DNA of 64,000 nucleotides. Source: Pontibaca methylaminivorans. GTDB taxonomy: Bacteria > Pseudomonadota > Alphaproteobacteria > Rhodobacterales > Rhodobacteraceae. Under the pieces are notes generated by a model, which saw only the letters and a list, made by a program, of their open reading frames with translations, did no database searches and was not told where the DNA came from. Below, one piece after another: positions 1 to 64,000 of the stretch. The stretch spans positions 124,001-188,000 of the forward strand of contig NZ_FTPS01000001.1 of NCBI RefSeq assembly GCF_900156525.1, written 5' to 3'. The position numbers and the translations under genes were made by a program. Positions within the stretch are counted from its first letter, which is position 1. Each line of letters opens with the position of its first letter.

Positions 1-93
1 CCGCTGGATTAGGCGATTGCGCCCTCCGGCACAACTGTGGAGCGCGGGAGACGACGGGGCAGGGGCAGGCCGGGCGGGGCCGCCCCCGCGCCC

Positions 94-1095
94 TTAGCGC
101 ATCCAGAGCCCCGCGGCACGGATGCGGTTGCGGATCGCCTGTTCACGCGGCGGCAGGCGGTCGCGATCGAACAATCCGCGCACCTTTGCCCCATGGCCCC
201 GATAGACCAGCCGCCGGATCGGCGGATGCGCCTTCAGCAGCTTCTTGAGCCGGTTGGGGGCGGCCACGGTTTCAAGGCACCTGACCACATGGTCGCCCTC
301 GCGCGCGTAAAGCAGCGGGAAATGGCGGTAATGGCAGCTCACCGCGCCATCGAGCAGGCCCGGCGGCAACCGGTCGCGCCCGCCACCCAGCCGGTGGATC
401 ACGAGCGGCAGCGCCACCTGGTCCAGCCACGGATCAAGGCTTTGCCCCGCCAGTTCGACCGGCGGATCGTCTCGGATCGTCCGCGCGTGGTCCAGGAACA
501 GCGCGCCAAAACGGCGCGGGCAGGCGTGGTAGAACCAGCCCGCATTGAAATAGAGATAGCGCCGCCAGTCATCGCGCCGCCGCCCGGGGTCGAGGCTCGT
601 CTCGAAATCGAGCCCGAAACGCTCGAACAGCGCGCGCCAGATGTCCTCGCGGCCGGGCCCGTAGAGCGTCGGCACCGGCCATGTCCCCTCGCAGCGCTGC
701 GAGGCGGAGGGGTGGGCGAAATCGAACGGCACCGCGGCAAGCTCTCCCGTGATCAGCGTATCGCTGTCGAAGAACACGAAGGGCTCGCCCTCGGGAAGCG
801 CGGCAAGCGCCTCGATCTTGTTGCCATGGGGATAGTCCCGCCCGAACACCTGCGAATGAAACGGCAGGATCTCCGCCCCGAGCTGCAGGAGCATGTCGCG
901 CAGATCCGGATCCGAAATGCCCGGATCCCCGTCCCAGAGCGGCCCCGGCTGCGGCACGGCGACGAAAAGCCGGCCGGCAAAGCCCGGGCTGCTGTGACGC
1001 AGCGAGGCCGCAAAAAGCAGCGCCTCGTATTGCAGTCGCCCCTTCTGGGCCACGATCAGGATGTTGAAGGGCCGCGCAGCCCCGGAATTCGTCAT
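94..1095 (-). CDS. Glycosyltransferase-like (nucleotide-diphospho-sugar transferase fold) protein
   Basis: A 333-residue protein with no signal peptide. It begins with a beta strand (NILIVAQKGRLQYEALL) followed by a sequence typical of GT-A folds that scan the surface of sugars or lipids. The segment FVFFDSDTLITGEL carries a DSD motif resembling the DxD that binds a nucleotide-sugar metal ion. Further on, YFNAGWFYHA and LDPWLDQVALPL resemble acceptor-side motifs of family-8-like transferases. The chosen ATG at 1095 is preceded by an AAGGCGGC ribosome site; the reading frame stays open further upstream but without a good ribosome site. The gene reads away from the flavin reductase gene on the same strand, 74 bases apart. 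The donor and acceptor cannot be told from sequence, and the name is a fold-level guess. Confidence 0.75.
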   Translation of the reverse strand: MTNSGAARPFNILIVAQKGRLQYEALLFAASLRHSSPGFAGRLFVAVPQPGPLWDGDPGISDPDLRDMLLQLGAEILPFHSQVFGRDYPHGNKIEALAALPEGEPFVFFDSDTLITGELAAVPFDFAHPSASQRCEGTWPVPTLYGPGREDIWRALFERFGLDFETSLDPGRRRDDWRRYLYFNAGWFYHACPRRFGALFLDHARTIRDDPPVELAGQSLDPWLDQVALPLVIHRLGGGRDRLPPGLLDGAVSCHYRHFPLLYAREGDHVVRCLETVAAPNRLKKLLKAHPPIRRLVYRGHGAKVRGLFDRDRLPPREQAIRNRIRAAGLWMR

Positions 1096-1169
1096 GCCGC
1101 CTTGTCCCGGCCATACCCCGGCCACTCTATCACACACTTGCGCCCCGCCCGCGGGGGCGGAGCCGACGA

Positions 1170-1742
1170 TCACAGGTCGGAAAACCCGCCGTACTGGCCG
1201 CGCTTGAACAGCAGCCCCGACCCCGGATGCACGGTGCAGCGCAGCACATGGCCGACGATGATCGAATGATCCCCGGCTGGATGCACCGCATCGCGGACGC
1301 ATTCGAAACTGGCCAGCGAATCCGACAGGACCGGCTGCCCCTCGGCATTGGTCGTCCAGTCGGCCACGCTGAAATCATGCCCCTTGCGGGCGAAATGGCG
1401 CGCAAGATGCAGCTGATCGTCGCGCATGACGTGAATCGCGTAATGGCGCGCCTGCGCGAACAGCGCGTGGCGGCGCGACCGATAGGCCGCACACCAGAGC
1501 ACGAGCGGCGGATCGAGCGACACCGAGGCGAAGGAATTCGCCGTCATCGCGATCGGTCCGTTTTCGGTCATATGGGTCACGACCGTCACGCCGGTGCCGA
1601 AACAGCCGAGCGCCCGGCGATATTCGGCTTCCGTTTCCGGTCCCGGGACAAAAGTGGTTTCGCCGCTCAAGTCAGATGCCTCGGTGGTTTCCTGCCGGGG
1701 TGCCACGATGCAACCGCTTTGTCCAGAATCCCGGCCGCTCAT
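1170..1742 (-). CDS. Flavin reductase family protein (FMN-binding split barrel)
   Basis: The 190-residue product has the flavin-reductase-like split barrel. After a disordered 35-residue start come GCFGTGVTVVT, MTANSFASVSLDPPLVL and a later GDHSIIVGHV, which are the usual motifs for FMN binding. Family members reduce free FMN or FAD with NAD(P)H, often for a partner monooxygenase. An FAD monooxygenase lies about 5 kb away but not in the same unit, so no partner is assigned. The ATG at 1742 follows a strong GGAGGCGTGGC ribosome site. The 270 bases upstream separate it from a divergent gene pair and probably hold promoters for both; I see no clear -35/-10 pair. Confidence 0.88.
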   Translation of the reverse strand: MSGRDSGQSGCIVAPRQETTEASDLSGETTFVPGPETEAEYRRALGCFGTGVTVVTHMTENGPIAMTANSFASVSLDPPLVLWCAAYRSRRHALFAQARHYAIHVMRDDQLHLARHFARKGHDFSVADWTTNAEGQPVLSDSLASFECVRDAVHPAGDHSIIVGHVLRCTVHPGSGLLFKRGQYGGFSDL

Positions 1743-2012
1743 GCCACGCCTCCCCGCAACCGCATTGCACCGGCCACGGGCGCGGACATGTCCGGCCCCG
1801 ATCCCTCCCGCGGCGATGCAACCGCCGCGCGATCATATGTGCTGACCCCCTTCATGTGCCGCAACATGGTCCCATCAAGGGCCGAGCACAAGCCGCTTGC
1901 GCGGCAAGAGCGCGGCAGAACACCGGGCGGCCGCAGCGCGGGGCTTGCGCAACCCGGCCCTCGCGGCCTATGCCGGTCATGAGGGAAGCTGCGCGGGAGC
2001 CCGGAACCCACC

Positions 2013-2288
2013 ATGAAACCCGGACAGGACACCCATGACCCGAAGGGGCTGATCCGCGAGGCCTATCGCATTCCCGGCATCACCTCCGCACAGTGCCGCA
2101 CGATCTTCATGGACTGGGCGCTCGGCCTGCCCGAGGCACAGGAGCCCCGTGCCTCGCTGCGCGCGCTGCTGGCACGCCACGGCGACGGGGCCCCGGATCA
2201 CCCGATGACGCAGGTGCTGCGCGACGGGCTCGGCGGCAGCATCGCACCGCGCCGCCGCGGCGGCTGGCGCGCGCGCCGCGAGCCGTGA
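2013..2288 (+). CDS. Small conserved-looking protein coupled to a PIN-domain gene
   Basis: A 91-residue soluble protein that I do not recognise. It has a helical middle part (ITSAQCRTIFMDWALGLPE, ALLARHGDGAPDHPMTQVLRDGL) and a basic, arginine-rich tail. No enzyme motif is visible. Its stop codon overlaps the GTG start of the downstream PIN-domain gene (GTGA), so the two are probably co-translated. This layout recalls antitoxin-toxin pairs, but the product lacks an obvious DNA-binding domain and the PIN partner is larger than VapC toxins, so the toxin-antitoxin reading is weak. The start is an ATG preceded by GGAGCCCGGAACCCACC. Confidence 0.75.
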   Translation: MKPGQDTHDPKGLIREAYRIPGITSAQCRTIFMDWALGLPEAQEPRASLRALLARHGDGAPDHPMTQVLRDGLGGSIAPRRRGGWRARREP

Positions 2289-2860
2289 GCCCCGCCCCGC
2301 CGGACGCCCCGCCCCGGATCGTGCTCGACGCCTGCGTGCTCTATCCGACGGTGCTGCGCGAACTGCTCATGGGTGCCGCGGCTCTGGGCTGTTTCGAACC
2401 GCTCTGGTCGGACCGGATCGTTGACGAATGGCTCCATGCCGCGGCCCGGCTCGGCCCGGCGCAGCGGCTCGTCGCCGAAGGCGAGGCCGCGCTCATGCGC
2501 GCCGACTGGCCCGGAGCCGGAATCGCCCCTGACCCCGCAACGCAGGCGCGGCTCTGGCTGCCCGACCCGGGCGACATCCACGTGCTCGCAACCGCGCTTG
2601 CCGGCGCGGCCGACGGCATCCTGACCGCGAACAGCCGCGATTTCCCCATTCGTGTGCTGGCCGGGCACGGGCTTGCCCGCCATGCGCCCGACACCTTCCT
2701 GCTCGACCTCTATCGCGGCGCGCCCGCTCATGTGGAGCCGGTGCTGAAGGCGACGCTCGCCAAGGCGAATCGCCTCTCGGAAACGGGCTGGGACATGCGG
2801 GCGCTGCTCAGGAAGGCCCGCCTGCCGCGCCTCGCCCGCGCTGCCGCCGCCCTGACCTGA
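2285..2860 (+). CDS. PIN domain-containing protein
   Basis: A 191-residue protein starting at a GTG that overlaps the previous stop by four bases. The N-terminal IVLDACVLYPTVLREL has the first PIN acidic residue. WSDRIVDEWL, LPDPGDIHVLATALAG and ILTANSRDFP supply the later conserved Asp/Glu/Asn-type positions, so the metal-dependent ribonuclease site appears intact. The C-terminal helical extension (TFLLDLYRGAPAHVEPVLKA) is longer than in VapC toxins. By recollection this resembles the family that NCBI names after Rhodobacter sphaeroides RSP_2648, but this was not searched. The RNA target is unknown. A 49-base inverted repeat, likely acting as a two-way terminator, lies just downstream between this gene and the convergent protease gene. 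Confidence 0.85.
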   Translation: MSPAPPDAPPRIVLDACVLYPTVLRELLMGAAALGCFEPLWSDRIVDEWLHAAARLGPAQRLVAEGEAALMRADWPGAGIAPDPATQARLWLPDPGDIHVLATALAGAADGILTANSRDFPIRVLAGHGLARHAPDTFLLDLYRGAPAHVEPVLKATLAKANRLSETGWDMRALLRKARLPRLARAAAALT

Positions 2861-2881
2861 CCGCGGGGCACCGGCCCGGGC

Positions 2882-2930
2882 CTTCTTCTGGCGGAAATAT
2901 CCCGGGGAGCGCGAGGGGCAGCGCCCCTCG
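2882..2930. repeat. Intergenic repeat copy 1, with internal hairpin
   Basis: This 49-base block is the reverse complement of 7978-8026 with one mismatch by direct comparison. It contains the perfect stem CGAGGGGC / GCCCCTCG around an AGC loop, next to a segment with CCCGGGGA and GGCGGAAATAT. It sits between two converging genes, as does its partner. That placement suits a bidirectional transcription terminator or a REP-like element. Confidence 0.85.
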
Positions 2931-2949
2931 TCCGATCACGCGGCCACTG

Positions 2950-3651
2950 TCAGGGGCGCCGGTTCCAGCGCTCCTCGATCTGTTCGAGCGCCGTGATGCG
3001 CGCATCGGTGCGCGGATGGCTCATGAGCCAGGCCGGCACCCGCCCGCCGGCATGGCCCGCCATGGCCTCGAGCTTGCGGAACAGGGATTTCTGCGGCGCG
3101 ATGCCGATCCCGGACCGGGTCAGCAGCGCCGCCGCATAGGCATCGGCCTCGTATTCGTCCTGCCGCGACAGGCGCGCCCCGAGCAGCGTCGTGAGCAGCG
3201 CGGCAAGCAGGGCGGCGATGCCCGCGCCGCCAAAGGGCAGGAACCGCCCGAGCACCATCACCAGCGTCGTGCGCAGCGCATTCTGCCCGGAAAAGTCGAT
3301 CATGCGGCGCCGCGCATGGCCAAGCGCCACATGGCCAAGCTCATGGGCAACGACGCTTGCCAGTTCCTCGGCGCTCACCTCGCCCGACAGAAAGCGGCGA
3401 TAGAACCCGCGCGTGATGAAAATCCGCCCGTCCGGCGCGGCAAGCCCGTTCACCGGCTCGATTTCATAGATCAGAACCCGGATCTGCGGCAGGTCCAGAC
3501 TGTCCGCCATGCGGTCGAACAGCCGCGTGAGCCGCGCGTCGAGAAGCGGATTGGAGCGCGCGTCCAGCTCGCGATGCAGCCGCCAGGTGGAAAAGCGATA
3601 CATCACCAGCGCGTAGATGACGGCAAGAAGGACGGGCGAGAACCGGAGCAT
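2950..3651 (-). CDS. M48 family zinc metalloprotease
   Basis: A 233-residue protein with one N-terminal membrane segment (MLRFSPVLLAVIYALVMY). The zinc motif HELGH (in VVAHELGHVALGH, near residue 104) and a third ligand in DEYEADAYAAALL make the M48 site complete. A central hydrophobic stretch (FGGAGIAALLAALLTTLLG) could be a further membrane or hairpin segment. The closing SHPRTDARITALEQI is also typical of M48/HtpX-like proteases. The catalytic domain probably faces the periplasm or the membrane surface. The gene follows the VWA gene on the same strand by 42 bases and may be the last gene of the MoxR/VWA unit. Its ribosome site is weak. Confidence 0.92.
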   Translation of the reverse strand: MLRFSPVLLAVIYALVMYRFSTWRLHRELDARSNPLLDARLTRLFDRMADSLDLPQIRVLIYEIEPVNGLAAPDGRIFITRGFYRRFLSGEVSAEELASVVAHELGHVALGHARRRMIDFSGQNALRTTLVMVLGRFLPFGGAGIAALLAALLTTLLGARLSRQDEYEADAYAAALLTRSGIGIAPQKSLFRKLEAMAGHAGGRVPAWLMSHPRTDARITALEQIEERWNRRP

Positions 3652-3693
3652 GTCGTCGATATGGCGGCAGGCGGGCCCCGGCGCAAGCGCGAC

Positions 3694-4878
3694 CTAGCCG
3701 CGCAGCAGATCCATGCCGCGCCCGATTCCCTCCAGCGTCATCGGCACCATGCGCCCGTCGAAGATCTCGCGGATCATGCCGATCGAATGGGTGTGCCCCC
3801 AATAGGCCTCGGGCACCGGGTTGATCCAGAGATTGGCGGCCCATTGCTCGCGGGCGCGGCGCAGCCAGACATGGCCGGCCTCGGGATTCCAGTGCTCGTT
3901 CGCGCCGCCCGGATAGGCGATCTCGTAGGGGCTCATGCTCGCGTCGCCGACGAAGATGCAGCGATAATCGGGCCCGTAGCTGTGCAGCACGTCGAGCGTC
4001 GGCGTCTGTTCCTCCCAGCGGCGGCGGTTGTCGCGCCAGACGCCCTCGTAAAGGCAATTGTGGAAATAGTAGTGCTCGAGATGCTTGAAGGTGCCCCGCG
4101 CGGCCGAGAACAGCTCCTCCACCACCTGCACATGGTCGTCCATGCTCCCGCCCACGTCGAGGAACAGCAGCACCTTCACCGCGTTGCGCCGCTCCGGGCG
4201 CGTCTGCACGTCGAGATAGCCGTGCTCGGCCGTGGCGCGCACCGTGCCGTCAAGGTCAAGCTCCCGCGCCGCGCCGTCGCGGGCCCAGTGGCGCAGCCGC
4301 TTCAGCGCCACCTTGATGTTGCGCGTGCCGAGTTCCAGCCGGTCGTCGAGATCGCGGAACTCGCGCCGGTCCCAGACCTTGACCGCGCGGCGGTGACGGC
4401 TTTCGGCCTGGCCGATGCGCACGCCTTCGGGATTGTAGCCGTAGGCCCCGAAGGGCGAAGTGCCGGCGGTGCCGATCCACTTGCTGCCGCCCTGGTGGCG
4501 CCCCTGCTGTTCCTTCAGCCGCTCGCGCAGCGTCTCCATCAGCCGGTCGAAGCCGCCGAGCGCCTCGATCTCGGCCTTTTCCTCGTCGCTCAGGTGCTTT
4601 TCGGCAAGCTTGGCAAGCCATTCGGCCGGAATGTCCACGGCCTCGAGCACCTGCTCAGTGCTGATCTGTTCAAGCCCCTCGAAGCTTTGGGCAAAGGCGC
4701 GGTCGAAACGGTCGATGTGGCGTTCGTCCTTCACCATGGAGGCGCGCGCGAGGTAATAGAACCCCTCGACATCATAGAGCACGAGCCCCGCCTTCATCGC
4801 CTCGAGAAAGCCGAGATATTCGCGCAGGGAGACCGGCACCCCCGCCGCGCGCAGATTTTCGAAGAATGAAAGGAACAT
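3694..4878 (-). CDS. VWA domain-containing CoxE-like protein
   Basis: A 394-residue soluble protein. The N-terminal half is helical (FFENLRAAGVPVSLREYLGF) and is followed by a charged linker. The C-terminal half is a von Willebrand A domain with the metal-site variant DVGGSMDD (LLFLDVGGSMD), then HYYFHNCLYE and IFVGDASMSPYEI. Such proteins pair with MoxR-type AAA+ ATPases, as in CoxD/CoxE, and are thought to help mature or remodel a protein complex. Here a MoxR ATPase gene lies just upstream in the same direction, with a 55-aa membrane protein gene nine bases before this gene. The client is not visible in the window. Confidence 0.9.
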   Translation of the reverse strand: MFLSFFENLRAAGVPVSLREYLGFLEAMKAGLVLYDVEGFYYLARASMVKDERHIDRFDRAFAQSFEGLEQISTEQVLEAVDIPAEWLAKLAEKHLSDEEKAEIEALGGFDRLMETLRERLKEQQGRHQGGSKWIGTAGTSPFGAYGYNPEGVRIGQAESRHRRAVKVWDRREFRDLDDRLELGTRNIKVALKRLRHWARDGAARELDLDGTVRATAEHGYLDVQTRPERRNAVKVLLFLDVGGSMDDHVQVVEELFSAARGTFKHLEHYYFHNCLYEGVWRDNRRRWEEQTPTLDVLHSYGPDYRCIFVGDASMSPYEIAYPGGANEHWNPEAGHVWLRRAREQWAANLWINPVPEAYWGHTHSIGMIREIFDGRMVPMTLEGIGRGMDLLRG

Positions 4879-4887
4879 CGCTTCGGA

Positions 4888-5055
4888 TCAGATCAGGAAA
4901 CGGTCGATCACGAGCGCGACGATCATTCCCAGGATCATGAAGGCCAGCCCGTAGCCGGCCGCATATTGCGCCATGTCGAGCCGGTTTCCCCCGCGCCGGC
5001 GCGCGGTGACGCCGCCGATGAGGGCGCCGATTGCTGTGAACACGATGACGATCAT
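4888..5055 (-). CDS. 55-aa two-helix membrane protein between MoxR and VWA genes
   Basis: The reading frame runs from ATG at 5055 to TGA at 4888 and encodes 55 residues. Two hydrophobic helices (MIVIVFTAIGALIGGV and YGLAFMILGMIVALVI) flank a basic loop, ARRRGGNRLDM, which suggests that the loop is cytoplasmic. The ribosome site AAGGAGAGACC is strong and well spaced. The gene ends nine bases before the VWA gene, which indicates co-expression. It is below the usual length cut-off and easy to miss. No family is recognised. A role as membrane anchor or partner of the MoxR-VWA pair is inference from position. Confidence 0.75.
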   Translation of the reverse strand: MIVIVFTAIGALIGGVTARRRGGNRLDMAQYAAGYGLAFMILGMIVALVIDRFLI

Positions 5056-5201
5056 GGTCTCTCCTTGCCCGGCCTGCGGAAGGGGCTGCGTCCCGGCCGT
5101 TCCGGGGTCCGATGCCTAGACCGCGCGCCCCGACCTGTCCAGCGCGCTTGTCCCGCGAAGGCGCGCGCCCTGTTTCGATCCCTGTTCCGGTCCGCGCCCG
5201 G

Positions 5202-6047
5202 TCAGCGGCGGCCTGCGCCGCGGGCCATGAAGGCGAGGCGTTCGAAAAGATGCACGTCCTGTTCGTTCTTCAGCAGCGCACCATGCAGGCGGGGCAGGGC
5301 GCCCCCGCTGGTCGCGCGCAGATCCTCGGGCCCCAGATCCTCGGCCAGCAGCAGTTTCAGCCAGTCGAGCACTTCCGAGGTCGAGGGTTTCTTCTTCAGC
5401 CCGGGCTGTTCGCGGATTTCATAGAATTGCGTCAGCGCCGCGGTCAGCAGGGCGTCCTTGATGTCGGGGTGGTGCACCTCGACGATGCGGCGCAGGGTCG
5501 CCTCGTCGGGGAAGCGGATATAGTGGAAGAAACAGCGCCGCAGGAAGGCGTCCGGCAGTTCCTTTTCGTTGTTCGAGGTGATGATGACGATCGGGCGGTG
5601 GCGGGCGCGGATGGTCTCGCCGGTCTCGTAGACGTGGAATTCCATCCGGTCGAGCTCCTGCAGGAGGTCGTTCGGAAACTCGATATCGGCCTTGTCGATC
5701 TCGTCGATCAGCAGCACGACCTTGGTTTCAGCCTCGAACGCCTGCCAGAGCTTGCCCTTGCGGATGTAATTCGCGACGTCATGCACCCGGGCATCGCCGA
5801 GCTGGCTGTCGCGCAGCCGCGATACCGCGTCATATTCGTAAAGCCCCTGCTGGGCGCGGGTGGTGGACTTGATGTTCCACTCGATCAGCGGCAGGCCGAG
5901 CGCGCCCGCGACCTGCACCGCGAGTTCGGTCTTGCCCGTGCCCGGCTCGCCCTTGACCAGCAGCGGACGCTCCAGCGTCACCGCCGCATTCACCCCGACA
6001 AGCAGATCGTCGGTCGCGACATATTCCGCGGTTCCCTCGAATTTCAT
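5202..6047 (-). CDS. MoxR family AAA+ ATPase
   Basis: A 281-residue AAA+ protein. Walker A is GEPGTGKTEL (near residue 34), Walker B is LLIDEIDKAD, sensor 1 is IIITSNNEKELPDAFLRR, and the C-terminal lid is short. MoxR ATPases act as chaperones, usually with a VWA-domain partner, in assembling metal or cofactor enzymes. The VWA partner gene lies downstream in the same direction with only a 146-base gap and a small membrane-protein gene between. Upstream, the gene diverges from dksA and shares a 197-base promoter region with it. Confidence 0.93.
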   Translation of the reverse strand: MKFEGTAEYVATDDLLVGVNAAVTLERPLLVKGEPGTGKTELAVQVAGALGLPLIEWNIKSTTRAQQGLYEYDAVSRLRDSQLGDARVHDVANYIRKGKLWQAFEAETKVVLLIDEIDKADIEFPNDLLQELDRMEFHVYETGETIRARHRPIVIITSNNEKELPDAFLRRCFFHYIRFPDEATLRRIVEVHHPDIKDALLTAALTQFYEIREQPGLKKKPSTSEVLDWLKLLLAEDLGPEDLRATSGGALPRLHGALLKNEQDVHLFERLAFMARGAGRR

Positions 6048-6190
6048 CCTGTGCAGACCTCTTGGCTGATTGCATCATGCGGCATATGCGGGGCGGCCTG
6101 CCGCTGCGGGCGGGGCCCGGCCCCTGCGGCCGGATTGTGTAGTGACAACCGAACGTCCCTCGGATAGATGCTGCGCCAGAGTAACGCCAG

Positions 6191-6220
6191 TTGACTTGAA
6201 TAAACCCTGTGCCGGATATT
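6191..6220 (+). promoter_or_regulatory. Putative sigma-70-type promoter of dksA
   Basis: TTGACT at 6191-6196 and GATATT at 6215-6220 are separated by 18 bases, and the dksA ATG is 25 bases beyond the -10. This supports the ATG at 6245 rather than the GTG at 6209, which would lie inside the promoter. The match to consensus is moderate and the assignment is inference. Confidence 0.4.
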
Positions 6221-6244
6221 TCCCGCGAGGTCAAAGAGGCTCGA

Positions 6245-6667
6245 ATGAAGCAGGACGTTTTCCTGTCGGATGATTATCGCCCGGCTGAGGATGAACCTTT
6301 CATGAACGAACGACAGACCGAGTATTTTCGCCGCAAGCTGCTGGCCTGGAAGCAGGAGCTCCTGGCCGGGAGCCGCGATACCATCGCCGGGCTGCAGGAC
6401 GGAACGCGCAACATCCCCGACATCGCCGACCGCGCCTCGGAAGAGACCGACCGCGCGCTTGAATTGCGCACCCGGGACCGGCAGCGCAAGCTCGTGACCA
6501 AGATCGACGAAGCGCTGAAGCGGATCGAGGAAGGCGAATACGGCTATTGCGAGATGACCGGGGACCGGATTTCGCTCAAGCGCCTCGATGCGCGGCCGAT
6601 CGCGACCATGACGCTCGAGGCGCAGGAACGTCACGAGCGCCGCGAAAAGGTGCATCGCGACGACTGA
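6245..6667 (+). CDS. dksA: RNA polymerase-binding transcription factor DksA
   Basis: A 140-residue DksA that binds the RNA polymerase secondary channel and works with ppGpp to control rRNA and amino-acid promoters. The coiled-coil arms are visible from MNERQTEYFRRKLLAW to RKLVTKIDEALKRIEEGEYG, with the DxxDxA-type tip IPDIADRASEE. The C-terminal globular part reads YCEMTGDRISLKRLDARP and MTLEAQERHERRE. Only one of the four zinc-binding cysteines of E. coli DksA remains, so this is a zinc-free form like the one described in Rhodobacter sphaeroides. An AGAGG ribosome site precedes the ATG. It is divergent from the MoxR gene, and the FAD monooxygenase follows 107 bases later. Confidence 0.95.
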   Translation: MKQDVFLSDDYRPAEDEPFMNERQTEYFRRKLLAWKQELLAGSRDTIAGLQDGTRNIPDIADRASEETDRALELRTRDRQRKLVTKIDEALKRIEEGEYGYCEMTGDRISLKRLDARPIATMTLEAQERHERREKVHRDD

Positions 6668-6774
6668 GCGTCCTTCCCGACGGGCGGACCGGGCGGGAGC
6701 ATCGGATGCAAGGCGGGTCCGCACGGCGCGTCTGCGGAACACCGGGGCGACCGCCTGACGACGGGGCAGGACCA

Positions 6775-7962
6775 GTGACGCTGTCGGACTTCAAGGTGAT
6801 CGTCATCGGCGCCGGGATCGGCGGGCTGGCTGCGGCGCTTGCGCTGCGGGCGCGGGGTGCGGATGTCACGGTCTGCGAACAGGCGCCCGCGATCACCGAG
6901 GTGGGCGCGGGGCTGCAGGTCACGCCGAACGGGCTTGCGGTGTTGCGGGCGCTCGGCCTCGAGGCCGCGCTTTCGCGCGATGCGGTGCAGGCCGCGGCGG
7001 TGGTGCTGCGCGACCATTCGGACGGGGCCGAGGTGCTGCGGCTCGATCTTGCGCGTCTTGCGGCCGGGCAGCGTTACTGTTTCATCCACCGCGCTGACCT
7101 GATCGGGTGTCTTGCCGATGCCGCCCGCGCCGCCGGGGTCCGCATCCTGACCGGCCGGCGGGCCGAAACGGTCGCCCCCGGCCTGCGCCCCGACGTGACC
7201 TTTGCGGACGGGGCGCGCATGGAAGCAGACCTCGTGGTCGGGGCCGACGGGCTGCATTCACGCGCGCGCCGCGCGCTCGGCGAAGCGGGGCGCCCGTTCT
7301 TTACCGGGCAGGTGGCCTGGCGGGCGACGGTCGATGTGGATGGCGACATTGCGCCCGAAGCGAGCGTTTTCATGGGGCCGGGGCGCCATCTCGTGACCTA
7401 TCCGCTGCGCGGCGGACGCATGATCAACCTTGTCGCGGTGCAGGAGCGCGCGGGCTGGACCGCGGAAGGATGGCACCACGAGGGCCGGGCGGACGATCTG
7501 CGCGCGGCATTTGCGGATTTCGGCGGTGCGGCGGCGGGGCTGCTTGCGCGGGTCGGACCGGTCGGCATCTGGGGGCTGTATCGTCACGATGTCGCGGATT
7601 GCTGGCAGCGGGACGGGGTTGCGATCCTGGGCGATGCGGCGCACCCGACCCTGCCGTTCATGGCGCAGGGCGCCAATCTCGCGCTCGAGGATGCCTGGGT
7701 GCTGGCGGATTGCCTTGCGGGGGCGGGCCGGCGCGACGAGGGACTCGCGGCCTATCAGCAGCGCCGTGCGGCGCGGGCGCGCCGCGTTGTGGCCGCGGCC
7801 GGGGGGAACGCCTGGAAATACCACCTGCGCCCGCCGCTGCGCGGGGCCGCACATCTCGCGCTGCGGGTCGGCGGTCGGATCGCGCCCGGCCGCATGGTCC
7901 GGCAGTTCGACTGGATCTACGGGCACGACGTGACCGCGGGCGGGGGGCGAGGCCGGGGGTGA
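6775..7962 (+). CDS. FAD-dependent monooxygenase (aromatic hydroxylase type)
   Basis: A 395-residue class A flavoprotein monooxygenase. The Rossmann motif VIGAGIGGLAAALALRARGA is at the N-terminus. The DG motif lies in VVGADGLHSRARR, and the GD motif VAILGDAAHPTLPFMAQGA precedes the helix LALEDAWVLADCL. The architecture matches salicylate and 3-hydroxybenzoate hydroxylases, which use NAD(P)H and O2, but the substrate cannot be inferred. The GTG start is preferred because it places the Rossmann strand at residue 7 and follows a GGGGCAGG ribosome site; an ATG at 6706 would add an unlikely 23-residue extension. The 3' end faces pgk across a copy of the 49-base inverted repeat. Confidence 0.88.
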   Translation: MTLSDFKVIVIGAGIGGLAAALALRARGADVTVCEQAPAITEVGAGLQVTPNGLAVLRALGLEAALSRDAVQAAAVVLRDHSDGAEVLRLDLARLAAGQRYCFIHRADLIGCLADAARAAGVRILTGRRAETVAPGLRPDVTFADGARMEADLVVGADGLHSRARRALGEAGRPFFTGQVAWRATVDVDGDIAPEASVFMGPGRHLVTYPLRGGRMINLVAVQERAGWTAEGWHHEGRADDLRAAFADFGGAAAGLLARVGPVGIWGLYRHDVADCWQRDGVAILGDAAHPTLPFMAQGANLALEDAWVLADCLAGAGRRDEGLAAYQQRRAARARRVVAAAGGNAWKYHLRPPLRGAAHLALRVGGRIAPGRMVRQFDWIYGHDVTAGGGRGRG

Positions 7963-7977
7963 AGCCGGCCGTGCGGG

Positions 7978-8026
7978 CGAGGGGCGCTGCCCCTCGCGCT
8001 CCCCGGGATATTTCTGCCAGAAGAAG
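7978..8026. repeat. Intergenic repeat copy 2, inverted relative to copy 1
   Basis: Reads as the reverse complement of 2882-2930 with a single difference (TTTCTGCC against TTTCCGCC). The stem CGAGGGGC / GCCCCTCG is conserved. It occupies the gap between the converging FAD monooxygenase and pgk genes, mirroring the placement of copy 1 between converging genes, which suggests a shared terminator-like role. Confidence 0.85.
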
Positions 8027-8042
8027 AACCGGGCGGGCGCGG

Positions 8043-9230
8043 TCAGTGCAGGGCGGCGACGCCCGGCAGGATCTTGCCCTCCATCCACTCGAGAAAGGCC
8101 CCGCCGGCGGATGAGACATAAGTAAAGTCCTGCGCCGCGCCCGCGCGGTTCAGCGCCGCCACGGTATCGCCCCCGCCGGCGACCGAGATCAGGCGGCCCG
8201 CGCGGGTGAGTTCCGCGGCCCTGCGCGCGGCGGCATTCGTGGCCGCGTCGAAGGGGGCGATCTCGAAGGCGCCGAGCGGGCCGTTCCAGATCAGGGTGCG
8301 GATGTTTTCGAGGAGGGCGCAGATTTTCGCGCGGCTTTCGGGGCCGGCATCGAGCACCATCGCCTCGGCCGGGCAGTCGCCCAGGTTCCGGGTCGTGGCC
8401 GGTGCCCCCTCTTCGAGCGCCGGTGCGGTCACGATGTCGACCGGGAGCAGCACCGTGCAGTTTCGCGCCGCCGCCTTGTCGAGGATCGTCTTCGCGGTCC
8501 CGGTCATGTCATGTTCGACCAGCGACCTGCCGAGGTCATGCCCCTGGGCGGCGAGGAAGGTGTTGGCCATGGCCCCGCCGATGATCAGGTGGTCGACCTT
8601 GTCCAGCAGGTTTTCGAGCAGCGCGAGCTTGGTCGAGACCTTGGCCCCGCCGACCACCGCCGCAAGCGGGCGTTCGGGCGCGCCGAGCGCGGCGTCGAGG
8701 GCGCGCAGTTCCGCCTCCATCAGCTTGCCGGCGCAGGAGGGCAGCAGACGGGCGATCGCCTCGGTCGAGGCATGGGCGCGGTGGGCGCAGGAGAAGGCAT
8801 CGTTGCAGTAGATGTCGCCGAGCCGGGCAAAGGCGGCGGCAAGTTCGGGGTCGTTGCGTTCCTCGCCGGGGTGGAAGCGGGTGTTTTCCAGCAGCAGCAC
8901 CTCGCCGTCCTGCAGGGCCGCGACCGCTGCCTCGGCGGCCGGGCCTCGGCTGTCCGCGCAGAAGACCACCGGCGCGCCGAGGGCCGTGCCGAGCGGGCCC
9001 GTGATCTGGTTCAGCGACATGTCAGGCCGGTAAGTCCCCTTGGGGCGGCCGAAATGCGACAGCAGCACCGGGCGCCCGCCGCGGTCGAGAATCGCGCGGA
9101 TCGTGGGGATGATGCGGCGGATGCGGGTGTCGTCGGTCACCCGACCGTCCTGCAGCGGCACGTTCAGATCGACGCGCACCAGCACGGTCCGGCCCTGCAA
9201 TTCCATGTCGTCCAGCGTTTTCCAGCCCAT
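8043..9230 (-). CDS. pgk: Phosphoglycerate kinase
   Basis: A 395-residue glycolytic and Calvin-cycle enzyme that transfers phosphate between 1,3-bisphosphoglycerate and ADP in the cytoplasm. Substrate motifs [18 protein letters not shown] and [10 protein letters not shown] lie in the N-domain. [16 protein letters not shown] and [11 protein letters not shown] follow, with NGPLGAFE and the nucleotide loop [11 protein letters not shown] in the C-domain. The length fits the family. The ATG at 9230 follows AGGAGGTTTCG, a near-perfect ribosome site; the upstream in-frame extension is not needed. The gene stands alone, divergent from the cyclophilin pair, without the gap or fba genes that often accompany it. 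Confidence 0.98.
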
Positions 9231-9368
9231 CGAAACCTCCTGCATCTGCACCACCGGCGCTGTTGTTCCCCGATCGGCAGCTTTCGTCAATCCTTGTGCG
9301 TCCCGTCTTGGCAATCACGGAGGGGCATTCTAGTTAGGGCAGAGCCGCCAACATGACAGGAGAGTCCG

Positions 9369-9875
9369 ATGGCCGAAATCAAAGACCCCGAAAACACCAT
9401 CCTGATGGAGCTGAAGGACGGCCAGGTCGTGATCGAGCTTCTGCCCGACGTGGCGCCGCAGCACGTGGAGCGGATGAAGCGGCTGGCGCGCGACGGCGCC
9501 TATGATAACGTCGCCTTTCATCGCGTGATCGACGGGTTCATGGCCCAGACCGGCGATGTGCAGCACGCCAACATGGAGCAGGATTACAACCCCGGACGCG
9601 CCGGCACGGGCGGGTCGCAATACCCCGATCTGCCGGCCGAGTTCTCGAAGCTGCCCCATGACCGGGGCACTCTGGGTGCGGCGCGGTCGCAGAATCCGAA
9701 CTCGGCCAATTCGCAGTTCTTCATCAACTTTTCCGACAATCATTTCCTGAACGGGCAGTATACCGTCTATGGGCGTGTGATCGAGGGCATGGACCATGTG
9801 GATGCGATCACCCGGGGCGAGCCCCCGGCAAGCCCCGACCGCATGATCAGCGTCAAGGTCGCCGCAGATGCGTAG
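9369..9875 (+). CDS. ppiB: Peptidyl-prolyl cis-trans isomerase, cyclophilin type (cytoplasmic)
   Basis: A 168-residue cyclophilin without a signal peptide, which catalyses proline cis-trans isomerisation during folding. Visible motifs are VAFHRVIDGFMAQTGD, with the catalytic Arg in FHRVI, then GTLGAARSQNPNSANSQFFI and FLNGQYTVYGRVIEGMD. The ATG follows AGGAGAGTCCG, a strong ribosome site. The last seven bases overlap the next cyclophilin gene, which encodes an exported paralogue, so the two are co-expressed. The pgk gene is divergent, with 138 bases between. Confidence 0.96.
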   Translation: MAEIKDPENTILMELKDGQVVIELLPDVAPQHVERMKRLARDGAYDNVAFHRVIDGFMAQTGDVQHANMEQDYNPGRAGTGGSQYPDLPAEFSKLPHDRGTLGAARSQNPNSANSQFFINFSDNHFLNGQYTVYGRVIEGMDHVDAITRGEPPASPDRMISVKVAADA

Positions 9876-10422
9876 GCTGGCGGTTGTTTCGCTCGCCGCC
9901 TCGCTGGTTGCCGGCGGCGCGCTTGCGAGCGGGCTCGAGATCGAGGTGGCGGGCGAGGCGAACGGCACGGTGGTGATCGAACTGTTCGACGATGTGGCCC
10001 CCGCCCATGTGGAGCAGATCCGCACGCTGGCCGCAGAGGGCGCCTATGACGGCGTCGTGTTCCACCGGGTGATCGACGGGTTCATGGCCCAGACCGGCGA
10101 CGTGCAGTATGGGCGTGCCGGCGAGGATCTGGGCCGTGCCGGCACCGGCAAGTCCGACCGCCCCAACATCAAGGCGGAGTTTTCGGACATCCCCTTCGAG
10201 CGCGGCGTGGTCGGCATGGCGCGGGCGCAGGATGTGAACAGCGCCAACAGCCAGTTCTTCATCATGTTCGATGACGGCCCCTTCCTGAACGGGCAATATA
10301 CCGCCGTCGGGCGCGTGACCGAGGGCATGGATGTGGTCGATGCGATCAAGCGCGGCGACGGCTCGAACGGCGAGGTCAGCGAAGACCCCGACCGCATGGA
10401 ACGCGTGACGGCGATCGACTGA
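9868..10422 (+). CDS. Peptidyl-prolyl cis-trans isomerase, cyclophilin type (exported)
   Basis: A 184-residue cyclophilin with a signal peptide (MRRLAVVSLAASLVAGGALASG, likely cleaved after ALA), so it should work in the periplasm. The catalytic VVFHRVIDGFMAQTGDVQYG and the motifs ARAQDVNSANSQFFI and FLNGQYTAVGRVTEGMD match its neighbour closely, showing a tandem duplication followed by targeting to a second compartment. The gene overlaps the end of the upstream cyclophilin gene, so translation is probably coupled. It converges on the response-regulator phosphatase gene. Confidence 0.94.
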   Translation: MRRLAVVSLAASLVAGGALASGLEIEVAGEANGTVVIELFDDVAPAHVEQIRTLAAEGAYDGVVFHRVIDGFMAQTGDVQYGRAGEDLGRAGTGKSDRPNIKAEFSDIPFERGVVGMARAQDVNSANSQFFIMFDDGPFLNGQYTAVGRVTEGMDVVDAIKRGDGSNGEVSEDPDRMERVTAID

Positions 10423-10476
10423 GCCACGCCCCTTGCCGGCGGCGCGCGGCGCGGCTGTTTCGCCGTGACGGTGCGC

Positions 10477-10504
10477 GCCTGTCCGCAAGGGCCTGTCCGC
10501 AAGG
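10477..10504 (+). repeat. Two tandem copies of a 14-base unit
   Basis: GCCTGTCCGCAAGG occurs twice in a row with no interruption, in the 91-base gap between two converging genes. It may be slippage-generated. No function can be assigned. Confidence 0.7.
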
Positions 10505-10513
10505 GGTGGCGGC

Positions 10514-11815
10514 TTACGGGCTGCCGCCCTGCGGTCCGTCATATTCCAGCAGCACTGCCGAGATGTCATCGGCAAAGCCTTCGCCCCGGGGCAGGGACTG
10601 CCGCAGGCGGGCGAAGAGGCCGTCCAGAAACCCGCCCGCTGATATGCCGGCCTCCTGTGCGGTGCTTTGCAGGAGCCGCGCAAGGCCCTGTTCCGAAGGC
10701 GGGGCGACTCCCCGCGCGGCGGCGTCGTCCAGCCCGTCGGAATGGAGCAGCAGCCGCTCGCCCGGTTCGAGCCGGAGCGAAAACGAGGGCCAGGACGCAT
10801 CCGCGAGCACCCCGACCGGCAGCCCGCCCGGGCCGAGCGCAACGCTGCTGCCGTCCCGGCGCAGCAGCAGCGGATGCGGATGGCCGGCCTGCACCAGATC
10901 GACCCGCCCCGACGCGAGATCGACGGTGCCGTAACACATGGTGAGATATTCGCCGGCCTCGGAATCCTGCAGCAGCCGGCGGTTCAGGGTCATGGCGAGG
11001 TCCGGCGGCCGGCGCAGCCGGGGCTGGCCGGTCATGCCCTCAAGCGCCGGGGCCTGCTCGCCGCCGTGCAGTCCGCTCAGAAAGGCGCCGATCCGCGCAC
11101 ACATGAGTGCCGATGCAATGCCGTGGCCGGCCACGTCGATGCTGTAGAAACCGGCCCGCTCCGCACCGGCCGCGAACATTCCGACCAGATCGCCGCCGAT
11201 ATGGCCGCAGGGTTCGAGCAGCAGGCTGAGCCGGAGGGTGCCGAAATCGCGCAGCCGTTCGGGAACCAGTGACTGCTGGAAGCGGCGTGCCTGCACGAGG
11301 TCGTCGTTGATGCGCGCATGGGCGCCCTGCAGTTCGGCGAGGGTCGCGCCCAGTTGCCGGTTCCTGTCCGAGAGCTGGCGCTGCATGTCGAGGATGCGGG
11401 CGCCGGCGGCGATGCGCGCGCGCAGTTCCTGCGGATCGACCGGCTTGGTCAGGAAATCGTCTGCCCCCGCATCGAGCCCCTCCGCCACTGCGTTGCGTTC
11501 CTCGCGCGAGGTGAGCAGGATGAAATATCCGTAATCCCGCGGCAGGTCGCGGAAGGCGCGGCAAAAGGCCGGCCCGTCCATGACCGGCATCATCCAGTCG
11601 CTGAGCACGAGGTCGGGCGGGTCGGTGGTGCAGAGCGCCAGCGCCTCGGCACCGTTGCGGGCCTCGCTCACCCGCAGGCCCCAGCGCCGCAGGATCGCGG
11701 CGAGCAGGCGCCGCTGGGCCGCGCTGTCCTCGACCACGAGCGCATGGCGAAGCCCGGCGATTTCGGCGGGGGTCGGGGGGCCCGATTGCCCTCTACATGG
11801 ATCCTGTCGCGTCAA
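10514..11815 (-). CDS. Response regulator fused to a PP2C-type (SpoIIE/RsbU-like) phosphatase
   Basis: A 433-residue signalling protein. Residues about 23-145 form a receiver domain (HALVVEDSAAQRR, phospho-acceptor Asp near 73 in LVLSDWMMP, conserved Lys in FLTKPVDP). A coiled linker (LSDRNRQLGATLAELQGAH) joins it to a PPM/SpoIIE phosphatase with HIGGDLVGMF, YSIDVAGHGIASAL, QAGHPHPLLL, LLLHSDGLDDA and GFADDISAVLLEY, which supply the metal-binding aspartates. Such fusions usually dephosphorylate an anti-sigma antagonist in a partner-switching stress pathway, but no partner gene is nearby. The start is a TTG after GGTGAG; no good ATG lies near, so the exact start is uncertain. Confidence 0.9.
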   Translation of the reverse strand: MTRQDPCRGQSGPPTPAEIAGLRHALVVEDSAAQRRLLAAILRRWGLRVSEARNGAEALALCTTDPPDLVLSDWMMPVMDGPAFCRAFRDLPRDYGYFILLTSREERNAVAEGLDAGADDFLTKPVDPQELRARIAAGARILDMQRQLSDRNRQLGATLAELQGAHARINDDLVQARRFQQSLVPERLRDFGTLRLSLLLEPCGHIGGDLVGMFAAGAERAGFYSIDVAGHGIASALMCARIGAFLSGLHGGEQAPALEGMTGQPRLRRPPDLAMTLNRRLLQDSEAGEYLTMCYGTVDLASGRVDLVQAGHPHPLLLRRDGSSVALGPGGLPVGVLADASWPSFSLRLEPGERLLLHSDGLDDAAARGVAPPSEQGLARLLQSTAQEAGISAGGFLDGLFARLRQSLPRGEGFADDISAVLLEYDGPQGGSP

Positions 11816-11947
11816 TGCTCACCCCGCGATGCGCCCTTTGTGATGACAGCATGGCGCGCGGACGTTAACAGCGGGTGAAGCCCTGTCCTGCGGGCCGACA
11901 GGCAAAAGCCGGCCCGGACCGGGAGCGCCCGCATCACGGAGCCTGCC

Positions 11948-12334
11948 ATGAAGCACCTGTTCAAGTTCCGCGTCTATTACGACGACACCGACATGGGCGC
12001 GGTGGTCTATCACGCGAATTACCTGCGCTTCATCGAACGCGCGCGCAGCGACTGGGTGCGGGCGCTCGGCAGCGACCAGAACGCCATGCGCGAGAGCGGC
12101 ATCCTCTGGGTGGTGCGCCGGATCGAGGCCGATTACCTTGCCCCGGCGCGGTTTGACGACCTGCTCGAGGTCGAGACGGTGCCGGTCGCCACGAGCGGCG
12201 TGCGCTTCGTGCTGGACCAGACGGTTTCCCGCGGCGGGCGGGCGCTGTTTCGTGCCCGCGTCACCCTTGCCTGCATGAGCCCCGATGGCCGCCCGCTGCG
12301 GCTGCCGGCAGAGATTCGCGCAATTTTCGGCTGA
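11948..12334 (+). CDS. ybgC: Tol-Pal-associated acyl-CoA thioesterase YbgC
   Basis: A 128-residue hot-dog fold thioesterase. The N-terminal YYDDTDMGAVVYHANYLRF holds the catalytic Asp and the family signature, followed by ERARSDWVRALG. It heads the tol-pal cluster, as in many Proteobacteria, and acts on acyl-CoA or acyl-ACP in phospholipid metabolism at the inner membrane. The ATG follows a GGAGCCTGCC ribosome site. The 117-base gap before tolQ holds a good promoter match, so tolQ can be transcribed independently. Confidence 0.95.
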   Translation: MKHLFKFRVYYDDTDMGAVVYHANYLRFIERARSDWVRALGSDQNAMRESGILWVVRRIEADYLAPARFDDLLEVETVPVATSGVRFVLDQTVSRGGRALFRARVTLACMSPDGRPLRLPAEIRAIFG

Positions 12335-12357
12335 GTGGCATTTTCACGCCGGTTTCA

Positions 12358-12385
12358 TTGGCAAAGCTCCGGCAGGTGCTATAGT
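12358..12385 (+). promoter_or_regulatory. Putative sigma-70 promoter upstream of tolQ
   Basis: TTGGCA at 12358-12363 and TATAGT at 12380-12385 have a 16-base spacer, and each matches five of six consensus bases. The tolQ ATG lies 67 bases beyond the -10. This is the best promoter match found in the window. Confidence 0.55.
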
Positions 12386-12451
12386 TGTCCGCGCAACAAG
12401 ATCGAACCAATACGGTCGCCAACCTGAAGATCGGGCAAAGAGCAGAACAAG

Positions 12452-13147
12452 ATGGAAGCAGAAACGCTGGCGGTCGCACAGGGGATTGATTTCTCCATGT
12501 GGGCCCTTTTCGCGCGGGCGTCCTTGGTTGTGAAGCTGGTGATGATCCTGCTCATCATCGCTTCATTCTGGTCATGGGGCATCATCATCCAGAAGCTGAT
12601 CAACTATCGGCGCGCCCGGACCGAATCCGAACAGTTCGACAGTGCCTTCTGGTCGGGCGAGCCGCTCGACGGACTGTTCGAGCAGGTCGGGCCGAACCCG
12701 GACGGGGGCGCCGAGCGGGTCTTTGCCGCCGGCATGACCGAGTGGCGGCGATCGCACCGCCAGGACGGCGACCTGATCCCCGGGGCGCAGGCGCGCATCG
12801 ACCGGAGCATGGACGTGGCCATCAACAAGGAGGCCGAGTCGCTGCAATGGGGCCTGTCGTTCCTTGCCACGGTCGGCTCCACCGCGCCCTTCGTCGGGCT
12901 GTTCGGCACGGTCTGGGGCATCATGCATGCCTTCATCGAGATCGCCGCGCAGCAGAACACCAACCTTGCCGTGGTCGCGCCGGGAATCGCCGAGGCGCTG
13001 CTGGCGACCGGGCTCGGGCTGCTGGCGGCAATTCCGGCGGTGGTCTTCTACAACAAGCTGAGCGCGGACAGCGAGCGCATCATTGCCGGCCACGAGGTCT
13101 TTGCCGACGAATTCGCGACGCTGCTCAGCCGCCAGCTGGATTCCTGA
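12452..13147 (+). CDS. tolQ: Tol-Pal inner-membrane proton channel subunit TolQ
   Basis: A 231-residue homologue of ExbB and MotA. The first membrane helix is [21 protein letters not shown]. Two further helices follow near residues 140-165 ([20 protein letters not shown]) and 180-200 ([20 protein letters not shown]). TolQ forms the proton channel with TolR and energises TolA to pull the outer membrane inward during division. The next gene, tolR, starts three bases after the stop, as in the canonical operon. Confidence 0.97.
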
Positions 13148-13150
13148 CCG

Positions 13151-13627
13151 ATGGCGCGGATCCAGCAGATCGGCGGCCGGCAGCGCGGTCTCGGCCGCTC
13201 GCGCCGCCGCGGCGGCGGACGGCCCATGTCCGAGATCAACGTCACGCCTTTCGTCGACGTGATGCTGGTGCTGCTGATCATCTTCATGGTGGCCGCGCCG
13301 CTGCTGACCGTCGGCGTGCCGATCGACCTGCCCAAGACGGCGGCGACCGCGCTGCCGAGCGACAGCGAGGAACCGCTCACGATCACGATCACTTCTTCGG
13401 GTGAATTGCAGATCCAGACCACGCCGACCCCGCGCGAGGAACTGATCCCCAAACTGCGCGCGATCGCCACGGAGCGCGAGGGGCGGCGGATCTTTCTGCG
13501 GGCCGACGGCGCGGTATCCTACAAGGACGTGATGGAGGTCATGGGGGCCTTGAACGCGAGCGGATTTTCCAATGTCGGTCTCGTGACCGACACCGGGGGC
13601 CCGACGCTCGACCAGTCGGAACAGTGA
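13151..13627 (+). CDS. tolR: Tol-Pal inner-membrane subunit TolR
   Basis: A 158-residue ExbD/TolR protein. A basic cytoplasmic start ([16 protein letters not shown]) is followed by [20 protein letters not shown], with the key membrane aspartate in FVDVMLV, and then a periplasmic domain ending in [11 protein letters not shown]. It forms the proton-driven motor with TolQ. The short spacing to tolQ and the ten-base gap to tolA mark the same transcript. Confidence 0.97.
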
Positions 13628-13636
13628 GGCGGCGGT

Positions 13637-14755
13637 TTGCAGACCGGCACCAAGATTTCGGGTATTGCCCATGCGGCGCTGATCGCCTGGCTGCTGTTCG
13701 GGGGATTGCCGTCGCGGCCGAAACCCTTTGAGGTGGCCGAGGTGTCGCTGTTCTCGGAAGAGGAATATGCGGCCCTGACCGCGCCGCGCCCGGAATCGCC
13801 GGCCGATGCACCGGACGAGGCCGAGGACGCGCCCGCCGCGCCGGAGGAGCCCGAAGCGAGCGAACCGCCCGAGGAACAGCCCCCCGCACGCCCCGAGGCC
13901 GCGCCCGAAGCGCCGGCCGAAGCCGAGGAAAGCGAGGCACCACCCGCGCCCGAACCGCCCGAGGCGAGCACCGCGCTCCCCGATCCGATCAGCCCGCGCC
14001 CCAATCCGCGCCCGGCCGACCGCGTCGCGCCGACCCCGGTCGCGCCGCCGCCGCCCGATGCCCTCACCGATCAGGAGACCCGCGACGAGGTAAGCCCCGA
14101 GGACGGCGGCGAAACCGAGGCCGAGGCGCAGGAGCAGACCGCGCCCGAAGAGGCATCGGACCGGATCGTGCCGGAAACCACCGAACCGCCGAGCCGTGCG
14201 CCGGAACAATCCCTGCGCCCGCCCTCGCGCCGGCCGGAGCCGCCGCGCGTTGCCGAACAGCCGGTGCCCGAGCGCGAGACCCCCGAAGAGCCGCGCCCCG
14301 CTACCCCCGAGCCCGAACCGGAGCCCGAGCCCGAGTCAGACCGGTCCTCCGGCGCGATCAATGATGCGCTTGCCGAGGCGATGAATGATGCCGGTTCCGG
14401 CAGTTCCCCGGGTCAGTCCGCACCATCCGGGCCGCCGCTGACCGGCGGCGAAAAGGAGGGGCTGCGCGTTGCGGTCTCGGCCTGCTGGAACGTCGGATCG
14501 CTTTCGACCGACGCGCTGGCCACGACCGTCGTGGTCGGCGTGAACCTCAATCGCGACGGCACGCCGGATGCCGGCTCGATCCGCCTGCTGTCGCATTCGG
14601 GCGGCAGTTCGTCCTCGGCGCAGGATGCCTTCGGCGCCGCGCGGCGCGCGATCATCCGCTGCGGCGCATCGGGCTTCGACCTGCCGGCGGAAAAATACGA
14701 CCACTGGCGAGACATCGAAATGACCTTCAACCCCGAAAGGATGCGGATCAAATGA
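13637..14755 (+). CDS. tolA: TolA-like energy-transducing protein of the Tol-Pal system
   Basis: A 372-residue protein with one N-terminal membrane helix ([16 protein letters not shown]), a long proline- and glutamate-rich periplasmic linker (for example [10 protein letters not shown], about residues 45-245) and a C-terminal TonB/TolA-type domain ([38 protein letters not shown]). It sits between tolR and tolB, so it is the TolA of this cluster even though its linker lacks the alanine-rich helix of E. coli TolA. The start is a TTG after a GAGGCGG ribosome site. It overlaps tolB by four bases (ATGA). Confidence 0.92.
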
Positions 14756-16083
14756 CGAGATCTCTGTTGAGCCTCCTGCTTGGCGCGACCATGCTGGCCG
14801 CACCTCTTGCCACGCCCCTGCTTGCCCAGGACGGCCCGCTGCGTATCGAGATCACCGAGGGCGTGATCGAGCCGCTGCCCTTTGCCATTCCCGATTTCGT
14901 CCCCGATACGCCGCAGGCGGCGCAGGCGGCGCAGGATATCGCGCGGGTGGTGGCATCGGACCTGACGGGCACCGGCCTGTTCCGCGAAATCCCGGCCAGC
15001 GCCCATGTCGGCACGGTGCGCGATTTCAACGCCCCGATCCAGTATGCCGACTGGAAGGCGATCAACGCCCAGGCGCTGATCACCGGCGCGGTTTCGGTCT
15101 CGGGACAGAACATCACCGTGCGATTCCGCGCCTATGACGTGTTCTCGGGGGCGGAGCTTGGTTCCGGGCTGCAGTTCGAGGGCACGCTCGACGGCTGGCG
15201 CCGCATGGGCCACAAGGTGGCCGATCAGGTCTACAGCCGCATCACCGGCGAGGGCGGCTATTTCGACAGCCGCGTGGTGTTCGTCTCGGAATCGGGGCCG
15301 AAGGACCAGCGGCGCAAGCGGCTCGCGATCATGGATTACGACGGCGAGAACGTGAAATACCTGACCGACAGCGACAAGCTGGTGCTTGCGCCGCGGTTCT
15401 CGCCGACCGGCGAGCGGGTGCTTTACACGAGCTACGAGACCGATTTCCCGCGCATCCATGTGCTCGACGTGAATGCGGTGCAGCATCGCAGCCTCGAACA
15501 GAACGAGGGGTCGATGACCTTTGCCCCGCGCTATGCCCCGGACGGGCGCAGCGTGGTGTTCTCGCTCGAACGCGGGGGGAACACCGACATCTACCGGCTG
15601 GATCTCGACAGCGGCACCAAGACGCAACTGACCGACGCGCCCTCGATCGAGACCGCGCCGAGCTATTCGCCGGATGGATCGCAGATCGTGTTCGAAAGCG
15701 ACCGCTCCGGCACGCCGCAGCTTTACGTCATGGCGGCCGGCGGTGGCGAGGCAAGGCGGATCAGCACCGGACAGGGGCGCTACGGCACGCCGGTCTGGTC
15801 GCCGCGGGGCGACCTCATCGCCTTCACCAAGCAGAACAAGGGGCGCTTTCACATCGGCGTGATGCGCACCGACGGCAGCGAGGAACGCCTGCTCACGGCC
15901 TCGTTCCTCGACGAGGGGCCGACCTGGGCGCCGAACGGGCGGGTGATCATGTTCACCCGCGAAACCCAGGGTGCGGACGGTCACGCGGCGCTTTACTCGG
16001 TGGACATATCGGGGCGCAACCTGCGCAAGGTGCGCACCCCCGAAGGGGCCTCGGATCCGGCCTGGTCGCCGCTTCAGGACTGA
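14752..16083 (+). CDS. tolB: Tol-Pal periplasmic beta-propeller protein TolB
   Basis: A 443-residue periplasmic protein with a signal peptide ([20 protein letters not shown], cleavage after LLAQ). An N-terminal domain binds TolA and a C-terminal six-bladed propeller binds Pal. The propeller repeats are visible as [46 protein letters not shown] and [14 protein letters not shown]. The length matches the family. Its ATG overlaps the tolA stop. The 96 bases to pal may hold a separate promoter, though none is clear. Confidence 0.97.
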
Positions 16084-16179
16084 GCGAGGACTGAGCGCGG
16101 ATGCCCCGGAACACGTTCACAAACCGGGGCTCATGTGCTAGGGAACTACAGATTGTTAACGCTTGATAGGGCATCACAC

Positions 16180-16701
16180 ATGCGTCATCTCGGCAAATGG
16201 ATCATGGCGGCGGCATTGCTTGGGCTGGCCGCATGCAACAACCCCGCAAAGCTCGGCGACGGAATGGGCGGCGGCGGCGACGGAATGGGCACCGGCGCCT
16301 ATGGCGCGGGCACCGGTTCCGCTTCGGACCCGAAATCGCCGGCCTTCTTCCAGCAGTCGGTGGGGGATCGCGTGCTGTTTGGCTATGACCAGTCCACGCT
16401 TTCGCCCGAGGCCCGCGCGACGCTCGACGGGCAGGTGCGCTGGCTGAACGCCAACCCCGACTATACCGCCGTGATCGAAGGCCATGCCGACGAGAAGGGC
16501 ACGCGCGAATACAACCTTGCGCTCGGGGCGCGCCGCGCCAATGCCGCACGTGAATACCTTGTCACCAACGGGGTGCAGGCCGGCCGGCTCAAGACCGTCA
16601 GCTATGGCAAGGAACGCCCGATCGAGGTCTGCAGCACTGAATCCTGCTATGCCAAGAACCGCCGCGCGGTGACGGTTCTGGCTGGCGGGCTTTCGAGCTA
16701 A
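16180..16701 (+). CDS. pal: Peptidoglycan-associated lipoprotein Pal
   Basis: A 173-residue outer-membrane lipoprotein. The lipobox LLGLAAC places the lipidated cysteine near residue 19, followed by a glycine-rich linker (GDGMGGGGDGMGTG). The OmpA-like domain has YTAVIEGHADEKGTREYNLALG, including residues that hold meso-diaminopimelate of peptidoglycan, and ends with KNRRAVTVL. The ATG at 16180 is chosen over a longer frame because it places the signal peptide correctly. cpoB follows four bases later. Confidence 0.97.
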   Translation: MRHLGKWIMAAALLGLAACNNPAKLGDGMGGGGDGMGTGAYGAGTGSASDPKSPAFFQQSVGDRVLFGYDQSTLSPEARATLDGQVRWLNANPDYTAVIEGHADEKGTREYNLALGARRANAAREYLVTNGVQAGRLKTVSYGKERPIEVCSTESCYAKNRRAVTVLAGGLSS

Positions 16702-16705
16702 CGCC

Positions 16706-17575
16706 ATGGCGGGGCCAACAAGGTCGTTCCTCGTCGCCGGGGTGGTGGCGGCGTTCGGACTGGTGGCGGTGCCGGCAGCGGCACCGGCGCAGGACAAGGC
16801 CGAGACCCTGGCGGACATCCGTCAGGAACTCACCGTGCTGAATGTCGAGATCCAGCGCCTGAAGCGGGAGCTGTCCACCAGCGGCGCGCCGACCATGAAT
16901 CTCGAGGGCAGCGGTGTGCTCGACCGCGTGGCCTCGATGGAATCCGAACTGCGGCGCCTCACCTCGCTGACGGAAAAGCTGCAGATGCGCATTCAGTCGG
17001 TGGTGAAGGACGGCACCAACCGCATCGGCGACCTTGAATTCCGCTTGGTCGAGCTCGAGGGCGGCGACGTGAGCAAGCTCGCCGAGACCAGTACGCTCGG
17101 CGGTGACAGCGGCGACCTGCCGGCCGCTGCGCCTGCGCCGTCGGGCGGGGGTGGCGGCTCCGGTGTCGCCACGCCCGAGGGCGACGAACTCGCGGTCAGC
17201 GAGGAGGCCGATTTCCGCACCGCCGAGGAAGCGATGGACGGGGACGACCCCGAGAAGGCCGCCGAACTTCTGGCCAGGTTCAACGAAACCTATCCGGGCA
17301 GCCCGCTGGCCGCCCGGGCCAATCTGCTTCGCGGCAAGGCGCTGGCAAAGCTTGGCGATACGCGCGAGACGGCGCGCGCCTATCTTGCGGCCTTCACCGC
17401 GGACAGCGACGGGCCGCTCGCGGCCGAGGCGCTCGTGGAGCTTGGCGGGGCGCTTGGCGAACTCGGCCAGCAGAGCCAGGCCTGCGTGACCCTGGGCGAG
17501 GTCGAATCGCGCTTTCCCGATTCATCGCAGGTCTCGCGCGCCCGCGAGGAGCGCACCCGCCTCGGCTGTTCTTGA
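16706..17575 (+). CDS. cpoB: Tol-Pal system coordinator CpoB (YbgF)
   Basis: A 289-residue periplasmic protein with a signal peptide (FLVAGVVAAFGLVAVPAAAP, cleavage after AQ). A coiled coil (TLADIRQELTVLNVEIQRLKREL) is followed by a low-complexity GGGGGSG linker. A C-terminal TPR region comes last (FNETYPGSPLAARANLLRGKAL, RETARAYLAAFTADSDGPLAAEALVELGG). CpoB links Tol-Pal constriction to peptidoglycan synthesis. Its stop overlaps the TTG start of tilS (TTGA), so tilS is translated from the same message. Confidence 0.92.
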   Translation: MAGPTRSFLVAGVVAAFGLVAVPAAAPAQDKAETLADIRQELTVLNVEIQRLKRELSTSGAPTMNLEGSGVLDRVASMESELRRLTSLTEKLQMRIQSVVKDGTNRIGDLEFRLVELEGGDVSKLAETSTLGGDSGDLPAAAPAPSGGGGGSGVATPEGDELAVSEEADFRTAEEAMDGDDPEKAAELLARFNETYPGSPLAARANLLRGKALAKLGDTRETARAYLAAFTADSDGPLAAEALVELGGALGELGQQSQACVTLGEVESRFPDSSQVSRAREERTRLGCS

Positions 17576-18807
17576 GCGGTCCCGAACCGGACCTGATCGC
17601 AACGCTGCGGGCGGCCTTCGGGCCGCAGCCGCCCCGCTTTGCCATCGCGGTTTCCGGCGGGGGTGATTCGGTTGCGCTTCTGCATCTCTGCTGCCGGGCC
17701 TTTCCGCCCGCAACCTTCCGCGCCGTGACGGTCGATCACGGGCTGCGGAAGGGTTCGGCGCGGGAGGCCGCCATGGTCGCTGAACTGGCGCGGGCAGCGG
17801 GCGTTCGCCACGACGTGCTGCGCTGGAGCGGATGGGACGGGCAGGGCAACCTGCAGGATGCCGCGCGGCGCGCGCGTTACGGGTTGATGCGGGACTGGGC
17901 GCACGGGCAGGGCATCGCGACCCTGGCCACCGCCCACACCGCCGACGATCAGGCCGAAACGCTGCTGATGCGCCTTGCGCGCGAATCGGGGGTGGACGGG
18001 CTTTCGGCCATGGCGCCGCGTCGGAATCTGGGCGGGATCACGCTGTTGCGCCCGCTGCTCGGCGTGACGCGGGCGGCGCTGCGCGGCGTGCTGCGCGACA
18101 ACGGCCTGCCCTGGGCCGAGGATCCGGGGAACGAGGACGCCACATTCGCGCGGGTGCGCGCGCGCCGGGTGCTTGCGGAACTCGCACCGCTCGGCATCAC
18201 GGCGCCCGGCCTTGCGCGGGTTGCCGCCCAGATGAGAGAAGCGCGCGAGGCGCTCGAACGGCAGACCGAGGCGGCGGCGCGCGAGATCGCGACACTCGAC
18301 GGCGGCGATATCCTGTTGCCGCGCGAAGCCTTTCACGCGCTTCCGGCCGAGATCGCGCGCCGCCTGATGGCCGGGGCGATCTGCTGGGTCGGCGATGCCA
18401 CTAATCCGCCCCGGCGCGCGCCGCTGCTTGCGCTCCTGCGCTCGCCCGAGGGCACGCTTGGCGGCTGCCGGATCCTGCCGGACGGGGAGGCTGTCCGAAT
18501 CACCCGCGAACATGGCGCCGTGCGCGATCTGCGCAGCCCGGTTTCCGACCTCTGGGACGGGCGCTGGCGCCTGCGCGGGCCGGCCGCGGGACCGGGGCTG
18601 GTTGCGGGCGCGCTCGGGCCTGCGGGGCTTGCGCAGATTGCAGACTGGCGTGCCTCGGGGCGGCCGAGGGCGGCGCTTCTGGCCGGCCCGGCGGTCTGGC
18701 GGGGCGGGCGGCTTGTCGCCGCGCCACTTGCAGAACCCGGCGGAGACTGGCAGGCAGAGCGCGCCGGCGGGCTTGCGGGTTTTTTCGCGTCGCTTTTATC
18801 GCATTGA
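17572..18807 (+). CDS. tilS: tRNA(Ile)-lysidine synthase TilS
   Basis: A 411-residue cytoplasmic enzyme that converts C34 of tRNA-Ile(CAU) to lysidine using ATP. The PP-loop motif SGGGDSVALL is near residue 27, followed by VTVDHGLRKGS, WDGQGNLQDAARRARY and the TAHTADDQAETLLMR motif typical of TilS. The C-terminal half is shorter and more variable than in E. coli. It starts at a TTG overlapping the cpoB stop. It ends within a putative promoter for ftsH. Confidence 0.95.
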   Translation: MSGPEPDLIATLRAAFGPQPPRFAIAVSGGGDSVALLHLCCRAFPPATFRAVTVDHGLRKGSAREAAMVAELARAAGVRHDVLRWSGWDGQGNLQDAARRARYGLMRDWAHGQGIATLATAHTADDQAETLLMRLARESGVDGLSAMAPRRNLGGITLLRPLLGVTRAALRGVLRDNGLPWAEDPGNEDATFARVRARRVLAELAPLGITAPGLARVAAQMREAREALERQTEAAAREIATLDGGDILLPREAFHALPAEIARRLMAGAICWVGDATNPPRRAPLLALLRSPEGTLGGCRILPDGEAVRITREHGAVRDLRSPVSDLWDGRWRLRGPAAGPGLVAGALGPAGLAQIADWRASGRPRAALLAGPAVWRGGRLVAAPLAEPGGDWQAERAGGLAGFFASLLSH

Positions 18808-18831
18808 ACCACCCGCAATCATATCTATCTT
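18804..18831 (+). promoter_or_regulatory. Putative promoter of ftsH
   Basis: TTGAAC at 18804-18809, a 16-base spacer and TATCTT at 18826-18831 lie 51 bases upstream of the ftsH start and overlap the tilS stop. No clear RpoH-type element is seen, although ftsH is heat-inducible in many bacteria. Confidence 0.4.
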
Positions 18832-18881
18832 AGAACCACCGGTCGGCCATCGGTCGCGCCCCTTTTCTCTGGAGAGCTTTC

Positions 18882-20798
<1,917 letters not shown>

Positions 20799-20996
20799 CC
20801 GCATCCCCGACACCCCGGTGCGGCCTGCGGTATATTCACGCAGCCGCTTGACAGAAGGGGGCGCCCGGCGGGACTGTTTCCCCGACCGGCCGGCGCACGA
20901 GTCCTGCGGTGGCACCTGCGCCGGCCGGTGGATGCCGGTGCGGCACGGGATGTGCGGCATGGATGATTGTCAGGATATGAGGGAGGGGGCCAGCCC

Positions 20997-22244
20997 ATGA
21001 GCGGATCATTCGCTGTCGGTCCGGCAGACATTGATGCAGCGCGCGAGCGGATCAGGGGCCATGTGCTGCGGACGCCGCTCATCCTGTCGCCCCGGCTTTC
21101 GGAGCTTCTGGGCACCGAAGTTCTGGTCAAGCACGAGAACATGCACGCGACCGCCTCGTTCAAGGAACGCGGCGCCGCGAACAAGCTGCTGCAGCTTTCG
21201 GACGACGAGCGCGCGCGCGGCGTGATCGCCATGTCGGCCGGGAACCATGCCCAGGCCGTCGCCTATCACGCCCGCCGCTTCGGCATCCCCGCCACCATCG
21301 TCATGCCCGAGACCACGCCGCTGGTGAAGGTCGAGAACACCCGCGCCCAGGGGGCGAAGATCGTCCTTTACGGCGAGACGCTTCACGAGAGCGGCTTTCG
21401 CGCCCGCGAGATCGCCGAGGCGCAGGATCTGGTCCTGATCCACCCTTATGACGATCCGGCGATCATGGCCGGACAGGGGACCGTGGCGCTCGAGATGCTG
21501 GAGGACGCGCCGGACCTCGACGTCATCATCATCCCGCTTGGGGGCGGAGGACTGATGGCGGCGAATGCCATCGCCGCCCGGAACCTGCGCCCCGGGATCG
21601 AGATGATCGGGGCCGAGACCGAGATGTTTCCCGCCTTTCTCAATGCGCTGAACGGCGAGGATCGCCCGGTGGGCGGGCCGACGCTTGCCGAGGGGATCGC
21701 GGTCAAGACGGTCGGCGAACTGACCCTGCCGGTCATTCGTGAACTCGTCAGCGACGTGATCCCGGTCAGCGAGGATCTGATCGAACATGCGGTGAGCCTT
21801 TATGCCGGGCTGCATCACACCATGGCCGAAGGGGCGGGGGCGGTCTCATTGGCCGCCATGCTGACGGATCCGAAGCGTTTTGCCGGGCGCCGGGTAGGGC
21901 TTGTGCTGTCGGGGGGCAATATCGACACGCGCCTTCTTGCCGCGGTGATGATGCGCGATCTCGAACGCGCCGACCGCATCGTGTCGCTGCGTCTGACCAG
22001 CAATGACTACCCCGGGCTGCTTGGCCGGATCGCCAGCCTGATCGGCTCCGAGGGGGCGAATATCCTCGAGGTCCGCCACAGCCGCCAGTTCCTCGACCTG
22101 CCGGCGAAGGGGGTGTCGATCGACCTGACCATCGAGACCCGGGGCGGCGATCACGTGCGCGCGATCGAAACCGCCCTGCTGGACGCGGGATTCACCGTGC
22201 GCCGGATCCGGCCGCAGGATTTCGCAAAGGACGTTCTGGGCTGA
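20997..22244 (+). CDS. ilvA: Threonine ammonia-lyase (PLP-dependent) with C-terminal ACT domain
   Basis: A 415-residue PLP enzyme that deaminates threonine to 2-oxobutanoate. The cofactor lysine lies in HATASFKERGAANKLL. The phosphate loop is PLGGGGLMAANA, and AMSAGNHAQAVAYHA follows the family signature. The C-terminal 90 residues (SLRLTSNDYPGLLGRIASLIG) form one ACT-type regulatory domain. The length and single ACT domain fit the short TdcB/IlvA class, so biosynthetic or catabolic use cannot be told apart. The ATG follows GGGAGGGGGC. It converges on the NRPS gene with a 23-base gap. Confidence 0.92.
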   Translation: MSGSFAVGPADIDAARERIRGHVLRTPLILSPRLSELLGTEVLVKHENMHATASFKERGAANKLLQLSDDERARGVIAMSAGNHAQAVAYHARRFGIPATIVMPETTPLVKVENTRAQGAKIVLYGETLHESGFRAREIAEAQDLVLIHPYDDPAIMAGQGTVALEMLEDAPDLDVIIIPLGGGGLMAANAIAARNLRPGIEMIGAETEMFPAFLNALNGEDRPVGGPTLAEGIAVKTVGELTLPVIRELVSDVIPVSEDLIEHAVSLYAGLHHTMAEGAGAVSLAAMLTDPKRFAGRRVGLVLSGGNIDTRLLAAVMMRDLERADRIVSLRLTSNDYPGLLGRIASLIGSEGANILEVRHSRQFLDLPAKGVSIDLTIETRGGDHVRAIETALLDAGFTVRRIRPQDFAKDVLG

Positions 22245-22267
22245 ACCAAGGGCGGGCCCTCGATACG

Positions 22268-25200
22268 CTAGCGGGCCACCCCGGTGTCGGCACCAGCATC
22301 AGCACCACCGGCCCGGGCCTCGAGCGTGCAGCGCAAAAGCCGCGCAAGTTCCCCGACAAAGGGTTCCTCGAGCATCGTGAGATGCCCGCCCTGCACGTCG
22401 TGGAGGTCGAAGCCGCCCTGTGCAACGGCGCTCCAGCCAAGCCCGGTCTCGATCGCCTCGGGGCTGTCCGAGACGTTTTCGGTCGCCCGGATGATGGTCA
22501 GCCGTCCCGGGTAGGGGGCCGGCCTGTAGTTGCGCGCAGCCAGTTCATTCGCGGCGACGAAATCGCCGATCGAGGCTTGCGTTGGAGCTTGGGGCGCGGC
22601 GCCGCCGTTGCCGCGCCGCCGTTCCACAGCAAGATGGTGATGAAAATCGTCCCGTTTGGCCAGAATGATCGCCCGCAGGTGGCTAAGACCGGCTTTGTGC
22701 AGATAAAGCATATGCGCAAGGCAGCGGCGCAGCAGGGGAAGCCGGGGCCGACCCATCGGGCCCTCGATATCCAGAAGCGCCACCATCCGCACATCGCGCC
22801 CCGCTTCCCGCAACTGCCGGGCCAGTTCAAAGGCGATGTAGCTCCCGAGCGATACGGCCACCAGTGAAAGCGGGCCTTCGGGCTGATGGCGGTCGATGGC
22901 GCGACGATAGAGCGCCGCCACCTCGGGCACGCTCACCGGGGTCCGTTCATCCACGACGCCGACGGTAAGGCCGAGCACCGGCTGGTCCGGCCCGAGCCGG
23001 GCCGCGAGCGGCCGGAAGAAGGAACCGTTGCTGCCCAGCACATGCACGCCATAGATCGGCGGCAGGTGGCCTTGCGGCTGAATGGGGATGACACAATCGG
23101 GATCCTTTCCGGCCTGCTTCTGCAAGCCGGCCGCGATCTGCCGCGCGGTCGGACTCTTGTAGAGCGCGGCGAGGCTGAGCCGGCGCCCGAATTCGCGCTC
23201 GATCAGGGTCATCAGGCGCACCGAGAGCAGGGAATTGCCGCCGATGTCGAAAAAGGACTGATCCGGCCCCACCGAATCGGTGCCGAGCAGCCGCGCCAGG
23301 ATCGCCTGGATCCGGGCGGTGTCCGCATCCGCCGGCAGGTCTGCACCGCGGCTGGCGACCTCGGGGCGGGGCAGGCGGGCAATATCGACCTTGCCGCCCG
23401 GTGTCTGGGGGAATTCTTCGACCACGACGATCTGCGGCACCATCTGTGCGGGCAGGGCCTCGTGCAGGCGGTCCGCAAGGGCGCCCGCATCGAAATCGGG
23501 AGCCGGTTCGCGCAGCGTGATCCAGGCCAGAAGGCGGGCATCGGCGCCGTGCGGCCGGTCGACGCTGACGACGGCAGAGCGCACCTCCGCCTCGCGTTCG
23601 AGGGCCGATTCCACCGCGCCGAGTTCGATCCGGTAGCCGCGCAGCTTGACCTGCCGGTCGATGCGGCCGTGATAGGCCAGAAATCCGTCCCCGCGCCAGG
23701 TCACGCGGTCGCCGCTGCGATAGCAGAGCGCGGATCCGTCCAGCGGATCGGGTACGAAGACCGGCGCCGTGAGATCCGGGCGGTCGAGATAGCCAAGGCC
23801 GACCAGCGCACCGCCGATCCAGAGTTCACCGCCCACGCCCTCGGGCGCAAGCGATCCGTCGGGCAGCATCACATGAAGGCGCGCCGCGGCGATGGGGCGC
23901 CCGATCGGGATGTCGGTCCCGTCGAGGGGCGCATCCGTCATGTCATGCAGCGTCGCGGTGATCGTAGTCTCGGTCGGGCCGTAACCGTTCAGGCAGCGGA
24001 TCGCGGGATAGGCGGCGCACCAGCGCCTGACCGCGGAGGGGGAGGGACGCTCGCCGCCGACGATCAGCAGCCGCAGGTGGGCGGCAAGGTCGGGCGGCGC
24101 GGCAAGTTCATCCACATGGGCACAGAGCATGTGCCAGAAGGCGGTCGGAAGATTGACCACGCTGATGGCATGGTCGCGCAGCCCGGCGAGGAAGGCTTCG
24201 GCGGATTGCGCCATTTCCAGGCTGCGCAGCACCAGGGTCGCGCCGGACACCAGCGTCGGCAGGATTTCCTCGATGGAGATGTCGAAGTTCAGGCTGGTGA
24301 ACTGCAGCACCCGGTCGCCCGGCGCAATGGCATAGGCGTCCGAGATCGCCCGGACCTGATGCGCGATCGCCCGGTTCGGAATCACGACCCCCTTGGGCTG
24401 GCCGGTGGAGCCCGAGGTGAAAATCACATAGGCGGGCCGCTCCGGCGCGGCGGGGCCGCGTTCGGGGGCGGTGTCCTGCGTGCGGCCGGCGAGCGATTCG
24501 ACCAGCGTCACGGCAATGGTCTGCGGATGCAGCGTCTCGAGCACCGGGGCGCTTGTCAGCAGGTGGACCGCGCCCGAGCGGTCGATCATGTCCTGAAGCG
24601 CCGACTGCGGATAGCTCGGGTCGAGCGGCATGAAGGTCGCCTCGGCCTTCATCACGCCGAGAAGCGCGGCGATGTAGTCCACGCTTCGCGGCAGGGCGAG
24701 CCCGACGATATCGCCCGGGCGGACTGACCGGGCACGCAGATGCGCGGCGATGGCGTTGGCGCGTGCGTCGAGCCCTGCGTAGGTCAGCGCGGCGGCCTCC
24801 CCCACCTGTTGGAGCGCGATCCGGTTCTGCTCCCGCTGCGCGACCTGCTCGAAACGGTCGATCAGCGAAAGCGCATCCGCGGCAAGTTCCAGCGGGCGCT
24901 CGGGCGTTCCCAGCGCGATCAGCCGCGCCTGTTCTTCCGGCGGCAGCATCGAAAGCGCGGCAAGCGGTGCCTGATCATCGAGCGCCGGATCGGCCATCGC
25001 CTGCAAAAGATTGATCAGATAGGTGAACAGCCGCTCGGCGCTCGCATCCGGATATTGTCCCGGATCGTATTCCAGCCGCAGCAGCAGTTCGGGGTCGTCA
25101 TAGGCCGCGAGCATGAGCGCCGTTGCCATCTGGCTGCGCTCCTCGACCTCGCGATGCGCGAACTGCGGCCCGAGCGCGCGCATATGCGCCCCGACCGAGT

Positions 25201-26308
25201 CGCGGTCGAACATCAGGATGCTGTCGTAAAGCGCCTGCGGGCGCGGCACGTCGCAGACCGCGGTGATTTCGGCATGGGGTGTCTGCTCGAACGGGCGCGT
25301 CGCCAGAAGATAGGCGCGCAACTCGGCCAGGACCTGCCCGATGCTGCGCCCCGAAAGCCGTATGCGGCAGGGAAGCGTGTTGATCCGGCATCCGGCGCTT
25401 GTCCCGGTGCCGGACAGACTCCGGCGCCCGGAGCGGGTTATTCCGAACACGGCCTCGTCGCGCCCCGAACAGCGCGCGATCACCAGCCCCCAGGCGGCGG
25501 CAATCATCGTTGCGGTGGTCACGCCGAAGGCGGCGGCGCTTTCGCGCAGCGCATCGGCCTGCGCCCGGCAGAGCCGGCGCGTGATCGTCCGCCGGATATC
25601 GGAATCGCTGTCCGCATCTGTCCGGAAGGGCACCGCGAGCCGGTTCGGCGCATCGAATCCGCTGAGATGCTCGCGGAAGAATTCCCGCGCCGGTCCGTGA
25701 TCGGCGCCGGCCATGGTGCGACAATACGCAAGAAATGAGTCAGCAAGCGGCGGCAGCGCCGGCTCGCGGCCGTTCGCAAGCTCGTCATGGATGATGAACA
25801 ACTCGCGCAGCAGCAGGCGAATGTCGTTTCCGTCAAGCTGTGCGTGATGAAAGGTCCAGACCATCACGTTCTGATCCTGGCCGAACCGGATCAGACGCAC
25901 CCGCCACGGTGCCCACTCCAGATCCACGCCCCTGCGGCGGTCCGCCTCCAGCCAGTCGTCGAGCGCCTGTTCCTGCCGGTCGGCGGGCGCGTCGAGCGGG
26001 ATCGTGTCGAAATCGACGGTGAAACCGGGGATGATGCTTTGCGAGGGGCTCGCTTCATCGAGGCGGAACTGCAGCCGCAGGGCGTCATGCCGGGCGGCAA
26101 GCGCCTGCCAGTCCGCGCGCAGATGCGCCGCGTCAACCGGCTCGTCCCCGAAGCGGACGATGACCTGCAGGATGTTGAATGCACGCCGGCCGGCCAGTTC
26201 GCTTTCGATCAGGAGCCCGACCTGGGCTGCCGTCAGGGGCGCCGGGCCGGATGTCTCTTCGCTGCGCAGTCCGACATCCTTCCTCAATGATGCTGCCGAT
26301 GGGTGCAT
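22268..26308 (-). CDS. Single-module non-ribosomal peptide synthetase (C-A-PCP-TE)
   Basis: A 1346-residue enzyme. The condensation domain has FHHAQLDGND near residue 155. The adenylation domain shows A3 FTSGSTGQPKG (near 632), A5 NGYGPTETT (near 777), A7 YRSGDRV, A8 GRIDRQVKLRGYRIELG and A10 TPGGKVD. The carrier site is FFDIGGNSLLS (serine near 1026). The thioesterase has AVSLGS (near 1152), where the usual GxSxG has Ala first, and a catalytic His in GGHLTMLEE (near 1307). Hand alignment to GrsA gives the specificity residues D-I-E-N-I-G-G-I-T-K. The layout equals EntF, but no siderophore genes are near. The ATG at 26308 has a GTGGAG ribosome site; a GTG at 26320 is the alternative. Confidence 0.95.
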   Translation of the reverse strand: MHPSAASLRKDVGLRSEETSGPAPLTAAQVGLLIESELAGRRAFNILQVIVRFGDEPVDAAHLRADWQALAARHDALRLQFRLDEASPSQSIIPGFTVDFDTIPLDAPADRQEQALDDWLEADRRRGVDLEWAPWRVRLIRFGQDQNVMVWTFHHAQLDGNDIRLLLRELFIIHDELANGREPALPPLADSFLAYCRTMAGADHGPAREFFREHLSGFDAPNRLAVPFRTDADSDSDIRRTITRRLCRAQADALRESAAAFGVTTATMIAAAWGLVIARCSGRDEAVFGITRSGRRSLSGTGTSAGCRINTLPCRIRLSGRSIGQVLAELRAYLLATRPFEQTPHAEITAVCDVPRPQALYDSILMFDRDSVGAHMRALGPQFAHREVEERSQMATALMLAAYDDPELLLRLEYDPGQYPDASAERLFTYLINLLQAMADPALDDQAPLAALSMLPPEEQARLIALGTPERPLELAADALSLIDRFEQVAQREQNRIALQQVGEAAALTYAGLDARANAIAAHLRARSVRPGDIVGLALPRSVDYIAALLGVMKAEATFMPLDPSYPQSALQDMIDRSGAVHLLTSAPVLETLHPQTIAVTLVESLAGRTQDTAPERGPAAPERPAYVIFTSGSTGQPKGVVIPNRAIAHQVRAISDAYAIAPGDRVLQFTSLNFDISIEEILPTLVSGATLVLRSLEMAQSAEAFLAGLRDHAISVVNLPTAFWHMLCAHVDELAAPPDLAAHLRLLIVGGERPSPSAVRRWCAAYPAIRCLNGYGPTETTITATLHDMTDAPLDGTDIPIGRPIAAARLHVMLPDGSLAPEGVGGELWIGGALVGLGYLDRPDLTAPVFVPDPLDGSALCYRSGDRVTWRGDGFLAYHGRIDRQVKLRGYRIELGAVESALEREAEVRSAVVSVDRPHGADARLLAWITLREPAPDFDAGALADRLHEALPAQMVPQIVVVEEFPQTPGGKVDIARLPRPEVASRGADLPADADTARIQAILARLLGTDSVGPDQSFFDIGGNSLLSVRLMTLIEREFGRRLSLAALYKSPTARQIAAGLQKQAGKDPDCVIPIQPQGHLPPIYGVHVLGSNGSFFRPLAARLGPDQPVLGLTVGVVDERTPVSVPEVAALYRRAIDRHQPEGPLSLVAVSLGSYIAFELARQLREAGRDVRMVALLDIEGPMGRPRLPLLRRCLAHMLYLHKAGLSHLRAIILAKRDDFHHHLAVERRRGNGGAAPQAPTQASIGDFVAANELAARNYRPAPYPGRLTIIRATENVSDSPEAIETGLGWSAVAQGGFDLHDVQGGHLTMLEEPFVGELARLLRCTLEARAGGADAGADTGVAR

Positions 26309-26666
26309 ACTTGACTCCACTTCCCGGCGCGCGCCGCAGCCATAAATTTCACAAACTCGTTACCTCAAGGCGTGAAACCAGATATAATCAGACAATCTCC
26401 AGCGAATCCACCTTATGCGGGAAAAATAAAAAAGGCTTCTCCCGGCGATTGCACGGGCCGCGCGCGGCGACCGGTGACGGTGCCTGGAACCCGGAACGCA
26501 ACAGCCGGCGCCAGGCGGGTTCCCCGGCAGCCCGGCAACATGATCCGGCCGGTTCGCCAGCCGAAACCCGCGGTTCAGGGCAGGTCAGGCTTGCGCCCCC
26601 GCATCCTGGTCACGTATCAGTTCCGCCAGGCCTGCCTTGAATTTTTCTTGGAAAGACATTTGCCAT
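26309..26666. promoter_or_regulatory. Divergent intergenic region between NRPS and methyltransferase genes
   Basis: This 358-base stretch separates two divergent genes and should carry promoters for both. Its first third is AT-rich (for example AAAAATAAAAAAGG near 26423), unlike the GC-rich rest. Overlapping open frames here show no ribosome site or recognisable product and look like chance frames. A TATAAT box is listed separately. Confidence 0.5.
26360..26388 (+). promoter_or_regulatory. Possible promoter with perfect -10 box
   Basis: TATAAT at 26383-26388 is preceded, after 17 bases, by TTACCT at 26360-26365, a weak -35. It points toward the methyltransferase gene about 280 bases downstream. 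AT-rich sequence makes a chance match possible. Confidence 0.3.
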
Positions 26667-28355
26667 ATGACCAGAGAGGTTTCGCATTCCGCGCTGTCGC
26701 AGCCCCGGTCTCCCACGCTGGAGATCGTCACGCCGCTGTCCACGCGGATGCTGTTCTGGAGGGCGCGTTACCTCGACGATTCGGCGTTCCTGTGTCACGT
26801 GCCGTTCCTCTTCTGGCTGATCGAGACGTCCCGCCCCAAGCAGTTCGTCGAGCTGGGACTCGGCACGGGTGTTTCGTATTTTGCAGCCTGCCAGGCCATA
26901 GACAAGCTTGATCTTGATGCCCGCTGTCACGGGATTTCGCCGGGCAGCGCATTGCCCGAGCCGGTCGAGCGGTACAATGCCCAGAACTACGGCGATTTCT
27001 CGCGGCTGCATACGGACGACCTGACCCATGCGGCGCAGCGTTTCGATGACGGGTCGATCGACCTGCTGCTGGTGGATGTCGACCTCGGGGAGGCGGGCGC
27101 GCTCGACTGTCTGAGCCATGACTGGATGCGCAAGCTCTCGCCGCGCGGCATCCTGCTGCTGCACGGCACCAATACGCGCTTTGCCGACGGTTATGTGCGG
27201 AAATTCCTGTCCCGGCTGCTCGGGTCGTGCCCCGCCATCACCATGGAAGACGGCGAGGGGCTGACCGCGGTGCTTTATGGCGAGGATCGCAACGAGCGCC
27301 TGGTGAAGCTCGCCGATCTCGGCTTTGGCATGACCGGCTATTCCGAAGTGCACCATGTCTTTGGCCGCCTGGGCGCGGCGCATCGTTTCGAATGGGCAAG
27401 CCGGGTCGCCGACAGCAAGGCCGCCGAGGCGAAAAAGCGGATCGCGGCGGCGGAAAAGGCGCTGCAGGCGACCGAGGAGCGCCGCGAAACGGTGCAGAAC
27501 AAGCTCGATACGCTGAACAAGGCGTATGATTCCCGCAATGCGCAGATCGCGACCCTGCAGGCGCGGTTCTTTGACCTGCAGGTTACCGAGGAACAGGACG
27601 AAACCGAGGCGGAGGTGCTGCGGCGCAAGCTGGCCGAGGTGCGGACCCAATATGCCGAAGCCGTGGCCGCGCGCGATGCGGTTCTGGCGGAAAAGCAGGA
27701 AAGGGTCGAGGGCCAGGCCGAGGAGCTGGAGCGCCTTGACGCGCAGAAGGCGGACCGGTTCGACGAGATCGCCACCCTGACCCGGATGCTGGAGGCCAAG
27801 GAACAGGAACGCGCGGCGGCGCTCGGTGCGGCGAAGAAGGCGCGCGAGGAAGAGATTGCGAAACGCGACCGGATGATTGCCCGCCTCACGGCCGAGCAGG
27901 CGGAACATGTCAAGACCATCGCCGCCCGCGACAAGGAACTGGCGGCGGCGAAGAAGGCGCAAGAGGCCGAGGCCGCGCAGCGCGAAAAGCTGTCCGGGTC
28001 GCTCACCGCCGAACGCGCGCAACACGCGAGGGCGCTGGCCTCGCGCGATGCGGCGCTGGCCGAGCGGCAGGAGGCGGTGGCGGGGCTCGAGGCCCGGCTG
28101 GCCGAGCGTTTCGACGAGATCGCGGCGCTCACGCGGCTGCTCGAGGACCGGGACCGGGCGCTTGCCGCCGCCAGCGAGACGCGCGAGATGGAGGCGGCGG
28201 CGCAGAACGGATCGCTGCTTGCCTATGAGGAAGACATCCGCCGGCTGCAGCAGGAGCTGGAAGAGGTGCAGGCCCATCGCGATGCGCTGCTCAACAGCAC
28301 GTCCTGGAAGCTCACGCGCCCCGCGCGCAGTGTCCTGAACGCCATGCGCCGCTGA
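26667..28355 (+). CDS. Class I SAM-methyltransferase-like protein with long coiled coil
   Basis: A 562-residue protein. Residues about 1-235 form a Rossmann-type methyltransferase-like domain: VELGLGTGVSYFAA is motif I near residue 60, then IDLLLVDVDLGEAG and LSPRGILLLHGTN. Residues about 240-520 are a charged coiled coil made of KAAEAKKRIAAAEKAL-like heptads. The end reads NSTSWKLTRPARSVLNAMRR, a tail seen on many polysaccharide glycosyltransferases and methyltransferases. Such coiled coils may act as molecular rulers or scaffolds in glycan assembly. The ATG at 26667 has a GGAAAG ribosome site; an earlier TTG at 26637 is less likely. The acceptor is unknown. Confidence 0.82.
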   Translation: MTREVSHSALSQPRSPTLEIVTPLSTRMLFWRARYLDDSAFLCHVPFLFWLIETSRPKQFVELGLGTGVSYFAACQAIDKLDLDARCHGISPGSALPEPVERYNAQNYGDFSRLHTDDLTHAAQRFDDGSIDLLLVDVDLGEAGALDCLSHDWMRKLSPRGILLLHGTNTRFADGYVRKFLSRLLGSCPAITMEDGEGLTAVLYGEDRNERLVKLADLGFGMTGYSEVHHVFGRLGAAHRFEWASRVADSKAAEAKKRIAAAEKALQATEERRETVQNKLDTLNKAYDSRNAQIATLQARFFDLQVTEEQDETEAEVLRRKLAEVRTQYAEAVAARDAVLAEKQERVEGQAEELERLDAQKADRFDEIATLTRMLEAKEQERAAALGAAKKAREEEIAKRDRMIARLTAEQAEHVKTIAARDKELAAAKKAQEAEAAQREKLSGSLTAERAQHARALASRDAALAERQEAVAGLEARLAERFDEIAALTRLLEDRDRALAAASETREMEAAAQNGSLLAYEEDIRRLQQELEEVQAHRDALLNSTSWKLTRPARSVLNAMRR

Positions 28356-28385
28356 GTCCTTGCCGGAAACGGCGGGCGGGGATGC

Positions 28386-29030
28386 TCAGCCGCTTTCGAG
28401 GAATCGCGCGTAATCGTCGGGGGGCAGGCGGTAATCGGTCTTGCGGCTGGCCAGCGTTGCCTGCGCGAACAGACCGATCACCATGGTCATGGCGGATTTC
28501 GGGATGTCGTCGGGCTTGATCTCGAACACGGCCATGCGGCCCACGGTCTCGACCGGCTTCGCGAAGCGTTCGACCACGTGATATTTCTGCCGGTCGGTAT
28601 AATCGTCGAACAGCACGGTGACCGGCCGTTCCACGCGCAGGCAGACGGTGGCGAGGCAGGCGGGGCGGAAGCGGCCGTCGATCAGGACCAGATCCGGGTG
28701 GCGAAAGAACGGCTGGTCCCAGATCGCCAGCGGATAGCGGTGATACCGCTCGTGGGCGCTGTCATCGACGGGCCGGCCCCAGGCGCCGGTGGCGCCGATG
28801 TCGATATGCCAGACCACGGCCGGCGAGGGCAGGGCGGCGGCGTCGATCTCCTGCTGGAGATTGATCGCCCAGTCGCGGTCGCTTTCCACGCTCATGACAT
28901 ATTTGCCGGGCATCTGCGCCCCGAGCCAGGTGGAGCCGCCCGAACCATATTCCAGAATCACCCGCGCGTCTTCGTAACGGCGGCGCAGATAGTCGGCTTC
29001 GGCATCGGGGAAGGTGAGTTTATAGGGCAT
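28386..29030 (-). CDS. Methyltransferase-fold protein of unknown function
   Basis: A 214-residue protein. ARVILEYGSGGSTWLGAQM is a motif-I-like glycine-rich loop, VMSVESDRDWAINLQQEI resembles the acidic strand 2, and DLVLIDGRFRPACL and TVLFDDYTDR resemble motif IV/post-IV strands of class I methyltransferases. The IDGRFR motif is common in this group, found near glycan or rhamnan synthesis genes. No catalytic pair can be assigned, so an inactive binding role is possible. It converges with the coiled-coil methyltransferase gene and lies downstream of the ATP-grasp gene on the minus strand. Confidence 0.75.
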   Translation of the reverse strand: MPYKLTFPDAEADYLRRRYEDARVILEYGSGGSTWLGAQMPGKYVMSVESDRDWAINLQQEIDAAALPSPAVVWHIDIGATGAWGRPVDDSAHERYHRYPLAIWDQPFFRHPDLVLIDGRFRPACLATVCLRVERPVTVLFDDYTDRQKYHVVERFAKPVETVGRMAVFEIKPDDIPKSAMTMVIGLFAQATLASRKTDYRLPPDDYARFLESG

Positions 29031-29059
29031 GTACTGCTCCTATCTCCAATCTGGTTTGC

Positions 29060-30403
29060 TTATCGGCGATATTCATTAATTATAGAATCGAATTCGGGAA
29101 ACTTCTTTCCTGTATAAAGGTCGTTGAACAGGCGCGCGCGAGCATTAATAAAGTGCCTTCCCAACATGCGGTCTGCGCTTAAGTCAAAATTATGAGAGCT
29201 TCCGGGGCGCGGAGTGAACTCTCCAAAAACCAAACCTTCCGAAGAGTCAAAAAGGTCAATTCTTACGAAAGGGGCTGGGATCTTGAGACTAATTTCTTCC
29301 ACCAAGTTGCAGAAATTTTCTGGAATCTCTCGCCCTTCGAAGTAGCTGTATTGTGGTTGCCCTACATTGGCTATTTCCCCCTCTCTGTTTCGCCAAGAGT
29401 ATAATGGCTTCTCTCCAAATCTGGACACCTCCAAAACCAATGGAGATTGACCATAAAAGACATAAAACTTGAGATCGTTTGGCGGCCCGCCCTCTTTATC
29501 TATTATCATCTCCTCCACAATCCATGAGTCTCTTCGTCCGTGATTTTCGCTAAGGACGCATTGCATGGACGCTTGAAGTTCTTTGATTGACGTTAACCTC
29601 GACCTGTCACGAACATTTATTATATTTGCACTGTCCTTTATTATATATACGCCTGTAGAGCCTCCGCCTCTTGTGGGCTTGATAACGCTGTTAGGGGAAA
29701 AATCCAAAGCGCTTATTGGAATATTTCTTTGGAGTATTTTGGGCACTCTCAACCCAACAAGTTTGGCGAAGTGGAGGCCGACTTTTTTGTCTTCTAACAA
29801 GAATTCTATACGGTGGCCGGCTATCTCCCCGTGAATATCACGCTTCTTGCTCTGAGCCCATGTTTCTGACGAAAAGGAGCATCCTTCAAAAATATTACTT
29901 CCGCATCCTTGAAAAATCTTAGATGTGTGTGGCGGTAAATGCTCCAATAAAATTGAGGTTCGGACCTCTTGTGCATCGACGTTGGATAGATCTTTAGATT
30001 TATGCAATCTTGATGTCGATTGCAGGACTGTTTCGCTCAAAGCGCGAGTAACTCTCCTATAGCTTAGAAGTGTCTTCTGCAGTGACTCTCGCGCTGCTAT
30101 TGCTGGCTCCTCATCTTCTCTATAAAGGATATTGAAAGATGATCGTGCGTGTGGCGTAGCCTCAAGCACCGAAATTTCAGAAATTTCACTTTCTCCATTC
30201 CCAGTCATAATTTTCGTCAAAAGACTGTGCACGGAATCAATCGGTCCTTCAAGCATAAGGTCAACTATGGCCGTGCCGGGAAAATTTCTATTCTTTACCC
30301 ATCCCGAAACACCAACCTCATTAGCTTTGTCTCTGATCCATTTCCGAAAACCTACCTTTTGAACCTTCCCAGTCAGGACAACGCGGATCGCCTTATTGTT
30401 CAT
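29060..30403 (-). CDS. Acylphosphatase - TupA-like ATP-grasp fusion protein
   Basis: A 447-residue protein with two domains. Residues about 1-95 are an acylphosphatase: GKVQKVGFRKWIRDKA and GWVKNRNFPG keep the catalytic Arg (residue 20) and Asn (residue 38). Residues about 170-440 resemble TupA-like ATP-grasp ligases: VIKPTRGGGSTGVYII, WIVEEMI and FVRIDLFDSSEGLVFGEFTPRPGSS supply lysine and acidic ATP/Mg positions. ATP-grasp ligases make an acylphosphate, and acylphosphatases hydrolyse one, so the pairing is notable. The ATG at 30403 has AAGGAGGAG before it. The gene is strikingly AT-rich (22 of 60 bases GC at 29581-29640, against 38 of 60 at 28681-28740), a sign of recent transfer. Product and acceptor are unknown. 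Confidence 0.85.
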   Translation of the reverse strand: MNNKAIRVVLTGKVQKVGFRKWIRDKANEVGVSGWVKNRNFPGTAIVDLMLEGPIDSVHSLLTKIMTGNGESEISEISVLEATPHARSSFNILYREDEEPAIAARESLQKTLLSYRRVTRALSETVLQSTSRLHKSKDLSNVDAQEVRTSILLEHLPPHTSKIFQGCGSNIFEGCSFSSETWAQSKKRDIHGEIAGHRIEFLLEDKKVGLHFAKLVGLRVPKILQRNIPISALDFSPNSVIKPTRGGGSTGVYIIKDSANIINVRDRSRLTSIKELQASMQCVLSENHGRRDSWIVEEMIIDKEGGPPNDLKFYVFYGQSPLVLEVSRFGEKPLYSWRNREGEIANVGQPQYSYFEGREIPENFCNLVEEISLKIPAPFVRIDLFDSSEGLVFGEFTPRPGSSHNFDLSADRMLGRHFINARARLFNDLYTGKKFPEFDSIINEYRR

Positions 30404-30427
30404 GCGATCTCCTCCTTTGAGTAGCAA

Positions 30428-33082
30428 CTAGAGCGTTGATCGTTTCAGTCGATCAATATGCATCTCGTAGCTGAACTTTTCCGCAGCGTACCGTTGCGCT
30501 TTCTCGACCTGAGCAGCATAGGCGGCCGGATCAGAATGCAGTTTGCGCGCCGTCTTTACGGCCGTCTGCGGAGTGGCATAGATCGCGGCATCCTCGAACA
30601 GCGGGCGGTAAACCTCGGGCAGGATCACCGGCACGCCGGTCGCCATCGCCTCGATGATGGTGCGGCCAAAGGATTCCACCCAGTCGGGATGCGCAAAATA
30701 GACGAACACGTCGATATCGGCCAGGAAATCCTTTGGGTGCAGTGACCCGAACGGATGCACCGTCCAGTTATCCGGCACTTGGCCAATCAGCGACGCCGGA
30801 ACCTCGGCGCCGCCCAGCACATGCACCTCGATATCGTCCGAGGCGGGGTAGGCGACAAGCGTGTCCTCGCGCGTTGCCGGCCATTTGACAAACTGGTCGC
30901 GGGAATGGCGCCCGATGCGCAGCCTGTCGGACGGTCCGCGCCTGCGCGGGCCGCGATCCCAGCCGTTGATGTCGATGATATTGTGCCAGTCTTCGGGCGA
31001 GAGGTCGATATGGTGCAGCTCATCCGCGTGGTGGGTGTGCAACGCATCGCGCACCAGCGGCCCGATCGGGTGCCAGGTGGCATCCTTGCCGAAGTAATGG
31101 CGGATATTCTCGGCGCAGTCGGCCAGCCGGTAGCGGACGATTCCCTCTTCCGTGTAATCGCTCATCGGCGGCTGGTTGACGATCACCCTGATCTGCTTCG
31201 CGTCGATCTTGGGAAGGTAGCGTAGGCGGTGCTGAAGTATCGGAGGATAGCGCATGACGAGAAGATCACAAGAAACCTCTTCGCCATAGACGATAGGCGA
31301 GCAGAGTTCGCCATCCAGCACATCTCGGACTTCTGGCAACATCCGTTTACCCTTGATCGGGTAATCGTACCTGTACATTTGACAGACACCGGTTTTCAGG
31401 CCGTTGCGCTTTTGGCACTCTATCTCTTCCACATTTGAACGAGTGCTGCCACCGTGCATTCGGAATTCCGAACAAATAATGACATCGTAATGATTCTTGA
31501 TCTTCGCCCGATCAGGATGCATTACGATTGGAGTTGCAAATTGCGGTCTTCTGGAGCTTGGGTAATAGAGCGTTTTGTCCTGATGTATCAGTTGTCCTTC
31601 AAAATACTCCATGCGCGCGCCAAAGAAAAATCCGTCCATTCCAAAGGCATCATTCGACACTATGGAACTCTCGGATACTCTCTGAAATGATAGCGGCCCG
31701 GTAACTAGTGACTGGACCGCTTCATGTCCGAATGCATTTCGGATGCGCCGTATTTTTTCGCTGTCGGCACCAAAGCGGACTGTATCCCAATATCCGATAC
31801 GGTCGCACACCGGCTTGTGCCGATGCATGAACGAAGACACATTTTCCTTTACAAAGTAAATGGATCTGTGAGAGCCCCATTTCGGAAATGAAAGGCCATC
31901 CGCCATCCGCGCCTGCTCCGACGTGCACCCCATCACCTCGGGGTTGTCCTGCATGAACCGCACCTGGGTCTCGATCTTGAGCGGGTGCGACCAGTCGTCG
32001 GCGTCGTGGAGCGTGACGAACTCCCCGCTCGCCTCGTCCAGCCCCCGGTTGCGGGCGACATAGGCGCCGCCGTTCTGCTCCATGCGGATCAGGCGGATGC
32101 GGGGATCATCGGCGGCGAAGCGCTCCGTGACTTCGCAGGTGCCGGGATTGGGCGAACAGTCGTCGATGACGATGATCTCAAGGTTCTTCCAGGTCTGTTC
32201 CTGCAATGAGCGCAGCGCCGTCGGCAGCATCTCTTCCGCCTCGTAGGCGGCGATCAGCACCGTGACCTTCGGCCCGTTCCAAACCGCCGGAAGCGGCTCC
32301 ACCGTCGTGAGGCGGTCATAGGGCGGCCGGCCGTCATCCTCGAGCAGGCGCAGGGGCGGGATGTCATACTGCCGCAGCACCTGGTTGATCCATGTGACCC
32401 GCAGGTCGGGCGTCGGCTGGAAATTCACCCAGGCCAGCATCACGTCGGGCGTCACCTCGCCGGCCAGCGCGATCCGGTCATAGGCGGCCTGCCCGTCCTC
32501 TGTTCGGCCGAGGAAATGAAGGCAGAGCAGTTCGGCCACCGACAGCTTGCTGCGGAAATCAAGGTCGGGCGCCGTCCGCCGCGCGGCCGCGATATGGGTG
32601 AGCGCGGTGCGATAGCCCTCGTCGGTCTTTTCCCGCATGTGCCAGAGCGCAAGTTCCCGCGAGGCCATGGCGCGCGCGGCCGGGTTTTCGTCGCTCCGCG
32701 CGATCTCCTGCAGTTCGGCCAGCGGCTGGTCGGTAAAGCCGAGGCTCAGCAGTTTGCTGCGGATGGTCCCGATCCGCGCCCGGGCCTCCTGATGGCTGTT
32801 GCGGCGCGTGCCCCGGCGGGCATAGCCGTTCTGTTCGCCGAACAGCGCATAGTGCAGCAGCGGGTTGATGCCGGAATCCGCGACCTCGGGGTGGGTTTCC
32901 AGGTAAAACCTCGTGTCGAAGTTCTTACCCGGATTGCGCCCCATGGCAGCGCCATACTTCAGATAATGCTCCGCCGGCTCCATCCCGAGCGCCGCGACAT
33001 CGGGGTATTGTTCGCGGTACCAGTTGCTGTGAACCTGCTTGGTGCGTTTCAGAGTCGTGATCGGCTTGGCTGGAATGTCCAT
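30428..33082 (-). CDS. Large two-domain glycosyltransferase (GT2 plus GT4-like)
   Basis: An 884-residue protein. An N-terminal stretch (HSNWYREQYPDVAALGMEPAEHYLKYG) is typical of proteins that start multi-domain polysaccharide transferases. Around residues 270-470 is a family 2 transferase (VTVLIAAYEAEEMLPTAL, VIDDCSPN, FVTLHDADDW, the metal-binding motif). A C-terminal GT4-like domain has VFVYFAHPDWVESFGRTIIEAMATGVPVI, with the E-x7-E type donor motif. It likely builds two linkages of a surface polymer. The middle part near 31.2-31.9 kb is visibly AT-richer than the rest (26 of 60 bases GC at 31441-31500), a mosaic sign. The ribosome site is weak. Confidence 0.9.
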   Translation of the reverse strand: MDIPAKPITTLKRTKQVHSNWYREQYPDVAALGMEPAEHYLKYGAAMGRNPGKNFDTRFYLETHPEVADSGINPLLHYALFGEQNGYARRGTRRNSHQEARARIGTIRSKLLSLGFTDQPLAELQEIARSDENPAARAMASRELALWHMREKTDEGYRTALTHIAAARRTAPDLDFRSKLSVAELLCLHFLGRTEDGQAAYDRIALAGEVTPDVMLAWVNFQPTPDLRVTWINQVLRQYDIPPLRLLEDDGRPPYDRLTTVEPLPAVWNGPKVTVLIAAYEAEEMLPTALRSLQEQTWKNLEIIVIDDCSPNPGTCEVTERFAADDPRIRLIRMEQNGGAYVARNRGLDEASGEFVTLHDADDWSHPLKIETQVRFMQDNPEVMGCTSEQARMADGLSFPKWGSHRSIYFVKENVSSFMHRHKPVCDRIGYWDTVRFGADSEKIRRIRNAFGHEAVQSLVTGPLSFQRVSESSIVSNDAFGMDGFFFGARMEYFEGQLIHQDKTLYYPSSRRPQFATPIVMHPDRAKIKNHYDVIICSEFRMHGGSTRSNVEEIECQKRNGLKTGVCQMYRYDYPIKGKRMLPEVRDVLDGELCSPIVYGEEVSCDLLVMRYPPILQHRLRYLPKIDAKQIRVIVNQPPMSDYTEEGIVRYRLADCAENIRHYFGKDATWHPIGPLVRDALHTHHADELHHIDLSPEDWHNIIDINGWDRGPRRRGPSDRLRIGRHSRDQFVKWPATREDTLVAYPASDDIEVHVLGGAEVPASLIGQVPDNWTVHPFGSLHPKDFLADIDVFVYFAHPDWVESFGRTIIEAMATGVPVILPEVYRPLFEDAAIYATPQTAVKTARKLHSDPAAYAAQVEKAQRYAAEKFSYEMHIDRLKRSTL

Positions 33083-33434
33083 GTGAAATATCTTGTCTTT
33101 TCAGCGTCTTGCATTTCATCTGCGCTGCTCGAAGCGGGGTGAGCACGCATGGCCTGACCAATGTTACCGGAAACAACCCCTGTGGGGTCGCAAGGTTTTT
33201 GCCGGCTGTCAAGGCTGGCTCCGCCCCGGCTCCGGGCCGGCAGACATATGCGTTTCCATGGGCCCGGGTCGGCCGGATCCCGCCTCTCCGGGGCCCGGGG
33301 CGCCGCCGCGGCATCCCCGCCTTGCCGCCGCGCCGCGGCCGTGCCTTGAAGCAGGGTCAAAAGCGATTATGCTGCGACTCGGCCACCCGGGGAGGTGCCG
33401 CGAAAAAATGCGCAGATCGAGCGGTGTTCATCAC
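33083..33434. other. Divergent intergenic region, no gene seen
   Basis: This 352-base stretch lies between divergent glycosyltransferase genes. Frames open here lack ribosome sites and recognisable products. A small hairpin, ACCCC-TGT-GGGGT, lies near 33176. Regulatory sites for the two gene sets are expected here but none is clear. Confidence 0.45.
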
Positions 33435-33974
33435 ATGAAAGACAATCTGGAAATCGGCTCCGATGCGGGCGTCAATCACACGCTGCAGATGCTCAGGGAT
33501 GGCTCGTCGAAAGGTGAAATCACCCACAAGACCGAGATCGCGCCGGGCCTGTTTCTTCTTGCCGATCCGCGGTTTTCGCATGTGGGCGGGGGATATGCCT
33601 CACCAAACGGGCGCCTGCTGGAACTTGACGTAAAACCCCGGGGCGACGGCGAATGGATCGGGCTGCATCTTTCGCTTTCGATGACCAATCTGGCGGATAA
33701 GGGCGTTCTTGGATTTGCCTGCCGGACTGCGGCGCCGGAGCTCATGATCATGCGCGCCTGTGTTCGGTCGGGAACTGAATCAAGATTTACGGACGCGTTT
33801 TTCGACAAGCATATCCTGGTTCAGACCGAGGAAGCGACCCATCTGGATGCCCTGCCTCTTTACCGGCAAACCGGATTGCTTCCGGTTCGGGCCGCATGGC
33901 GCGAACTTGTGTTCTTTCTGCCAACCCGCGGTTTTCAACTTTCCCTGATAGACCTTCGCGTCTTTGCGGTATGA
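33435..33974 (+). CDS. Hypothetical protein of the polysaccharide island
   Basis: A 179-residue soluble protein, not recognised. Its beta-rich sequence (GLFLLADPRFSHVGGGYA, GEWIGLHLSLSMTNLADKGVLGFAC, FQLSLIDLRVFAV) looks like a jelly-roll or carbohydrate-binding fold, but that is a guess. The stop overlaps the start of the next glycosyltransferase gene (ATGA), so it belongs to that operon. Start choice is uncertain: ATG at 33435 or at 33411, the latter with GGAGGTG at longer spacing. A glycan-related role is inferred from position. Confidence 0.6.
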   Translation: MKDNLEIGSDAGVNHTLQMLRDGSSKGEITHKTEIAPGLFLLADPRFSHVGGGYASPNGRLLELDVKPRGDGEWIGLHLSLSMTNLADKGVLGFACRTAAPELMIMRACVRSGTESRFTDAFFDKHILVQTEEATHLDALPLYRQTGLLPVRAAWRELVFFLPTRGFQLSLIDLRVFAV

Positions 33975-34945
33975 GCTGCACGCTTGTCATTCCAACCCGA
34001 AACGATACGACCAATCTGAAGCGGCTGCTGGAGCAGGCGTTCCACATGAAATGCTTTGCCCGGGCAATCGTGGTCGATGACGCGTCCGATTCCCCGCTGA
34101 GCCCCGAACTCTGCCTTCTGGAGCGGCCGGACTGGGTTCACCTTACCCGGCATGAAAATCGAAAAGGGGCGGGTGCGGCGCGCAATCTCGGGCTTCAATT
34201 TGTCGAAACCTCCCATCTTCTGTTTTTTGACAGCGATGACCTGCTGACGCCGGAAATCCCGCATCTTTTAGCCGATCTTGACGGGCGGGAGTTCGACTTC
34301 TGCATTTTCAAACATAATGACAGCCGCGTGAGCGCGGCCGGGTCATGGGGGCAAACCCGATGGGACGAGGCGCTGTGGCGGCACGCCGGTGTTGCGGTCG
34401 GCGCCTTGCGGCCGGTATCGCCATCCTCCGCCCCAACGCTGGCGCGAACCGCGAATTACCCCTGGAACAAGATCTATCGGACAGATTTTCTGCGCGATAA
34501 TGGGCTGCGTTGTTCGGAAACGCTGGTGCATAACGACATTCTTCTGCATTGGGCCAGCTTCATTCGTGCCCGGGATATTCTCTCGTCGGATCGCATTGCT
34601 GCTATCCATCATGTCGGCCTGAAATCCGGTCGGCTGACCGATCATTCGGGGCCTGAACGACTGGCGGTTTTCAATATTTTACGCGATGTTCTAAACACGG
34701 AAATCCCCGGGGACCGAAACTTTTTCGCGGCCTTTCTGGGATTTGCCAGTTACCTGTTCGGCTGGATCCGCGGGGTTATCGCCCCGTCTCAACAACCGGC
34801 GCTCGATGCGCAAATCCGGCAGTTTCTGCTGGCCGCGCTGTCGCCGGGCGACTATCGTAACCTGACCGTTTCGGACCCGGTCCTTGCGCTGCGGATCAAC
34901 CTGCAGCTTGCGGAAACGCGCAGAGCAGGGGCTGGCACATCATGA
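33971..34945 (+). CDS. Family 2 glycosyltransferase
   Basis: A 324-residue GT-A protein. CTLVIPTRNDTTNLKRLLEQA opens the fold, then IVVDDASDSPLSPE and HLLFFDSDDLLTPEIPHLL with the DSDD metal motif, and NKIYRTDFLRDNGLRC in the acceptor region. It should transfer a sugar from a nucleotide sugar onto a surface polymer in the cytoplasm. The ATG overlaps the previous stop (ATGA) and its own stop overlaps the next start (ATGA), so three genes are coupled. Its GC content is lower than the tol block, consistent with an acquired island. Confidence 0.88.
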   Translation: MSCTLVIPTRNDTTNLKRLLEQAFHMKCFARAIVVDDASDSPLSPELCLLERPDWVHLTRHENRKGAGAARNLGLQFVETSHLLFFDSDDLLTPEIPHLLADLDGREFDFCIFKHNDSRVSAAGSWGQTRWDEALWRHAGVAVGALRPVSPSSAPTLARTANYPWNKIYRTDFLRDNGLRCSETLVHNDILLHWASFIRARDILSSDRIAAIHHVGLKSGRLTDHSGPERLAVFNILRDVLNTEIPGDRNFFAAFLGFASYLFGWIRGVIAPSQQPALDAQIRQFLLAALSPGDYRNLTVSDPVLALRINLQLAETRRAGAGTS

Positions 34946-35955
34946 CCATTTGCTTTATCCTGATCGACACCGGGCCCGGCCTGGAAGACAGCGGACATTC
35001 CCTCAACCCTTTGCTGCAGGCGGGCGATCAGGTTCTGGTTCTCGCGGAGTCCGGTTCAGCAAAACCACGTTTTCCGGCATTGAATGACGCGATCGAAACT
35101 GGCCATATTGCCATCTCCGACACGGATATGATGAACCCCGATCTTTGGGCCATGGTCGCGCGAACGCATGGGAAAGCGGATGTTTCGATGTTCCTGCGGG
35201 CCGGCGATCTGATTTGTGCGGAAGCCCTTGATTCTCTGCGGACATGGATCTCGGACCAAGCGGGCAGCGCGGATGTGATTGTCGTGAACCGCGCCTTTTC
35301 TCTGGTGGGCGAACATGTGACATTTCCCTGCCCGGATGCGCCGCGCTGGCCGGATGGGGGCGGGGAAGGCAGGACATCGGCGCTTCGGCTGATGGCCGAC
35401 CCGGCGCGTCTTGTTCTATCCCGGACTTATCTGGAAAGCACCGATTTTCCACGGAATTGTCCGAATGCAACGTGGTATGACGAGGTGATCCAGGCTGCCG
35501 ATACCATAGGGCTGTTTCCGGATCCCGTCGTTTTGACAAGGCCGACACAAAGCACTGCGGAAACAATGCTGCAGCATCTGGATGAGGCCATAAGCGCACG
35601 CAACGGGGAAAGGACCGATATCGCGGCCCTGCGGCTCAATGATCAGCTTTCATTGCTTGAACCGGATGAATTGGCAGGGTTTACAGACCGGGCGAATGAT
35701 TTGTTCCGGCGTGTTCCGCGGCGGGTCCGCAAAAGGCTCTGCCTGTTGCCGGGGATCAGCGGTGCGCTTTTTTCGGCCATGAGAGAAGGCGGAAAGTTCG
35801 CGGCAATCGGTCTGCTGCTGCTTGCGAACTCCGACCGTCAACGCAGGCGGCTCGACGCGCTGTCGCACGAGGTGAACCGGCTGCGCTCGGATCTGAACGC
35901 AGCCCTGCCGGGCCCCGAATACCTGCAATTGATGCACGAAATGGTGCGGCAATAG
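34942..35955 (+). CDS. Divergent glycosyltransferase-like protein
   Basis: A 337-residue protein. The first 100 residues resemble a GT-A fold (MTICFILIDTGPGLEDSG, VSMFLRAGDLICAEALDSL), but the DxD motif is degenerate (RAGD), so it may be inactive or use another metal site. The C-terminal part has a helical region and ends with LDALSHEVNRLRSDLNAAL, a short coiled coil like those on other polysaccharide-enzyme tails. It overlaps the previous gene (ATGA). The name is tentative. Confidence 0.65.
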   Translation: MTICFILIDTGPGLEDSGHSLNPLLQAGDQVLVLAESGSAKPRFPALNDAIETGHIAISDTDMMNPDLWAMVARTHGKADVSMFLRAGDLICAEALDSLRTWISDQAGSADVIVVNRAFSLVGEHVTFPCPDAPRWPDGGGEGRTSALRLMADPARLVLSRTYLESTDFPRNCPNATWYDEVIQAADTIGLFPDPVVLTRPTQSTAETMLQHLDEAISARNGERTDIAALRLNDQLSLLEPDELAGFTDRANDLFRRVPRRVRKRLCLLPGISGALFSAMREGGKFAAIGLLLLANSDRQRRRLDALSHEVNRLRSDLNAALPGPEYLQLMHEMVRQ

Positions 35956-35976
35956 CACCATCACGCAGGCGCCGGA

Positions 35977-37152
35977 TCAGTCGCTGCCGAACAGGTCGCG
36001 GGTATAGAGTTTCTCGGAATAGCCCTCGAGGTCAGAACTGTTCCGGTTCGCGACAATGACATCAACGCCGTTGCGGAATGCATCCAGATCGCGCATGATC
36101 GGGGAGCCGAAAAAGCTTTCGTCCTCCATGGCGGGCTCATAGATCCAGATTTCCACGCCCTTCGCCCGCAGCCGCTTCATGATGCCCTGAATGGCGCTTT
36201 GGCGGAAATTGTCGGATCCGGCTTTCATGACAAGCCTGTAAATCCCGACAACGCGGGGCTTTCGCGCCAGTATGTCGTCGGAAATGACGTCCTTGCGGGT
36301 TCGATTGGCATCGACAACGGCCGCAATCAGATTTTGCGGAACGTCACGGTAATTGGCAAGCAATTGCTTGCTGTCCTTGGGCAGGCAATAGCCACCATAA
36401 CCAAAGGAAGGATTGTTGTAATGGTCGCCGATACGCGGATCAAGGCAGACGCCCTTGATGATCTGGCGCGTATCCAGTCCCTGCGTCAATGCATAGCTGT
36501 CGAGTTCGTTGAAATAGGCGATGCGCAGCGCGAGATATGTATTCGCAAACAGCTTGATCGCCTCGGCCTCGGTCGATCCCGTCAAAAGGATTTCGACATG
36601 TTCATCAAGAGCGGAATCCTTGAGAAGATTGGCGAAATCCTCGCCGCGCTGGCTGTTTTCTCCGACGATGATCCGCGACGGGTGCAGGTTGTCATGCAGG
36701 GCGCGGCCTTCGCGCAGAAATTCCGGGCTGAAGATCACCTGCTGCGTGCCGAGCCGCTCTGAAACATGGCGTGTGAATCCGACCGGCACGGTCGATTTCA
36801 CGATAATAACCGCCTCGGGGGCAATTTCCTTTGCTTGCGCAATGACCGTTTCAACGCTTGAAGTATCGAAGTAATTGGATACCGGATCATAATTCGTCGG
36901 CGTGGCGACAATGATGTAATCCGCGCCGTCAAAGGCTTCGGTCACGTCGGTGGTGGCGGTCAGATCAAGCTGGTTTTCGCTCAGATAATGGACGATATCC
37001 GCATCGACAATCGGGCAGCGGCGTGCATTCAGAAGCTCGACCTTATGCGGGTCAACGTCCAGCGCCCGAACCCGGTTGCGCCCGGCCAGCAATACCGCGC
37101 TCGACAGCCCGACATAGCCGATACCGGCGACTGCAATCGTCTTTCCTGCCAT
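35977..37152 (-). CDS. ugd: UDP-glucose 6-dehydrogenase
   Basis: A 391-residue nucleotide-sugar dehydrogenase that oxidises UDP-glucose to UDP-glucuronate with two NAD+, supplying precursors for acidic surface polysaccharide. The NAD motif is [17 protein letters not shown]. Then come [12 protein letters not shown]-like [28 protein letters not shown] and the catalytic cysteine in [19 protein letters not shown]. The length is like E. coli Ugd (388). The ATG follows AAGAGGTTTCG. It ends the island and is divergent from the giant repeat-protein gene across a 605-base gap. Confidence 0.97.
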
Positions 37153-37757
37153 TCGAAACCTCTTGTCTGCGCGGGCTTTTCTTGCCCGGACTTCATGCTT
37201 GTGCGGTCATGTTTCTGGTCAGATTTACGAACATCCCCGACCGGATCAACGGCATCGGCAGGCCGCGCAGATGACATGGTGCTCTGCGGGTAGGGCGCAG
37301 CATGCCGCAAGACGCAGGAGCGGGCCCGCGCCCGGCACGTGGCCGCTGACATTGACCCCTGCCGCGACCGAATTGGGGGCTGCGCGTTGCCGATCAGTTG
37401 CAAACAACATGGGCATCTCCCTAGCGGAGACATTCCATGTCTGCAATCGGTGCGCATTTTTCGGCGAAATTCAGCCTTGTCGCCGGGGCAGGATGCTTCC
37501 ACCGCAACCATGGCCGTGCCTTGCGGTCCGACCTGTCACGCCGGTTGCAGCGTGCCGGCAGGGCGCCCGAAATGTGTCCCTGCGCCAGACGATTTTCTGG
37601 CCGGACCGGCTTTCGGTAACTCTTGCTTAACGATCTTCGGGTTAATCGCAGACAACCGATGCGGGTGTCGCGCGATGCGCAGCCATCGCAGTGAAACACG
37701 GACAGCCGGCAGGCGACGGGGCGGAAACCGTGCCCCGTCTTGGGCAGGAGATGAACG
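37153..37757. other. 605-base divergent intergenic region
   Basis: No convincing gene is seen; the open frames have poor ribosome sites and no recognisable product. Near 37627-37645 the sequence TTAAC-GATCTTCGG-GTTAA forms an imperfect inverted repeat that could be an operator. The region should drive both ugd and the giant repeat protein, which starts with a GTG after CAGGAG. Its size suggests complex control or degraded sequence. Confidence 0.45.
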
Positions 37758-40700
37758 GTGAAGAAATATGGTCTCGGCATGCCCGGCTGGATGGCCGTGC
37801 TGGTTTTCGTGTTGTCGGGTGCGGCGGCCCAGGCGCAGGATCTGACGCTCAACATCAGCGATACCGGCTTCGACCCGGTGCCGGCGGGCGGTACGATCGA
37901 ATATTCCGTGCGCCTCCAGAACGGCGGCAACAGCCGCTCGGCCGCGGATGTGCTGACTTTCGCGATTCCCGCGGGTGCGGCCTACTGGGGCGCGGCGGGC
38001 GACCTCGAGGGCTGTTCACCGGCGCCGGTCCTGCAGGGGCCGGCCAGTGTCAGTTGCCCGGTTCCCGAACTTGCACCGCGTGCCGAACTGCGGGGCACCG
38101 TTCATCTGGCCCCGGCCGAGGCGGGGGTCACCACGTTCGGCGGCACGATCGGAACCACCACCATCACCGAGGATACGACCGTTACCACCGGTGCCGATCT
38201 CGGGCTCGATTTCGATGCGCCGGCCGATATCCGCGCCGGAGAGTTTCTGACCTTCGCGGCCGTCATCACCAATAACGGGCCTTACCCGAGCGAGGGCACG
38301 CGCCTCACGGTGCCGCTGCCGCCGGCGCTGTCCAGCGACGTCACGCTCCCGTCCGGCTGCGCGATCAGCGGCAACGAGATCACCTGCGACATCGCCGGGC
38401 CGATCGCGGTCGGGAACGATGTGCGGCTTGAATTCACGACCCAGATCCTGACCGCCGACGCCTCGAGCGTCTCGGTCGCCGGTTCACTGTCCAGTTCGCA
38501 GCCGGCCGATTCCGATCTCAGCAATGACGAGAACGCCTTCGTGATCGCCATCAGCCCGGGCACCGACGTGCGGCTTGGCAAGGCGCGCGCGCCTTCGGGG
38601 CTGCTCTATGTCGGGCAGCCGGTGACCTTCACGCTGAGCCCCGATTTCGTTGGCGATGCACCGCTTGATGCCCAGATCACCGACGATCTGCCCGCGAATT
38701 ACGAATTCACAAGTGTCAGCCCGTCGGGGGCCGGCTGGATCTGCAATGACACGAACCCCGTTGGCTGCAGTTATTCCGCGACCGCGCCCGATCCGGCCGG
38801 TTTCCGCGCCCCGATCACCATAACCGCCGTGCCGATCAGTGAGAGCCCGGCCGGTGCGCCGGTCGTGAACACCGCGGTGATCGCGTCGAGCCTTGATCTG
38901 GTGGCGGACAACAACAGCGCCTCGGATGGGGGCGCCGATATCGTCCTGCCGACGACCGATCTCGTGGCCGAGAAATCCGGCCCGGCCCACGGGCTCGTGA
39001 CGGTCGGCAACGAATACGACTGGCGGATCGGCACGCGCAACGACGGCAACATCGGTTTCACCGGCCGCCTTGTGCTGACCGACCGCCTGCCGGAGGGGTT
39101 GCGGGCCACTGCGATCGGGGCGCCTGCGGGCTGGGCCTGCGCGCCGGGGGTGCCGCTGAACGGCCCGGCTGAAATCCGCTGCGAGACCGACAATTACGCC
39201 GCGACGCCGCTGCCGGTCGGCGGCCAGACGCCGCGCATCACCATCACCACCGAAGTGCTGGCCGAGGGCCGGCTCGACAATGAATTGCAGGTCGGCTTCA
39301 CCGACGAGACCTATCCCGACCGCGACATGAGCAACAACAGCATCACCCGCGGTGTGACCTCGGGTGACGGCACCACCGTTGGCATCGCCGATCTTGTGCT
39401 GGTCAAGACGGTTGCCGATCCGGGACCCCATGTGGCGGGAGAACCCGTTCGGTTCACGGTGGAGGTGAGCAACAGCGGCCCCGGAACCGCCGGGGACGTG
39501 CGTGTGCTCGACCGCCTGAGCGATCTCTACTTCGCCGATTCCACCACCACGGGCGTGACCCTCGACACGGTACCGGCCGATGCGGTCTGTACCGTCACCC
39601 GCGGCTCCGGCTTCTATAGCGACCTTGCCTGCACGATTGATGAACTGCCGGCGGGGGAAACGCGCAGCATCAGCTTTACCGCGCTCGCCGGCGGCAACGC
39701 CGGCACGCGCACCAACACCGCCGAGACCTATTCCACGGCGACCCCCGACCCGGATTATGCGAACAACACGGATAGCGTGACTTACGGCGTTGCGGCGCGC
39801 ACCGATGTCACCGTGGCCAAGACCGCATCTCATGCCGCCGGAAGCGACGTTCAGGCCGGGCAGCGGCTGCGTTATATCCTTTCGGCCAGCGTTCCCGCGA
39901 ACGGGCTGTCGTCGGCTGAAGATGTGATCGTGACCGACCGGCTTCCGGCGGGGCTCAAGTTCGTTTCCGCGACGCCGTCGCAGGGGGTCTGCGACGACCC
40001 CGGCGCCACGCTCATCGACGGCTACCTGACCAGCAGCGTGACCGAGCTCCGCTGCAACCTCGGCACCATCACCAACGGCAATACCCAGTCGGTCGAGATC
40101 GTGGTGGCGCCGACGACGCAGCTCGTTTCGCAGGAGATCGAGAACCGGGTCGGGGTCGAGACCTCGACGCCCGAGATCGACGACACCAACAATGCCGACG
40201 CGATCACCCACCGCGTCACGGCGCCCGCGCTCGACCTCATCACCAACAAGACCGACGATCCCGACCCGCTCGAGATCAATACGCCGACGATCTATACGGT
40301 CACGGTGCGCAATGCCGGCCCGTCCGAGGCGTTCAACCTCGTGATCACCGACACGCTGCCCGACGCGGGCATGCGCTATGACGGCATTGTGGACGCGGGC
40401 GGCATGGCCTGTTCCGAGCAGGATGGCGCGGCCGTCGGCAGCATCGGCGGCAGGCTGGCCTGCACCCTGCCCAATCTCGAGGTCGGCGCCACCGCGACGC
40501 TCCGCGTGCAGATGACCGGTGTGCAGCGCGGACACTGGGTGAACCATGTCGAGGCGCGCTCGGACGAATATGGTCACGAGGCAATCACCGCGAACAACGC
40601 GGTCAGCGAGGCGACATCCGTTTTCGAGCGCTCGAACCTTGCCGTGACCAAGGCGCCCTCGCGCCCGGTGGTCGACCTGGGCGAGGAGTTCGACTGGATC

Positions 40701-43700
40701 ATCACCGTCGAGAACCGCACCGCCGCCGGGATCGGGCTGGCCGAAAACGTGGTGCTGCGCGACATGCTCCCGGCCGGGATGGTGATCAGCGATGCGGTGC
40801 AAACCAGCGGCGGCAGTTGCGACGCACCGACCGGCGGGCGCAGCCTGGTCTGCGTGCTGCCCGACATGGTCGCCGGCGAAAGCCATGTCGTGACGGTGCC
40901 GGTGCGGGTCACGTCGATCAGTGCCAACCCGCAGGACGTCGCCAACAGCGCCAGCGTCGAGACCGATTCCTTTGACGACGACGAGTCCGACGACACCGGC
41001 AGCGGCACCGTCGCCGTGCTCTCGACCGGCGTGTCCGGCACCATCTGGCGGGATTTCAACGAGGACGATCTTCGTGACGGCAATGACAGCGGCATCGGCG
41101 GCCTGACCGTCCGCCTGAGCGGCACCGACGCCTGGGGCAATCCTGTCCCCGCCCGGACCGCCACCACCGATGCGAGCGGGAACTACAGCTTTTCACTGCT
41201 GCCGCCCGGCGAATATCGCGTGAGCTATGATCTTCCGTCGGGCGACGATTTCCTCGGCGGCAGTGCCCTGCCGGGCGCGAGCGGTGCGGCGGATGGCGCA
41301 AATGCGATCCGCACCATCACCGCAGCCACGGATGCCCCCGTCGGGAACACCGATTTCACCCTGGTCCCGCAGGAGCGGATCGCGCTCGCCAAGCAGGTCG
41401 CGGCGCCCGTGGTCCAGGCGGATGGCTCCTATCTGCTGAGCTACGAGTTCCGCATCCGCAACCTGTCGCAGGAGCCGCTGCGCGATTTCGCCCTGCGCGA
41501 CGATCTGCAGGCGGGATTCGGCACCCATACCTCTGCCGCACCGGCACCGGGGCAGTTCGCCGTGACAGGGGTCAGCGGCGCGACCATGGCCGGCGCCGAC
41601 GACGATGCGATCCATCTGACGATGCCGGGGCCGCTCGCTCCCGGGGGCGATGAGCTGGTCACGCTGGTGTTGCGGGTCAATCCCGCCCTGCCGCGCGAGG
41701 CGGCGGCGCTCGACCACGTCAATGCGGCCGAGGTCACCGCAACCGGCGTCTGGTCCGGCAAGACGCCCGGTGATGCCTCGAACGACGGCACCACGCCCCG
41801 CCATGGCGACGCCTCGCCGACCGGGGCGCCGGTGACGTTCGCGCCGGCGGTCACGCTGGCCAAGGCCGCGACCCTTGAGAACGGCGGCGGTCCGGCGCGC
41901 CCCGGTGACATCGTCCGCTATGGATTTACCGTCACCAATACCGGCAATACGCCGCTTCTGAATGTCACCCTTTCCGATCCGCTGCCCGGTCTGGTCTGGG
42001 ACAGCAACCCGGTGCTCGACCGGCTGGATGTGGGGGCTGCCGACAGCACGAGCTTTGCCGCGCATTATGTGCTGACGCAGGCCGATATCGACGCGGGCGG
42101 GGTGGACAACACCGCGCGCGTCGAGGGCCGCTGGGCCGCCGACGGGGTGCCCGATCCGGTCACGACCGCGACCGGCAGCGCCGGGATCACGGCGATCGCC
42201 GAGCCGGGCCTGGACGTGGTCAAGACCGAGGTCGCGAATACGGTTCAGGATCCGACCCGCCCGGGTGACACGATCCGTTACGAATTCACCGTCAGCAACA
42301 CCGGCAACACGGTGCTCCATGATGTGGTGCTGACCGACGATCTGCCCGGAATTGCCCCCGATCCTGCCGGCAGTTTCGTCATCGGCACGCTCTCTCCGGC
42401 GGGCGAGGGGGGATCATTGGTGACCTTTCATGCCGATTACACGGTGACCCAGGACGATATCGACGCGGGCGAGGTGATCAACACCGCCCGGGCCGCCGGC
42501 ACGCATGGGCCGGGCGACACACCGATTGCGGCGGATGCACCCCCGGTCAGGACGCCTCTCGTTCCCGATCCGCTGATGCGGGTGACCAAGCTCGTCGACA
42601 CCGCCACCGTTCCGACACCGCCACGCGCGGGCGACAGCATCGGCTGGACCGTCACGATCGAGAACATCGGCAACACCAGCCTGAGCGTCGGCACCATTGC
42701 CGAATCGCTGCCGGACGCCAGCATTACCGCGCCGGGCAGCGCGCTGCTCGCGCCGGGCGAGAACACGACCGCCGCTGTCAGCCATACGCTGACGCAGGCG
42801 GACATCGACGCCGGCGAAATCGTCAACCAGGTGACGGTTTCGGGCCGGGTGCCGGGCTCCGACACGCCGTTCCGCGACACGCCCTCGGGCAATGACCCCG
42901 ACGCGCCGAACGAGGATCCGACCGTGGTTACGCTCGACCATGCGCCCGGAATTGCCCTGCTGAAAAGCGTCATCACCGATGTTTCGGGCCCGCTGATGCC
43001 CGGCGACGCGATCACCTTCGGTTTTGCGATCCGCAACACCGGAAACGTGACGCTGCACGACCTTGTCCTGAGCGACGACCTGGCGGATGTGGTGCTCGAT
43101 GACGCCGCCCTTTCCGGGCTGAGCCTTGCCCCGGATGACGAGGTCACGGTCGCGGGCAACTATTTCCTGACCGTGGCCGACATCGAGGCCGGCGGATTCG
43201 ACAACAGCGCGACCATCACCGCGAGCGACCCCGGCGGCAGTTCGGTGACGGACCTCTCCGGCACCGGTTTCGACAATGACGGCCCGACGCGGGTCGATCT
43301 GCTCCGCGCGCCGGATGTCGCGCTGATCAAGACCATCAGCGCCGCGCCCGCCGCGCCGGCCGCCGCCGGGGACCGGATCGACTACGGGTTCGAGATCCGG
43401 AACACGGGCAATGTCGAGCTGCGCGACATCGCCCTGGCCGATCTGGTCGACGATGTCGTGATCACGGGCAGCCGGAGCGCGCCGCTGCCGGTCGGCGACA
43501 GCGACAGCACGAGCTTTACCGGCAGCTATACGCTGACCCAGGATGACATCGACGCCGGTGTTTTCGCGAATACCGCGCAGGTCACGGGCCTCGGCACCGG
43601 GTCGGGCGGCGAGGCGCGGCCGGTTTCGGACATGTCCGGCACGGATGCGGACAATGACGATGCGACGCTGTTCGTGATCGACCCGTCGCCCTCGCTTTCC

Positions 43701-46700
43701 ATCACCAAGGCCGCCGATGACGGCGCGCTCGGCACCCCGCCGCGGGCCGGTGACGAGATCACCTACAGCTTTACGCTCACCAACACCGGCAACGTGACGC
43801 TGAGCAACGTGATGGTAAGCGACCCGCTGCCGGGGCTGCTGTTCGCGGAAGACACGATCACAGCCCTTGCGCCCGGAAGTTCCGGTGTGCTCACGGCGAC
43901 CTATGCCCTGACCCAGACCGATATCGAGGCCGGAGAGGTCAGGAATCGCGCGAGTGTGAGCGGCGATTACGACGATCCGGCGAGCGGCGACACGGCGAGC
44001 GCGAGCGCCGATTCGAACGAGGTCGAGGTGACGCTGCAGCAGGAGCCGGGGCTCGCCGTGGTCAAGACGGCGCAGCCGCAATGGAGCGGTGCGGCATCGC
44101 CCGGCGCCCGTATCTCTTATGAATTCACGGTGACGAACACCGGCAACGTGCGGCTTCAGGATGTGACTCTGACCGATCCGCTGCCGGGGCTTGAGACGGG
44201 CACCTGGACCCTCGGCGCGATGGAGCCCGGAGCGGAACAGGTGGTCGCGACCATCTATGAACTGACCCAGGAAGACATCGACGCGGGCGAGGTGGTCAAC
44301 CAGGCCGAGGCGAACGGGCGTTTCGGAACCACCCCGGTGAGCGACCGCTCCGGCCCCGATGCGGAGAGTAACGAGGAAACCGTCGTGCCGCTCGAACAGG
44401 CGCCGGGCCTGCTGCTGGAAAAGACGGCCGATGCCTCGGGCCTGACCGATCCGGCCGTGGTCGGCGAAGAAATCGCCTACAGCTTCGTCGTCACCAACAC
44501 CGGCAACGTGACCCTGCGCGACGTTATCGTCACCGACACGCTGCCGGGGCTCGCGCCCCAGACCCTGCCGGTCGGAGAGCTTGCCCCCGGCGCGAATGTG
44601 ACTGTCGGGCCTGCGATCTATGCGATCATGCAGGCGGACATCAACGCCGGCGCGGTGGAAAACCGCGCAAGCGTGAGCGGCACCTATGGTCCGCCCCATG
44701 ATCCGCGCTCCCACGAGGCGGCATCGCGCAGCGAAAGCGGCGTCGACGGGCCGACCGTGATCCCGGTTGCCGGCCGCCCCGGGATTGCGCTGATCAAGGA
44801 GCTTGCGCCCGGGACTGATGCCGAAAACCTGCGCCTTGGCGACGAGATCCGCTGGGTTTTCACAGTGGCGAATACCGGCAACGTGCCGCTTGGAAATGTC
44901 ACGATCACCGAAGAGATGGTCTCGGCCGTCGTCTCGGGCGGGCCGGTTGCGCTCGATGTGGGGCAGGCGGATAGCACGAGCTTTACCGCGTCGCATGTCA
45001 TCACCCAGGCCGATCTCGATGCCGGGGAGATCGAAAACCGGGCGCGGGCGCGGGGTTCCTTCGATGCCGGGCCGGGCGATCCGGCCATGGTCGAGGATAC
45101 ATCGGGCAGCACGTTCGACAATGATGAACCAACGGTCACGCCGCTTGGCCAGCGCCCGGCCATCGATCTGGTCAAGACCGCTGACACGTCAAACCTTTCG
45201 ACACCGCCGCAGGCCGGGGAGCTGATCCGATACGGATTCACCATCACCAACAGCGGCGAAGTGACCCTGAGCGGGGTGACGCTGGATGATGTGATGCCCG
45301 GGCTCGAACTCGCCGGTGCGCCGATCGCGAGCCTTGCCCCCGGCGCTTCCGATGCCACGAGCTACAGCGCGACCTATGCGCTCACGCAGGAGGATATCGA
45401 CAGCGGCGCCACGCTCGAGAACCGGGCCGAGGTGAGCGGCAGCTATACCGACCGCGACGGAAATCCGCAGCAGGTGAACGCGCTGTCGGCAACCGATGGC
45501 GGCGTGGAGGGGCCGACCACGGTCATGGTCGACCGCGCGCCGGGGCTTGAACTCGTCAAGACCGCGGATCGCTCGGGCGTCTCCGAAACGGCGCTGCCCG
45601 GCGAAACCGTCACCTATGAATTCGCGCTGACCAACACCGGCAACGTGACGCTCCATGACCTGAGCATCGACGACCCGCTGCCGGGGCTTGTCCTGCTGGG
45701 CGCGCCCATCGCGAGCCTTGCCCCGGGCGAGACCTCGCATGCGATCACCGGCACCTATGCGCTCACGCCCGAGGATATCCGCGCGGCGGAACTCGACAAC
45801 ACCGCCCGGGCACATGCGTTCTGGCGGCCCGAAGGCGCGCCGCCGGTCCCGGTCGCGAGCGATGACTCCTCGGTCACCGTGCCGCTCGGCTATCCCGAGA
45901 TCGCCCTTGATATCACGGTCGGTGAACTCCGCGATGTGAACGGTGACGGCATCATGGGGCCCGCAGACCTCGTGTTCTTCCGCTTTGAGGTGACCAACAC
46001 GGGCACCGTTCCGCTGAACGACGTGAATATCGACGGCGCGAGCCTGTCGCTGCTGCTGCCCGGGCTCCTCTGCACCCCGATCACGCTTGCCCCGGGCGAG
46101 AGCGCTTTCCTCGACTGTTCGGGCGGGGGCTATGCGATCACGCCGGCGGATGCCGGGCGCGGGCAGATCAGCCTTGCGGGCGATGCGACCGGCAGTTCGG
46201 ACGCGGGCGTCGTGGTCCGGTCGAGTTCGGCGGCGATCAGCTTTGCCGAAATCGCGCAGGGCGGCGTCACCATCGAAAAGATCGCCGGGATCGAAACGGC
46301 GATGATCGGCGATCTCGTTCCCTACACGATCACCATTCGCAATTCGGCCGGTGGAGTCGCGATCACCGCCCGGGTGGAAGACATGCTCCCCGCCGGTTTC
46401 AGCTATCGCGCGGGCTCGGCCCGGCTCGACGGGGTGCCGCTCGATGCGGTCGAAAACGGCCGCCGGCTCGGCTTCGGGCCGATCACGGTCGAACCGGGGC
46501 AGAGCCGGGCGCTCACCCTGTCGGCGCGCGTCGGCGGCTCGGTGCGGCCCGGCGCGCACGAGAACCGCGCGCGGCTGCTCAGCACGCTCACCGGGCGCGA
46601 CATCGCGCCCGAGGCCCGGGCCACGGTGCGGGTGCTCGCCGATGCGGTGCTGCAATGTGCAACCGTGCTTGGCCGCGTGTTCGACGACCCGGACCAGAAC

Positions 46701-47237
46701 GGCCACATGAGCGCCGCCGCGCAGGAACGCGGCCTGCCCGATGTGCGGCTCATCGCGCCGAACGGGCTCGCGATCCTGACCGACGAACACGGCCGTTACA
46801 GCGTGCCCTGCGCGGCGCTGCCCCGGGCGGTGGGCTCGAACTTCATGCTGAAGCTCGACGAGCGCACCCTGCCTGCGGGCTACCGGCTGACCACCGAGAA
46901 CCCGCGCGTGGTGCGGCTGACGCCCGGCATGATCACGCGGCTCGATTTCGGCGCGACACTGGCCCGCCTCGTGCGCGTCGATCTGGCCGCGAATGCCTTT
47001 GACCGAGGGCAGATCGGCGCCGGCCTCGACCAGGGCCTGCATGACCTGGTGGCCGAGATCGAGGGGAGGGCGGCGATGCTGCGCGTCACCTATGTGCTCG
47101 AAGCCGGTGAACCCGAGGCCGAGGCGCAGACGCGCCTGCGGCAGGTCGAACGCCGCCTGCGCGATCTCTGGCGCGACGCGGGCCGATACAAGCTCAACAT
47201 CGAGACCCTCGTGCAGCGGGCGGGAGAAGTGAAATGA
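37758..47237 (+). CDS. Giant secreted DUF11-repeat surface protein with SdrD-B-like domain
   Basis: A 3159-residue protein with a signal peptide (WMAVLVFVLSGAAAQAQD). About eight DUF11-type repeats fill residues 30-1090 (DRLPAGL, DTLPDAG signatures). An SdrD-B-like domain at about 1092-1205 has FNEDDLRDGNDSG, a Ca-binding-type motif. Eleven more closely related repeats span about 1365-2712. The end (from about 2965) has FDDPDQNGHM and RYSVPC, a carboxypeptidase-regulatory-like domain, then a charged helical tail. It is probably an extended filament on the cell surface or in the periplasm. No sortase or autotransporter signal is seen. Its stop overlaps the next gene by four bases, tying it to a beta-barrel partner. 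The GTG start follows CAGGAG. Confidence 0.9.
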   Translation: MKKYGLGMPGWMAVLVFVLSGAAAQAQDLTLNISDTGFDPVPAGGTIEYSVRLQNGGNSRSAADVLTFAIPAGAAYWGAAGDLEGCSPAPVLQGPASVSCPVPELAPRAELRGTVHLAPAEAGVTTFGGTIGTTTITEDTTVTTGADLGLDFDAPADIRAGEFLTFAAVITNNGPYPSEGTRLTVPLPPALSSDVTLPSGCAISGNEITCDIAGPIAVGNDVRLEFTTQILTADASSVSVAGSLSSSQPADSDLSNDENAFVIAISPGTDVRLGKARAPSGLLYVGQPVTFTLSPDFVGDAPLDAQITDDLPANYEFTSVSPSGAGWICNDTNPVGCSYSATAPDPAGFRAPITITAVPISESPAGAPVVNTAVIASSLDLVADNNSASDGGADIVLPTTDLVAEKSGPAHGLVTVGNEYDWRIGTRNDGNIGFTGRLVLTDRLPEGLRATAIGAPAGWACAPGVPLNGPAEIRCETDNYAATPLPVGGQTPRITITTEVLAEGRLDNELQVGFTDETYPDRDMSNNSITRGVTSGDGTTVGIADLVLVKTVADPGPHVAGEPVRFTVEVSNSGPGTAGDVRVLDRLSDLYFADSTTTGVTLDTVPADAVCTVTRGSGFYSDLACTIDELPAGETRSISFTALAGGNAGTRTNTAETYSTATPDPDYANNTDSVTYGVAARTDVTVAKTASHAAGSDVQAGQRLRYILSASVPANGLSSAEDVIVTDRLPAGLKFVSATPSQGVCDDPGATLIDGYLTSSVTELRCNLGTITNGNTQSVEIVVAPTTQLVSQEIENRVGVETSTPEIDDTNNADAITHRVTAPALDLITNKTDDPDPLEINTPTIYTVTVRNAGPSEAFNLVITDTLPDAGMRYDGIVDAGGMACSEQDGAAVGSIGGRLACTLPNLEVGATATLRVQMTGVQRGHWVNHVEARSDEYGHEAITANNAVSEATSVFERSNLAVTKAPSRPVVDLGEEFDWIITVENRTAAGIGLAENVVLRDMLPAGMVISDAVQTSGGSCDAPTGGRSLVCVLPDMVAGESHVVTVPVRVTSISANPQDVANSASVETDSFDDDESDDTGSGTVAVLSTGVSGTIWRDFNEDDLRDGNDSGIGGLTVRLSGTDAWGNPVPARTATTDASGNYSFSLLPPGEYRVSYDLPSGDDFLGGSALPGASGAADGANAIRTITAATDAPVGNTDFTLVPQERIALAKQVAAPVVQADGSYLLSYEFRIRNLSQEPLRDFALRDDLQAGFGTHTSAAPAPGQFAVTGVSGATMAGADDDAIHLTMPGPLAPGGDELVTLVLRVNPALPREAAALDHVNAAEVTATGVWSGKTPGDASNDGTTPRHGDASPTGAPVTFAPAVTLAKAATLENGGGPARPGDIVRYGFTVTNTGNTPLLNVTLSDPLPGLVWDSNPVLDRLDVGAADSTSFAAHYVLTQADIDAGGVDNTARVEGRWAADGVPDPVTTATGSAGITAIAEPGLDVVKTEVANTVQDPTRPGDTIRYEFTVSNTGNTVLHDVVLTDDLPGIAPDPAGSFVIGTLSPAGEGGSLVTFHADYTVTQDDIDAGEVINTARAAGTHGPGDTPIAADAPPVRTPLVPDPLMRVTKLVDTATVPTPPRAGDSIGWTVTIENIGNTSLSVGTIAESLPDASITAPGSALLAPGENTTAAVSHTLTQADIDAGEIVNQVTVSGRVPGSDTPFRDTPSGNDPDAPNEDPTVVTLDHAPGIALLKSVITDVSGPLMPGDAITFGFAIRNTGNVTLHDLVLSDDLADVVLDDAALSGLSLAPDDEVTVAGNYFLTVADIEAGGFDNSATITASDPGGSSVTDLSGTGFDNDGPTRVDLLRAPDVALIKTISAAPAAPAAAGDRIDYGFEIRNTGNVELRDIALADLVDDVVITGSRSAPLPVGDSDSTSFTGSYTLTQDDIDAGVFANTAQVTGLGTGSGGEARPVSDMSGTDADNDDATLFVIDPSPSLSITKAADDGALGTPPRAGDEITYSFTLTNTGNVTLSNVMVSDPLPGLLFAEDTITALAPGSSGVLTATYALTQTDIEAGEVRNRASVSGDYDDPASGDTASASADSNEVEVTLQQEPGLAVVKTAQPQWSGAASPGARISYEFTVTNTGNVRLQDVTLTDPLPGLETGTWTLGAMEPGAEQVVATIYELTQEDIDAGEVVNQAEANGRFGTTPVSDRSGPDAESNEETVVPLEQAPGLLLEKTADASGLTDPAVVGEEIAYSFVVTNTGNVTLRDVIVTDTLPGLAPQTLPVGELAPGANVTVGPAIYAIMQADINAGAVENRASVSGTYGPPHDPRSHEAASRSESGVDGPTVIPVAGRPGIALIKELAPGTDAENLRLGDEIRWVFTVANTGNVPLGNVTITEEMVSAVVSGGPVALDVGQADSTSFTASHVITQADLDAGEIENRARARGSFDAGPGDPAMVEDTSGSTFDNDEPTVTPLGQRPAIDLVKTADTSNLSTPPQAGELIRYGFTITNSGEVTLSGVTLDDVMPGLELAGAPIASLAPGASDATSYSATYALTQEDIDSGATLENRAEVSGSYTDRDGNPQQVNALSATDGGVEGPTTVMVDRAPGLELVKTADRSGVSETALPGETVTYEFALTNTGNVTLHDLSIDDPLPGLVLLGAPIASLAPGETSHAITGTYALTPEDIRAAELDNTARAHAFWRPEGAPPVPVASDDSSVTVPLGYPEIALDITVGELRDVNGDGIMGPADLVFFRFEVTNTGTVPLNDVNIDGASLSLLLPGLLCTPITLAPGESAFLDCSGGGYAITPADAGRGQISLAGDATGSSDAGVVVRSSSAAISFAEIAQGGVTIEKIAGIETAMIGDLVPYTITIRNSAGGVAITARVEDMLPAGFSYRAGSARLDGVPLDAVENGRRLGFGPITVEPGQSRALTLSARVGGSVRPGAHENRARLLSTLTGRDIAPEARATVRVLADAVLQCATVLGRVFDDPDQNGHMSAAAQERGLPDVRLIAPNGLAILTDEHGRYSVPCAALPRAVGSNFMLKLDERTLPAGYRLTTENPRVVRLTPGMITRLDFGATLARLVRVDLAANAFDRGQIGAGLDQGLHDLVAEIEGRAAMLRVTYVLEAGEPEAEAQTRLRQVERRLRDLWRDAGRYKLNIETLVQRAGEVK
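41850..45890 (+). repeat. Eleven tandem DUF11-type repeats coding for about 115-127 residues each
   Basis: Each unit carries TNTGN, then DPLPGL-like, then LTQADIDAG-like motifs. The LTQxDIDAG variants begin near 42072, 42447, 42789, 43168, 43531, 43909, 44262, 44626, 45001, 45382 and 45760, giving a spacing of about 342-381 bases. Recurrent DNA such as GACAGCACGAGCTTTACCG suggests duplication by recombination. Confidence 0.9.
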
Positions 47238-50200
47238 AACAGGTGACCGTCTCTGCATGGACTTTGATCGGGGCGCTGGCCGGAACCACCGCGGTGACGG
47301 CGCTGCTGGCCGGCCCGGCGCGGGCCGGGGACGGCTGCGACCCGGGTGCGGCCGTCATCACCGCCGCCTGCGCCCATCCGAACGCCGGAACTATGGTGCA
47401 CCGCCCGGCTCCCGCCAATGTCTCGAACGAGGCGGGGCCGCCGCTCGGCGAGGCCGGGTTCTCGATCTCGATCGACAGTGTCGAGGCCGGGCCGGGCGCC
47501 CTGCCGCGCACCATCGCCGGCGCGCCCGCGCGCCCGCAGGATTTGCGCGAGGTCGACCGGTTGCTCGACATCGCAGGGGTTGATCTGACCTATGACGGGC
47601 TCGGCGCGCGGCCGCGCCTGGCCATCGCCACCGCCGATCTGCGCGAGGGCTTCACCGCGGGCGAGCGCGTGACCTTCCGCGCCTCGAGCAACTATCCCGC
47701 CTGGATTTCCCGGGCCGAAGTGGTGATCACCGACCGGCGCGGGCGCAGCCAGGCAACCCTGCCGATCGCCGCGAATGGCGAAGCCGGCTGGATCATGCCC
47801 GCCGATGGCCCGCAGGATTATCTTTATCATCTGCGGGTCGAGGATGCAGAGGGGCGGCGCGACGTGACCCGCAGCCTGCCGCTCGCCCGGACCGCCAGCC
47901 GCGAGGAACCGGCCCTGACCGGTCCGGTTGCGGCCGCCGCCGAGGGCGACGACATGACCGCAAGGCGGGGCATCCCGGTCCGGGGCGGGGCGGTGACCGT
48001 TTCGGGGCAGGCACAAGGCGGGCAGCGCGTGCGGGTGCTCGGCGAGGCCGTGCCGGTCGATCCCGCGGGGCGCTTCGTGGTGCAGCGCATCCTGTCGCCC
48101 GGCGCCCATGCGGTGGCGATCTCGGTCGATGGGCGGGACTTCGACCGCGCCGTGACCATCGAGGAATCCGAATGGTTCGCAACCGGTATCGTCGACCTTT
48201 CCGTCGGCCGCGACCGGGCCGGAACCTGGCGGATGGGCCGGATCGCCGGGTTCGCGCAGGGCACGCGCGCCGACGGCAGCCGCATCACCGCCTCGGTCGA
48301 CACGCGGGAGGCGGAACTGCGCGACCTTTTCCGCAACTTCGGCCGCAAGTTTCCCGACCAGACGCTGCGCGAGATGGATTCGCAGGACGTGTTCAACACT
48401 TTCGGCGACGATTCCCGCATGAGCGAGCTTGCGCCAAGCTCCGGGCGCGTCTTTCTTCGGTGGGAGCGCGACGGCAGCCATCTGCAATGGGGCGATTTCA
48501 AGCCGCGCGAATCGACCGCGCTCACGGTGCGCACGGAACGCGCGCTTTACGGCGCATCGGGGGAGCATCGCTCGCTCGACGTCACGAACGAGGGCGAAAG
48601 CCGCCTGCGGTTCAGCGGATTCGCAGCACAGGCCGAGAGCCTGATGCAGCGCGACGTGCTGCGCGCGACCGGCGGCAGCGCCTATTTCCTTTCGCGGCAG
48701 GACATTATCGCCGACAGCGAAAGCGTCATGGTCGAGCTGCGCTCGCGCCGCACCGGGCTCGTCGTCGAAAGCCGCCGCCTGTCCGAGGGCACCGACTACC
48801 GCCTGAACCCGGTGCAGGGCGTCATCATCCTGAACGCGCCGCTGTCGTCATCGGCCGCGGGCGAGGGGCTGATTTCGGCCAGCCCGCTGGGCGATCACGA
48901 CGTCAACCTGGTCGCGCAATACGAATACGTGCCGGCGACGGGCAGCGTGGACGGCTACACCGCGGGGCTGCGGGGCGAATACTGGGTGAACGATTACCTG
49001 CGGATCGGTGCCTCGGGGCTGCGCGAAACCGCCGGGATCGCCGATCAGGATCTGCTCGGTGCCGATATCCTGCTGCGGGACGGCGAGCGCCGCGAACTGG
49101 CGCTGGAATACGCGGTGAGCGAGGGGCCGGGCTTCGGGTCGAGCTTTTCGCTGAACGGCGGGCTTGACCTGGAAAGCGGCGACGGGCTCACCCCGTCGGA
49201 CCCGAGTCAGGGCCTGCCCGGCCGGCGCGCCGCCTCCTGGCGGCTGGCCGGTCGCAGCGACCTCGCCCTTGGCGGGCTCACGGGCGAGATCGCGGGATTT
49301 TACGACCGCAAGGAGGCGGGGTTTTCCTCGCCCGACCATGACATTCAGCACGACCAGCGCGCCTGGGGCCTGTCGGGCGAACTGGCGCTGACCGCGCGCA
49401 CCGATCTGACCTTCGGCGCCGAGGTGCTGCGCCGCGACGACGGGCGGCGCGAGGAACTGGCGCGGATCGGGGTTGCCCATGATCTGACCGACCGGTGGCT
49501 GCTGGAAGCGGAAGTCGCCCGCGACCGGCGCGACGATGTCGCCTCGCCACAGGATTTCGGCCAGCGCACCGATGCCGGGCTGCGCCTGACTTGGACCCGC
49601 GATGAAAATCTCTCGCTCTGGGTGTTCGGGCAGGCGACGCTGTCCCATGACGCGACACGCCACGAAAACGACCGTCTCGGCATCGGCGGGCGGGTCCGGT
49701 TCGGGCCGCGCACCGATCTGACGGCCGAGGCCTCCGGCGGGAGTCTCGGCGCGGCGGGAACGCTCGAACTTGGCTATCGTCCCGATGACGACAGCCTGCG
49801 CACGATCGGGTACCGGCTGGATCCGATGCGCCGCTTCGATTCGACGGATTTCAGCGGCCGTGATCGCGGCAGCCTGGTTTTCGGCGCAAGCTCCCGGGTC
49901 AACGACCGCTGGAGCTATACCACCGAAAGCATCTACAGCGCCTTCGGCACCCGGCCCTCGCTCACCTCGGGCTATGGGGTCAGCTATACGCCCGATCAGC
50001 GCTGGCGCTACGACGCGCGGCTGCAATATGGCGAAACCACCGAATCGGACGGCACCGGCCTGAAACGGCGGGGCATTTCCCTGGGCACGCGCTTTGCCGA
50101 GGGCAAGGCCACCGCCGCCGGCCTGCGCGGCGAGTGGAGAAACGATGATTCGAACCGCCCCGACAATGAACTTGATCGGGATACATGGCTGGTTTCCGGC

Positions 50201-50812
50201 TATTACGAGACGAAGCTGAACCAGAACTGGCGCTTCGTTTCCTCGCTCGATGCGGTGTTTTCCGACAGTGACCAGTCGTCGTTCCGCGACGGGCGCTATG
50301 TCGAAGCGCGGCTCGGCTATGCCTGGCGGCCGGTGGCCGATGATCGCGTGAACGCGCTGCTGAGCTATACCTATCTTTACGACATGCCGGGGCCGGACCA
50401 GGTGAACTTTGACGGAGAGATCGCGGGGCCGCGCCAGAAAAGCCATATCGTCAATGCCGCGATCAACTGGCAGGCCGATCCGCTCTGGACGCTCGGGGCG
50501 AAATACGGCTTCCGGATGCGCCGCGCGGCGGAGCGCAGCAGCAGCGATTTCACCCGCAGCGAGGCCCACCTTGCGGTGCTGCGCGCCGATTATCACGTCG
50601 TCCACAACTGGGATCTGATGGGTGAGATCCGTACGCTTTACACGCCCGGCTCCGCAACGCGGGAGAATTCGGCACTGGTCGGCATCTACCGCCTGTTCGG
50701 GGACAATCTGCGGCTCGGCGCGGGCTATCTCTGGGGCAAGGTATCCGATGACCTGCGCACCATCGACAACCCGAACCGGGGGGTGTTCGTGAACCTCACA
50801 TCGCAGTTCTGA
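47234..50812 (+). CDS. Large outer-membrane beta-barrel partner of the DUF11 protein
   Basis: An 1192-residue protein with a signal peptide (WTLIGALAGTTAVTALLAGPARAG). The N-terminal 420 residues are periplasmic with beta-sandwich-like parts (GITVRGGAVTVSGQAQGGQRV-type repeats). The rest alternates polar and aromatic residues (YLRIGASGLRETAG, SVNDRWSYTTESIYSAF, LNQNWRFVSSLDAVF) and ends in NLTSQF, the terminal Phe that marks barrel proteins inserted by BAM. The ATG overlaps the DUF11 gene stop (ATGA). A secretion, anchoring or receptor role for the giant protein is inference. No plug domain or TonB box was recognised, so it may not be a classical TonB-dependent receptor. Confidence 0.88.
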   Translation: MKQVTVSAWTLIGALAGTTAVTALLAGPARAGDGCDPGAAVITAACAHPNAGTMVHRPAPANVSNEAGPPLGEAGFSISIDSVEAGPGALPRTIAGAPARPQDLREVDRLLDIAGVDLTYDGLGARPRLAIATADLREGFTAGERVTFRASSNYPAWISRAEVVITDRRGRSQATLPIAANGEAGWIMPADGPQDYLYHLRVEDAEGRRDVTRSLPLARTASREEPALTGPVAAAAEGDDMTARRGIPVRGGAVTVSGQAQGGQRVRVLGEAVPVDPAGRFVVQRILSPGAHAVAISVDGRDFDRAVTIEESEWFATGIVDLSVGRDRAGTWRMGRIAGFAQGTRADGSRITASVDTREAELRDLFRNFGRKFPDQTLREMDSQDVFNTFGDDSRMSELAPSSGRVFLRWERDGSHLQWGDFKPRESTALTVRTERALYGASGEHRSLDVTNEGESRLRFSGFAAQAESLMQRDVLRATGGSAYFLSRQDIIADSESVMVELRSRRTGLVVESRRLSEGTDYRLNPVQGVIILNAPLSSSAAGEGLISASPLGDHDVNLVAQYEYVPATGSVDGYTAGLRGEYWVNDYLRIGASGLRETAGIADQDLLGADILLRDGERRELALEYAVSEGPGFGSSFSLNGGLDLESGDGLTPSDPSQGLPGRRAASWRLAGRSDLALGGLTGEIAGFYDRKEAGFSSPDHDIQHDQRAWGLSGELALTARTDLTFGAEVLRRDDGRREELARIGVAHDLTDRWLLEAEVARDRRDDVASPQDFGQRTDAGLRLTWTRDENLSLWVFGQATLSHDATRHENDRLGIGGRVRFGPRTDLTAEASGGSLGAAGTLELGYRPDDDSLRTIGYRLDPMRRFDSTDFSGRDRGSLVFGASSRVNDRWSYTTESIYSAFGTRPSLTSGYGVSYTPDQRWRYDARLQYGETTESDGTGLKRRGISLGTRFAEGKATAAGLRGEWRNDDSNRPDNELDRDTWLVSGYYETKLNQNWRFVSSLDAVFSDSDQSSFRDGRYVEARLGYAWRPVADDRVNALLSYTYLYDMPGPDQVNFDGEIAGPRQKSHIVNAAINWQADPLWTLGAKYGFRMRRAAERSSSDFTRSEAHLAVLRADYHVVHNWDLMGEIRTLYTPGSATRENSALVGIYRLFGDNLRLGAGYLWGKVSDDLRTIDNPNRGVFVNLTSQF

Positions 50813-51142
50813 CCATTCCCCGGTTGCCTGGTATCCGGTCTGCGCGGTCCGTGCCGCCGAAAAAACCCCCGGGGCTATAAGGGCGCGGGCCAGGGGCGCG
50901 AGGCCGCCTGGTCGCCGGTGATGATGGGGGACGCCCAACAACCCGAAATCGTCAGGAGTTTTTGACCGGAGAAGGCCGCGGCATTCGGGACAGGAGGACG
51001 CCGACCATGGCAGACGCTTCAACAAACGTGTAACCACGCTGGACAGGACAAGGCCCGAGGCCGGCCCGGACACCGGCGGGCAGGGCCTCGCACAACGTCC
51101 CGGCGAAGCCGTGTCGAGGCGTTATCCGACTGACAGGCCGGC
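50813..51142. other. Intergenic region downstream of the barrel gene
   Basis: These 330 bases contain no long reading frame of note. They include a very short frame with an excellent ribosome site (listed separately). No terminator with a T-run is seen. Confidence 0.4.
51007..51033 (+). CDS. 8-codon leader-like frame MADASTNV
   Basis: ATG at 51007 follows ACAGGAGGACGCCGACC, an ideal ribosome site, and TAA closes the frame at 51033 after eight codons. It could be a leader peptide, a remnant of a broken gene, or chance. Nothing in it resembles an attenuator, and no repeated codon is seen. Confidence 0.25.
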   Translation: MADASTNV

Positions 51143-52192
51143 ATGGCGGATGCAGCATTGGCGCGATATGAAACGGTCATGATGAAACAGGATGTCAGGC
51201 AGGCCGCGCGCCTTTCGGTTGCGCCGATGATGGACTGGACGGATCGCCATTGCCGCTATCTGCACCGGCTGCTGTCGTGCCATGCGCTGCTGTATACCGA
51301 GATGGTGACCGCGCCGGCGCTGGTGCGGGGCGGGGCGCGGCATCTGCTCGACCACGACCCCTTCGAGCAGCCCCTCGCACTACAGCTTGGCGGGTCGGAT
51401 CCGGATGAACTTGCGCAGGCTGCGCAGATGGGCGAGCAGGCCGGCTATGGCGAGATCAACCTGAACTGCGGCTGCCCCTCGGACCGGGTGCAGTCGGGCA
51501 GTTTCGGCGCGGTGCTGATGCTGGATGCGCCGCATGTCGCGGCCTGCGTCGCGGCGATGCGTCGGGCGACCGCGGCCGAGGTCACGGTGAAATGCCGCAT
51601 CGGCGTGGACGATCAGGACCCCGAACGCGTCCTGCCCGATTTCCTTGAACAGATCGCCGCCGCCGGCTGCACGCGGGTCATCATTCATGCGCGCAAGGCC
51701 TGGCTTCAGGGGCTGAGCCCGAAGGAGAACCGCGATATTCCGCCGCTCGATCACGGGCTCGTGCTGCGGATGAAACGGCGCTTTCCCGAACTTCACGTCT
51801 CCATCAACGGCGGCATCGCGTCGCTTGCGCAGGCGCGCGACCTGCTTGACCGGGGGCTTGACGGGGTGATGATCGGGCGCGCGGCCTATCACGATCCGGG
51901 CGCGGTGCTCGGCGCGGCCGATCCGCTGATCTTCGGCCGGGGCGAGGCGCGCGATCCGATGGAGGTGGCGCGCATGATGGTGCCCTATGCGGCGCGCCAT
52001 GTCGCGGCGGGCGGGCGGCTGCACCAGGTCACGCGTCACATGCTCGGGCTGTTTGCCGGGCGGCCCGGCGCGCGGGCCTGGCGGCGGATCCTGTCGGAGC
52101 GCGCCAATCGTCCCGGCGCGGGTGCGGAGCTGATCGAAGAGGCGCTTGAAACGGTGGCTCCGGTCGCTGTCATGAGCGAAAGCGCGGAGTAG
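51143..52192 (+). CDS. dusA: tRNA-dihydrouridine synthase A
   Basis: A 349-residue flavoenzyme that reduces U20/U20a of tRNA in the cytoplasm. SVAPMMDWTDRHCRYLHRL is the N-terminal signature and YTEMVTAPALVRG the loop. EINLNCGCPSDRVQSGSFGAVLM contains the catalytic cysteine, and HARKAWLQGLSPKENRDIPPL is specific to DusA. The start is unclear: ATG at 51143 is used, but ATGs at 51179 or 51182 would remove a non-conserved tip. The gene converges on the DUF1289 gene with 12 bases between. Confidence 0.95.
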   Translation: MADAALARYETVMMKQDVRQAARLSVAPMMDWTDRHCRYLHRLLSCHALLYTEMVTAPALVRGGARHLLDHDPFEQPLALQLGGSDPDELAQAAQMGEQAGYGEINLNCGCPSDRVQSGSFGAVLMLDAPHVAACVAAMRRATAAEVTVKCRIGVDDQDPERVLPDFLEQIAAAGCTRVIIHARKAWLQGLSPKENRDIPPLDHGLVLRMKRRFPELHVSINGGIASLAQARDLLDRGLDGVMIGRAAYHDPGAVLGAADPLIFGRGEARDPMEVARMMVPYAARHVAAGGRLHQVTRHMLGLFAGRPGARAWRRILSERANRPGAGAELIEEALETVAPVAVMSESAE

Positions 52193-52204
52193 GCGGCGGG
52201 GCCG

Positions 52205-52438
52205 TCAGCCCTTGTGCCGTGCCGTCCGGCCCCCGCGACGTTTCTGCAGGCGCGGGGCGCGGCCGGGAAGTGCGGACATGATCGCGCGCCGGTCCTCGGG
52301 TGCCATCTGGGACCAGCGCGCGATCTCGTCGCCGGTCCGGTAGCAGCCGACGCAGATCTTTTCCGCCGGGTGAATGACGCAGATGCGAACACAGGGCGAT
52401 TCGATCTCGTCACGGGTCCAGGGCGGGGATGTCGTCAT
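52205..52438 (-). CDS. DUF1289 domain-containing protein
   Basis: A 77-residue protein. [32 protein letters not shown] has the four conserved cysteines of DUF1289 (CxxIC, CxGC), probably binding a metal ion or cluster, and a basic tail. Function is unknown. Its start overlaps the ruvX stop (ATGA), so it is in the ccmI-ruvX-DUF1289 unit on the minus strand. Confidence 0.92.
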
Positions 52439-52917
52439 TTGTCTGACCCAATCTGCAGGTGGCGCAGCCGATCCAGCGCACCCTGAAGTATATAGGCGGC
52501 CGCCACATGGTCGATGACCTCGGCGCGACGCTTTCGTGACGTATCCGCCTCGAGCAGGGCGCGCTCCGCCGCAACCGTGCTCAGCCGTTCGTCCCAGAAG
52601 GCGATCGGCAGATCGGTCAGCCCGGAAAGGTTGCGCGCAAAGGCGCGGGTGGACTGGCAGCGCGGTCCTTCGCTTCCGTCCATGTTGCGCGGCAGCCCGA
52701 GGATCAGGCCCGCCACCTCGCGCCCCTGTGCAAGGTCCAGCAGGCGCGCCGCATCACTGGTGAATCTGCGGCGGCGGATGGTTTCGAGCGGGGTCGCGCT
52801 GCTCAGCAGCCGGTCGGAGACGGCAACGCCGATGGTCTTGCTGCCAAGATCGAGCCCCATGAGTGCCCGGCCCCCGGGCAGCGTAGCGGCGAAATCCTCG
52901 AACCGCTCGCAGATCAC
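52435..52917 (-). CDS. ruvX: Putative pre-16S rRNA nuclease / Holliday junction resolvase RuvX (YqgF)
   Basis: A 160-residue RNase H-fold protein. [19 protein letters not shown] gives the first catalytic Asp. [18 protein letters not shown] and [21 protein letters not shown] supply the other acidic residues, and [17 protein letters not shown] closes the fold. YqgF processes the 5' end of 16S rRNA. It overlaps ccmI upstream by four bases (52914-52917) and DUF1289 downstream by four. Confidence 0.94.
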
Positions 52918-54164
52918 GGGGCCGGTTCCGCAAGCCCCGCGGCACGGGCGGCGGCCTCGACCTCGGCCAGTCCGGCCTCGTCATCGGCAAGGGCCGCGCG
53001 CGCATCCGCAAGCGCCTGGCCGGCGCGCCCGCTCTCGCCCAGCACCGAAAGCGCACCGATCAGCCGGGCCCATTCCTGCGCCGAGCCGCCCTGATCGGCA
53101 AGCCGTTCGGCCAGCCCCTCGACCATGGAGCGCACCATCGCCTGCTGATCCTCGGGGGCGAGTTCGCCGGCCGCCTCGATATCCGCGGCAGAGGGGCCGG
53201 GCGCGGCGGTTTCCGGGGGTGGCGAGAAATTGGCGCCCGCCCGCAGCGCGACCTCTTCGATCTGGTCGCGGATGGGGCTGATCCAGGGCGCGTCACGGGG
53301 CCCCTCGCGCAGCAGGTCGTTCCAGATGCGGAAGGCGATGTCGGGCCGCCCGGTCTGGGTCAGCATGAGCCCCCAGTAATAGCGCGCCATGGGATTGGCC
53401 TCGTTCTCCTCGAGCACCTGCGCGAGCACCGCCTCGGCCTCGGGCGAGACGTAACCGCGCGCCGACTGGATCAGGATGCCGGCGTAATCCAGCCGGTCCT
53501 GCTGCGTGGCCTCGTCGCCCTTGAGCCGCAGCACCTGTTCCTGCGCCTTGCGCGCAGCCGCCATGTTGCCGAGCGCCGCCTCGTTGCGCGCAAGCAGCAT
53601 CTGCCCCCGCAGGTCGTCGGGGCGGCTCGCGACCGCCTCGCGCAGCTTTTCGACCAGATCCATATAGCCCTCCGGGGCAGAGGGCGGCAGCATGTCGGGA
53701 TCCGAGGGCAGCTTCGCCACCTCGGCCTCGGCCTCCTGTTGCGAGGGGCGGGTTTCGCGCGCGGTCTCGGCCATCGCGATGCGCTGCTTGCGCGACAGGT
53801 CGCCATAGCCCGGCGAGCCGAGTTCGCCATAAAGCAGCAGGCTCCCCCCGATCAGCGCGATGCCGACCAGTCCCGCGACGGCATAGGTGAGCGGGCGCGC
53901 CGCCGTCACCTCCCGGCCGGTGTCATGGGCGCGGGCATCGGCCGCGAGCAGGCGGCGCGACACCTCGACGCGGATGCGTTCGGCATCTTCGGGCGCAATC
54001 ACCCCCCGGGCAAGGTCGCGCTCGACCCCTTTCAGCTGGTCGCGGTAGACGCGCATGTCATAGGCGGCGGTCGGGGTGGTGTCGCCGTGGCGGCGCACCA
54101 GGACCGCCGCCAGGGTGAGCGCGGTGACCAATGCGATTGCCGCCGTGAGAATCCAGAAAATCAT
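52914..54164 (-). CDS. ccmI: c-type cytochrome biogenesis protein CcmI
   Basis: A 416-residue protein of cytochrome c maturation that holds apocytochrome c for the CcmFH haem lyase. Two N-terminal membrane helices ([22 protein letters not shown] and [21 protein letters not shown]) flank a cytoplasmic coiled region ([33 protein letters not shown]). The periplasmic C-terminal part has TPR-like repeats ([47 protein letters not shown]). The ATG at 54164 follows AGCAGGAGCAGCC. Other ccm genes are not in the window, so ccmI is separated from them. Confidence 0.94.
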
Positions 54165-54481
54165 GGCTGCTCCTGCTCGTTGCCTCCCTCTAGCCGCTGG
54201 CGGCGACAGAAAAAAGAGACAATGCCGTGATGCCGCCGCCCCCGCCGGGGCAATTCGCCGCGCCCCCGCCGGCGGGCTTTGGCCGGGTGCCGCGGCGGGC
54301 CGCGCAGGCATGAGGGGGCGGGTGGATGCGGCGCTTGCGGAACAACTTGGCAGAGAGGTGGTTTGTCAATGGCTTCAGAACGGTCAGCGGCGTCTTGCTC
54401 AAAGTTTGCTCGCGACAAGAACAACCCTTGCGCGCCAGCCATGCGCTGGCACGATAAGATATCCAAAATGGAGGACAGACC
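54165..54481. other. Intergenic region between ccmI and a small membrane protein
   Basis: These 317 bases are between divergent genes. Near 54435-54451 a perfect inverted repeat GCCAGC-CATGC-GCTGGC lies about 30 bases upstream of the small protein gene and could be an operator or hairpin. No promoter pair is convincing and no gene is seen. Confidence 0.4.
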
Positions 54482-54748
54482 ATGGCAAACCAGAGAAATT
54501 CCAATGTCATATGGTGGATAATCGGTGCCATCGTCGTCGTGCTGGTGGTGATATTCTTCATCTTCGGCTCGAGCGGCGAGGCCCCGGTGGACGGCGTGAC
54601 GGGCGACGAGCCCGCGGTCGAGGCTCCGGCCGACGACGGTATGGGAACCGATGACGGACTGACCGAGCCCGATACCGGGATCGAGCCCGCCCCGGGTGAC
54701 AACGACACGCTTCCCGACAACGATCAGGACACCGCGCCGCTGGAGTAA
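54482..54748 (+). CDS. Small membrane protein with acidic C-terminal tail
   Basis: An 88-residue protein. One hydrophobic helix (VIWWIIGAIVVVLVVIFFIFG, residues about 9-29) is followed by an acidic, low-complexity tail (EPAVEAPADDG, PGDNDTLPDNDQD) with almost no basic residues. The ribosome site TGGAGGACAGACC is strong. The tail should lie in the periplasm if the short basic start stays inside. No family is recognised. It stands alone, 224 bases before sodB. Confidence 0.75.
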   Translation: MANQRNSNVIWWIIGAIVVVLVVIFFIFGSSGEAPVDGVTGDEPAVEAPADDGMGTDDGLTEPDTGIEPAPGDNDTLPDNDQDTAPLE

Positions 54749-54972
54749 AACCGGCGTTTCCGGCAACCGGCGGTGTCGCGCCCCAGGGCGCGGCACCAGC
54801 CGCTCCGGGCCTGTCACGGGCGCCGCCGCGGCCCGGATTCGCAGGGCGTGAAATGCCGCCTCGACCCCGGGAAGCGGCAGCCCCGACCTGCCGGCGGCCT
54901 TGACCAACCGGCCCGAGCGGGACATCTAGCAGGTATGGTTTCAACAACTTGCTGACAAAGGGAGGCCCTGTA

Positions 54973-55581
54973 ATGGCTTTTGAACTTCCTGATCTACCCT
55001 ATCCCCATGATGCGCTGGCGTCGCGCGGGATGTCGAAGGAAACGCTCGAATATCACCACGACAAGCACCACAACGCCTATGTGACCAACGGCAACAAGGC
55101 GATTGCCGGCACCGAGTGGGACGGCAAGTCGCTCGAAGAGATCATCAAGGGCACCTATGACAAGAACGCGGTGGCCCAGAACGGAATCTTCAACAACATC
55201 AGCCAGCTCTGGAACCACAACCAGTTCTGGGAGATGATGTCTCCCGACGACAGCAAGATGCCGGGCGAGCTGGAAAGCCGCATCAAGGATGCCTTCGGCT
55301 CGGTCGATGAATTCAAGGACAAGTTCAAGGCCGCCGGCGGCGCGCAGTTCGGATCGGGCTGGGCCTGGCTTGTCGTGGATACCGACGGAACGCTCAAGGT
55401 GACCAGCACCGAAAACGGCGTGAACCCGCTCTGCTTCGGACAGACCGCGCTTCTGGGCTGCGATGTGTGGGAGCATTCCTATTATATCGACTACCGCAAC
55501 GCGCGCCCCGATTACCTGAGCAACTTCCTAGACCGGCTGGTGAACTGGGAAAACGTGGCGGAGCGGCTGGCCAACGCCTGA
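54973..55581 (+). CDS. sodB: Superoxide dismutase (Fe type)
   Basis: A 202-residue enzyme that converts superoxide to H2O2 and O2 in the cytoplasm. Metal ligands are seen as the first His in EYHHDKHHNAYV, His in LWNHNQFW, and Asp/His in DVWEHSYYIDY. The Gln in FNNISQLWNH takes the position that favours Fe over Mn types. The ATG at 54973 follows AAGGGAGGCCCTGTA. A strong terminator hairpin follows the stop, so the gene is monocistronic. Confidence 0.97.
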   Translation: MAFELPDLPYPHDALASRGMSKETLEYHHDKHHNAYVTNGNKAIAGTEWDGKSLEEIIKGTYDKNAVAQNGIFNNISQLWNHNQFWEMMSPDDSKMPGELESRIKDAFGSVDEFKDKFKAAGGAQFGSGWAWLVVDTDGTLKVTSTENGVNPLCFGQTALLGCDVWEHSYYIDYRNARPDYLSNFLDRLVNWENVAERLANA

Positions 55582-55626
55582 TATCCGCGCCCGCCGTCCC
55601 GGCACCGGGATGATGCCGAAAATTCA

Positions 55627-55655
55627 CGCCCCGCCGCAAATGGCGGGGCGTTTTT
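55627..55655 (+). terminator. Rho-independent terminator of sodB
   Basis: The stem CGCCCCGCC (55627-55635) pairs with GGCGGGGCG (55642-55650) around a GCAAAT loop and is followed by TTTTT. It lies 46 bases beyond the sodB stop. Confidence 0.92.
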
Positions 55656-55801
55656 CATGTGGATTCCCCGCGCGGGGACGTTTGCGCCCCCTTCAGGGCC
55701 GGGCTGCGGCTTGACCGGGGCCGGGGCGCTTGCCATCGTGGGGGCGGTGGTCCGGCTCCGGCAGCGGCCATCGCCGGAGCCCACAGAAACGGAGGGCGGC
55801 A

Positions 55802-56893
55802 ATGGTGGAACGCGGCGCGCAGGCGGGACGCAGCGCCCTTGTGTGGGGCGCCACGGCGATCCTTGTCCTTGCCGCCCTTCTGGTTGCCGGCCTCGTGCAC
55901 TGGCAGCGCGGGACCGGGTCGCCGCCGGCGCAGAGCGCGAGCCTTCCCGATGCCGTGCCCGATCTTTCCGAACCGATGCCCGACGATCACGGCGCGGGGG
56001 CGGTTTTTTCGACCCCTGCCTTCGATGTGGTGCGAGTCGATCCCGACGGCGGCGCAGTGATCGCCGGCCATGCCGCGCCCGGTGCCCGGGTGACGGTCCT
56101 CCTTGACGGCGTGGCGCAGACCGAGATCGAGGCGGACGCGGGCGGTCATTTCGTCGCCATGGTGGATCTGCCCCCCGATCAGGCCCCCCGCGTGCTGAGC
56201 CTGAGCGCCGAAAGCGACGGGCAGCAGGTGGTGTCGGACGAGGATATTATCCTCGCTCCAATTGCACCCGGTGCGAGCCCGGATCCCGCGGAGGCCGGGT
56301 CGGGAGGGGACGGGACCGAAACCCTGACCGAAGACGATGCGGCGGGCGAGGGCGCCGCTGACATCGCCCTGCTGCGTTCGGACGCGGCAGGGGTCGAGCT
56401 GCTCGGGCGCGGCGGCGCAACGGGGCAGGCGGCGGCCACCGAGGGGATCACGCTCGACACCATCACCTATGGCGCCGACGGGGCGGTGCGCCTGCAGGGC
56501 CGGGCGCGGCCCGGGGGGCATGTGCGGATCTATCTGGATGATCGCCTCATAGGCGATTCGAGCGGCGAGAACGGAGGCTGGCAGGCGCTGTTGGCCGATG
56601 TGCCGCCCGGCGACTATCGGCTGCGGCTCGACGAGCTTTCGGCCGGGGGCGACGTGGTGGGCCGGCTTGAAACCCCGTTCCGCCGCGAAAGCGCCGAGGC
56701 GCTTGAACGTGCGCTGCCCGATCCGGCAAGGGCGGGGCCGGTCACGGTGCAGCCCGGCGATACGCTCTGGGCGATCTCGCGCGAACGCTATGGCGAAGGG
56801 CTGCTTTATGTCCGCGTGTTCGAGGCCAACCGCGCCGCGATCCGCAATCCCGACCTGATCTATCCGGGGCAGGTGTTCACCCTGCCCGAATGA
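55802..56893 (+). CDS. Membrane-anchored LysM peptidoglycan-binding protein
   Basis: A 363-residue protein with one N-terminal membrane helix (LVWGATAILVLAALLVAGLVH), then acidic low-complexity and beta-sandwich-like segments (GGAVIAGHAAPGARVTVLLDG, AVRLQGRARPGGHVRIYLDD), which look like two Big/FN3-type repeats. A C-terminal LysM domain (VTVQPGDTLWAISRERYGEG, IRNPDLIYPGQVFTLPE) binds peptidoglycan. The ATG follows GGAGGGCGGCA. The role may be in cell-wall tethering. The ABC exporter gene follows by 100 bases. Confidence 0.9.
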   Translation: MVERGAQAGRSALVWGATAILVLAALLVAGLVHWQRGTGSPPAQSASLPDAVPDLSEPMPDDHGAGAVFSTPAFDVVRVDPDGGAVIAGHAAPGARVTVLLDGVAQTEIEADAGGHFVAMVDLPPDQAPRVLSLSAESDGQQVVSDEDIILAPIAPGASPDPAEAGSGGDGTETLTEDDAAGEGAADIALLRSDAAGVELLGRGGATGQAAATEGITLDTITYGADGAVRLQGRARPGGHVRIYLDDRLIGDSSGENGGWQALLADVPPGDYRLRLDELSAGGDVVGRLETPFRRESAEALERALPDPARAGPVTVQPGDTLWAISRERYGEGLLYVRVFEANRAAIRNPDLIYPGQVFTLPE

Positions 56894-56993
56894 GCCCTGC
56901 ACCGCGGTTGCACTCGGGCGCGGCTGCGGGCAAGTTCTGCCCGAACGGGCTGCCGCACCCGCGACCCGGCTCCTGCTGACGAAAGACGAACCG

Positions 56994-58781
56994 ATGCCCC
57001 GATCAGAAGGCGAGCGCCGCTCCGGCCTGCGCACGATCCGCCGGGTCGCGCCGTGGCTCTGGCCGCGCGGACAGGGCTGGATCCGGCGCCGCGTGGTCTT
57101 GGCGCTTGTGATGCTTGTCGCGGCGAAACTCGTCGCCGTGGGGACGCCTGTGCTTTACAAGGGCGCGGTCGATGCGCTCGCGCAGGAGGGCGTGCCGATG
57201 CTGGCGCTCGGCGCGATCGGGCTCACGGTCGCCTATGGGGGCGCGCGGCTTCTGAACGTGGCGTTCCAGCAGTTGCGCGATGCGGTGTTTGCGCCGGTCG
57301 GGCAGCGCGCGCTGCGGCAGATCGCGCTCGAGACGTTTTCGCACATCCACCGCCTTTCGCTGGCCTATCACCTCGGGCGCAAGACCGGCGGGCTGTCGCG
57401 GATCATCGAACGCGGGGTGAAGGGGGTCGATTTCCTGCTGCGGTTCCTGCTGTTCAGCATCGTGCCCATGATTCTGGAGCTCGGCTTTGTGGCGGTGATC
57501 CTCGCCGTGGTGTTCGACTGGCGTTACCTGGCCATCGTCGCCGTCACCATCGCCCTTTACGTCTGGTTCACCTTCCGGGTGACCGAATGGCGCGTGCGCC
57601 TGCGCCACGAGATGAACCGGCAGGACACGGATGCGAACCAGAAGGCCATCGACAGCCTGCTGAATTACGAAACCGTCAAGTATTTCGGCGCCGAAGGCCG
57701 CGAAGTCGCGCGCTACGACAGCGCCATGGAGGGCTATGAGCGCGCGGCGGTGCGCACGGCAAGCTCGCTCGCTTTTCTGAACACCGGCCAGACCTTCCTG
57801 ATCACCGCGGGGCTGATCGGGGTGATGATCCTGGCCGCAAGCGGGGTCGAGGCCGGGGTGCTCACGGTCGGCGATTTCGTCATGGTGAATGCCTATATGC
57901 TCCAGATCACCGTGCCGCTCGGCCTGCTTGGCACGGTGTATCGCGAAATCCGCCAGAGCCTTGTGGACATGGGGCAGATGTTCGACCTGCTCGAGGAAAT
58001 GCCGGCGGTCTCGGAGCGCTGGGACGCGCAGCCGCTGCAGGTCAAAGGGGCGGGGATCGAATTCCGCGACGTGCATTTTTCCTATGAGGCGCCCCGCGAG
58101 ATCCTGCGCGGCATCACGCTTGCGGTTCCGCCGGGCGGCAGCCTCGCCATCGTCGGGGCAAGCGGCTCGGGCAAATCCACCATCGGGCGGCTGCTGTTCC
58201 GGTTCTACGACGTGACGCAGGGCGCGGTCCTGATCGACGGGCAGGATATCCGCGACGTGACCCTGACCAGCCTGCGCGCAGCGATCGGCATCGTGCCGCA
58301 GGACACGGTGCTGTTCAACGATACCATCGGCTACAACATCGCCTATGGGCGCGAGGATGCGACCCGGGCCGAGATCGAAGCCGTGGCGCGTGCCGCCCGC
58401 ATCCATGATTTCATCCAAACCCTGCCGGCGGGCTATGACACCATGGTCGGTGAACGCGGGCTGAAGCTTTCAGGCGGCGAGAAACAGCGCGTCGGCATCG
58501 CCCGCACCCTGCTCAAGGATCCGCCGATCCTGCTGTTCGACGAGGCCACGAGCGCGCTCGACAGCGGCACCGAATCCGGCATCCGCCGCGCGCTGGCCGA
58601 GGCGGGCAGGGGGCGCAGCACCATCACCATCGCGCATCGCCTGTCCACCATCGCCGACGCCGATGAAATCGTGGTGCTGGACCATGGCCGCATTGTCGAG
58701 CGGGGCACCCATGAGGCGCTGCTCGCCCGCGCCGGGCATTATGCCGAACTCTGGAACCGTCAGCAGGCCGAGGCCGCCTGA
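56994..58781 (+). CDS. ABC exporter of the Atm1/HMT1 type (fused permease and ATPase)
   Basis: A 595-residue half-transporter. The N-terminal membrane domain has about six helices (VVLALVMLVAAKLVAVGTPVLY, LELGFVAVILAVVFDW, FLITAGLIGVMILAAS). The ATPase domain has Walker A GASGSGKST, signature LSGGEKQRVGIARTLL, Walker B ILLFDEATSALDSGTE and H-loop IAHRLST. The segment LLNYETVKYFGAEGREVARYD is a hallmark of the Atm1 group, which exports a glutathione-linked sulfur compound, though other substrates such as metal conjugates are possible. It works as a homodimer. Confidence 0.93.
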   Translation: MPRSEGERRSGLRTIRRVAPWLWPRGQGWIRRRVVLALVMLVAAKLVAVGTPVLYKGAVDALAQEGVPMLALGAIGLTVAYGGARLLNVAFQQLRDAVFAPVGQRALRQIALETFSHIHRLSLAYHLGRKTGGLSRIIERGVKGVDFLLRFLLFSIVPMILELGFVAVILAVVFDWRYLAIVAVTIALYVWFTFRVTEWRVRLRHEMNRQDTDANQKAIDSLLNYETVKYFGAEGREVARYDSAMEGYERAAVRTASSLAFLNTGQTFLITAGLIGVMILAASGVEAGVLTVGDFVMVNAYMLQITVPLGLLGTVYREIRQSLVDMGQMFDLLEEMPAVSERWDAQPLQVKGAGIEFRDVHFSYEAPREILRGITLAVPPGGSLAIVGASGSGKSTIGRLLFRFYDVTQGAVLIDGQDIRDVTLTSLRAAIGIVPQDTVLFNDTIGYNIAYGREDATRAEIEAVARAARIHDFIQTLPAGYDTMVGERGLKLSGGEKQRVGIARTLLKDPPILLFDEATSALDSGTESGIRRALAEAGRGRSTITIAHRLSTIADADEIVVLDHGRIVERGTHEALLARAGHYAELWNRQQAEAA

Positions 58782-58806
58782 CGCTTCGCCTCTGCCGCAC
58801 CCTGTG

Positions 58807-59457
58807 TCAGTCGGGAAAGGCCCGCTCGAAGCTGCGCTTCAGCGCAAGATCAAGGTCGGTCATCGTCACCGGCAGGCCGAGATCGACGAGCGAGGTCACC
58901 CCGTGGTCGCTGATGCCGCAGGGAACGATGCCGCTGAAATGTTCGAGGTCGGGTTCGACATTGATGGCGATGCCGTGAAAGCTGATCCAGCGGCGCAGGC
59001 GGATCCCGATCGCGGCGATCTTGTCCTCGGCCGGCTGCCCGTCGGCGCGCGGCGCACGATCCGGGCGCTCGACCCAGACCCCGACCCGGCCGGCACGGAT
59101 ATGGCCGGTCACGTTGAATTCGGCCAGCGCCGCGATCACCCAGGATTCGAGTGCGGCCACGAAGCCCCGCACATCGCGCCCGCGCCGGTTGAGGTCGAGC
59201 ATGACATAGACGACCCGCTGGCCGGGGCCGTGATAGGTATATTGCCCGCCGCGCCGCGCCTGATGCACGGGAAAGCGCGCGGGCGCGATCAGGTCGGCCG
59301 CCTTCGCGCTGGTCCCGGCGGTATAGAGCGGCGGATGTTCAAGCAGCCAGATGCATTCGGGCGCCTCGCCCGCCGCGATGGTGCCGACGCGCGCCTCCAT
59401 GAAGGCCAGCGCCGCATCGTAACCGGTCAGGCCGGGGCTCGTGATCCACTCCACCAT
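58807..59457 (-). CDS. lipB: Octanoyltransferase LipB
   Basis: A 216-residue enzyme moving octanoyl groups from ACP to lipoyl domains. [22 protein letters not shown] is the N-terminal signature. The catalytic Lys lies in [14 protein letters not shown] and the catalytic Cys in [16 protein letters not shown]. The start is set at ATG 59457 ([10 protein letters not shown]), with a GAGAGC ribosome site; a longer frame up to 59505 lacks one. It converges with the ABC exporter gene. The tRNA gene lies 117 bases beyond its start on the other strand. Confidence 0.94.
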
Positions 59458-59574
59458 GAAGCTCTCATAGCGCCGGCGAAGCGACGCGGAAAGGGGGCGC
59501 ATCAAAGTGGCGTTTTGCCCTTCACAAGCCCGGCCGGCTGGGTTATAGCCCGCGTCATCACGCCTCCGGCAAGT

Positions 59575-59661
59575 GCGGTCGTGGCGGAACTGGTAGACGC
59601 GCAGCGTTGAGGTCGCTGTGGGGTAACACCCGTGGAAGTTCGATTCTTCTCGACCGCACCA
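59575..59661 (+). tRNA. tRNA-Leu (anticodon GAG)
   Basis: The 87-base gene has acceptor stem GCGGTCG/CGACCGC, D-arm with TGGTAGACGCG, anticodon stem CAGCG/CGCTG with loop TTGAGGT (GAG at 59609-59611), a long variable arm (GTGGGGTAACACCCGT), T-arm GTTCGATTC and an encoded CCA. The long variable arm confirms class II Leu. It reads CUC/CUU codons. An integrase follows it, so its 3' end is probably an attachment site. Confidence 0.97.
59638..59661 (+). other. Probable attachment-site core (attL) in the tRNA 3' end
   Basis: Tyrosine integrases commonly recombine in the T-arm and acceptor end of tRNA genes. The 24 bases at the tRNA-Leu end next to the integrase are the likely core. The exact core needs the distal repeat. 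Confidence 0.4.
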
Positions 59662-59803
59662 CTTCTTTCCCTCAATTTCCAGAAAACGCCATATTTTGAA
59701 GGGGTTTTGTGCGCTACATGCATAAGCCTTTCCGCCGAAAGGTGGCCTTTATTACACATTTGGGTAACCTGATCGCACATAAATCGCACAGGGGTTACAC
59801 ACG

Positions 59804-60766
59804 ATGGCGTCGGTCAAGCGGCAGGGGAAGGGATGGCGAGCGATGGTCTCGCGCAGGGGCATCCGCAGAACCAAGGTATTCCCGACTCAGCAGGAGGCCA
59901 AGGATTGGGCTGCCCGTCAGGAATACCTGATCCTGAATGCCGAGGACGTGCAAGCGGCCATGCCGTTTCGCGAGGTCATGGACAGATATGCGCGCGAGGT
60001 TTCACCGATCAAGCGTGGTGCGCGGTGGGAGATGATCCGCCTCGAAGCCCTGTCTCGCGACAAGATCGGTGGGATCGCCATTTCGGAATTGAAACCGGCC
60101 GACATTGCCGACTGGCGCGATCGGCGGCTCAAGCAGGTGAAGCCGGCCAGCGTCACGCGCGAGATGCAGCTCATGTCGTCGGTGCTGAATACCGCACGCC
60201 GGGAATGGGGCCTGATCGAGAAAAACCCGGTGTCAGATGTAAAGGCACCGCCCAAGGCGCCGCCGCGCGACCGCCTGCCGACTGAGGACGAGCTCGAGCG
60301 GCTGGCGCATGCCGCAGGCGAGGATTTGACCAACGCGATAGCTCGGGCCTTCCACGCCTTCCTTTTCGCCATGGAAACCGCCATGCGCGCTGGTGAGATA
60401 TGCGGTCTGACATGGGATCGAGTTGACTTGAAGCGCCGTGTTGTCCGGCTGATCCACACGAAGAACGGGCATCCGCGCGAAGTGCCCCTGTCCTCCGAGG
60501 CCGTCCGGCTGATCGAGGCGCTGCCCGAGGCGGATCCGGTGTTCGGTCTTACGTCGCGCCAGCTGGACGTGCTCTGGCGCAAGGTGCGCGACCGCGCACA
60601 GGCGGATGGTCTGAATTTTCATGACAGCCGGGCGGCCGCTATCACTGCCCTGTCAAAGAAGCTCGACATCCTCGAACTGGCCCGAATGGTCGGGCATCGC
60701 GATTTGCGCATGTTGCAGGTTTATTACCGCACCCCAGCCGAGGATTTGGCGCGGCGCCTCGATTAG
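59804..60766 (+). CDS. Tyrosine-type site-specific integrase
   Basis: A 320-residue recombinase that catalyses integration of the element at the adjacent tRNA. An N-terminal arm-binding part (GWRAMVSRRGIRRTKVFPTQ) precedes the core-binding domain. The catalytic residues are complete: Arg in AMRAGEICGLTW, Lys in HTKNGHPREVPL, HDSR in NFHDSRAAA, His in MVGHRDLRM and Tyr in QVYYRTP near residues 306-307. The ATG follows a stretch with two ATCGCACA repeats that may be arm sites. Its last four bases overlap the convergent excisionase-like gene. Confidence 0.95.
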   Translation: MASVKRQGKGWRAMVSRRGIRRTKVFPTQQEAKDWAARQEYLILNAEDVQAAMPFREVMDRYAREVSPIKRGARWEMIRLEALSRDKIGGIAISELKPADIADWRDRRLKQVKPASVTREMQLMSSVLNTARREWGLIEKNPVSDVKAPPKAPPRDRLPTEDELERLAHAAGEDLTNAIARAFHAFLFAMETAMRAGEICGLTWDRVDLKRRVVRLIHTKNGHPREVPLSSEAVRLIEALPEADPVFGLTSRQLDVLWRKVRDRAQADGLNFHDSRAAAITALSKKLDILELARMVGHRDLRMLQVYYRTPAEDLARRLD

Positions 60767-60987
60767 CGCCGCACCTCTCTTGCCATGCCGGAGCCGCGGG
60801 CTTCCAGCCGCCCCTGCGCGATCCAGTTGCGCACGGTGCGGGGCATAACCCCCTTTGCTTCGGCATATTCCAGGATCGAAACCCATTCCGACTCCGGCTT
60901 GAGCGCTTCAAGGCGCCGCTCGATGCGATCCATCCGCTCAATCATTGCCTCGAATGCCCCCTCGTCAATTGCGAACAGCCTAGTCAT
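60763..60987 (-). CDS. Small helix-turn-helix protein, excisionase-like
   Basis: A 74-residue protein. A short coiled coil (FEAMIERMDRIERRLEAL) is followed by a MerR/Xis-type helix-turn-helix (SILEYAEAKGVMPRTVRNWIAQGRLEARG). Its place next to the integrase suits an excisionase or directionality factor; a regulatory role is possible. It overlaps the upstream gene by four bases (60984-60987) and the integrase by four, tail to tail. Confidence 0.78.
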   Translation of the reverse strand: MTRLFAIDEGAFEAMIERMDRIERRLEALKPESEWVSILEYAEAKGVMPRTVRNWIAQGRLEARGSGMAREVRR

Positions 60988-61334
60988 GTCCGCTTCCCCC
61001 GATCGTGCTTTCGTCGATACTCATCGATTGCAGCGTTGTGTGCGAACAAACCCTCAGGCGGTATGAGGTGCTGATTTTCCTTCGTGACGATGTATCCGGA
61101 TTTTTCGAACGCATAGATCAGCTCTTCGCGGATCCCTGCCTCACGAGCCGCCTCCACTATCATAGCGGTCACTTTTTCCTCCGACATGGCAACTGGTGTG
61201 TCGCAATCCGGGTCAAAGAAGATCGGGTCTTCGCCAGTCGGTTCCCGCCCGAACTTCTGGACAAACTCACCGCGAGCGCTTTCTAGTTCCGCAGCCAGTT
61301 CCGGCGATATTGGTATTGAGATAGTCTTTCTCAT
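60984..61334 (-). CDS. Hypothetical phage-type protein
   Basis: A 116-residue soluble protein, not recognised. It has a helical start (ISIPISPELAAELESARGEFVQKF), then SEEKVTAMIVEAAREAGI and a Tyr/His-rich part. The ATG at 61334 follows GGAGGACATAAAAAC, a strong ribosome site. It overlaps genes on both sides by four bases, marking a coupled chain. Confidence 0.75.
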   Translation of the reverse strand: MRKTISIPISPELAAELESARGEFVQKFGREPTGEDPIFFDPDCDTPVAMSEEKVTAMIVEAAREAGIREELIYAFEKSGYIVTKENQHLIPPEGLFAHNAAIDEYRRKHDRGKRT

Positions 61335-61414
61335 GTTTTTATGTCCTCCATCTGATAATCCTCCGCCCGCTCGAGCCGCTTTCGGCCGGGCGCGCTGCTG
61401 CGGTTCTGTCTCAC
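61331..61414 (-). CDS. 27-aa micro-protein in the phage gene chain
   Basis: The frame from GTG at 61414 to TGA at 61331 codes for 27 residues with a basic middle (APGRKRLERAEDYQ). The start overlaps the DNA-methylase stop (GTGA) and its stop overlaps the next start (ATGA). A strong ribosome site, CAGGAGGGTGGC, precedes it. The exact overlaps on both sides argue for a real gene, or for a device that lets ribosomes pass to the next gene. Confidence 0.55.
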   Translation of the reverse strand: MRQNRSSAPGRKRLERAEDYQMEDIKT

Positions 61415-62103
61415 GCCACCCTCCTGATCTGGTCGGCCGCATGGCGCGACCATTGCTCGGCCGCGGCCGCCATCATCCCGGGGAACGACCGGCTGCGCAG
61501 GCGTGCCCGGTCGGGGCCCGGTGGCATGCGGTGGACTGCGTTCCAGCGTTTCCACTCCTCCGATCCGCGCTCGGGCTCGGGCAGGCGGTTGGTCTCGACC
61601 AGCTGCGGCAATCCGCGCAGATACCAGCCGGTGTTTTTGTATGCCGGCTCGCCGAACCAGAACGGCTGCACCATGTGCGGCGCGGGCAGGTCGGTCGGCA
61701 TGCGGTCGCGGGCGAGGTCGTTCATTTCCGGGTTCTCGATCGCGACGCGCTCGATCGGCGCCTCCCAGCAGGTCGTGAACACGGACACGCCGAGCTCAAA
61801 TTCGGCGCGCATGCAGTCCCAGGTGCGCCCCTTGGGCAGTTGCTTGGGCGGCGTCCATTCTCCGGGGCCGCTCATCCAGCGCCTGCCTGACCTGCAGAGG
61901 CGGGTGCACGGCGGGTGCATCACTGCCAGCAGGTCCCATCCCTCGAGCAGGATGCCGTCACGCACGTCGCAGATGATGTGGCGGTTGCTGCCGTCCTCGG
62001 CCGGGTCGAGGTCGCAGGACCAGACATCGTGTCCCAGCGCCGCGAATGCGCGCCGGGCGATGCCACTGGTCTCACAGGCGACAAGCACGCGGAGGGCGGT
62101 CAC
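61411..62103 (-). CDS. Phage DNA (cytosine-5)-methyltransferase-like protein
   Basis: A 230-residue protein. RVLVACETSGIARRAFAALGHDVWSCDLDP is a SAM-binding start, MHPPCTRLC carries the Pro-Pro-Cys motif of cytosine-5 methyltransferases, and VAIENPEMND resembles the ENV motif. It lacks the large target-recognition region of full enzymes, so its activity is uncertain. Phages use such proteins to modify DNA. The GTG at 62103 follows TTGAGGCC; an in-frame ATG at 62145 would overlap the preceding small gene. Confidence 0.75.
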   Translation of the reverse strand: MTALRVLVACETSGIARRAFAALGHDVWSCDLDPAEDGSNRHIICDVRDGILLEGWDLLAVMHPPCTRLCRSGRRWMSGPGEWTPPKQLPKGRTWDCMRAEFELGVSVFTTCWEAPIERVAIENPEMNDLARDRMPTDLPAPHMVQPFWFGEPAYKNTGWYLRGLPQLVETNRLPEPERGSEEWKRWNAVHRMPPGPDRARLRSRSFPGMMAAAAEQWSRHAADQIRRVA

Positions 62104-62107
62104 GGCC

Positions 62108-62284
62108 TCAATCCCTCCGCGCTGGGGCCGTGAGAATGACCGCAACTATGACGAGCGTCACGAGGACGTAAAACGCGCGGCCATCCAAACCCCAATTCAA
62201 TGCGTTAAGGTCCGCCGCGACAAATCCGGCGACGAGATACCAGGCGAAGGGAGCCAGCAGTGCTGCGATGATGCGATTACTCAC
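62108..62284 (-). CDS. 58-aa membrane protein in the phage gene chain
   Basis: The frame from GTG at 62284 to TGA at 62108 codes for 58 residues. Two hydrophobic helices (IIAALLAPFAWYLVAGFV and FYVLVTLVIVAVILTAP) lie around a short linker. The start overlaps the upstream gene stop by four bases (GTGA) and has GGAGGGCGAGGC before it. It resembles a holin or small phage membrane factor in size, but that is a guess. Confidence 0.65.
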   Translation of the reverse strand: MSNRIIAALLAPFAWYLVAGFVAADLNALNWGLDGRAFYVLVTLVIVAVILTAPARRD

Positions 62285-62490
62285 GCCTCGCCCTCCGTAA
62301 AAAACAGGGCTCCGCAGACGGGCTCGATGATTTCAAACCCGTCTGGCAGAAATCTGCGAAAATGTTCGATCAGTGCCGTCTCGACCTCGTGGGACGCCGC
62401 GTCGGCTGGCATGACCACGGTTCCGCCGAGGAATGGATCGAGGCCGGGATACCGGGCTTTTGCGCACCAAGGGCGGTTGGCGTTTCTCAC
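62281..62490 (-). CDS. Hypothetical phage-type protein
   Basis: A 69-residue soluble protein, not recognised. It has DPFLGGTVVMPADAASHEVE and LIEHFRRFLPDGFEIIEPV, likely a small alpha-beta fold. Its start overlaps the upstream stop (62487-62490). Confidence 0.7.
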   Translation of the reverse strand: MRNANRPWCAKARYPGLDPFLGGTVVMPADAASHEVETALIEHFRRFLPDGFEIIEPVCGALFFTEGEA

Positions 62491-62768
62491 GCCCCGCCCT
62501 CCGGGTTGAGCGCGGCGCGGGCGGGATTGGCAGCGAAGTCTCGCTTGCGGAGCCTTTCCTGAACAGGATGATCAAACGGGTATTCCTGCCGAATGTAGCC
62601 GTCTATCTCCAACTCGCATTCTTTCAGCGCCTCCCGCAGCCTCTCGATCTCCCGTCCGTCGCGCTCGATCTGGTCGGCGGCCGCCTCGGGCAGGCTGCTT
62701 TCCTCGCCGTGCCCCTCATAAAGCGGCACACCCCGCAGTCGTGCCACCAGATCACCCCGGTCAGTCAT
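62487..62768 (-). CDS. Hypothetical phage-type protein with coiled coil
   Basis: A 93-residue protein. After MTDRGDLVARLRGVPLYEG comes a coiled coil (AAADQIERDGREIERLREAL), then a charged tail. The ATG at 62768 follows GGAGGCCAACC. An earlier in-frame ATG at 62801 has no better site. The MTDR start resembles those of its neighbours and suggests duplicated small genes. Confidence 0.7.
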   Translation of the reverse strand: MTDRGDLVARLRGVPLYEGHGEESSLPEAAADQIERDGREIERLREALKECELEIDGYIRQEYPFDHPVQERLRKRDFAANPARAALNPEGGA

Positions 62769-63195
62769 GGTTGGCCTCCGGGTTGAGTGCGGCGCGGACA
62801 TCGAGCAGCTTATAGATCTCGTCCCACCCGCCCAGAGCGTCCAATCCGTCCTCAGCGCTTCCCGTGTCGAAAACGAGATTTCGTGCGAGCAGCACTCGAA
62901 GCCGCTCGATCTCCATTCGCGCGGCGTTGAGGGCGTCCAACGCAGCCGCTAGCGTGGCTTTCAGGTCAGGAGCGCCGGCGATCAGCCGTATATTTTCACG
63001 TCCCCCGTCGCCGTGAGCGCGCGTCACTTCGGTGGTGACCAGCACATCGAAGTTCTCGCTCCATATCTCCTGATAATAATTCGTGCAGCGATGCCCCACG
63101 CTGTCACAATCGCGGACCTGCCACGGCCCCGGCGTGTGCCCCTCCAGTGCAGCCAGCTTTCCCCGCTCTTTCGCGGTGTCGATGCGGTCAGTCAT
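62761..63195 (-). CDS. Hypothetical phage-type protein
   Basis: A 144-residue protein. HTPGPWQVRDCDSVGHRC is a motif seen in phage small proteins, followed by ENIRLIAGAPDLKATLAAALDALNAARMEIERLRVLL, a coiled part. It overlaps the next gene by eight bases (62761-62768). Function is unknown. Confidence 0.72.
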   Translation of the reverse strand: MTDRIDTAKERGKLAALEGHTPGPWQVRDCDSVGHRCTNYYQEIWSENFDVLVTTEVTRAHGDGGRENIRLIAGAPDLKATLAAALDALNAARMEIERLRVLLARNLVFDTGSAEDGLDALGGWDEIYKLLDVRAALNPEANHD

Positions 63196-63461
63196 TGCAC
63201 TCTCCCGGCATCGGTCGGCTCGTGATAGCGCCCCTCGACCCGCGCAAGGTATTCGCGCAGCATGGCAATCATGTCCTCGCGCTCACCGTTGCTGATGTAG
63301 TTGACGCGGCCGTCTTCGATCTTGCCGAACTCGGCAACGAGCAGGACAAAGCCGATCTTGCGCTCGCGCCCGGCTTTACGCTGGCCGTTCAGGGCCTCGT
63401 CCACCTGACGCGCGAGGCGGTTCATGCCGTCGCGGTATTTTTTCTGGATTGGGTCAGTCAT
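63192..63461 (-). CDS. Hypothetical phage-type protein
   Basis: An 89-residue protein. FVLLVAEFGKIEDGRVNYISNG reads like a small beta-rich core with a Lys/Arg-rich start. Overlaps both neighbours (four and eight bases). Confidence 0.72.
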   Translation of the reverse strand: MTDPIQKKYRDGMNRLARQVDEALNGQRKAGRERKIGFVLLVAEFGKIEDGRVNYISNGEREDMIAMLREYLARVEGRYHEPTDAGRVQ

Positions 63462-63678
63462 CGGCCTGTTCCTCCTGCAGCGACATGGCCGCGTCGAGCA
63501 GGTCGCGCGCGAATGCCGCCGCCCGATCCGCCGTCATGGTGATCACCGCGCGCTCATCCGCGACCGTATCGACCGCGCGGATGCAGATGCGGCTGTCCGA
63601 GCCGTTTGCAAAAACCGCAAACTGCGCGGTGTCGCCGTCCCGGCCGGGGTATTTCGGCTGTGTTTCCCAGATGCTCAT
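63454..63678 (-). CDS. Hypothetical phage-type protein
   Basis: A 74-residue protein with QFAVFANGSDSRICIRAV and ITMTADRAAAFARDLLDAAM. No family is recognised. The start overlaps the preceding stop by four bases (63675-63678). Confidence 0.7.
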   Translation of the reverse strand: MSIWETQPKYPGRDGDTAQFAVFANGSDSRICIRAVDTVADERAVITMTADRAAAFARDLLDAAMSLQEEQADD

Positions 63679-63881
63679 TGGTCGATCTCCTTTTCGGTTG
63701 GCAGGGCACTGATCTTCCGGCCCTCGCAGTGAGCGCAGCGCACCCCGTCAAGGATGCGCGCGAGGTCGGCCATCGCGAGCGGCAGGAATGCGGCGACCCA
63801 TGCGTGGCCGCAGTCGTCGCACTCGACAAAGAGCGGCCTGCGGGCGGCGCTGCGGGCCGGGGCTTTGGGTTTGGCGGACAT
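63675..63881 (-). CDS. Small zinc-ribbon-like protein
   Basis: A 68-residue protein. A basic start (AKPKAPARSAARRP) is followed by VECDDCGHAW and VRCAHCEGRK, two CxxC knuckles that could hold zinc. The start ATG at 63881 shares one base with the upstream stop (TGATG). Function is unknown. Confidence 0.75.
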   Translation of the reverse strand: MSAKPKAPARSAARRPLFVECDDCGHAWVAAFLPLAMADLARILDGVRCAHCEGRKISALPTEKEIDQ

Positions 63882-64000
63882 CAGAAACGCACCGCGATGC
63901 GCGCCGTCAGGCGGTCGCTGTCCCCGAACCGGGCGTATTCGGTGCCGACGATCCAGCGGTTGGTCAGGCCGTAGTCGATCCCGACGCCATAGAGCGCCTC
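63881..64000 (-). CDS. C-terminal part of an outer-membrane-barrel-like protein (partial)
   Basis: Only the last 39 residues are in the window; the start lies beyond 64000. The segment EALYGVGIDYGLTNRWIVGTE and RLTARIAVRF alternates polar and hydrophobic residues and ends in Phe, as do beta-barrel outer-membrane proteins. In the element it may be a cargo gene that changes the host surface, but that is inference. Confidence 0.6.
   Translation of the reverse strand, partial: EALYGVGIDYGLTNRWIVGTEYARFGDSDRLTARIAVRF

Follow-up and report, generated by a model that had tools for sequence, protein, structure and literature searches.

The only biochemically characterised TupA-like ATP-grasp domain found in the open-access literature searched is the C-terminal domain of Campylobacter jejuni Cj1438. 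It forms an amide between the glucuronic acid C6 carboxylate and either serinol phosphate or ethanolamine phosphate as ATP is converted to ADP, and in the Campylobacter capsule a separate HAD phosphatase, Cj1435, strips the phosphate after amidation (PMC11800379, PMC11800397). For acylphosphatases, two papers describe no substrates other than acyl phosphates (PMC4210487, PMC8147672). The 64,000-nucleotide stretch of Pontibaca methylaminivorans DNA analysed here (the window) encodes a single protein in which an acylphosphatase domain precedes a TupA-like ligase domain. This pairing of two well-known enzyme folds is undescribed in the open-access literature searched, in line with the original prediction, which named no characterised example. 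It would tie the amidation of surface polysaccharides to a domain that has long lacked a clear cellular role.

Architecture of the fused gene

The fused gene is an unbroken minus-strand frame with its ATG at 30403 and a stop that ends at 29060 (Table 1), and the sequence 5' of the ATG, AAAGGAGGAG, contains a strong ribosome-binding site. Residues 7–92 match PF00708 (Acylphosphatase; E 2.6e-17, 63.3 bits against a Pfam cut-off of 22.5), and residues 200–418 match PF14305 (ATPgrasp_TupA; E 3.5e-33, 115.5 bits against a cut-off of 25) over positions 15–240 of the 241 in the profile. In the AlphaFold model of the protein (pLDDT 88.5, pTM 0.72), residues 2–94 superpose on the solved acylphosphatase 1w2i (Z 16.8, 1.3 A, 90 residues). 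Residues ~176–431 resemble the ATP-grasp ligases LysX, ArgX, RimK and Ddl (Z 12–13; about 13 with 3.8–4.2 A for LysX, ArgX and RimK), including ArgX 3vpc (Z 13.0, 3.8 A, 209 residues over 176–431). At the level of the predicted structure, the fold identification of both halves is confirmed. The original prediction had called the second half TupA-like, and both the PF14305 match and the ATP-grasp fold of the model bear this out rather than a different fold. Six conserved nucleotide/metal residues of the ATP-grasp domain (K206, K242, K312, R381, D383 and E395) are invariant among 11 sequences, and all are present in the window protein.

The helical linker between the two domains also belongs to unfused TupA-like proteins; the tblastn matches in L025 and L027 start at residues 108 and 104 of the window protein. 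Since unfused relatives share the linker and the ATP-grasp domain but start differently, the acylphosphatase appears to have been added in front of an existing ligase.

Table 1. Coordinates of the fused gene, its domains and neighbouring genes in the window
Feature	Position	Strand	Basis
Acylphosphatase, helical linker and TupA-like ATP-grasp putative amide ligase, 447 aa	29060..30403	(-)	Single ORF, ribosome-binding site, Pfam
Acylphosphatase domain, residues 1-95, VQKVGFR20 loop, GWVKN38	30119..30403	(-)	Pfam, model
Helical linker, residues 96-199	29807..30118	(-)	Model helices 99-195; also in unfused TupA-like L025, L027
TupA-like ATP-grasp domain, residues 200-430	29114..29806	(-)	Pfam, invariant columns, structural match
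GT2-GT4 glycosyltransferase of 884 aa, next gene upstream across a 24-base gap	30428..33082	(-)	Pfam
214-aa protein, YGSGGST motif, 29 bases downstream	28386..29030	(-)	ORF
UDP-glucose/GDP-mannose dehydrogenase family	35977..37152	(-)	Pfam
GT2 glycosyltransferase, same cluster	33896..34945	(+)	Pfam

Composition and genomic context

The fused gene has a GC content of 0.442 and a GC3 of 0.438, compared with 65–69% GC nearby and GC3 above 0.8 in the genes flanking the cluster. This foreign composition agrees with the earlier claim that the gene is AT-rich against its surroundings and was transferred. GC is even along the gene (0.435 in the acylphosphatase part, 0.455 in the linker and 0.447 in the ATP-grasp part); thus, the gene probably reached the genome already fused. 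Neighbouring cluster genes (30–37 kb) have intermediate values (0.56–0.60), a common pattern in polysaccharide loci. The GT2-GT4 gene is itself a mosaic, with a GC content of 0.48 in codons ~401–600 and 0.59–0.69 elsewhere, which suggests within-gene recombination.

The 214-aa protein encoded downstream has no Pfam match; by eye it might be guessed to be methyltransferase-like, and its gene is probably on the same transcript as the fused gene. The UDP-glucose dehydrogenase family gene lies 5.6 kb from the fused gene and is a candidate source of UDP-glucuronate. No phosphorylated-amine donor or phosphatase domains of the Cj1435–1437 type were found among the genes of this cluster that were scanned by Pfam. 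Beside the polysaccharide cluster is a single-module NRPS-like gene with condensation, AMP-binding, carrier and thioesterase domains (22268–26320 (-)). A probable surface protein of 3,159 aa, repetitive and rich in DUF7507/DUF11 repeats, is encoded at 37758–47237 (+).

A distant alphaproteobacterium, G584, contains a homologue of the GT2-GT4 glycosyltransferase (813 aligned columns, E 6e-110) that directly precedes a TupA-like ligase without an acylphosphatase domain. The pairing of this glycosyltransferase with a TupA-like ligase is therefore older than the fusion or independent of it. Coupling of the ligase to a polysaccharide glycosyltransferase, a feature of Cj1438, is present both in the window, where the GT2-GT4 gene lies upstream, and in the homologous G584 pair.

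Distribution of the fusion

The original prediction allowed that the architecture might prove common. It is rare: in a sample of ~1,540 distinct genomes, for which the query was either the window protein or the fused homologue, the fusion occurs, besides the window gene, in one genus (two species) and in one probable degenerate case. The full-length fused homologues, L047 and L059, are from genome G1074 and its congener G1150; they are 31–32% identical to the window protein and 93% identical to each other. The fused gene of G1074 lies outside any glycosyltransferase cluster in the 18 kb viewed. At L054:3748–7451 in G1074, the fused gene is near genes for an AMP-binding enzyme, an NAD/Asn-synthase-like protein and a thioesterase. 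The probable third lineage, L022, is from Rhabdonatronobacter sediminivivens (G039). In the model of its N-terminal region, residues 34–129 adopt an acylphosphatase fold (Z 10.9, 2.3 A, 86 residues), an assignment that is only probable because the window protein was part of the alignment behind the model.

A scan of genome contigs with two short peptide patterns, which was not exhaustive and of a kind that probably misses L047, identified nine TupA-like relatives, L022 among them, and the other eight have no recognisable acylphosphatase domain. The fused protein is absent from the viral contigs scanned, phage records contain no match to the window protein, and plasmids yield one-domain matches only and no fusion. 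Plasmid proteins of Deinococcus and Rhizobium that match both ATP-grasp and acylphosphatase domains are ordinary, much longer cyanophycin synthetases. In the tree of ATP-grasp domains, the fused proteins form one clade in 36% of bootstrap trees, support too low to tell a single fusion from repeated ones; for the window protein and L047, full-length homology speaks for a common origin.

TupA itself occurs in alkaliphilic Bacillus. Among the nearest unfused TupA-like relatives, several (L023, L024 and L026) carry CSSed or T1Sed sediment MAG labels, which we take to denote, perhaps, soda lakes, and L022 is from Rhabdonatronobacter. Billgrantia desiderata encodes two TupA-like ligases ~7 kb apart (L027:571 and L027:7899).

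A second fusion of an acylphosphatase to an ATP-grasp ligase, independent of the window gene, is present in G584. The gene at L055:10327–11676 encodes a RimK/cyanophycin-synthetase-like ATP-grasp domain followed by a C-terminal acylphosphatase with an intact VQGVGFR/GWVRN site. It adjoins two other ATP-grasp genes in a polysaccharide locus where a TupA-like ligase is encoded as well, and its only full-length match among 61 genomes of its order is in G584. In this protein as in the window protein, an acylphosphatase is combined with an ATP-grasp ligase and the gene belongs to a polysaccharide locus; however, in G584 the domain order is reversed, the ATP-grasp subfamily is different, and the phosphate loop is canonical.

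Decay of the acylphosphatase site in the fused relatives

The phosphate-binding Arg20 and the water-orienting Asn38 are present in the window protein exactly as the original prediction placed them, within VQKVGFR20 and GWVKN38, and the numbering is the same in the P. horikoshii acylphosphatase (PMC8147672). Among 37 acylphosphatase domains compared (L022, too diverged, was left out), Arg20 is invariant, and position 38 is Asn and position 16 Gly in 35 of the 37 each. Only the window copy has Lys16. Its loop thus reads VQKV in place of the canonical VQGV, and the domain is assigned only to the fold family, short of the class of active enzymes. It is the only acylphosphatase in its genome, which is no hint of function, as 107 of the 149 family members lack any match; many of those with a match have it in long, HypF-size frames.

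The other fused proteins have diverged further at the site. In L047 and L059, FDGAAS replaces VQGVGF, the Arg is kept and Asn38 has become Asp; the acylphosphatase Pfam score of L047 is 22.0 bits, just below the 22.5 cut-off. In L022, neither the Arg nor the Asn is aligned. The dN/dS ratio between L047 and L059 is 0.23 for the acylphosphatase-like part (bootstrap 0.05–0.66), 0.04 for the linker and 0.10 for the ATP-grasp part. A domain whose catalytic residues have changed but which is under purifying selection argues for a non-hydrolytic role in the L047/L059 lineage and, with the loss of the site in the other fused proteins, implies that acyl-phosphate hydrolysis cannot explain why all of them retain the domain.

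Predicted function

The window protein is interpreted, with a probability of about 0.52, as a polysaccharide uronic-acid amide ligase that carries an acylphosphatase-fold anion-binding or scaffold module. The TupA-like ATP-grasp domain would act as an ATP-dependent carboxylate–amine ligase and form an amide on a uronic-acid carboxylate of the polysaccharide that the adjacent glycosyltransferases make. The carboxylate would be activated by ATP to an acyl phosphate, from which an amine would displace phosphate. The acylphosphatase-fold domain, presumably an N-terminal addition to an existing linker and ligase, may serve mainly in anion binding or scaffolding, for example by keeping a phosphorylated amine, the growing glycan or the ligase itself in a fixed arrangement. 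The family would not need acylphosphatase activity; the window copy may retain it as a side activity.

For the ligase half, the chemistry of the Cj1438 C-terminal domain, together with the presence of every residue invariant among relatives, makes amide formation on a uronic acid of the polysaccharide the best inference and, by analogy, the most likely role of this half. The homologous GT2-GT4 pairing in G584 and the nearby UDP-glucose dehydrogenase gene also favour this assignment, and the setting of the G1074 gene counts against it. The acylphosphatase part is more likely a binding or scaffold module than a proofreader: the ligase residues are conserved while the acylphosphatase site has decayed in relatives, the altered domain is under constraint, and the window copy has a lysine in its loop. 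Against the binding role, Arg20 and Asn38 are both retained in the window copy, which is unexpected if hydrolysis is valueless, and the G584 fusion, with its intact site in a polysaccharide locus, points to a link between the two activities. If the domain is a binding module retained after catalysis was lost, one of the smallest enzymes has been put to a new purpose.

The original prediction proposed hydrolytic proofreading or a switch, in which the acylphosphatase cleaves acyl phosphates leaked from or stalled on the ligase and so resets wrong or unpaired carboxylates. Such a role fits Arg20 and Asn38 within a confidently modelled fold, the ADP-forming reaction of the characterised TupA-like ligase, which is expected for acyl-phosphate activation, and the fusion in G584 of an acylphosphatase with an intact site to another type of ATP-grasp domain. 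However, the site has been lost in both other fused lineages although the domain was kept, under purifying selection in one of them, and a loop Gly has been replaced by Lys in the window copy. In addition, the acyl phosphates of ATP-grasp enzymes are normally enclosed within the active site, where access by a separate domain is doubtful. Site loss in the relatives thus weakens the proposal, leaving it possible only for the window copy and the G584 fusion; it is doubtful overall, yet the retained Arg20 and Asn38 and the intact G584 site keep editing a live minority hypothesis. It is unlikely that both halves of the window protein are active and that its acylphosphatase hydrolyses the acyl phosphate of its own ligase, editing or shutting off polysaccharide amidation, with the G584 protein as a second, independently evolved example. 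Were the acylphosphatase active here, it would serve an ATP-grasp ligase in editing, an arrangement of which no example was found.

Two other explanations concern the product and the origin of the fusion. The ligase could couple a phosphorylated amine, with the acylphosphatase removing the phosphate in place of the HAD phosphatase Cj1435. Campylobacter does require that second enzyme after amidation; to our knowledge, though, acylphosphatases cleave carboxyl-phosphates and not phosphomonoesters, the site is lost in relatives, and no synthase for such amines is present among the genes scanned by Pfam, making this role very improbable. The fusion may also be a chance event of no present importance, in which an acylphosphatase gene became fused with a ligase that had moved horizontally, and decay of the domain is under way. 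Its rare and patchy occurrence, the decayed site in relatives and the looser constraint on the acylphosphatase part than on the ATP-grasp part are all consistent with such an origin. Still, the bootstrap interval for the altered domain lies entirely below 1, and the domain has been kept at 31–32% full-length identity across distant genera, so that chance joining seems rather unlikely.

Comparison with known systems

The acylphosphatase half shares its complete fold and the Arg20 and Asn38 positions with stand-alone acylphosphatases (EC 3.6.1.7, PF00708; P. horikoshii 1w2i, B. subtilis 3br8), and is distinguished from them by its fusion to a ligase, the Lys in place of the phosphate-loop Gly and a longer loop after Asn38. 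HypF also has an N-terminal acylphosphatase domain (structural match Z 15) in a multi-domain enzyme, one that handles carbamoyl phosphate, but the partners there are Zn-finger, YrdC and Kae1 domains and include no ATP-grasp (PMC6022934). The SelD-like and acylphosphatase-like fusion of Thermoproteales is similar in that the partner may make a phosphorylated intermediate whose hydrolysis was proposed; the partner and the pathway are different (PMC4210487). For the ligase half, the closest described system is the Cj1438 C-terminal domain, which is of the same TupA-like ATP-grasp type as judged from its published description (PMC11800379). Both have an adjoining or fused GT2 glycosyltransferase, in a polysaccharide cluster with a uronic-acid source, a candidate one in the window. 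In Cj1438, however, the ligase is preceded by a GT2 domain and by a domain of unknown function of ~127 residues, in the position that the acylphosphatase occupies in the window protein.

Follow-up and report, generated by a model that had tools for sequence, protein, structure and literature searches.

Two overlapping genes in a 64,000-nucleotide stretch of Pontibaca methylaminivorans DNA (the window) probably encode a single cell-surface adhesin module, a fibre together with a dedicated translocon or anchor in the outer membrane; we put the probability of this reading at roughly 60%. The first gene encodes a 3159-residue repeat protein (the giant) and the second a 1192-residue predicted outer-membrane barrel. 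Both lie on the + strand, and the pair, its linkage in other genomes, its natural fusion and its domain make-up are legible in the sequences themselves. The features are as follows.

37758 to 47237, + strand: giant CLIPPER (DUF11/DUF7507) repeat protein, 3159 aa, putative fibrillar adhesin; GTG start
37758 to 37838, + strand: probable Sec signal peptide of the giant, cleavage after AQA at about residue 27; assigned by eye
41040 to 41252, + strand: internal SdrD_B (CnaB-like) domain, residues 1095-1165; Pfam PF17210, 54 bits
46662 to 46949, + strand: CnaB/SdrD_B-like domain near the C-terminus of the giant, about residues 2969-3064; in 9/9 aligned giants
46941 to 47234, + strand: C-terminal beta-alpha-beta-alpha-beta domain of the giant, distantly OmpA-like; structure model and profile chain
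47234 to 47237, + strand: ATGA, start/stop codon overlap of 4 bases; read in the sequence
47234 to 50812, + strand: large outer-membrane barrel protein, 1192 aa; ATG start, last residue Phe
47234 to 47326, + strand: probable Sec signal peptide of the barrel protein; assigned by eye
47579 to 48163, + strand: N-terminal beta-sandwich (Ig/CnaB-like) region of the barrel protein, residues 116-310, probably periplasmic; low-confidence model
48185 to 50809, + strand: predicted transmembrane barrel, residues 318-1192; low-confidence model, weak Pfam matches, hydrophobic alternation

The first-pass annotation of this DNA had described a signal-peptide-bearing repeat giant overlapping by four bases with a barrel gene that ends in Phe, and both the coordinates and the open reading frames were confirmed here. 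It also spoke of stoichiometric coupling, which claims too much from a four-base overlap; the overlap points to coupled translation and does not establish a 1:1 ratio. The arrangement of the pair is not a product of chance, as dozens of loci have these two genes in the same order. Scans for promoters and terminators returned nothing above chance, and no Rfam family exceeded its threshold.

A CLIPPER stalk and its C-terminal domains

Pfam places 15 DUF11 and 13 DUF7507 stretches in the giant, covering nearly its whole length; these are related families whose stretches may overlap, and the two counts are not additive. Repeat spacing points to about twenty stalk domains. Excerpts of PMC12617251 rename DUF11 and DUF7507 as CLIPPER and CLIPPER_2, describe a solved CLIPPER domain that contains a Lys-Asn isopeptide bond, and list the positions of the participating Lys, Asp and Asn residues. 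Among 17 window repeats picked by the Lys motif, a count confined to motif-bearing repeats, the Asp is present in 15 and the Asn in 16. The spacing of the Lys, Asp and Asn residues in a window repeat is close to that of the DUF7507 example in the same excerpts: Lys spacings counted by hand in a sample repeat starting at residue 1978 are 38 and 79 residues, against 40 and 80. Lys-Asn isopeptide bonds are thus predicted from sequence for the repeats of the giant. No known adhesive tip domain occurs among its Pfam matches, although the giant may carry one of an undescribed type, there is no TPS-domain match (Pfam, E<=1), and the type 9 secretion hallmarks (the Por_secre_tail or CHU_C cargo signal and the SprA translocon) are absent from the Pfam and NCBIfam matches. 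The giant is probably a CLIPPER-stalk fibrillar adhesin forming a surface fibre.

An anchoring-type C-terminus of the giant, composed of a CnaB-like domain and about 95 distantly OmpA-like residues, was missed in the first-pass annotation. Nine giants could be aligned well over their last 300 residues, which run from the end of a stalk repeat through the CnaB-like domain to these final residues, and the ~95-residue domain is a signature of most giants in the family. The best match in a PDB search with the C-terminal profile was a weak one, to an SdrD B repeat (E 0.0016); Hsp70-type chance matches made up the other 39 rows. The terminal domain is predicted to adopt a beta-alpha-beta-alpha-beta fold (model pLDDT about 64-90), and its relationship to OmpA appears distant and is reached through intermediate profiles. 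Compared alone with OmpA domains taken from 17 proteins of nearby genomes, it gives a weak match (probability 14%). Giants of five more distant relatives carry a domain that matches both OmpA (90%) and the C-terminal domain of the window giant (89%), and the merged domain set matches OmpA at 91%. The Pfam OmpA model itself has no match in the window giant.

Structural comparison of a model of the last 300 residues (pLDDT 69) using Foldseek and VIA-align returned mainly Ig-like and CnaB-like rows over residues 1-204; the CLIPPER structure 9ifr appeared at Foldseek rank 13 with a VIA Z of 6.4. A single VIA row, for a UspA protein, spans residues 204-300 (Z 6.4). OmpA is absent from the best Foldseek and VIA rows, which barely cover the last 95 residues. 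The OmpA-like domain was undetected in three of the 54 linked giants described below (L104, L106 and L108) and likewise in the giant of Vibrio campbellii, the match in each case stopping at the CnaB-like part; the domain is therefore not required everywhere.

The barrel protein

The second protein is a predicted outer-membrane barrel. Its structure model, built from four sequences, is too poor to be of use (mean pLDDT 38). Pfam returned only weak porin or barrel models, with Porin_4 and BBP2 below their cut-offs and Phenol_MetA_deg just above its own (24.4 vs 22 bits). Predicted strands with hydrophobic alternation outnumber those in shuffled sequences at all three cuts applied (34 vs 21.1, 23 vs 10.9 and 17 vs 4.8), an excess that yields no reliable strand number. 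Ahead of the barrel, the best model blocks of the Ig/CnaB-like region have a pLDDT of 50-73, and CarboxypepD_reg, Glucodextran_B and Big_13 match weakly in the N-terminal region of one or two of nine aligned barrel members.

In a Pfam scan at E<=1, in which HMMER filters discard most matches above ~0.1, the window barrel matched no Plug, POTRA, Omp85, autotransporter or usher family. Neither it nor the nine aligned members matched PF03797, IAT_beta or a DUF560-type family. NCBIfam contained nothing for this protein, and a PDB sequence search with it gave no match.

Linkage, co-occurrence and fusion

A barrel profile built from nine sequences matched 13 of 385 genomes sampled from the class, 58 of 398 from the phylum and 47 of 295 from the family, these samples overlapping. 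At most two candidates were scored per genome, making copy numbers lower bounds; the window genome yielded one copy, located on its largest contig. Longer stretches were then taken around a chosen subset of matches, within which we analysed 58 full-type barrel open reading frames (summed score >=500 bits, >=900 aa, not at an edge). Upstream of 54 of these 58, within 2 kb and on the same strand, lies a giant with the conserved C-terminal region. In 51 the giant is within 100 bases of the barrel or overlaps it, and in 17 the overlap is exactly four bases. Of the remaining four barrels, one has a giant directly downstream, and for three the giant is on another contig. These 58 loci are not independent (L147 and L148 are close relatives, and L139 and L140 belong to one genus), and they include fragmented loci such as L022 and L024. 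Short fused relatives of about 1.6-2.4 kaa, which are related and differ in layout, were excluded from the pair counts.

Co-occurrence within the family follows the same pattern. The profile of the C-terminal domain, with at most 17 candidates scored per genome, matched 30 of the 295 family genomes; a full-type barrel match, fragments counted, occurs in 36, and these include all 30 (hypergeometric p about 2e-35, shared ancestry ignored). A further 11 family genomes contain only the short fused barrel type. Six genomes have a full-type barrel without the C-terminal domain: the barrel of G023 and that of G905 lie at the end of a contig, the barrel pieces in G620 and G855 are short and contain an internal TAG, G894 has a barrel frame of 901 aa, and G600 has a 144-aa barrel piece. 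A longer profile recovered a giant in G600 and none in the other five. Second copies of the C-terminal domain occur on another contig with no full-type barrel match adjoining in two family genomes (G797:C62 and G935:C212).

The two partners differ in how freely their length varies. The 40 giants that lie clear of an edge, some of them broken, range from 180 to 4788 aa (median 2802, CV 0.41), and whole-looking ones from about 740 aa (L138) to 4788 aa (L115); barrel length is nearly constant (CV 0.11). Across 47 pairs, giant and barrel distances correlate with a Mantel r of 0.88, a value that includes shared species history and was reached in 0 of 2000 permutations.

Fusion provides an additional link. 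A single open frame in L099 encodes DUF11/DUF7507 repeats, SdrD_B, the C-terminal domain (660-946) and then the barrel (958-2079); no signal peptide can be seen where these last two meet, and the N-terminus lies beyond the contig. A second, shorter fused subfamily is found in many genomes. L143, a single 4545-aa frame, also joins stalk-type parts to the barrel, although it is not a long-stalk fusion: Pfam shows one DUF11 domain, which precedes a CnaB-like part and the barrel at the end of the protein, and no stalk family has a match over most of the remainder. The first-pass proposal that the barrel is a dedicated partner of the giant is well supported by linkage in 54 of 58 loci, by 30/30 co-occurrence and by natural fusion; far from being separated in most relatives, the genes are usually adjacent.

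Judged by profile matches, the pair is present in Alpha-, Beta- and Gammaproteobacteria and is widely held in Proteobacteria. In Eleftheria terrae (Betaproteobacteria), an "SdrD B-like domain-containing protein" followed by an "OmpA family protein" match the two profiles; Vibrio campbellii has a 3771-aa DUF11 protein followed by the barrel; and a conjugative plasmid of Sinorhizobium meliloti T073 (NZ_CP021807) encodes a "DUF11 domain-containing protein" and then a "hypothetical protein." The closest barrel in the plasmid collection, at 76% identity, is from Paracoccus alcaliphilus, where a 203-aa open reading frame matching the end of the giant directly precedes it and two transposase genes lie upstream. 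Closer to the window, the barrel is absent from one of two same-genus genomes searched, and in the other it is on a different contig from the match to the gene downstream of the window pair, which encodes a Dus family tRNA-dihydrouridine synthase. The module looks accessory, given this and its occurrence in a minority of family genomes.

Inferred export and anchoring at the outer membrane

We infer surface display, periplasmic docking and translocation of the giant through the barrel. The giant would be exported by Sec, and its roughly twenty Ig-like domains would form a stalk that intramolecular Lys-Asn isopeptide bonds stiffen; its CnaB-like and OmpA-like C-terminal domains would remain on the periplasmic side. 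The 1192-aa barrel would be inserted via BAM, with its C-terminal Phe as the signal, and its N-terminal Ig-like domains would face the periplasm and receive the C-terminus of the giant. The stalk would then exit through the barrel or be held in it. A constant giant end and a constant barrel, combined with a variable giant length, are what one would expect if a fibre of variable length stood on a fixed base. That base may serve in export or in anchoring, and the sequences fit a pore and an anchor alike. Our bolder proposal, that the barrels form an undescribed translocon family of the outer membrane, independent of Omp85 and dedicated to isopeptide-stapled fibres, a two-gene route with autotransporter-like order, is offered tentatively, with the odds somewhat against it.

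One half of the pair is already a known kind of protein, according to excerpts of two papers. DUF11 stalks with OmpA-like ends occur in Proteobacterial fibrillar adhesins with CshA/B_NR2-like domains (PMC10952558), and B9T28_05395 of Acinetobacter silvestris is an example of an OmpA-anchored CLIPPER adhesin (PMC12617251). The window giant shares with these adhesins its great length and a tandem CLIPPER stalk, and its C-terminal domain may correspond to their OmpA-like end; unlike theirs, that domain is degenerate, with a CnaB-like domain before it and a dedicated barrel gene after it. The excerpts of both papers mention no barrel partner for such adhesins, and a term search of PMC12617251 gave 0 occurrences of "outer membrane," "operon" and "secret-". 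Neither do the excerpts of PMC8286594 and PMC9210967 name a barrel partner of this type, and we found no description of one in the open-licence PMC literature. The first-pass annotation knew of no described system with this pair; of its two halves, OmpA-ended DUF11 adhesins are in print. Brucella papers that surfaced as DUF11 leads were set aside, as their excerpts concern DUF1134, DUF1176 or DUF1192 instead.

The nearest working model for the pair is CdrA/CdrB (type Vb). This system also combines a giant adhesin with a partner barrel, and the C-terminus of CdrA sits in the pore of its partner while the N-terminus, outside, bears the adhesive tip (PMC7616799, in excerpt). Unlike CdrA/CdrB, the window barrel has no POTRA/Omp85 match and the window giant no TPS-domain match. 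The barrel region, at about 870 residues, is also larger than a TpsB barrel. Classical autotransporters (type Va) likewise place the passenger N-terminal to the barrel, as the natural fusion does, but here PF03797 is unmatched and stalk and barrel are mostly two genes. The T11SS (DUF560) resembles the pair in having an outer-membrane protein with co-encoded cargo; it differs in the DUF560-type family, unmatched here, and in cargo that ends in a beta-barrel domain (PMC12282271, in excerpt). We ruled out the giant as T11SS cargo: the co-occurring domain reported in that excerpt is DUF1194, to which most apparent mentions of DUF11 refer, DUF11 itself being mentioned only as found together with DUF1194.

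The barrel could instead act only as an anchor or base, with the giant crossing the outer membrane by other means and then docking on it. Consistent with this, barrel proteins of three relatives (L098 and two others, L137 and L155; one of the same class and two of the same phylum) bear two or three N-terminal Pfam OmpA domains, an anchoring feature that also counts towards the favoured reading. Giant and barrel are also unlinked in three genomes, and G153 and G346, both unlinked, have two giants per full-type barrel found, with at most two barrel candidates scored, so that each may hold a further barrel. In Eleftheria terrae, genes resembling those for type II secretion are located ~2.8 kb downstream of the two genes. 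Against a pure anchor, the records of Paracoccus alcaliphilus and Sinorhizobium meliloti have no other secretion system beside the pair. Moreover, the order seen in the fusion, with the stalk ahead of the barrel, fits passage of the stalk through it, and we consider a pure anchor unlikely.

OmpA-like ends usually bind peptidoglycan, and sequence alone proves no surface display; the giant might accordingly be a periplasmic, peptidoglycan-linked scaffold that the barrel ties to the outer membrane. This appears improbable, as whole-looking giants of about 740-4788 aa would be ill-suited to a fixed periplasmic gap, and DUF11/DUF7507 chains are described as surface-adhesin stalks in the excerpts of PMC12617251 and PMC10952558. 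That the barrel is an ordinary TonB-dependent receptor adjoining a DUF11 protein by chance, as the label "TonB-dependent receptor" on 7 of 22 matching plasmid records might imply and as the first-pass annotation had allowed, can be set aside as very improbable, given that Plug and TonB_dep_Rec are missing from the window protein (E<=1) and from all nine aligned members (0/9, E<=0.01) and that the pairing and fusion are not accidental.

We favour an adhesin fibre encoded together with its own translocon or anchor. For the crossing and retention of long CLIPPER-stalk adhesins at the Proteobacterial outer membrane, the co-encoded barrel is a concrete candidate, conserved across many genera, annotated in places as a TonB receptor and joined to the stalk in at least one fusion. 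Its recognition would correct the annotation of a large outer-membrane protein family. If the barrel is indeed an Omp85-independent translocon, it would explain how many DUF11 adhesins reach the surface, and export of the stalk before closure of its Lys-Asn bonds may be required.

Genomic surroundings of the pair

Genes of surface-polysaccharide type lie upstream of the giant–barrel pair in the window, and their products include glycosyltransferases and the TupA-like ATP-grasp and UDP-glucose dehydrogenase families. On the Eleftheria terrae plasmid (L209), type II secretion-like genes are found about 2.8 kb 3' of the pair.

window:22268-26320, minus strand, single-module NRPS-like protein (condensation, AMP-binding, PP-binding and thioesterase domains)
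window:29060-37152, surface-polysaccharide type genes
L209:20251-29113, type II secretion-like genes 3' of the pair, Eleftheria terrae plasmid
L208:10934-17483, locus of the apparently broken giant, Paracoccus alcaliphilus plasmid

An apparently broken giant, and giants that may outnumber barrels

The giant of the Paracoccus alcaliphilus plasmid (L208) seems to be broken: two transposase genes (IS110, IS5) are followed by a 203-aa ORF, a remnant matching the giant's end, and then by a full-length barrel gene. Two other genomes (G153 and G346) each encode two giants versus one full-type barrel found, a lower bound given that at most two barrel candidates were scored per genome. More than one fibre may be served by a single barrel there, or a second barrel may have been missed.

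Partial and fused relatives

Weak, partial relatives of the barrel occur on cyanobacterial plasmids of Kovacikia minuta and Synechococcus sp. NIES-970 (28-30% identity across 21-35% of the query). A related, "short fused" layout is present at loci L131, L135 and L145, as well as L021, L133, L134, L144 and L146, where one protein of ~1.6-2.4 kaa carries a CnaB-like part and a barrel. Upstream lies at least one small protein with an apparent signal peptide; these proteins fall into two size ranges, one of about 160-250 aa and the other from 330 aa up to roughly 1000 aa, and have similar-looking ends, FQVTVD/FRVKVN. Together with the short fused protein, they may constitute a separate multi-gene surface system.
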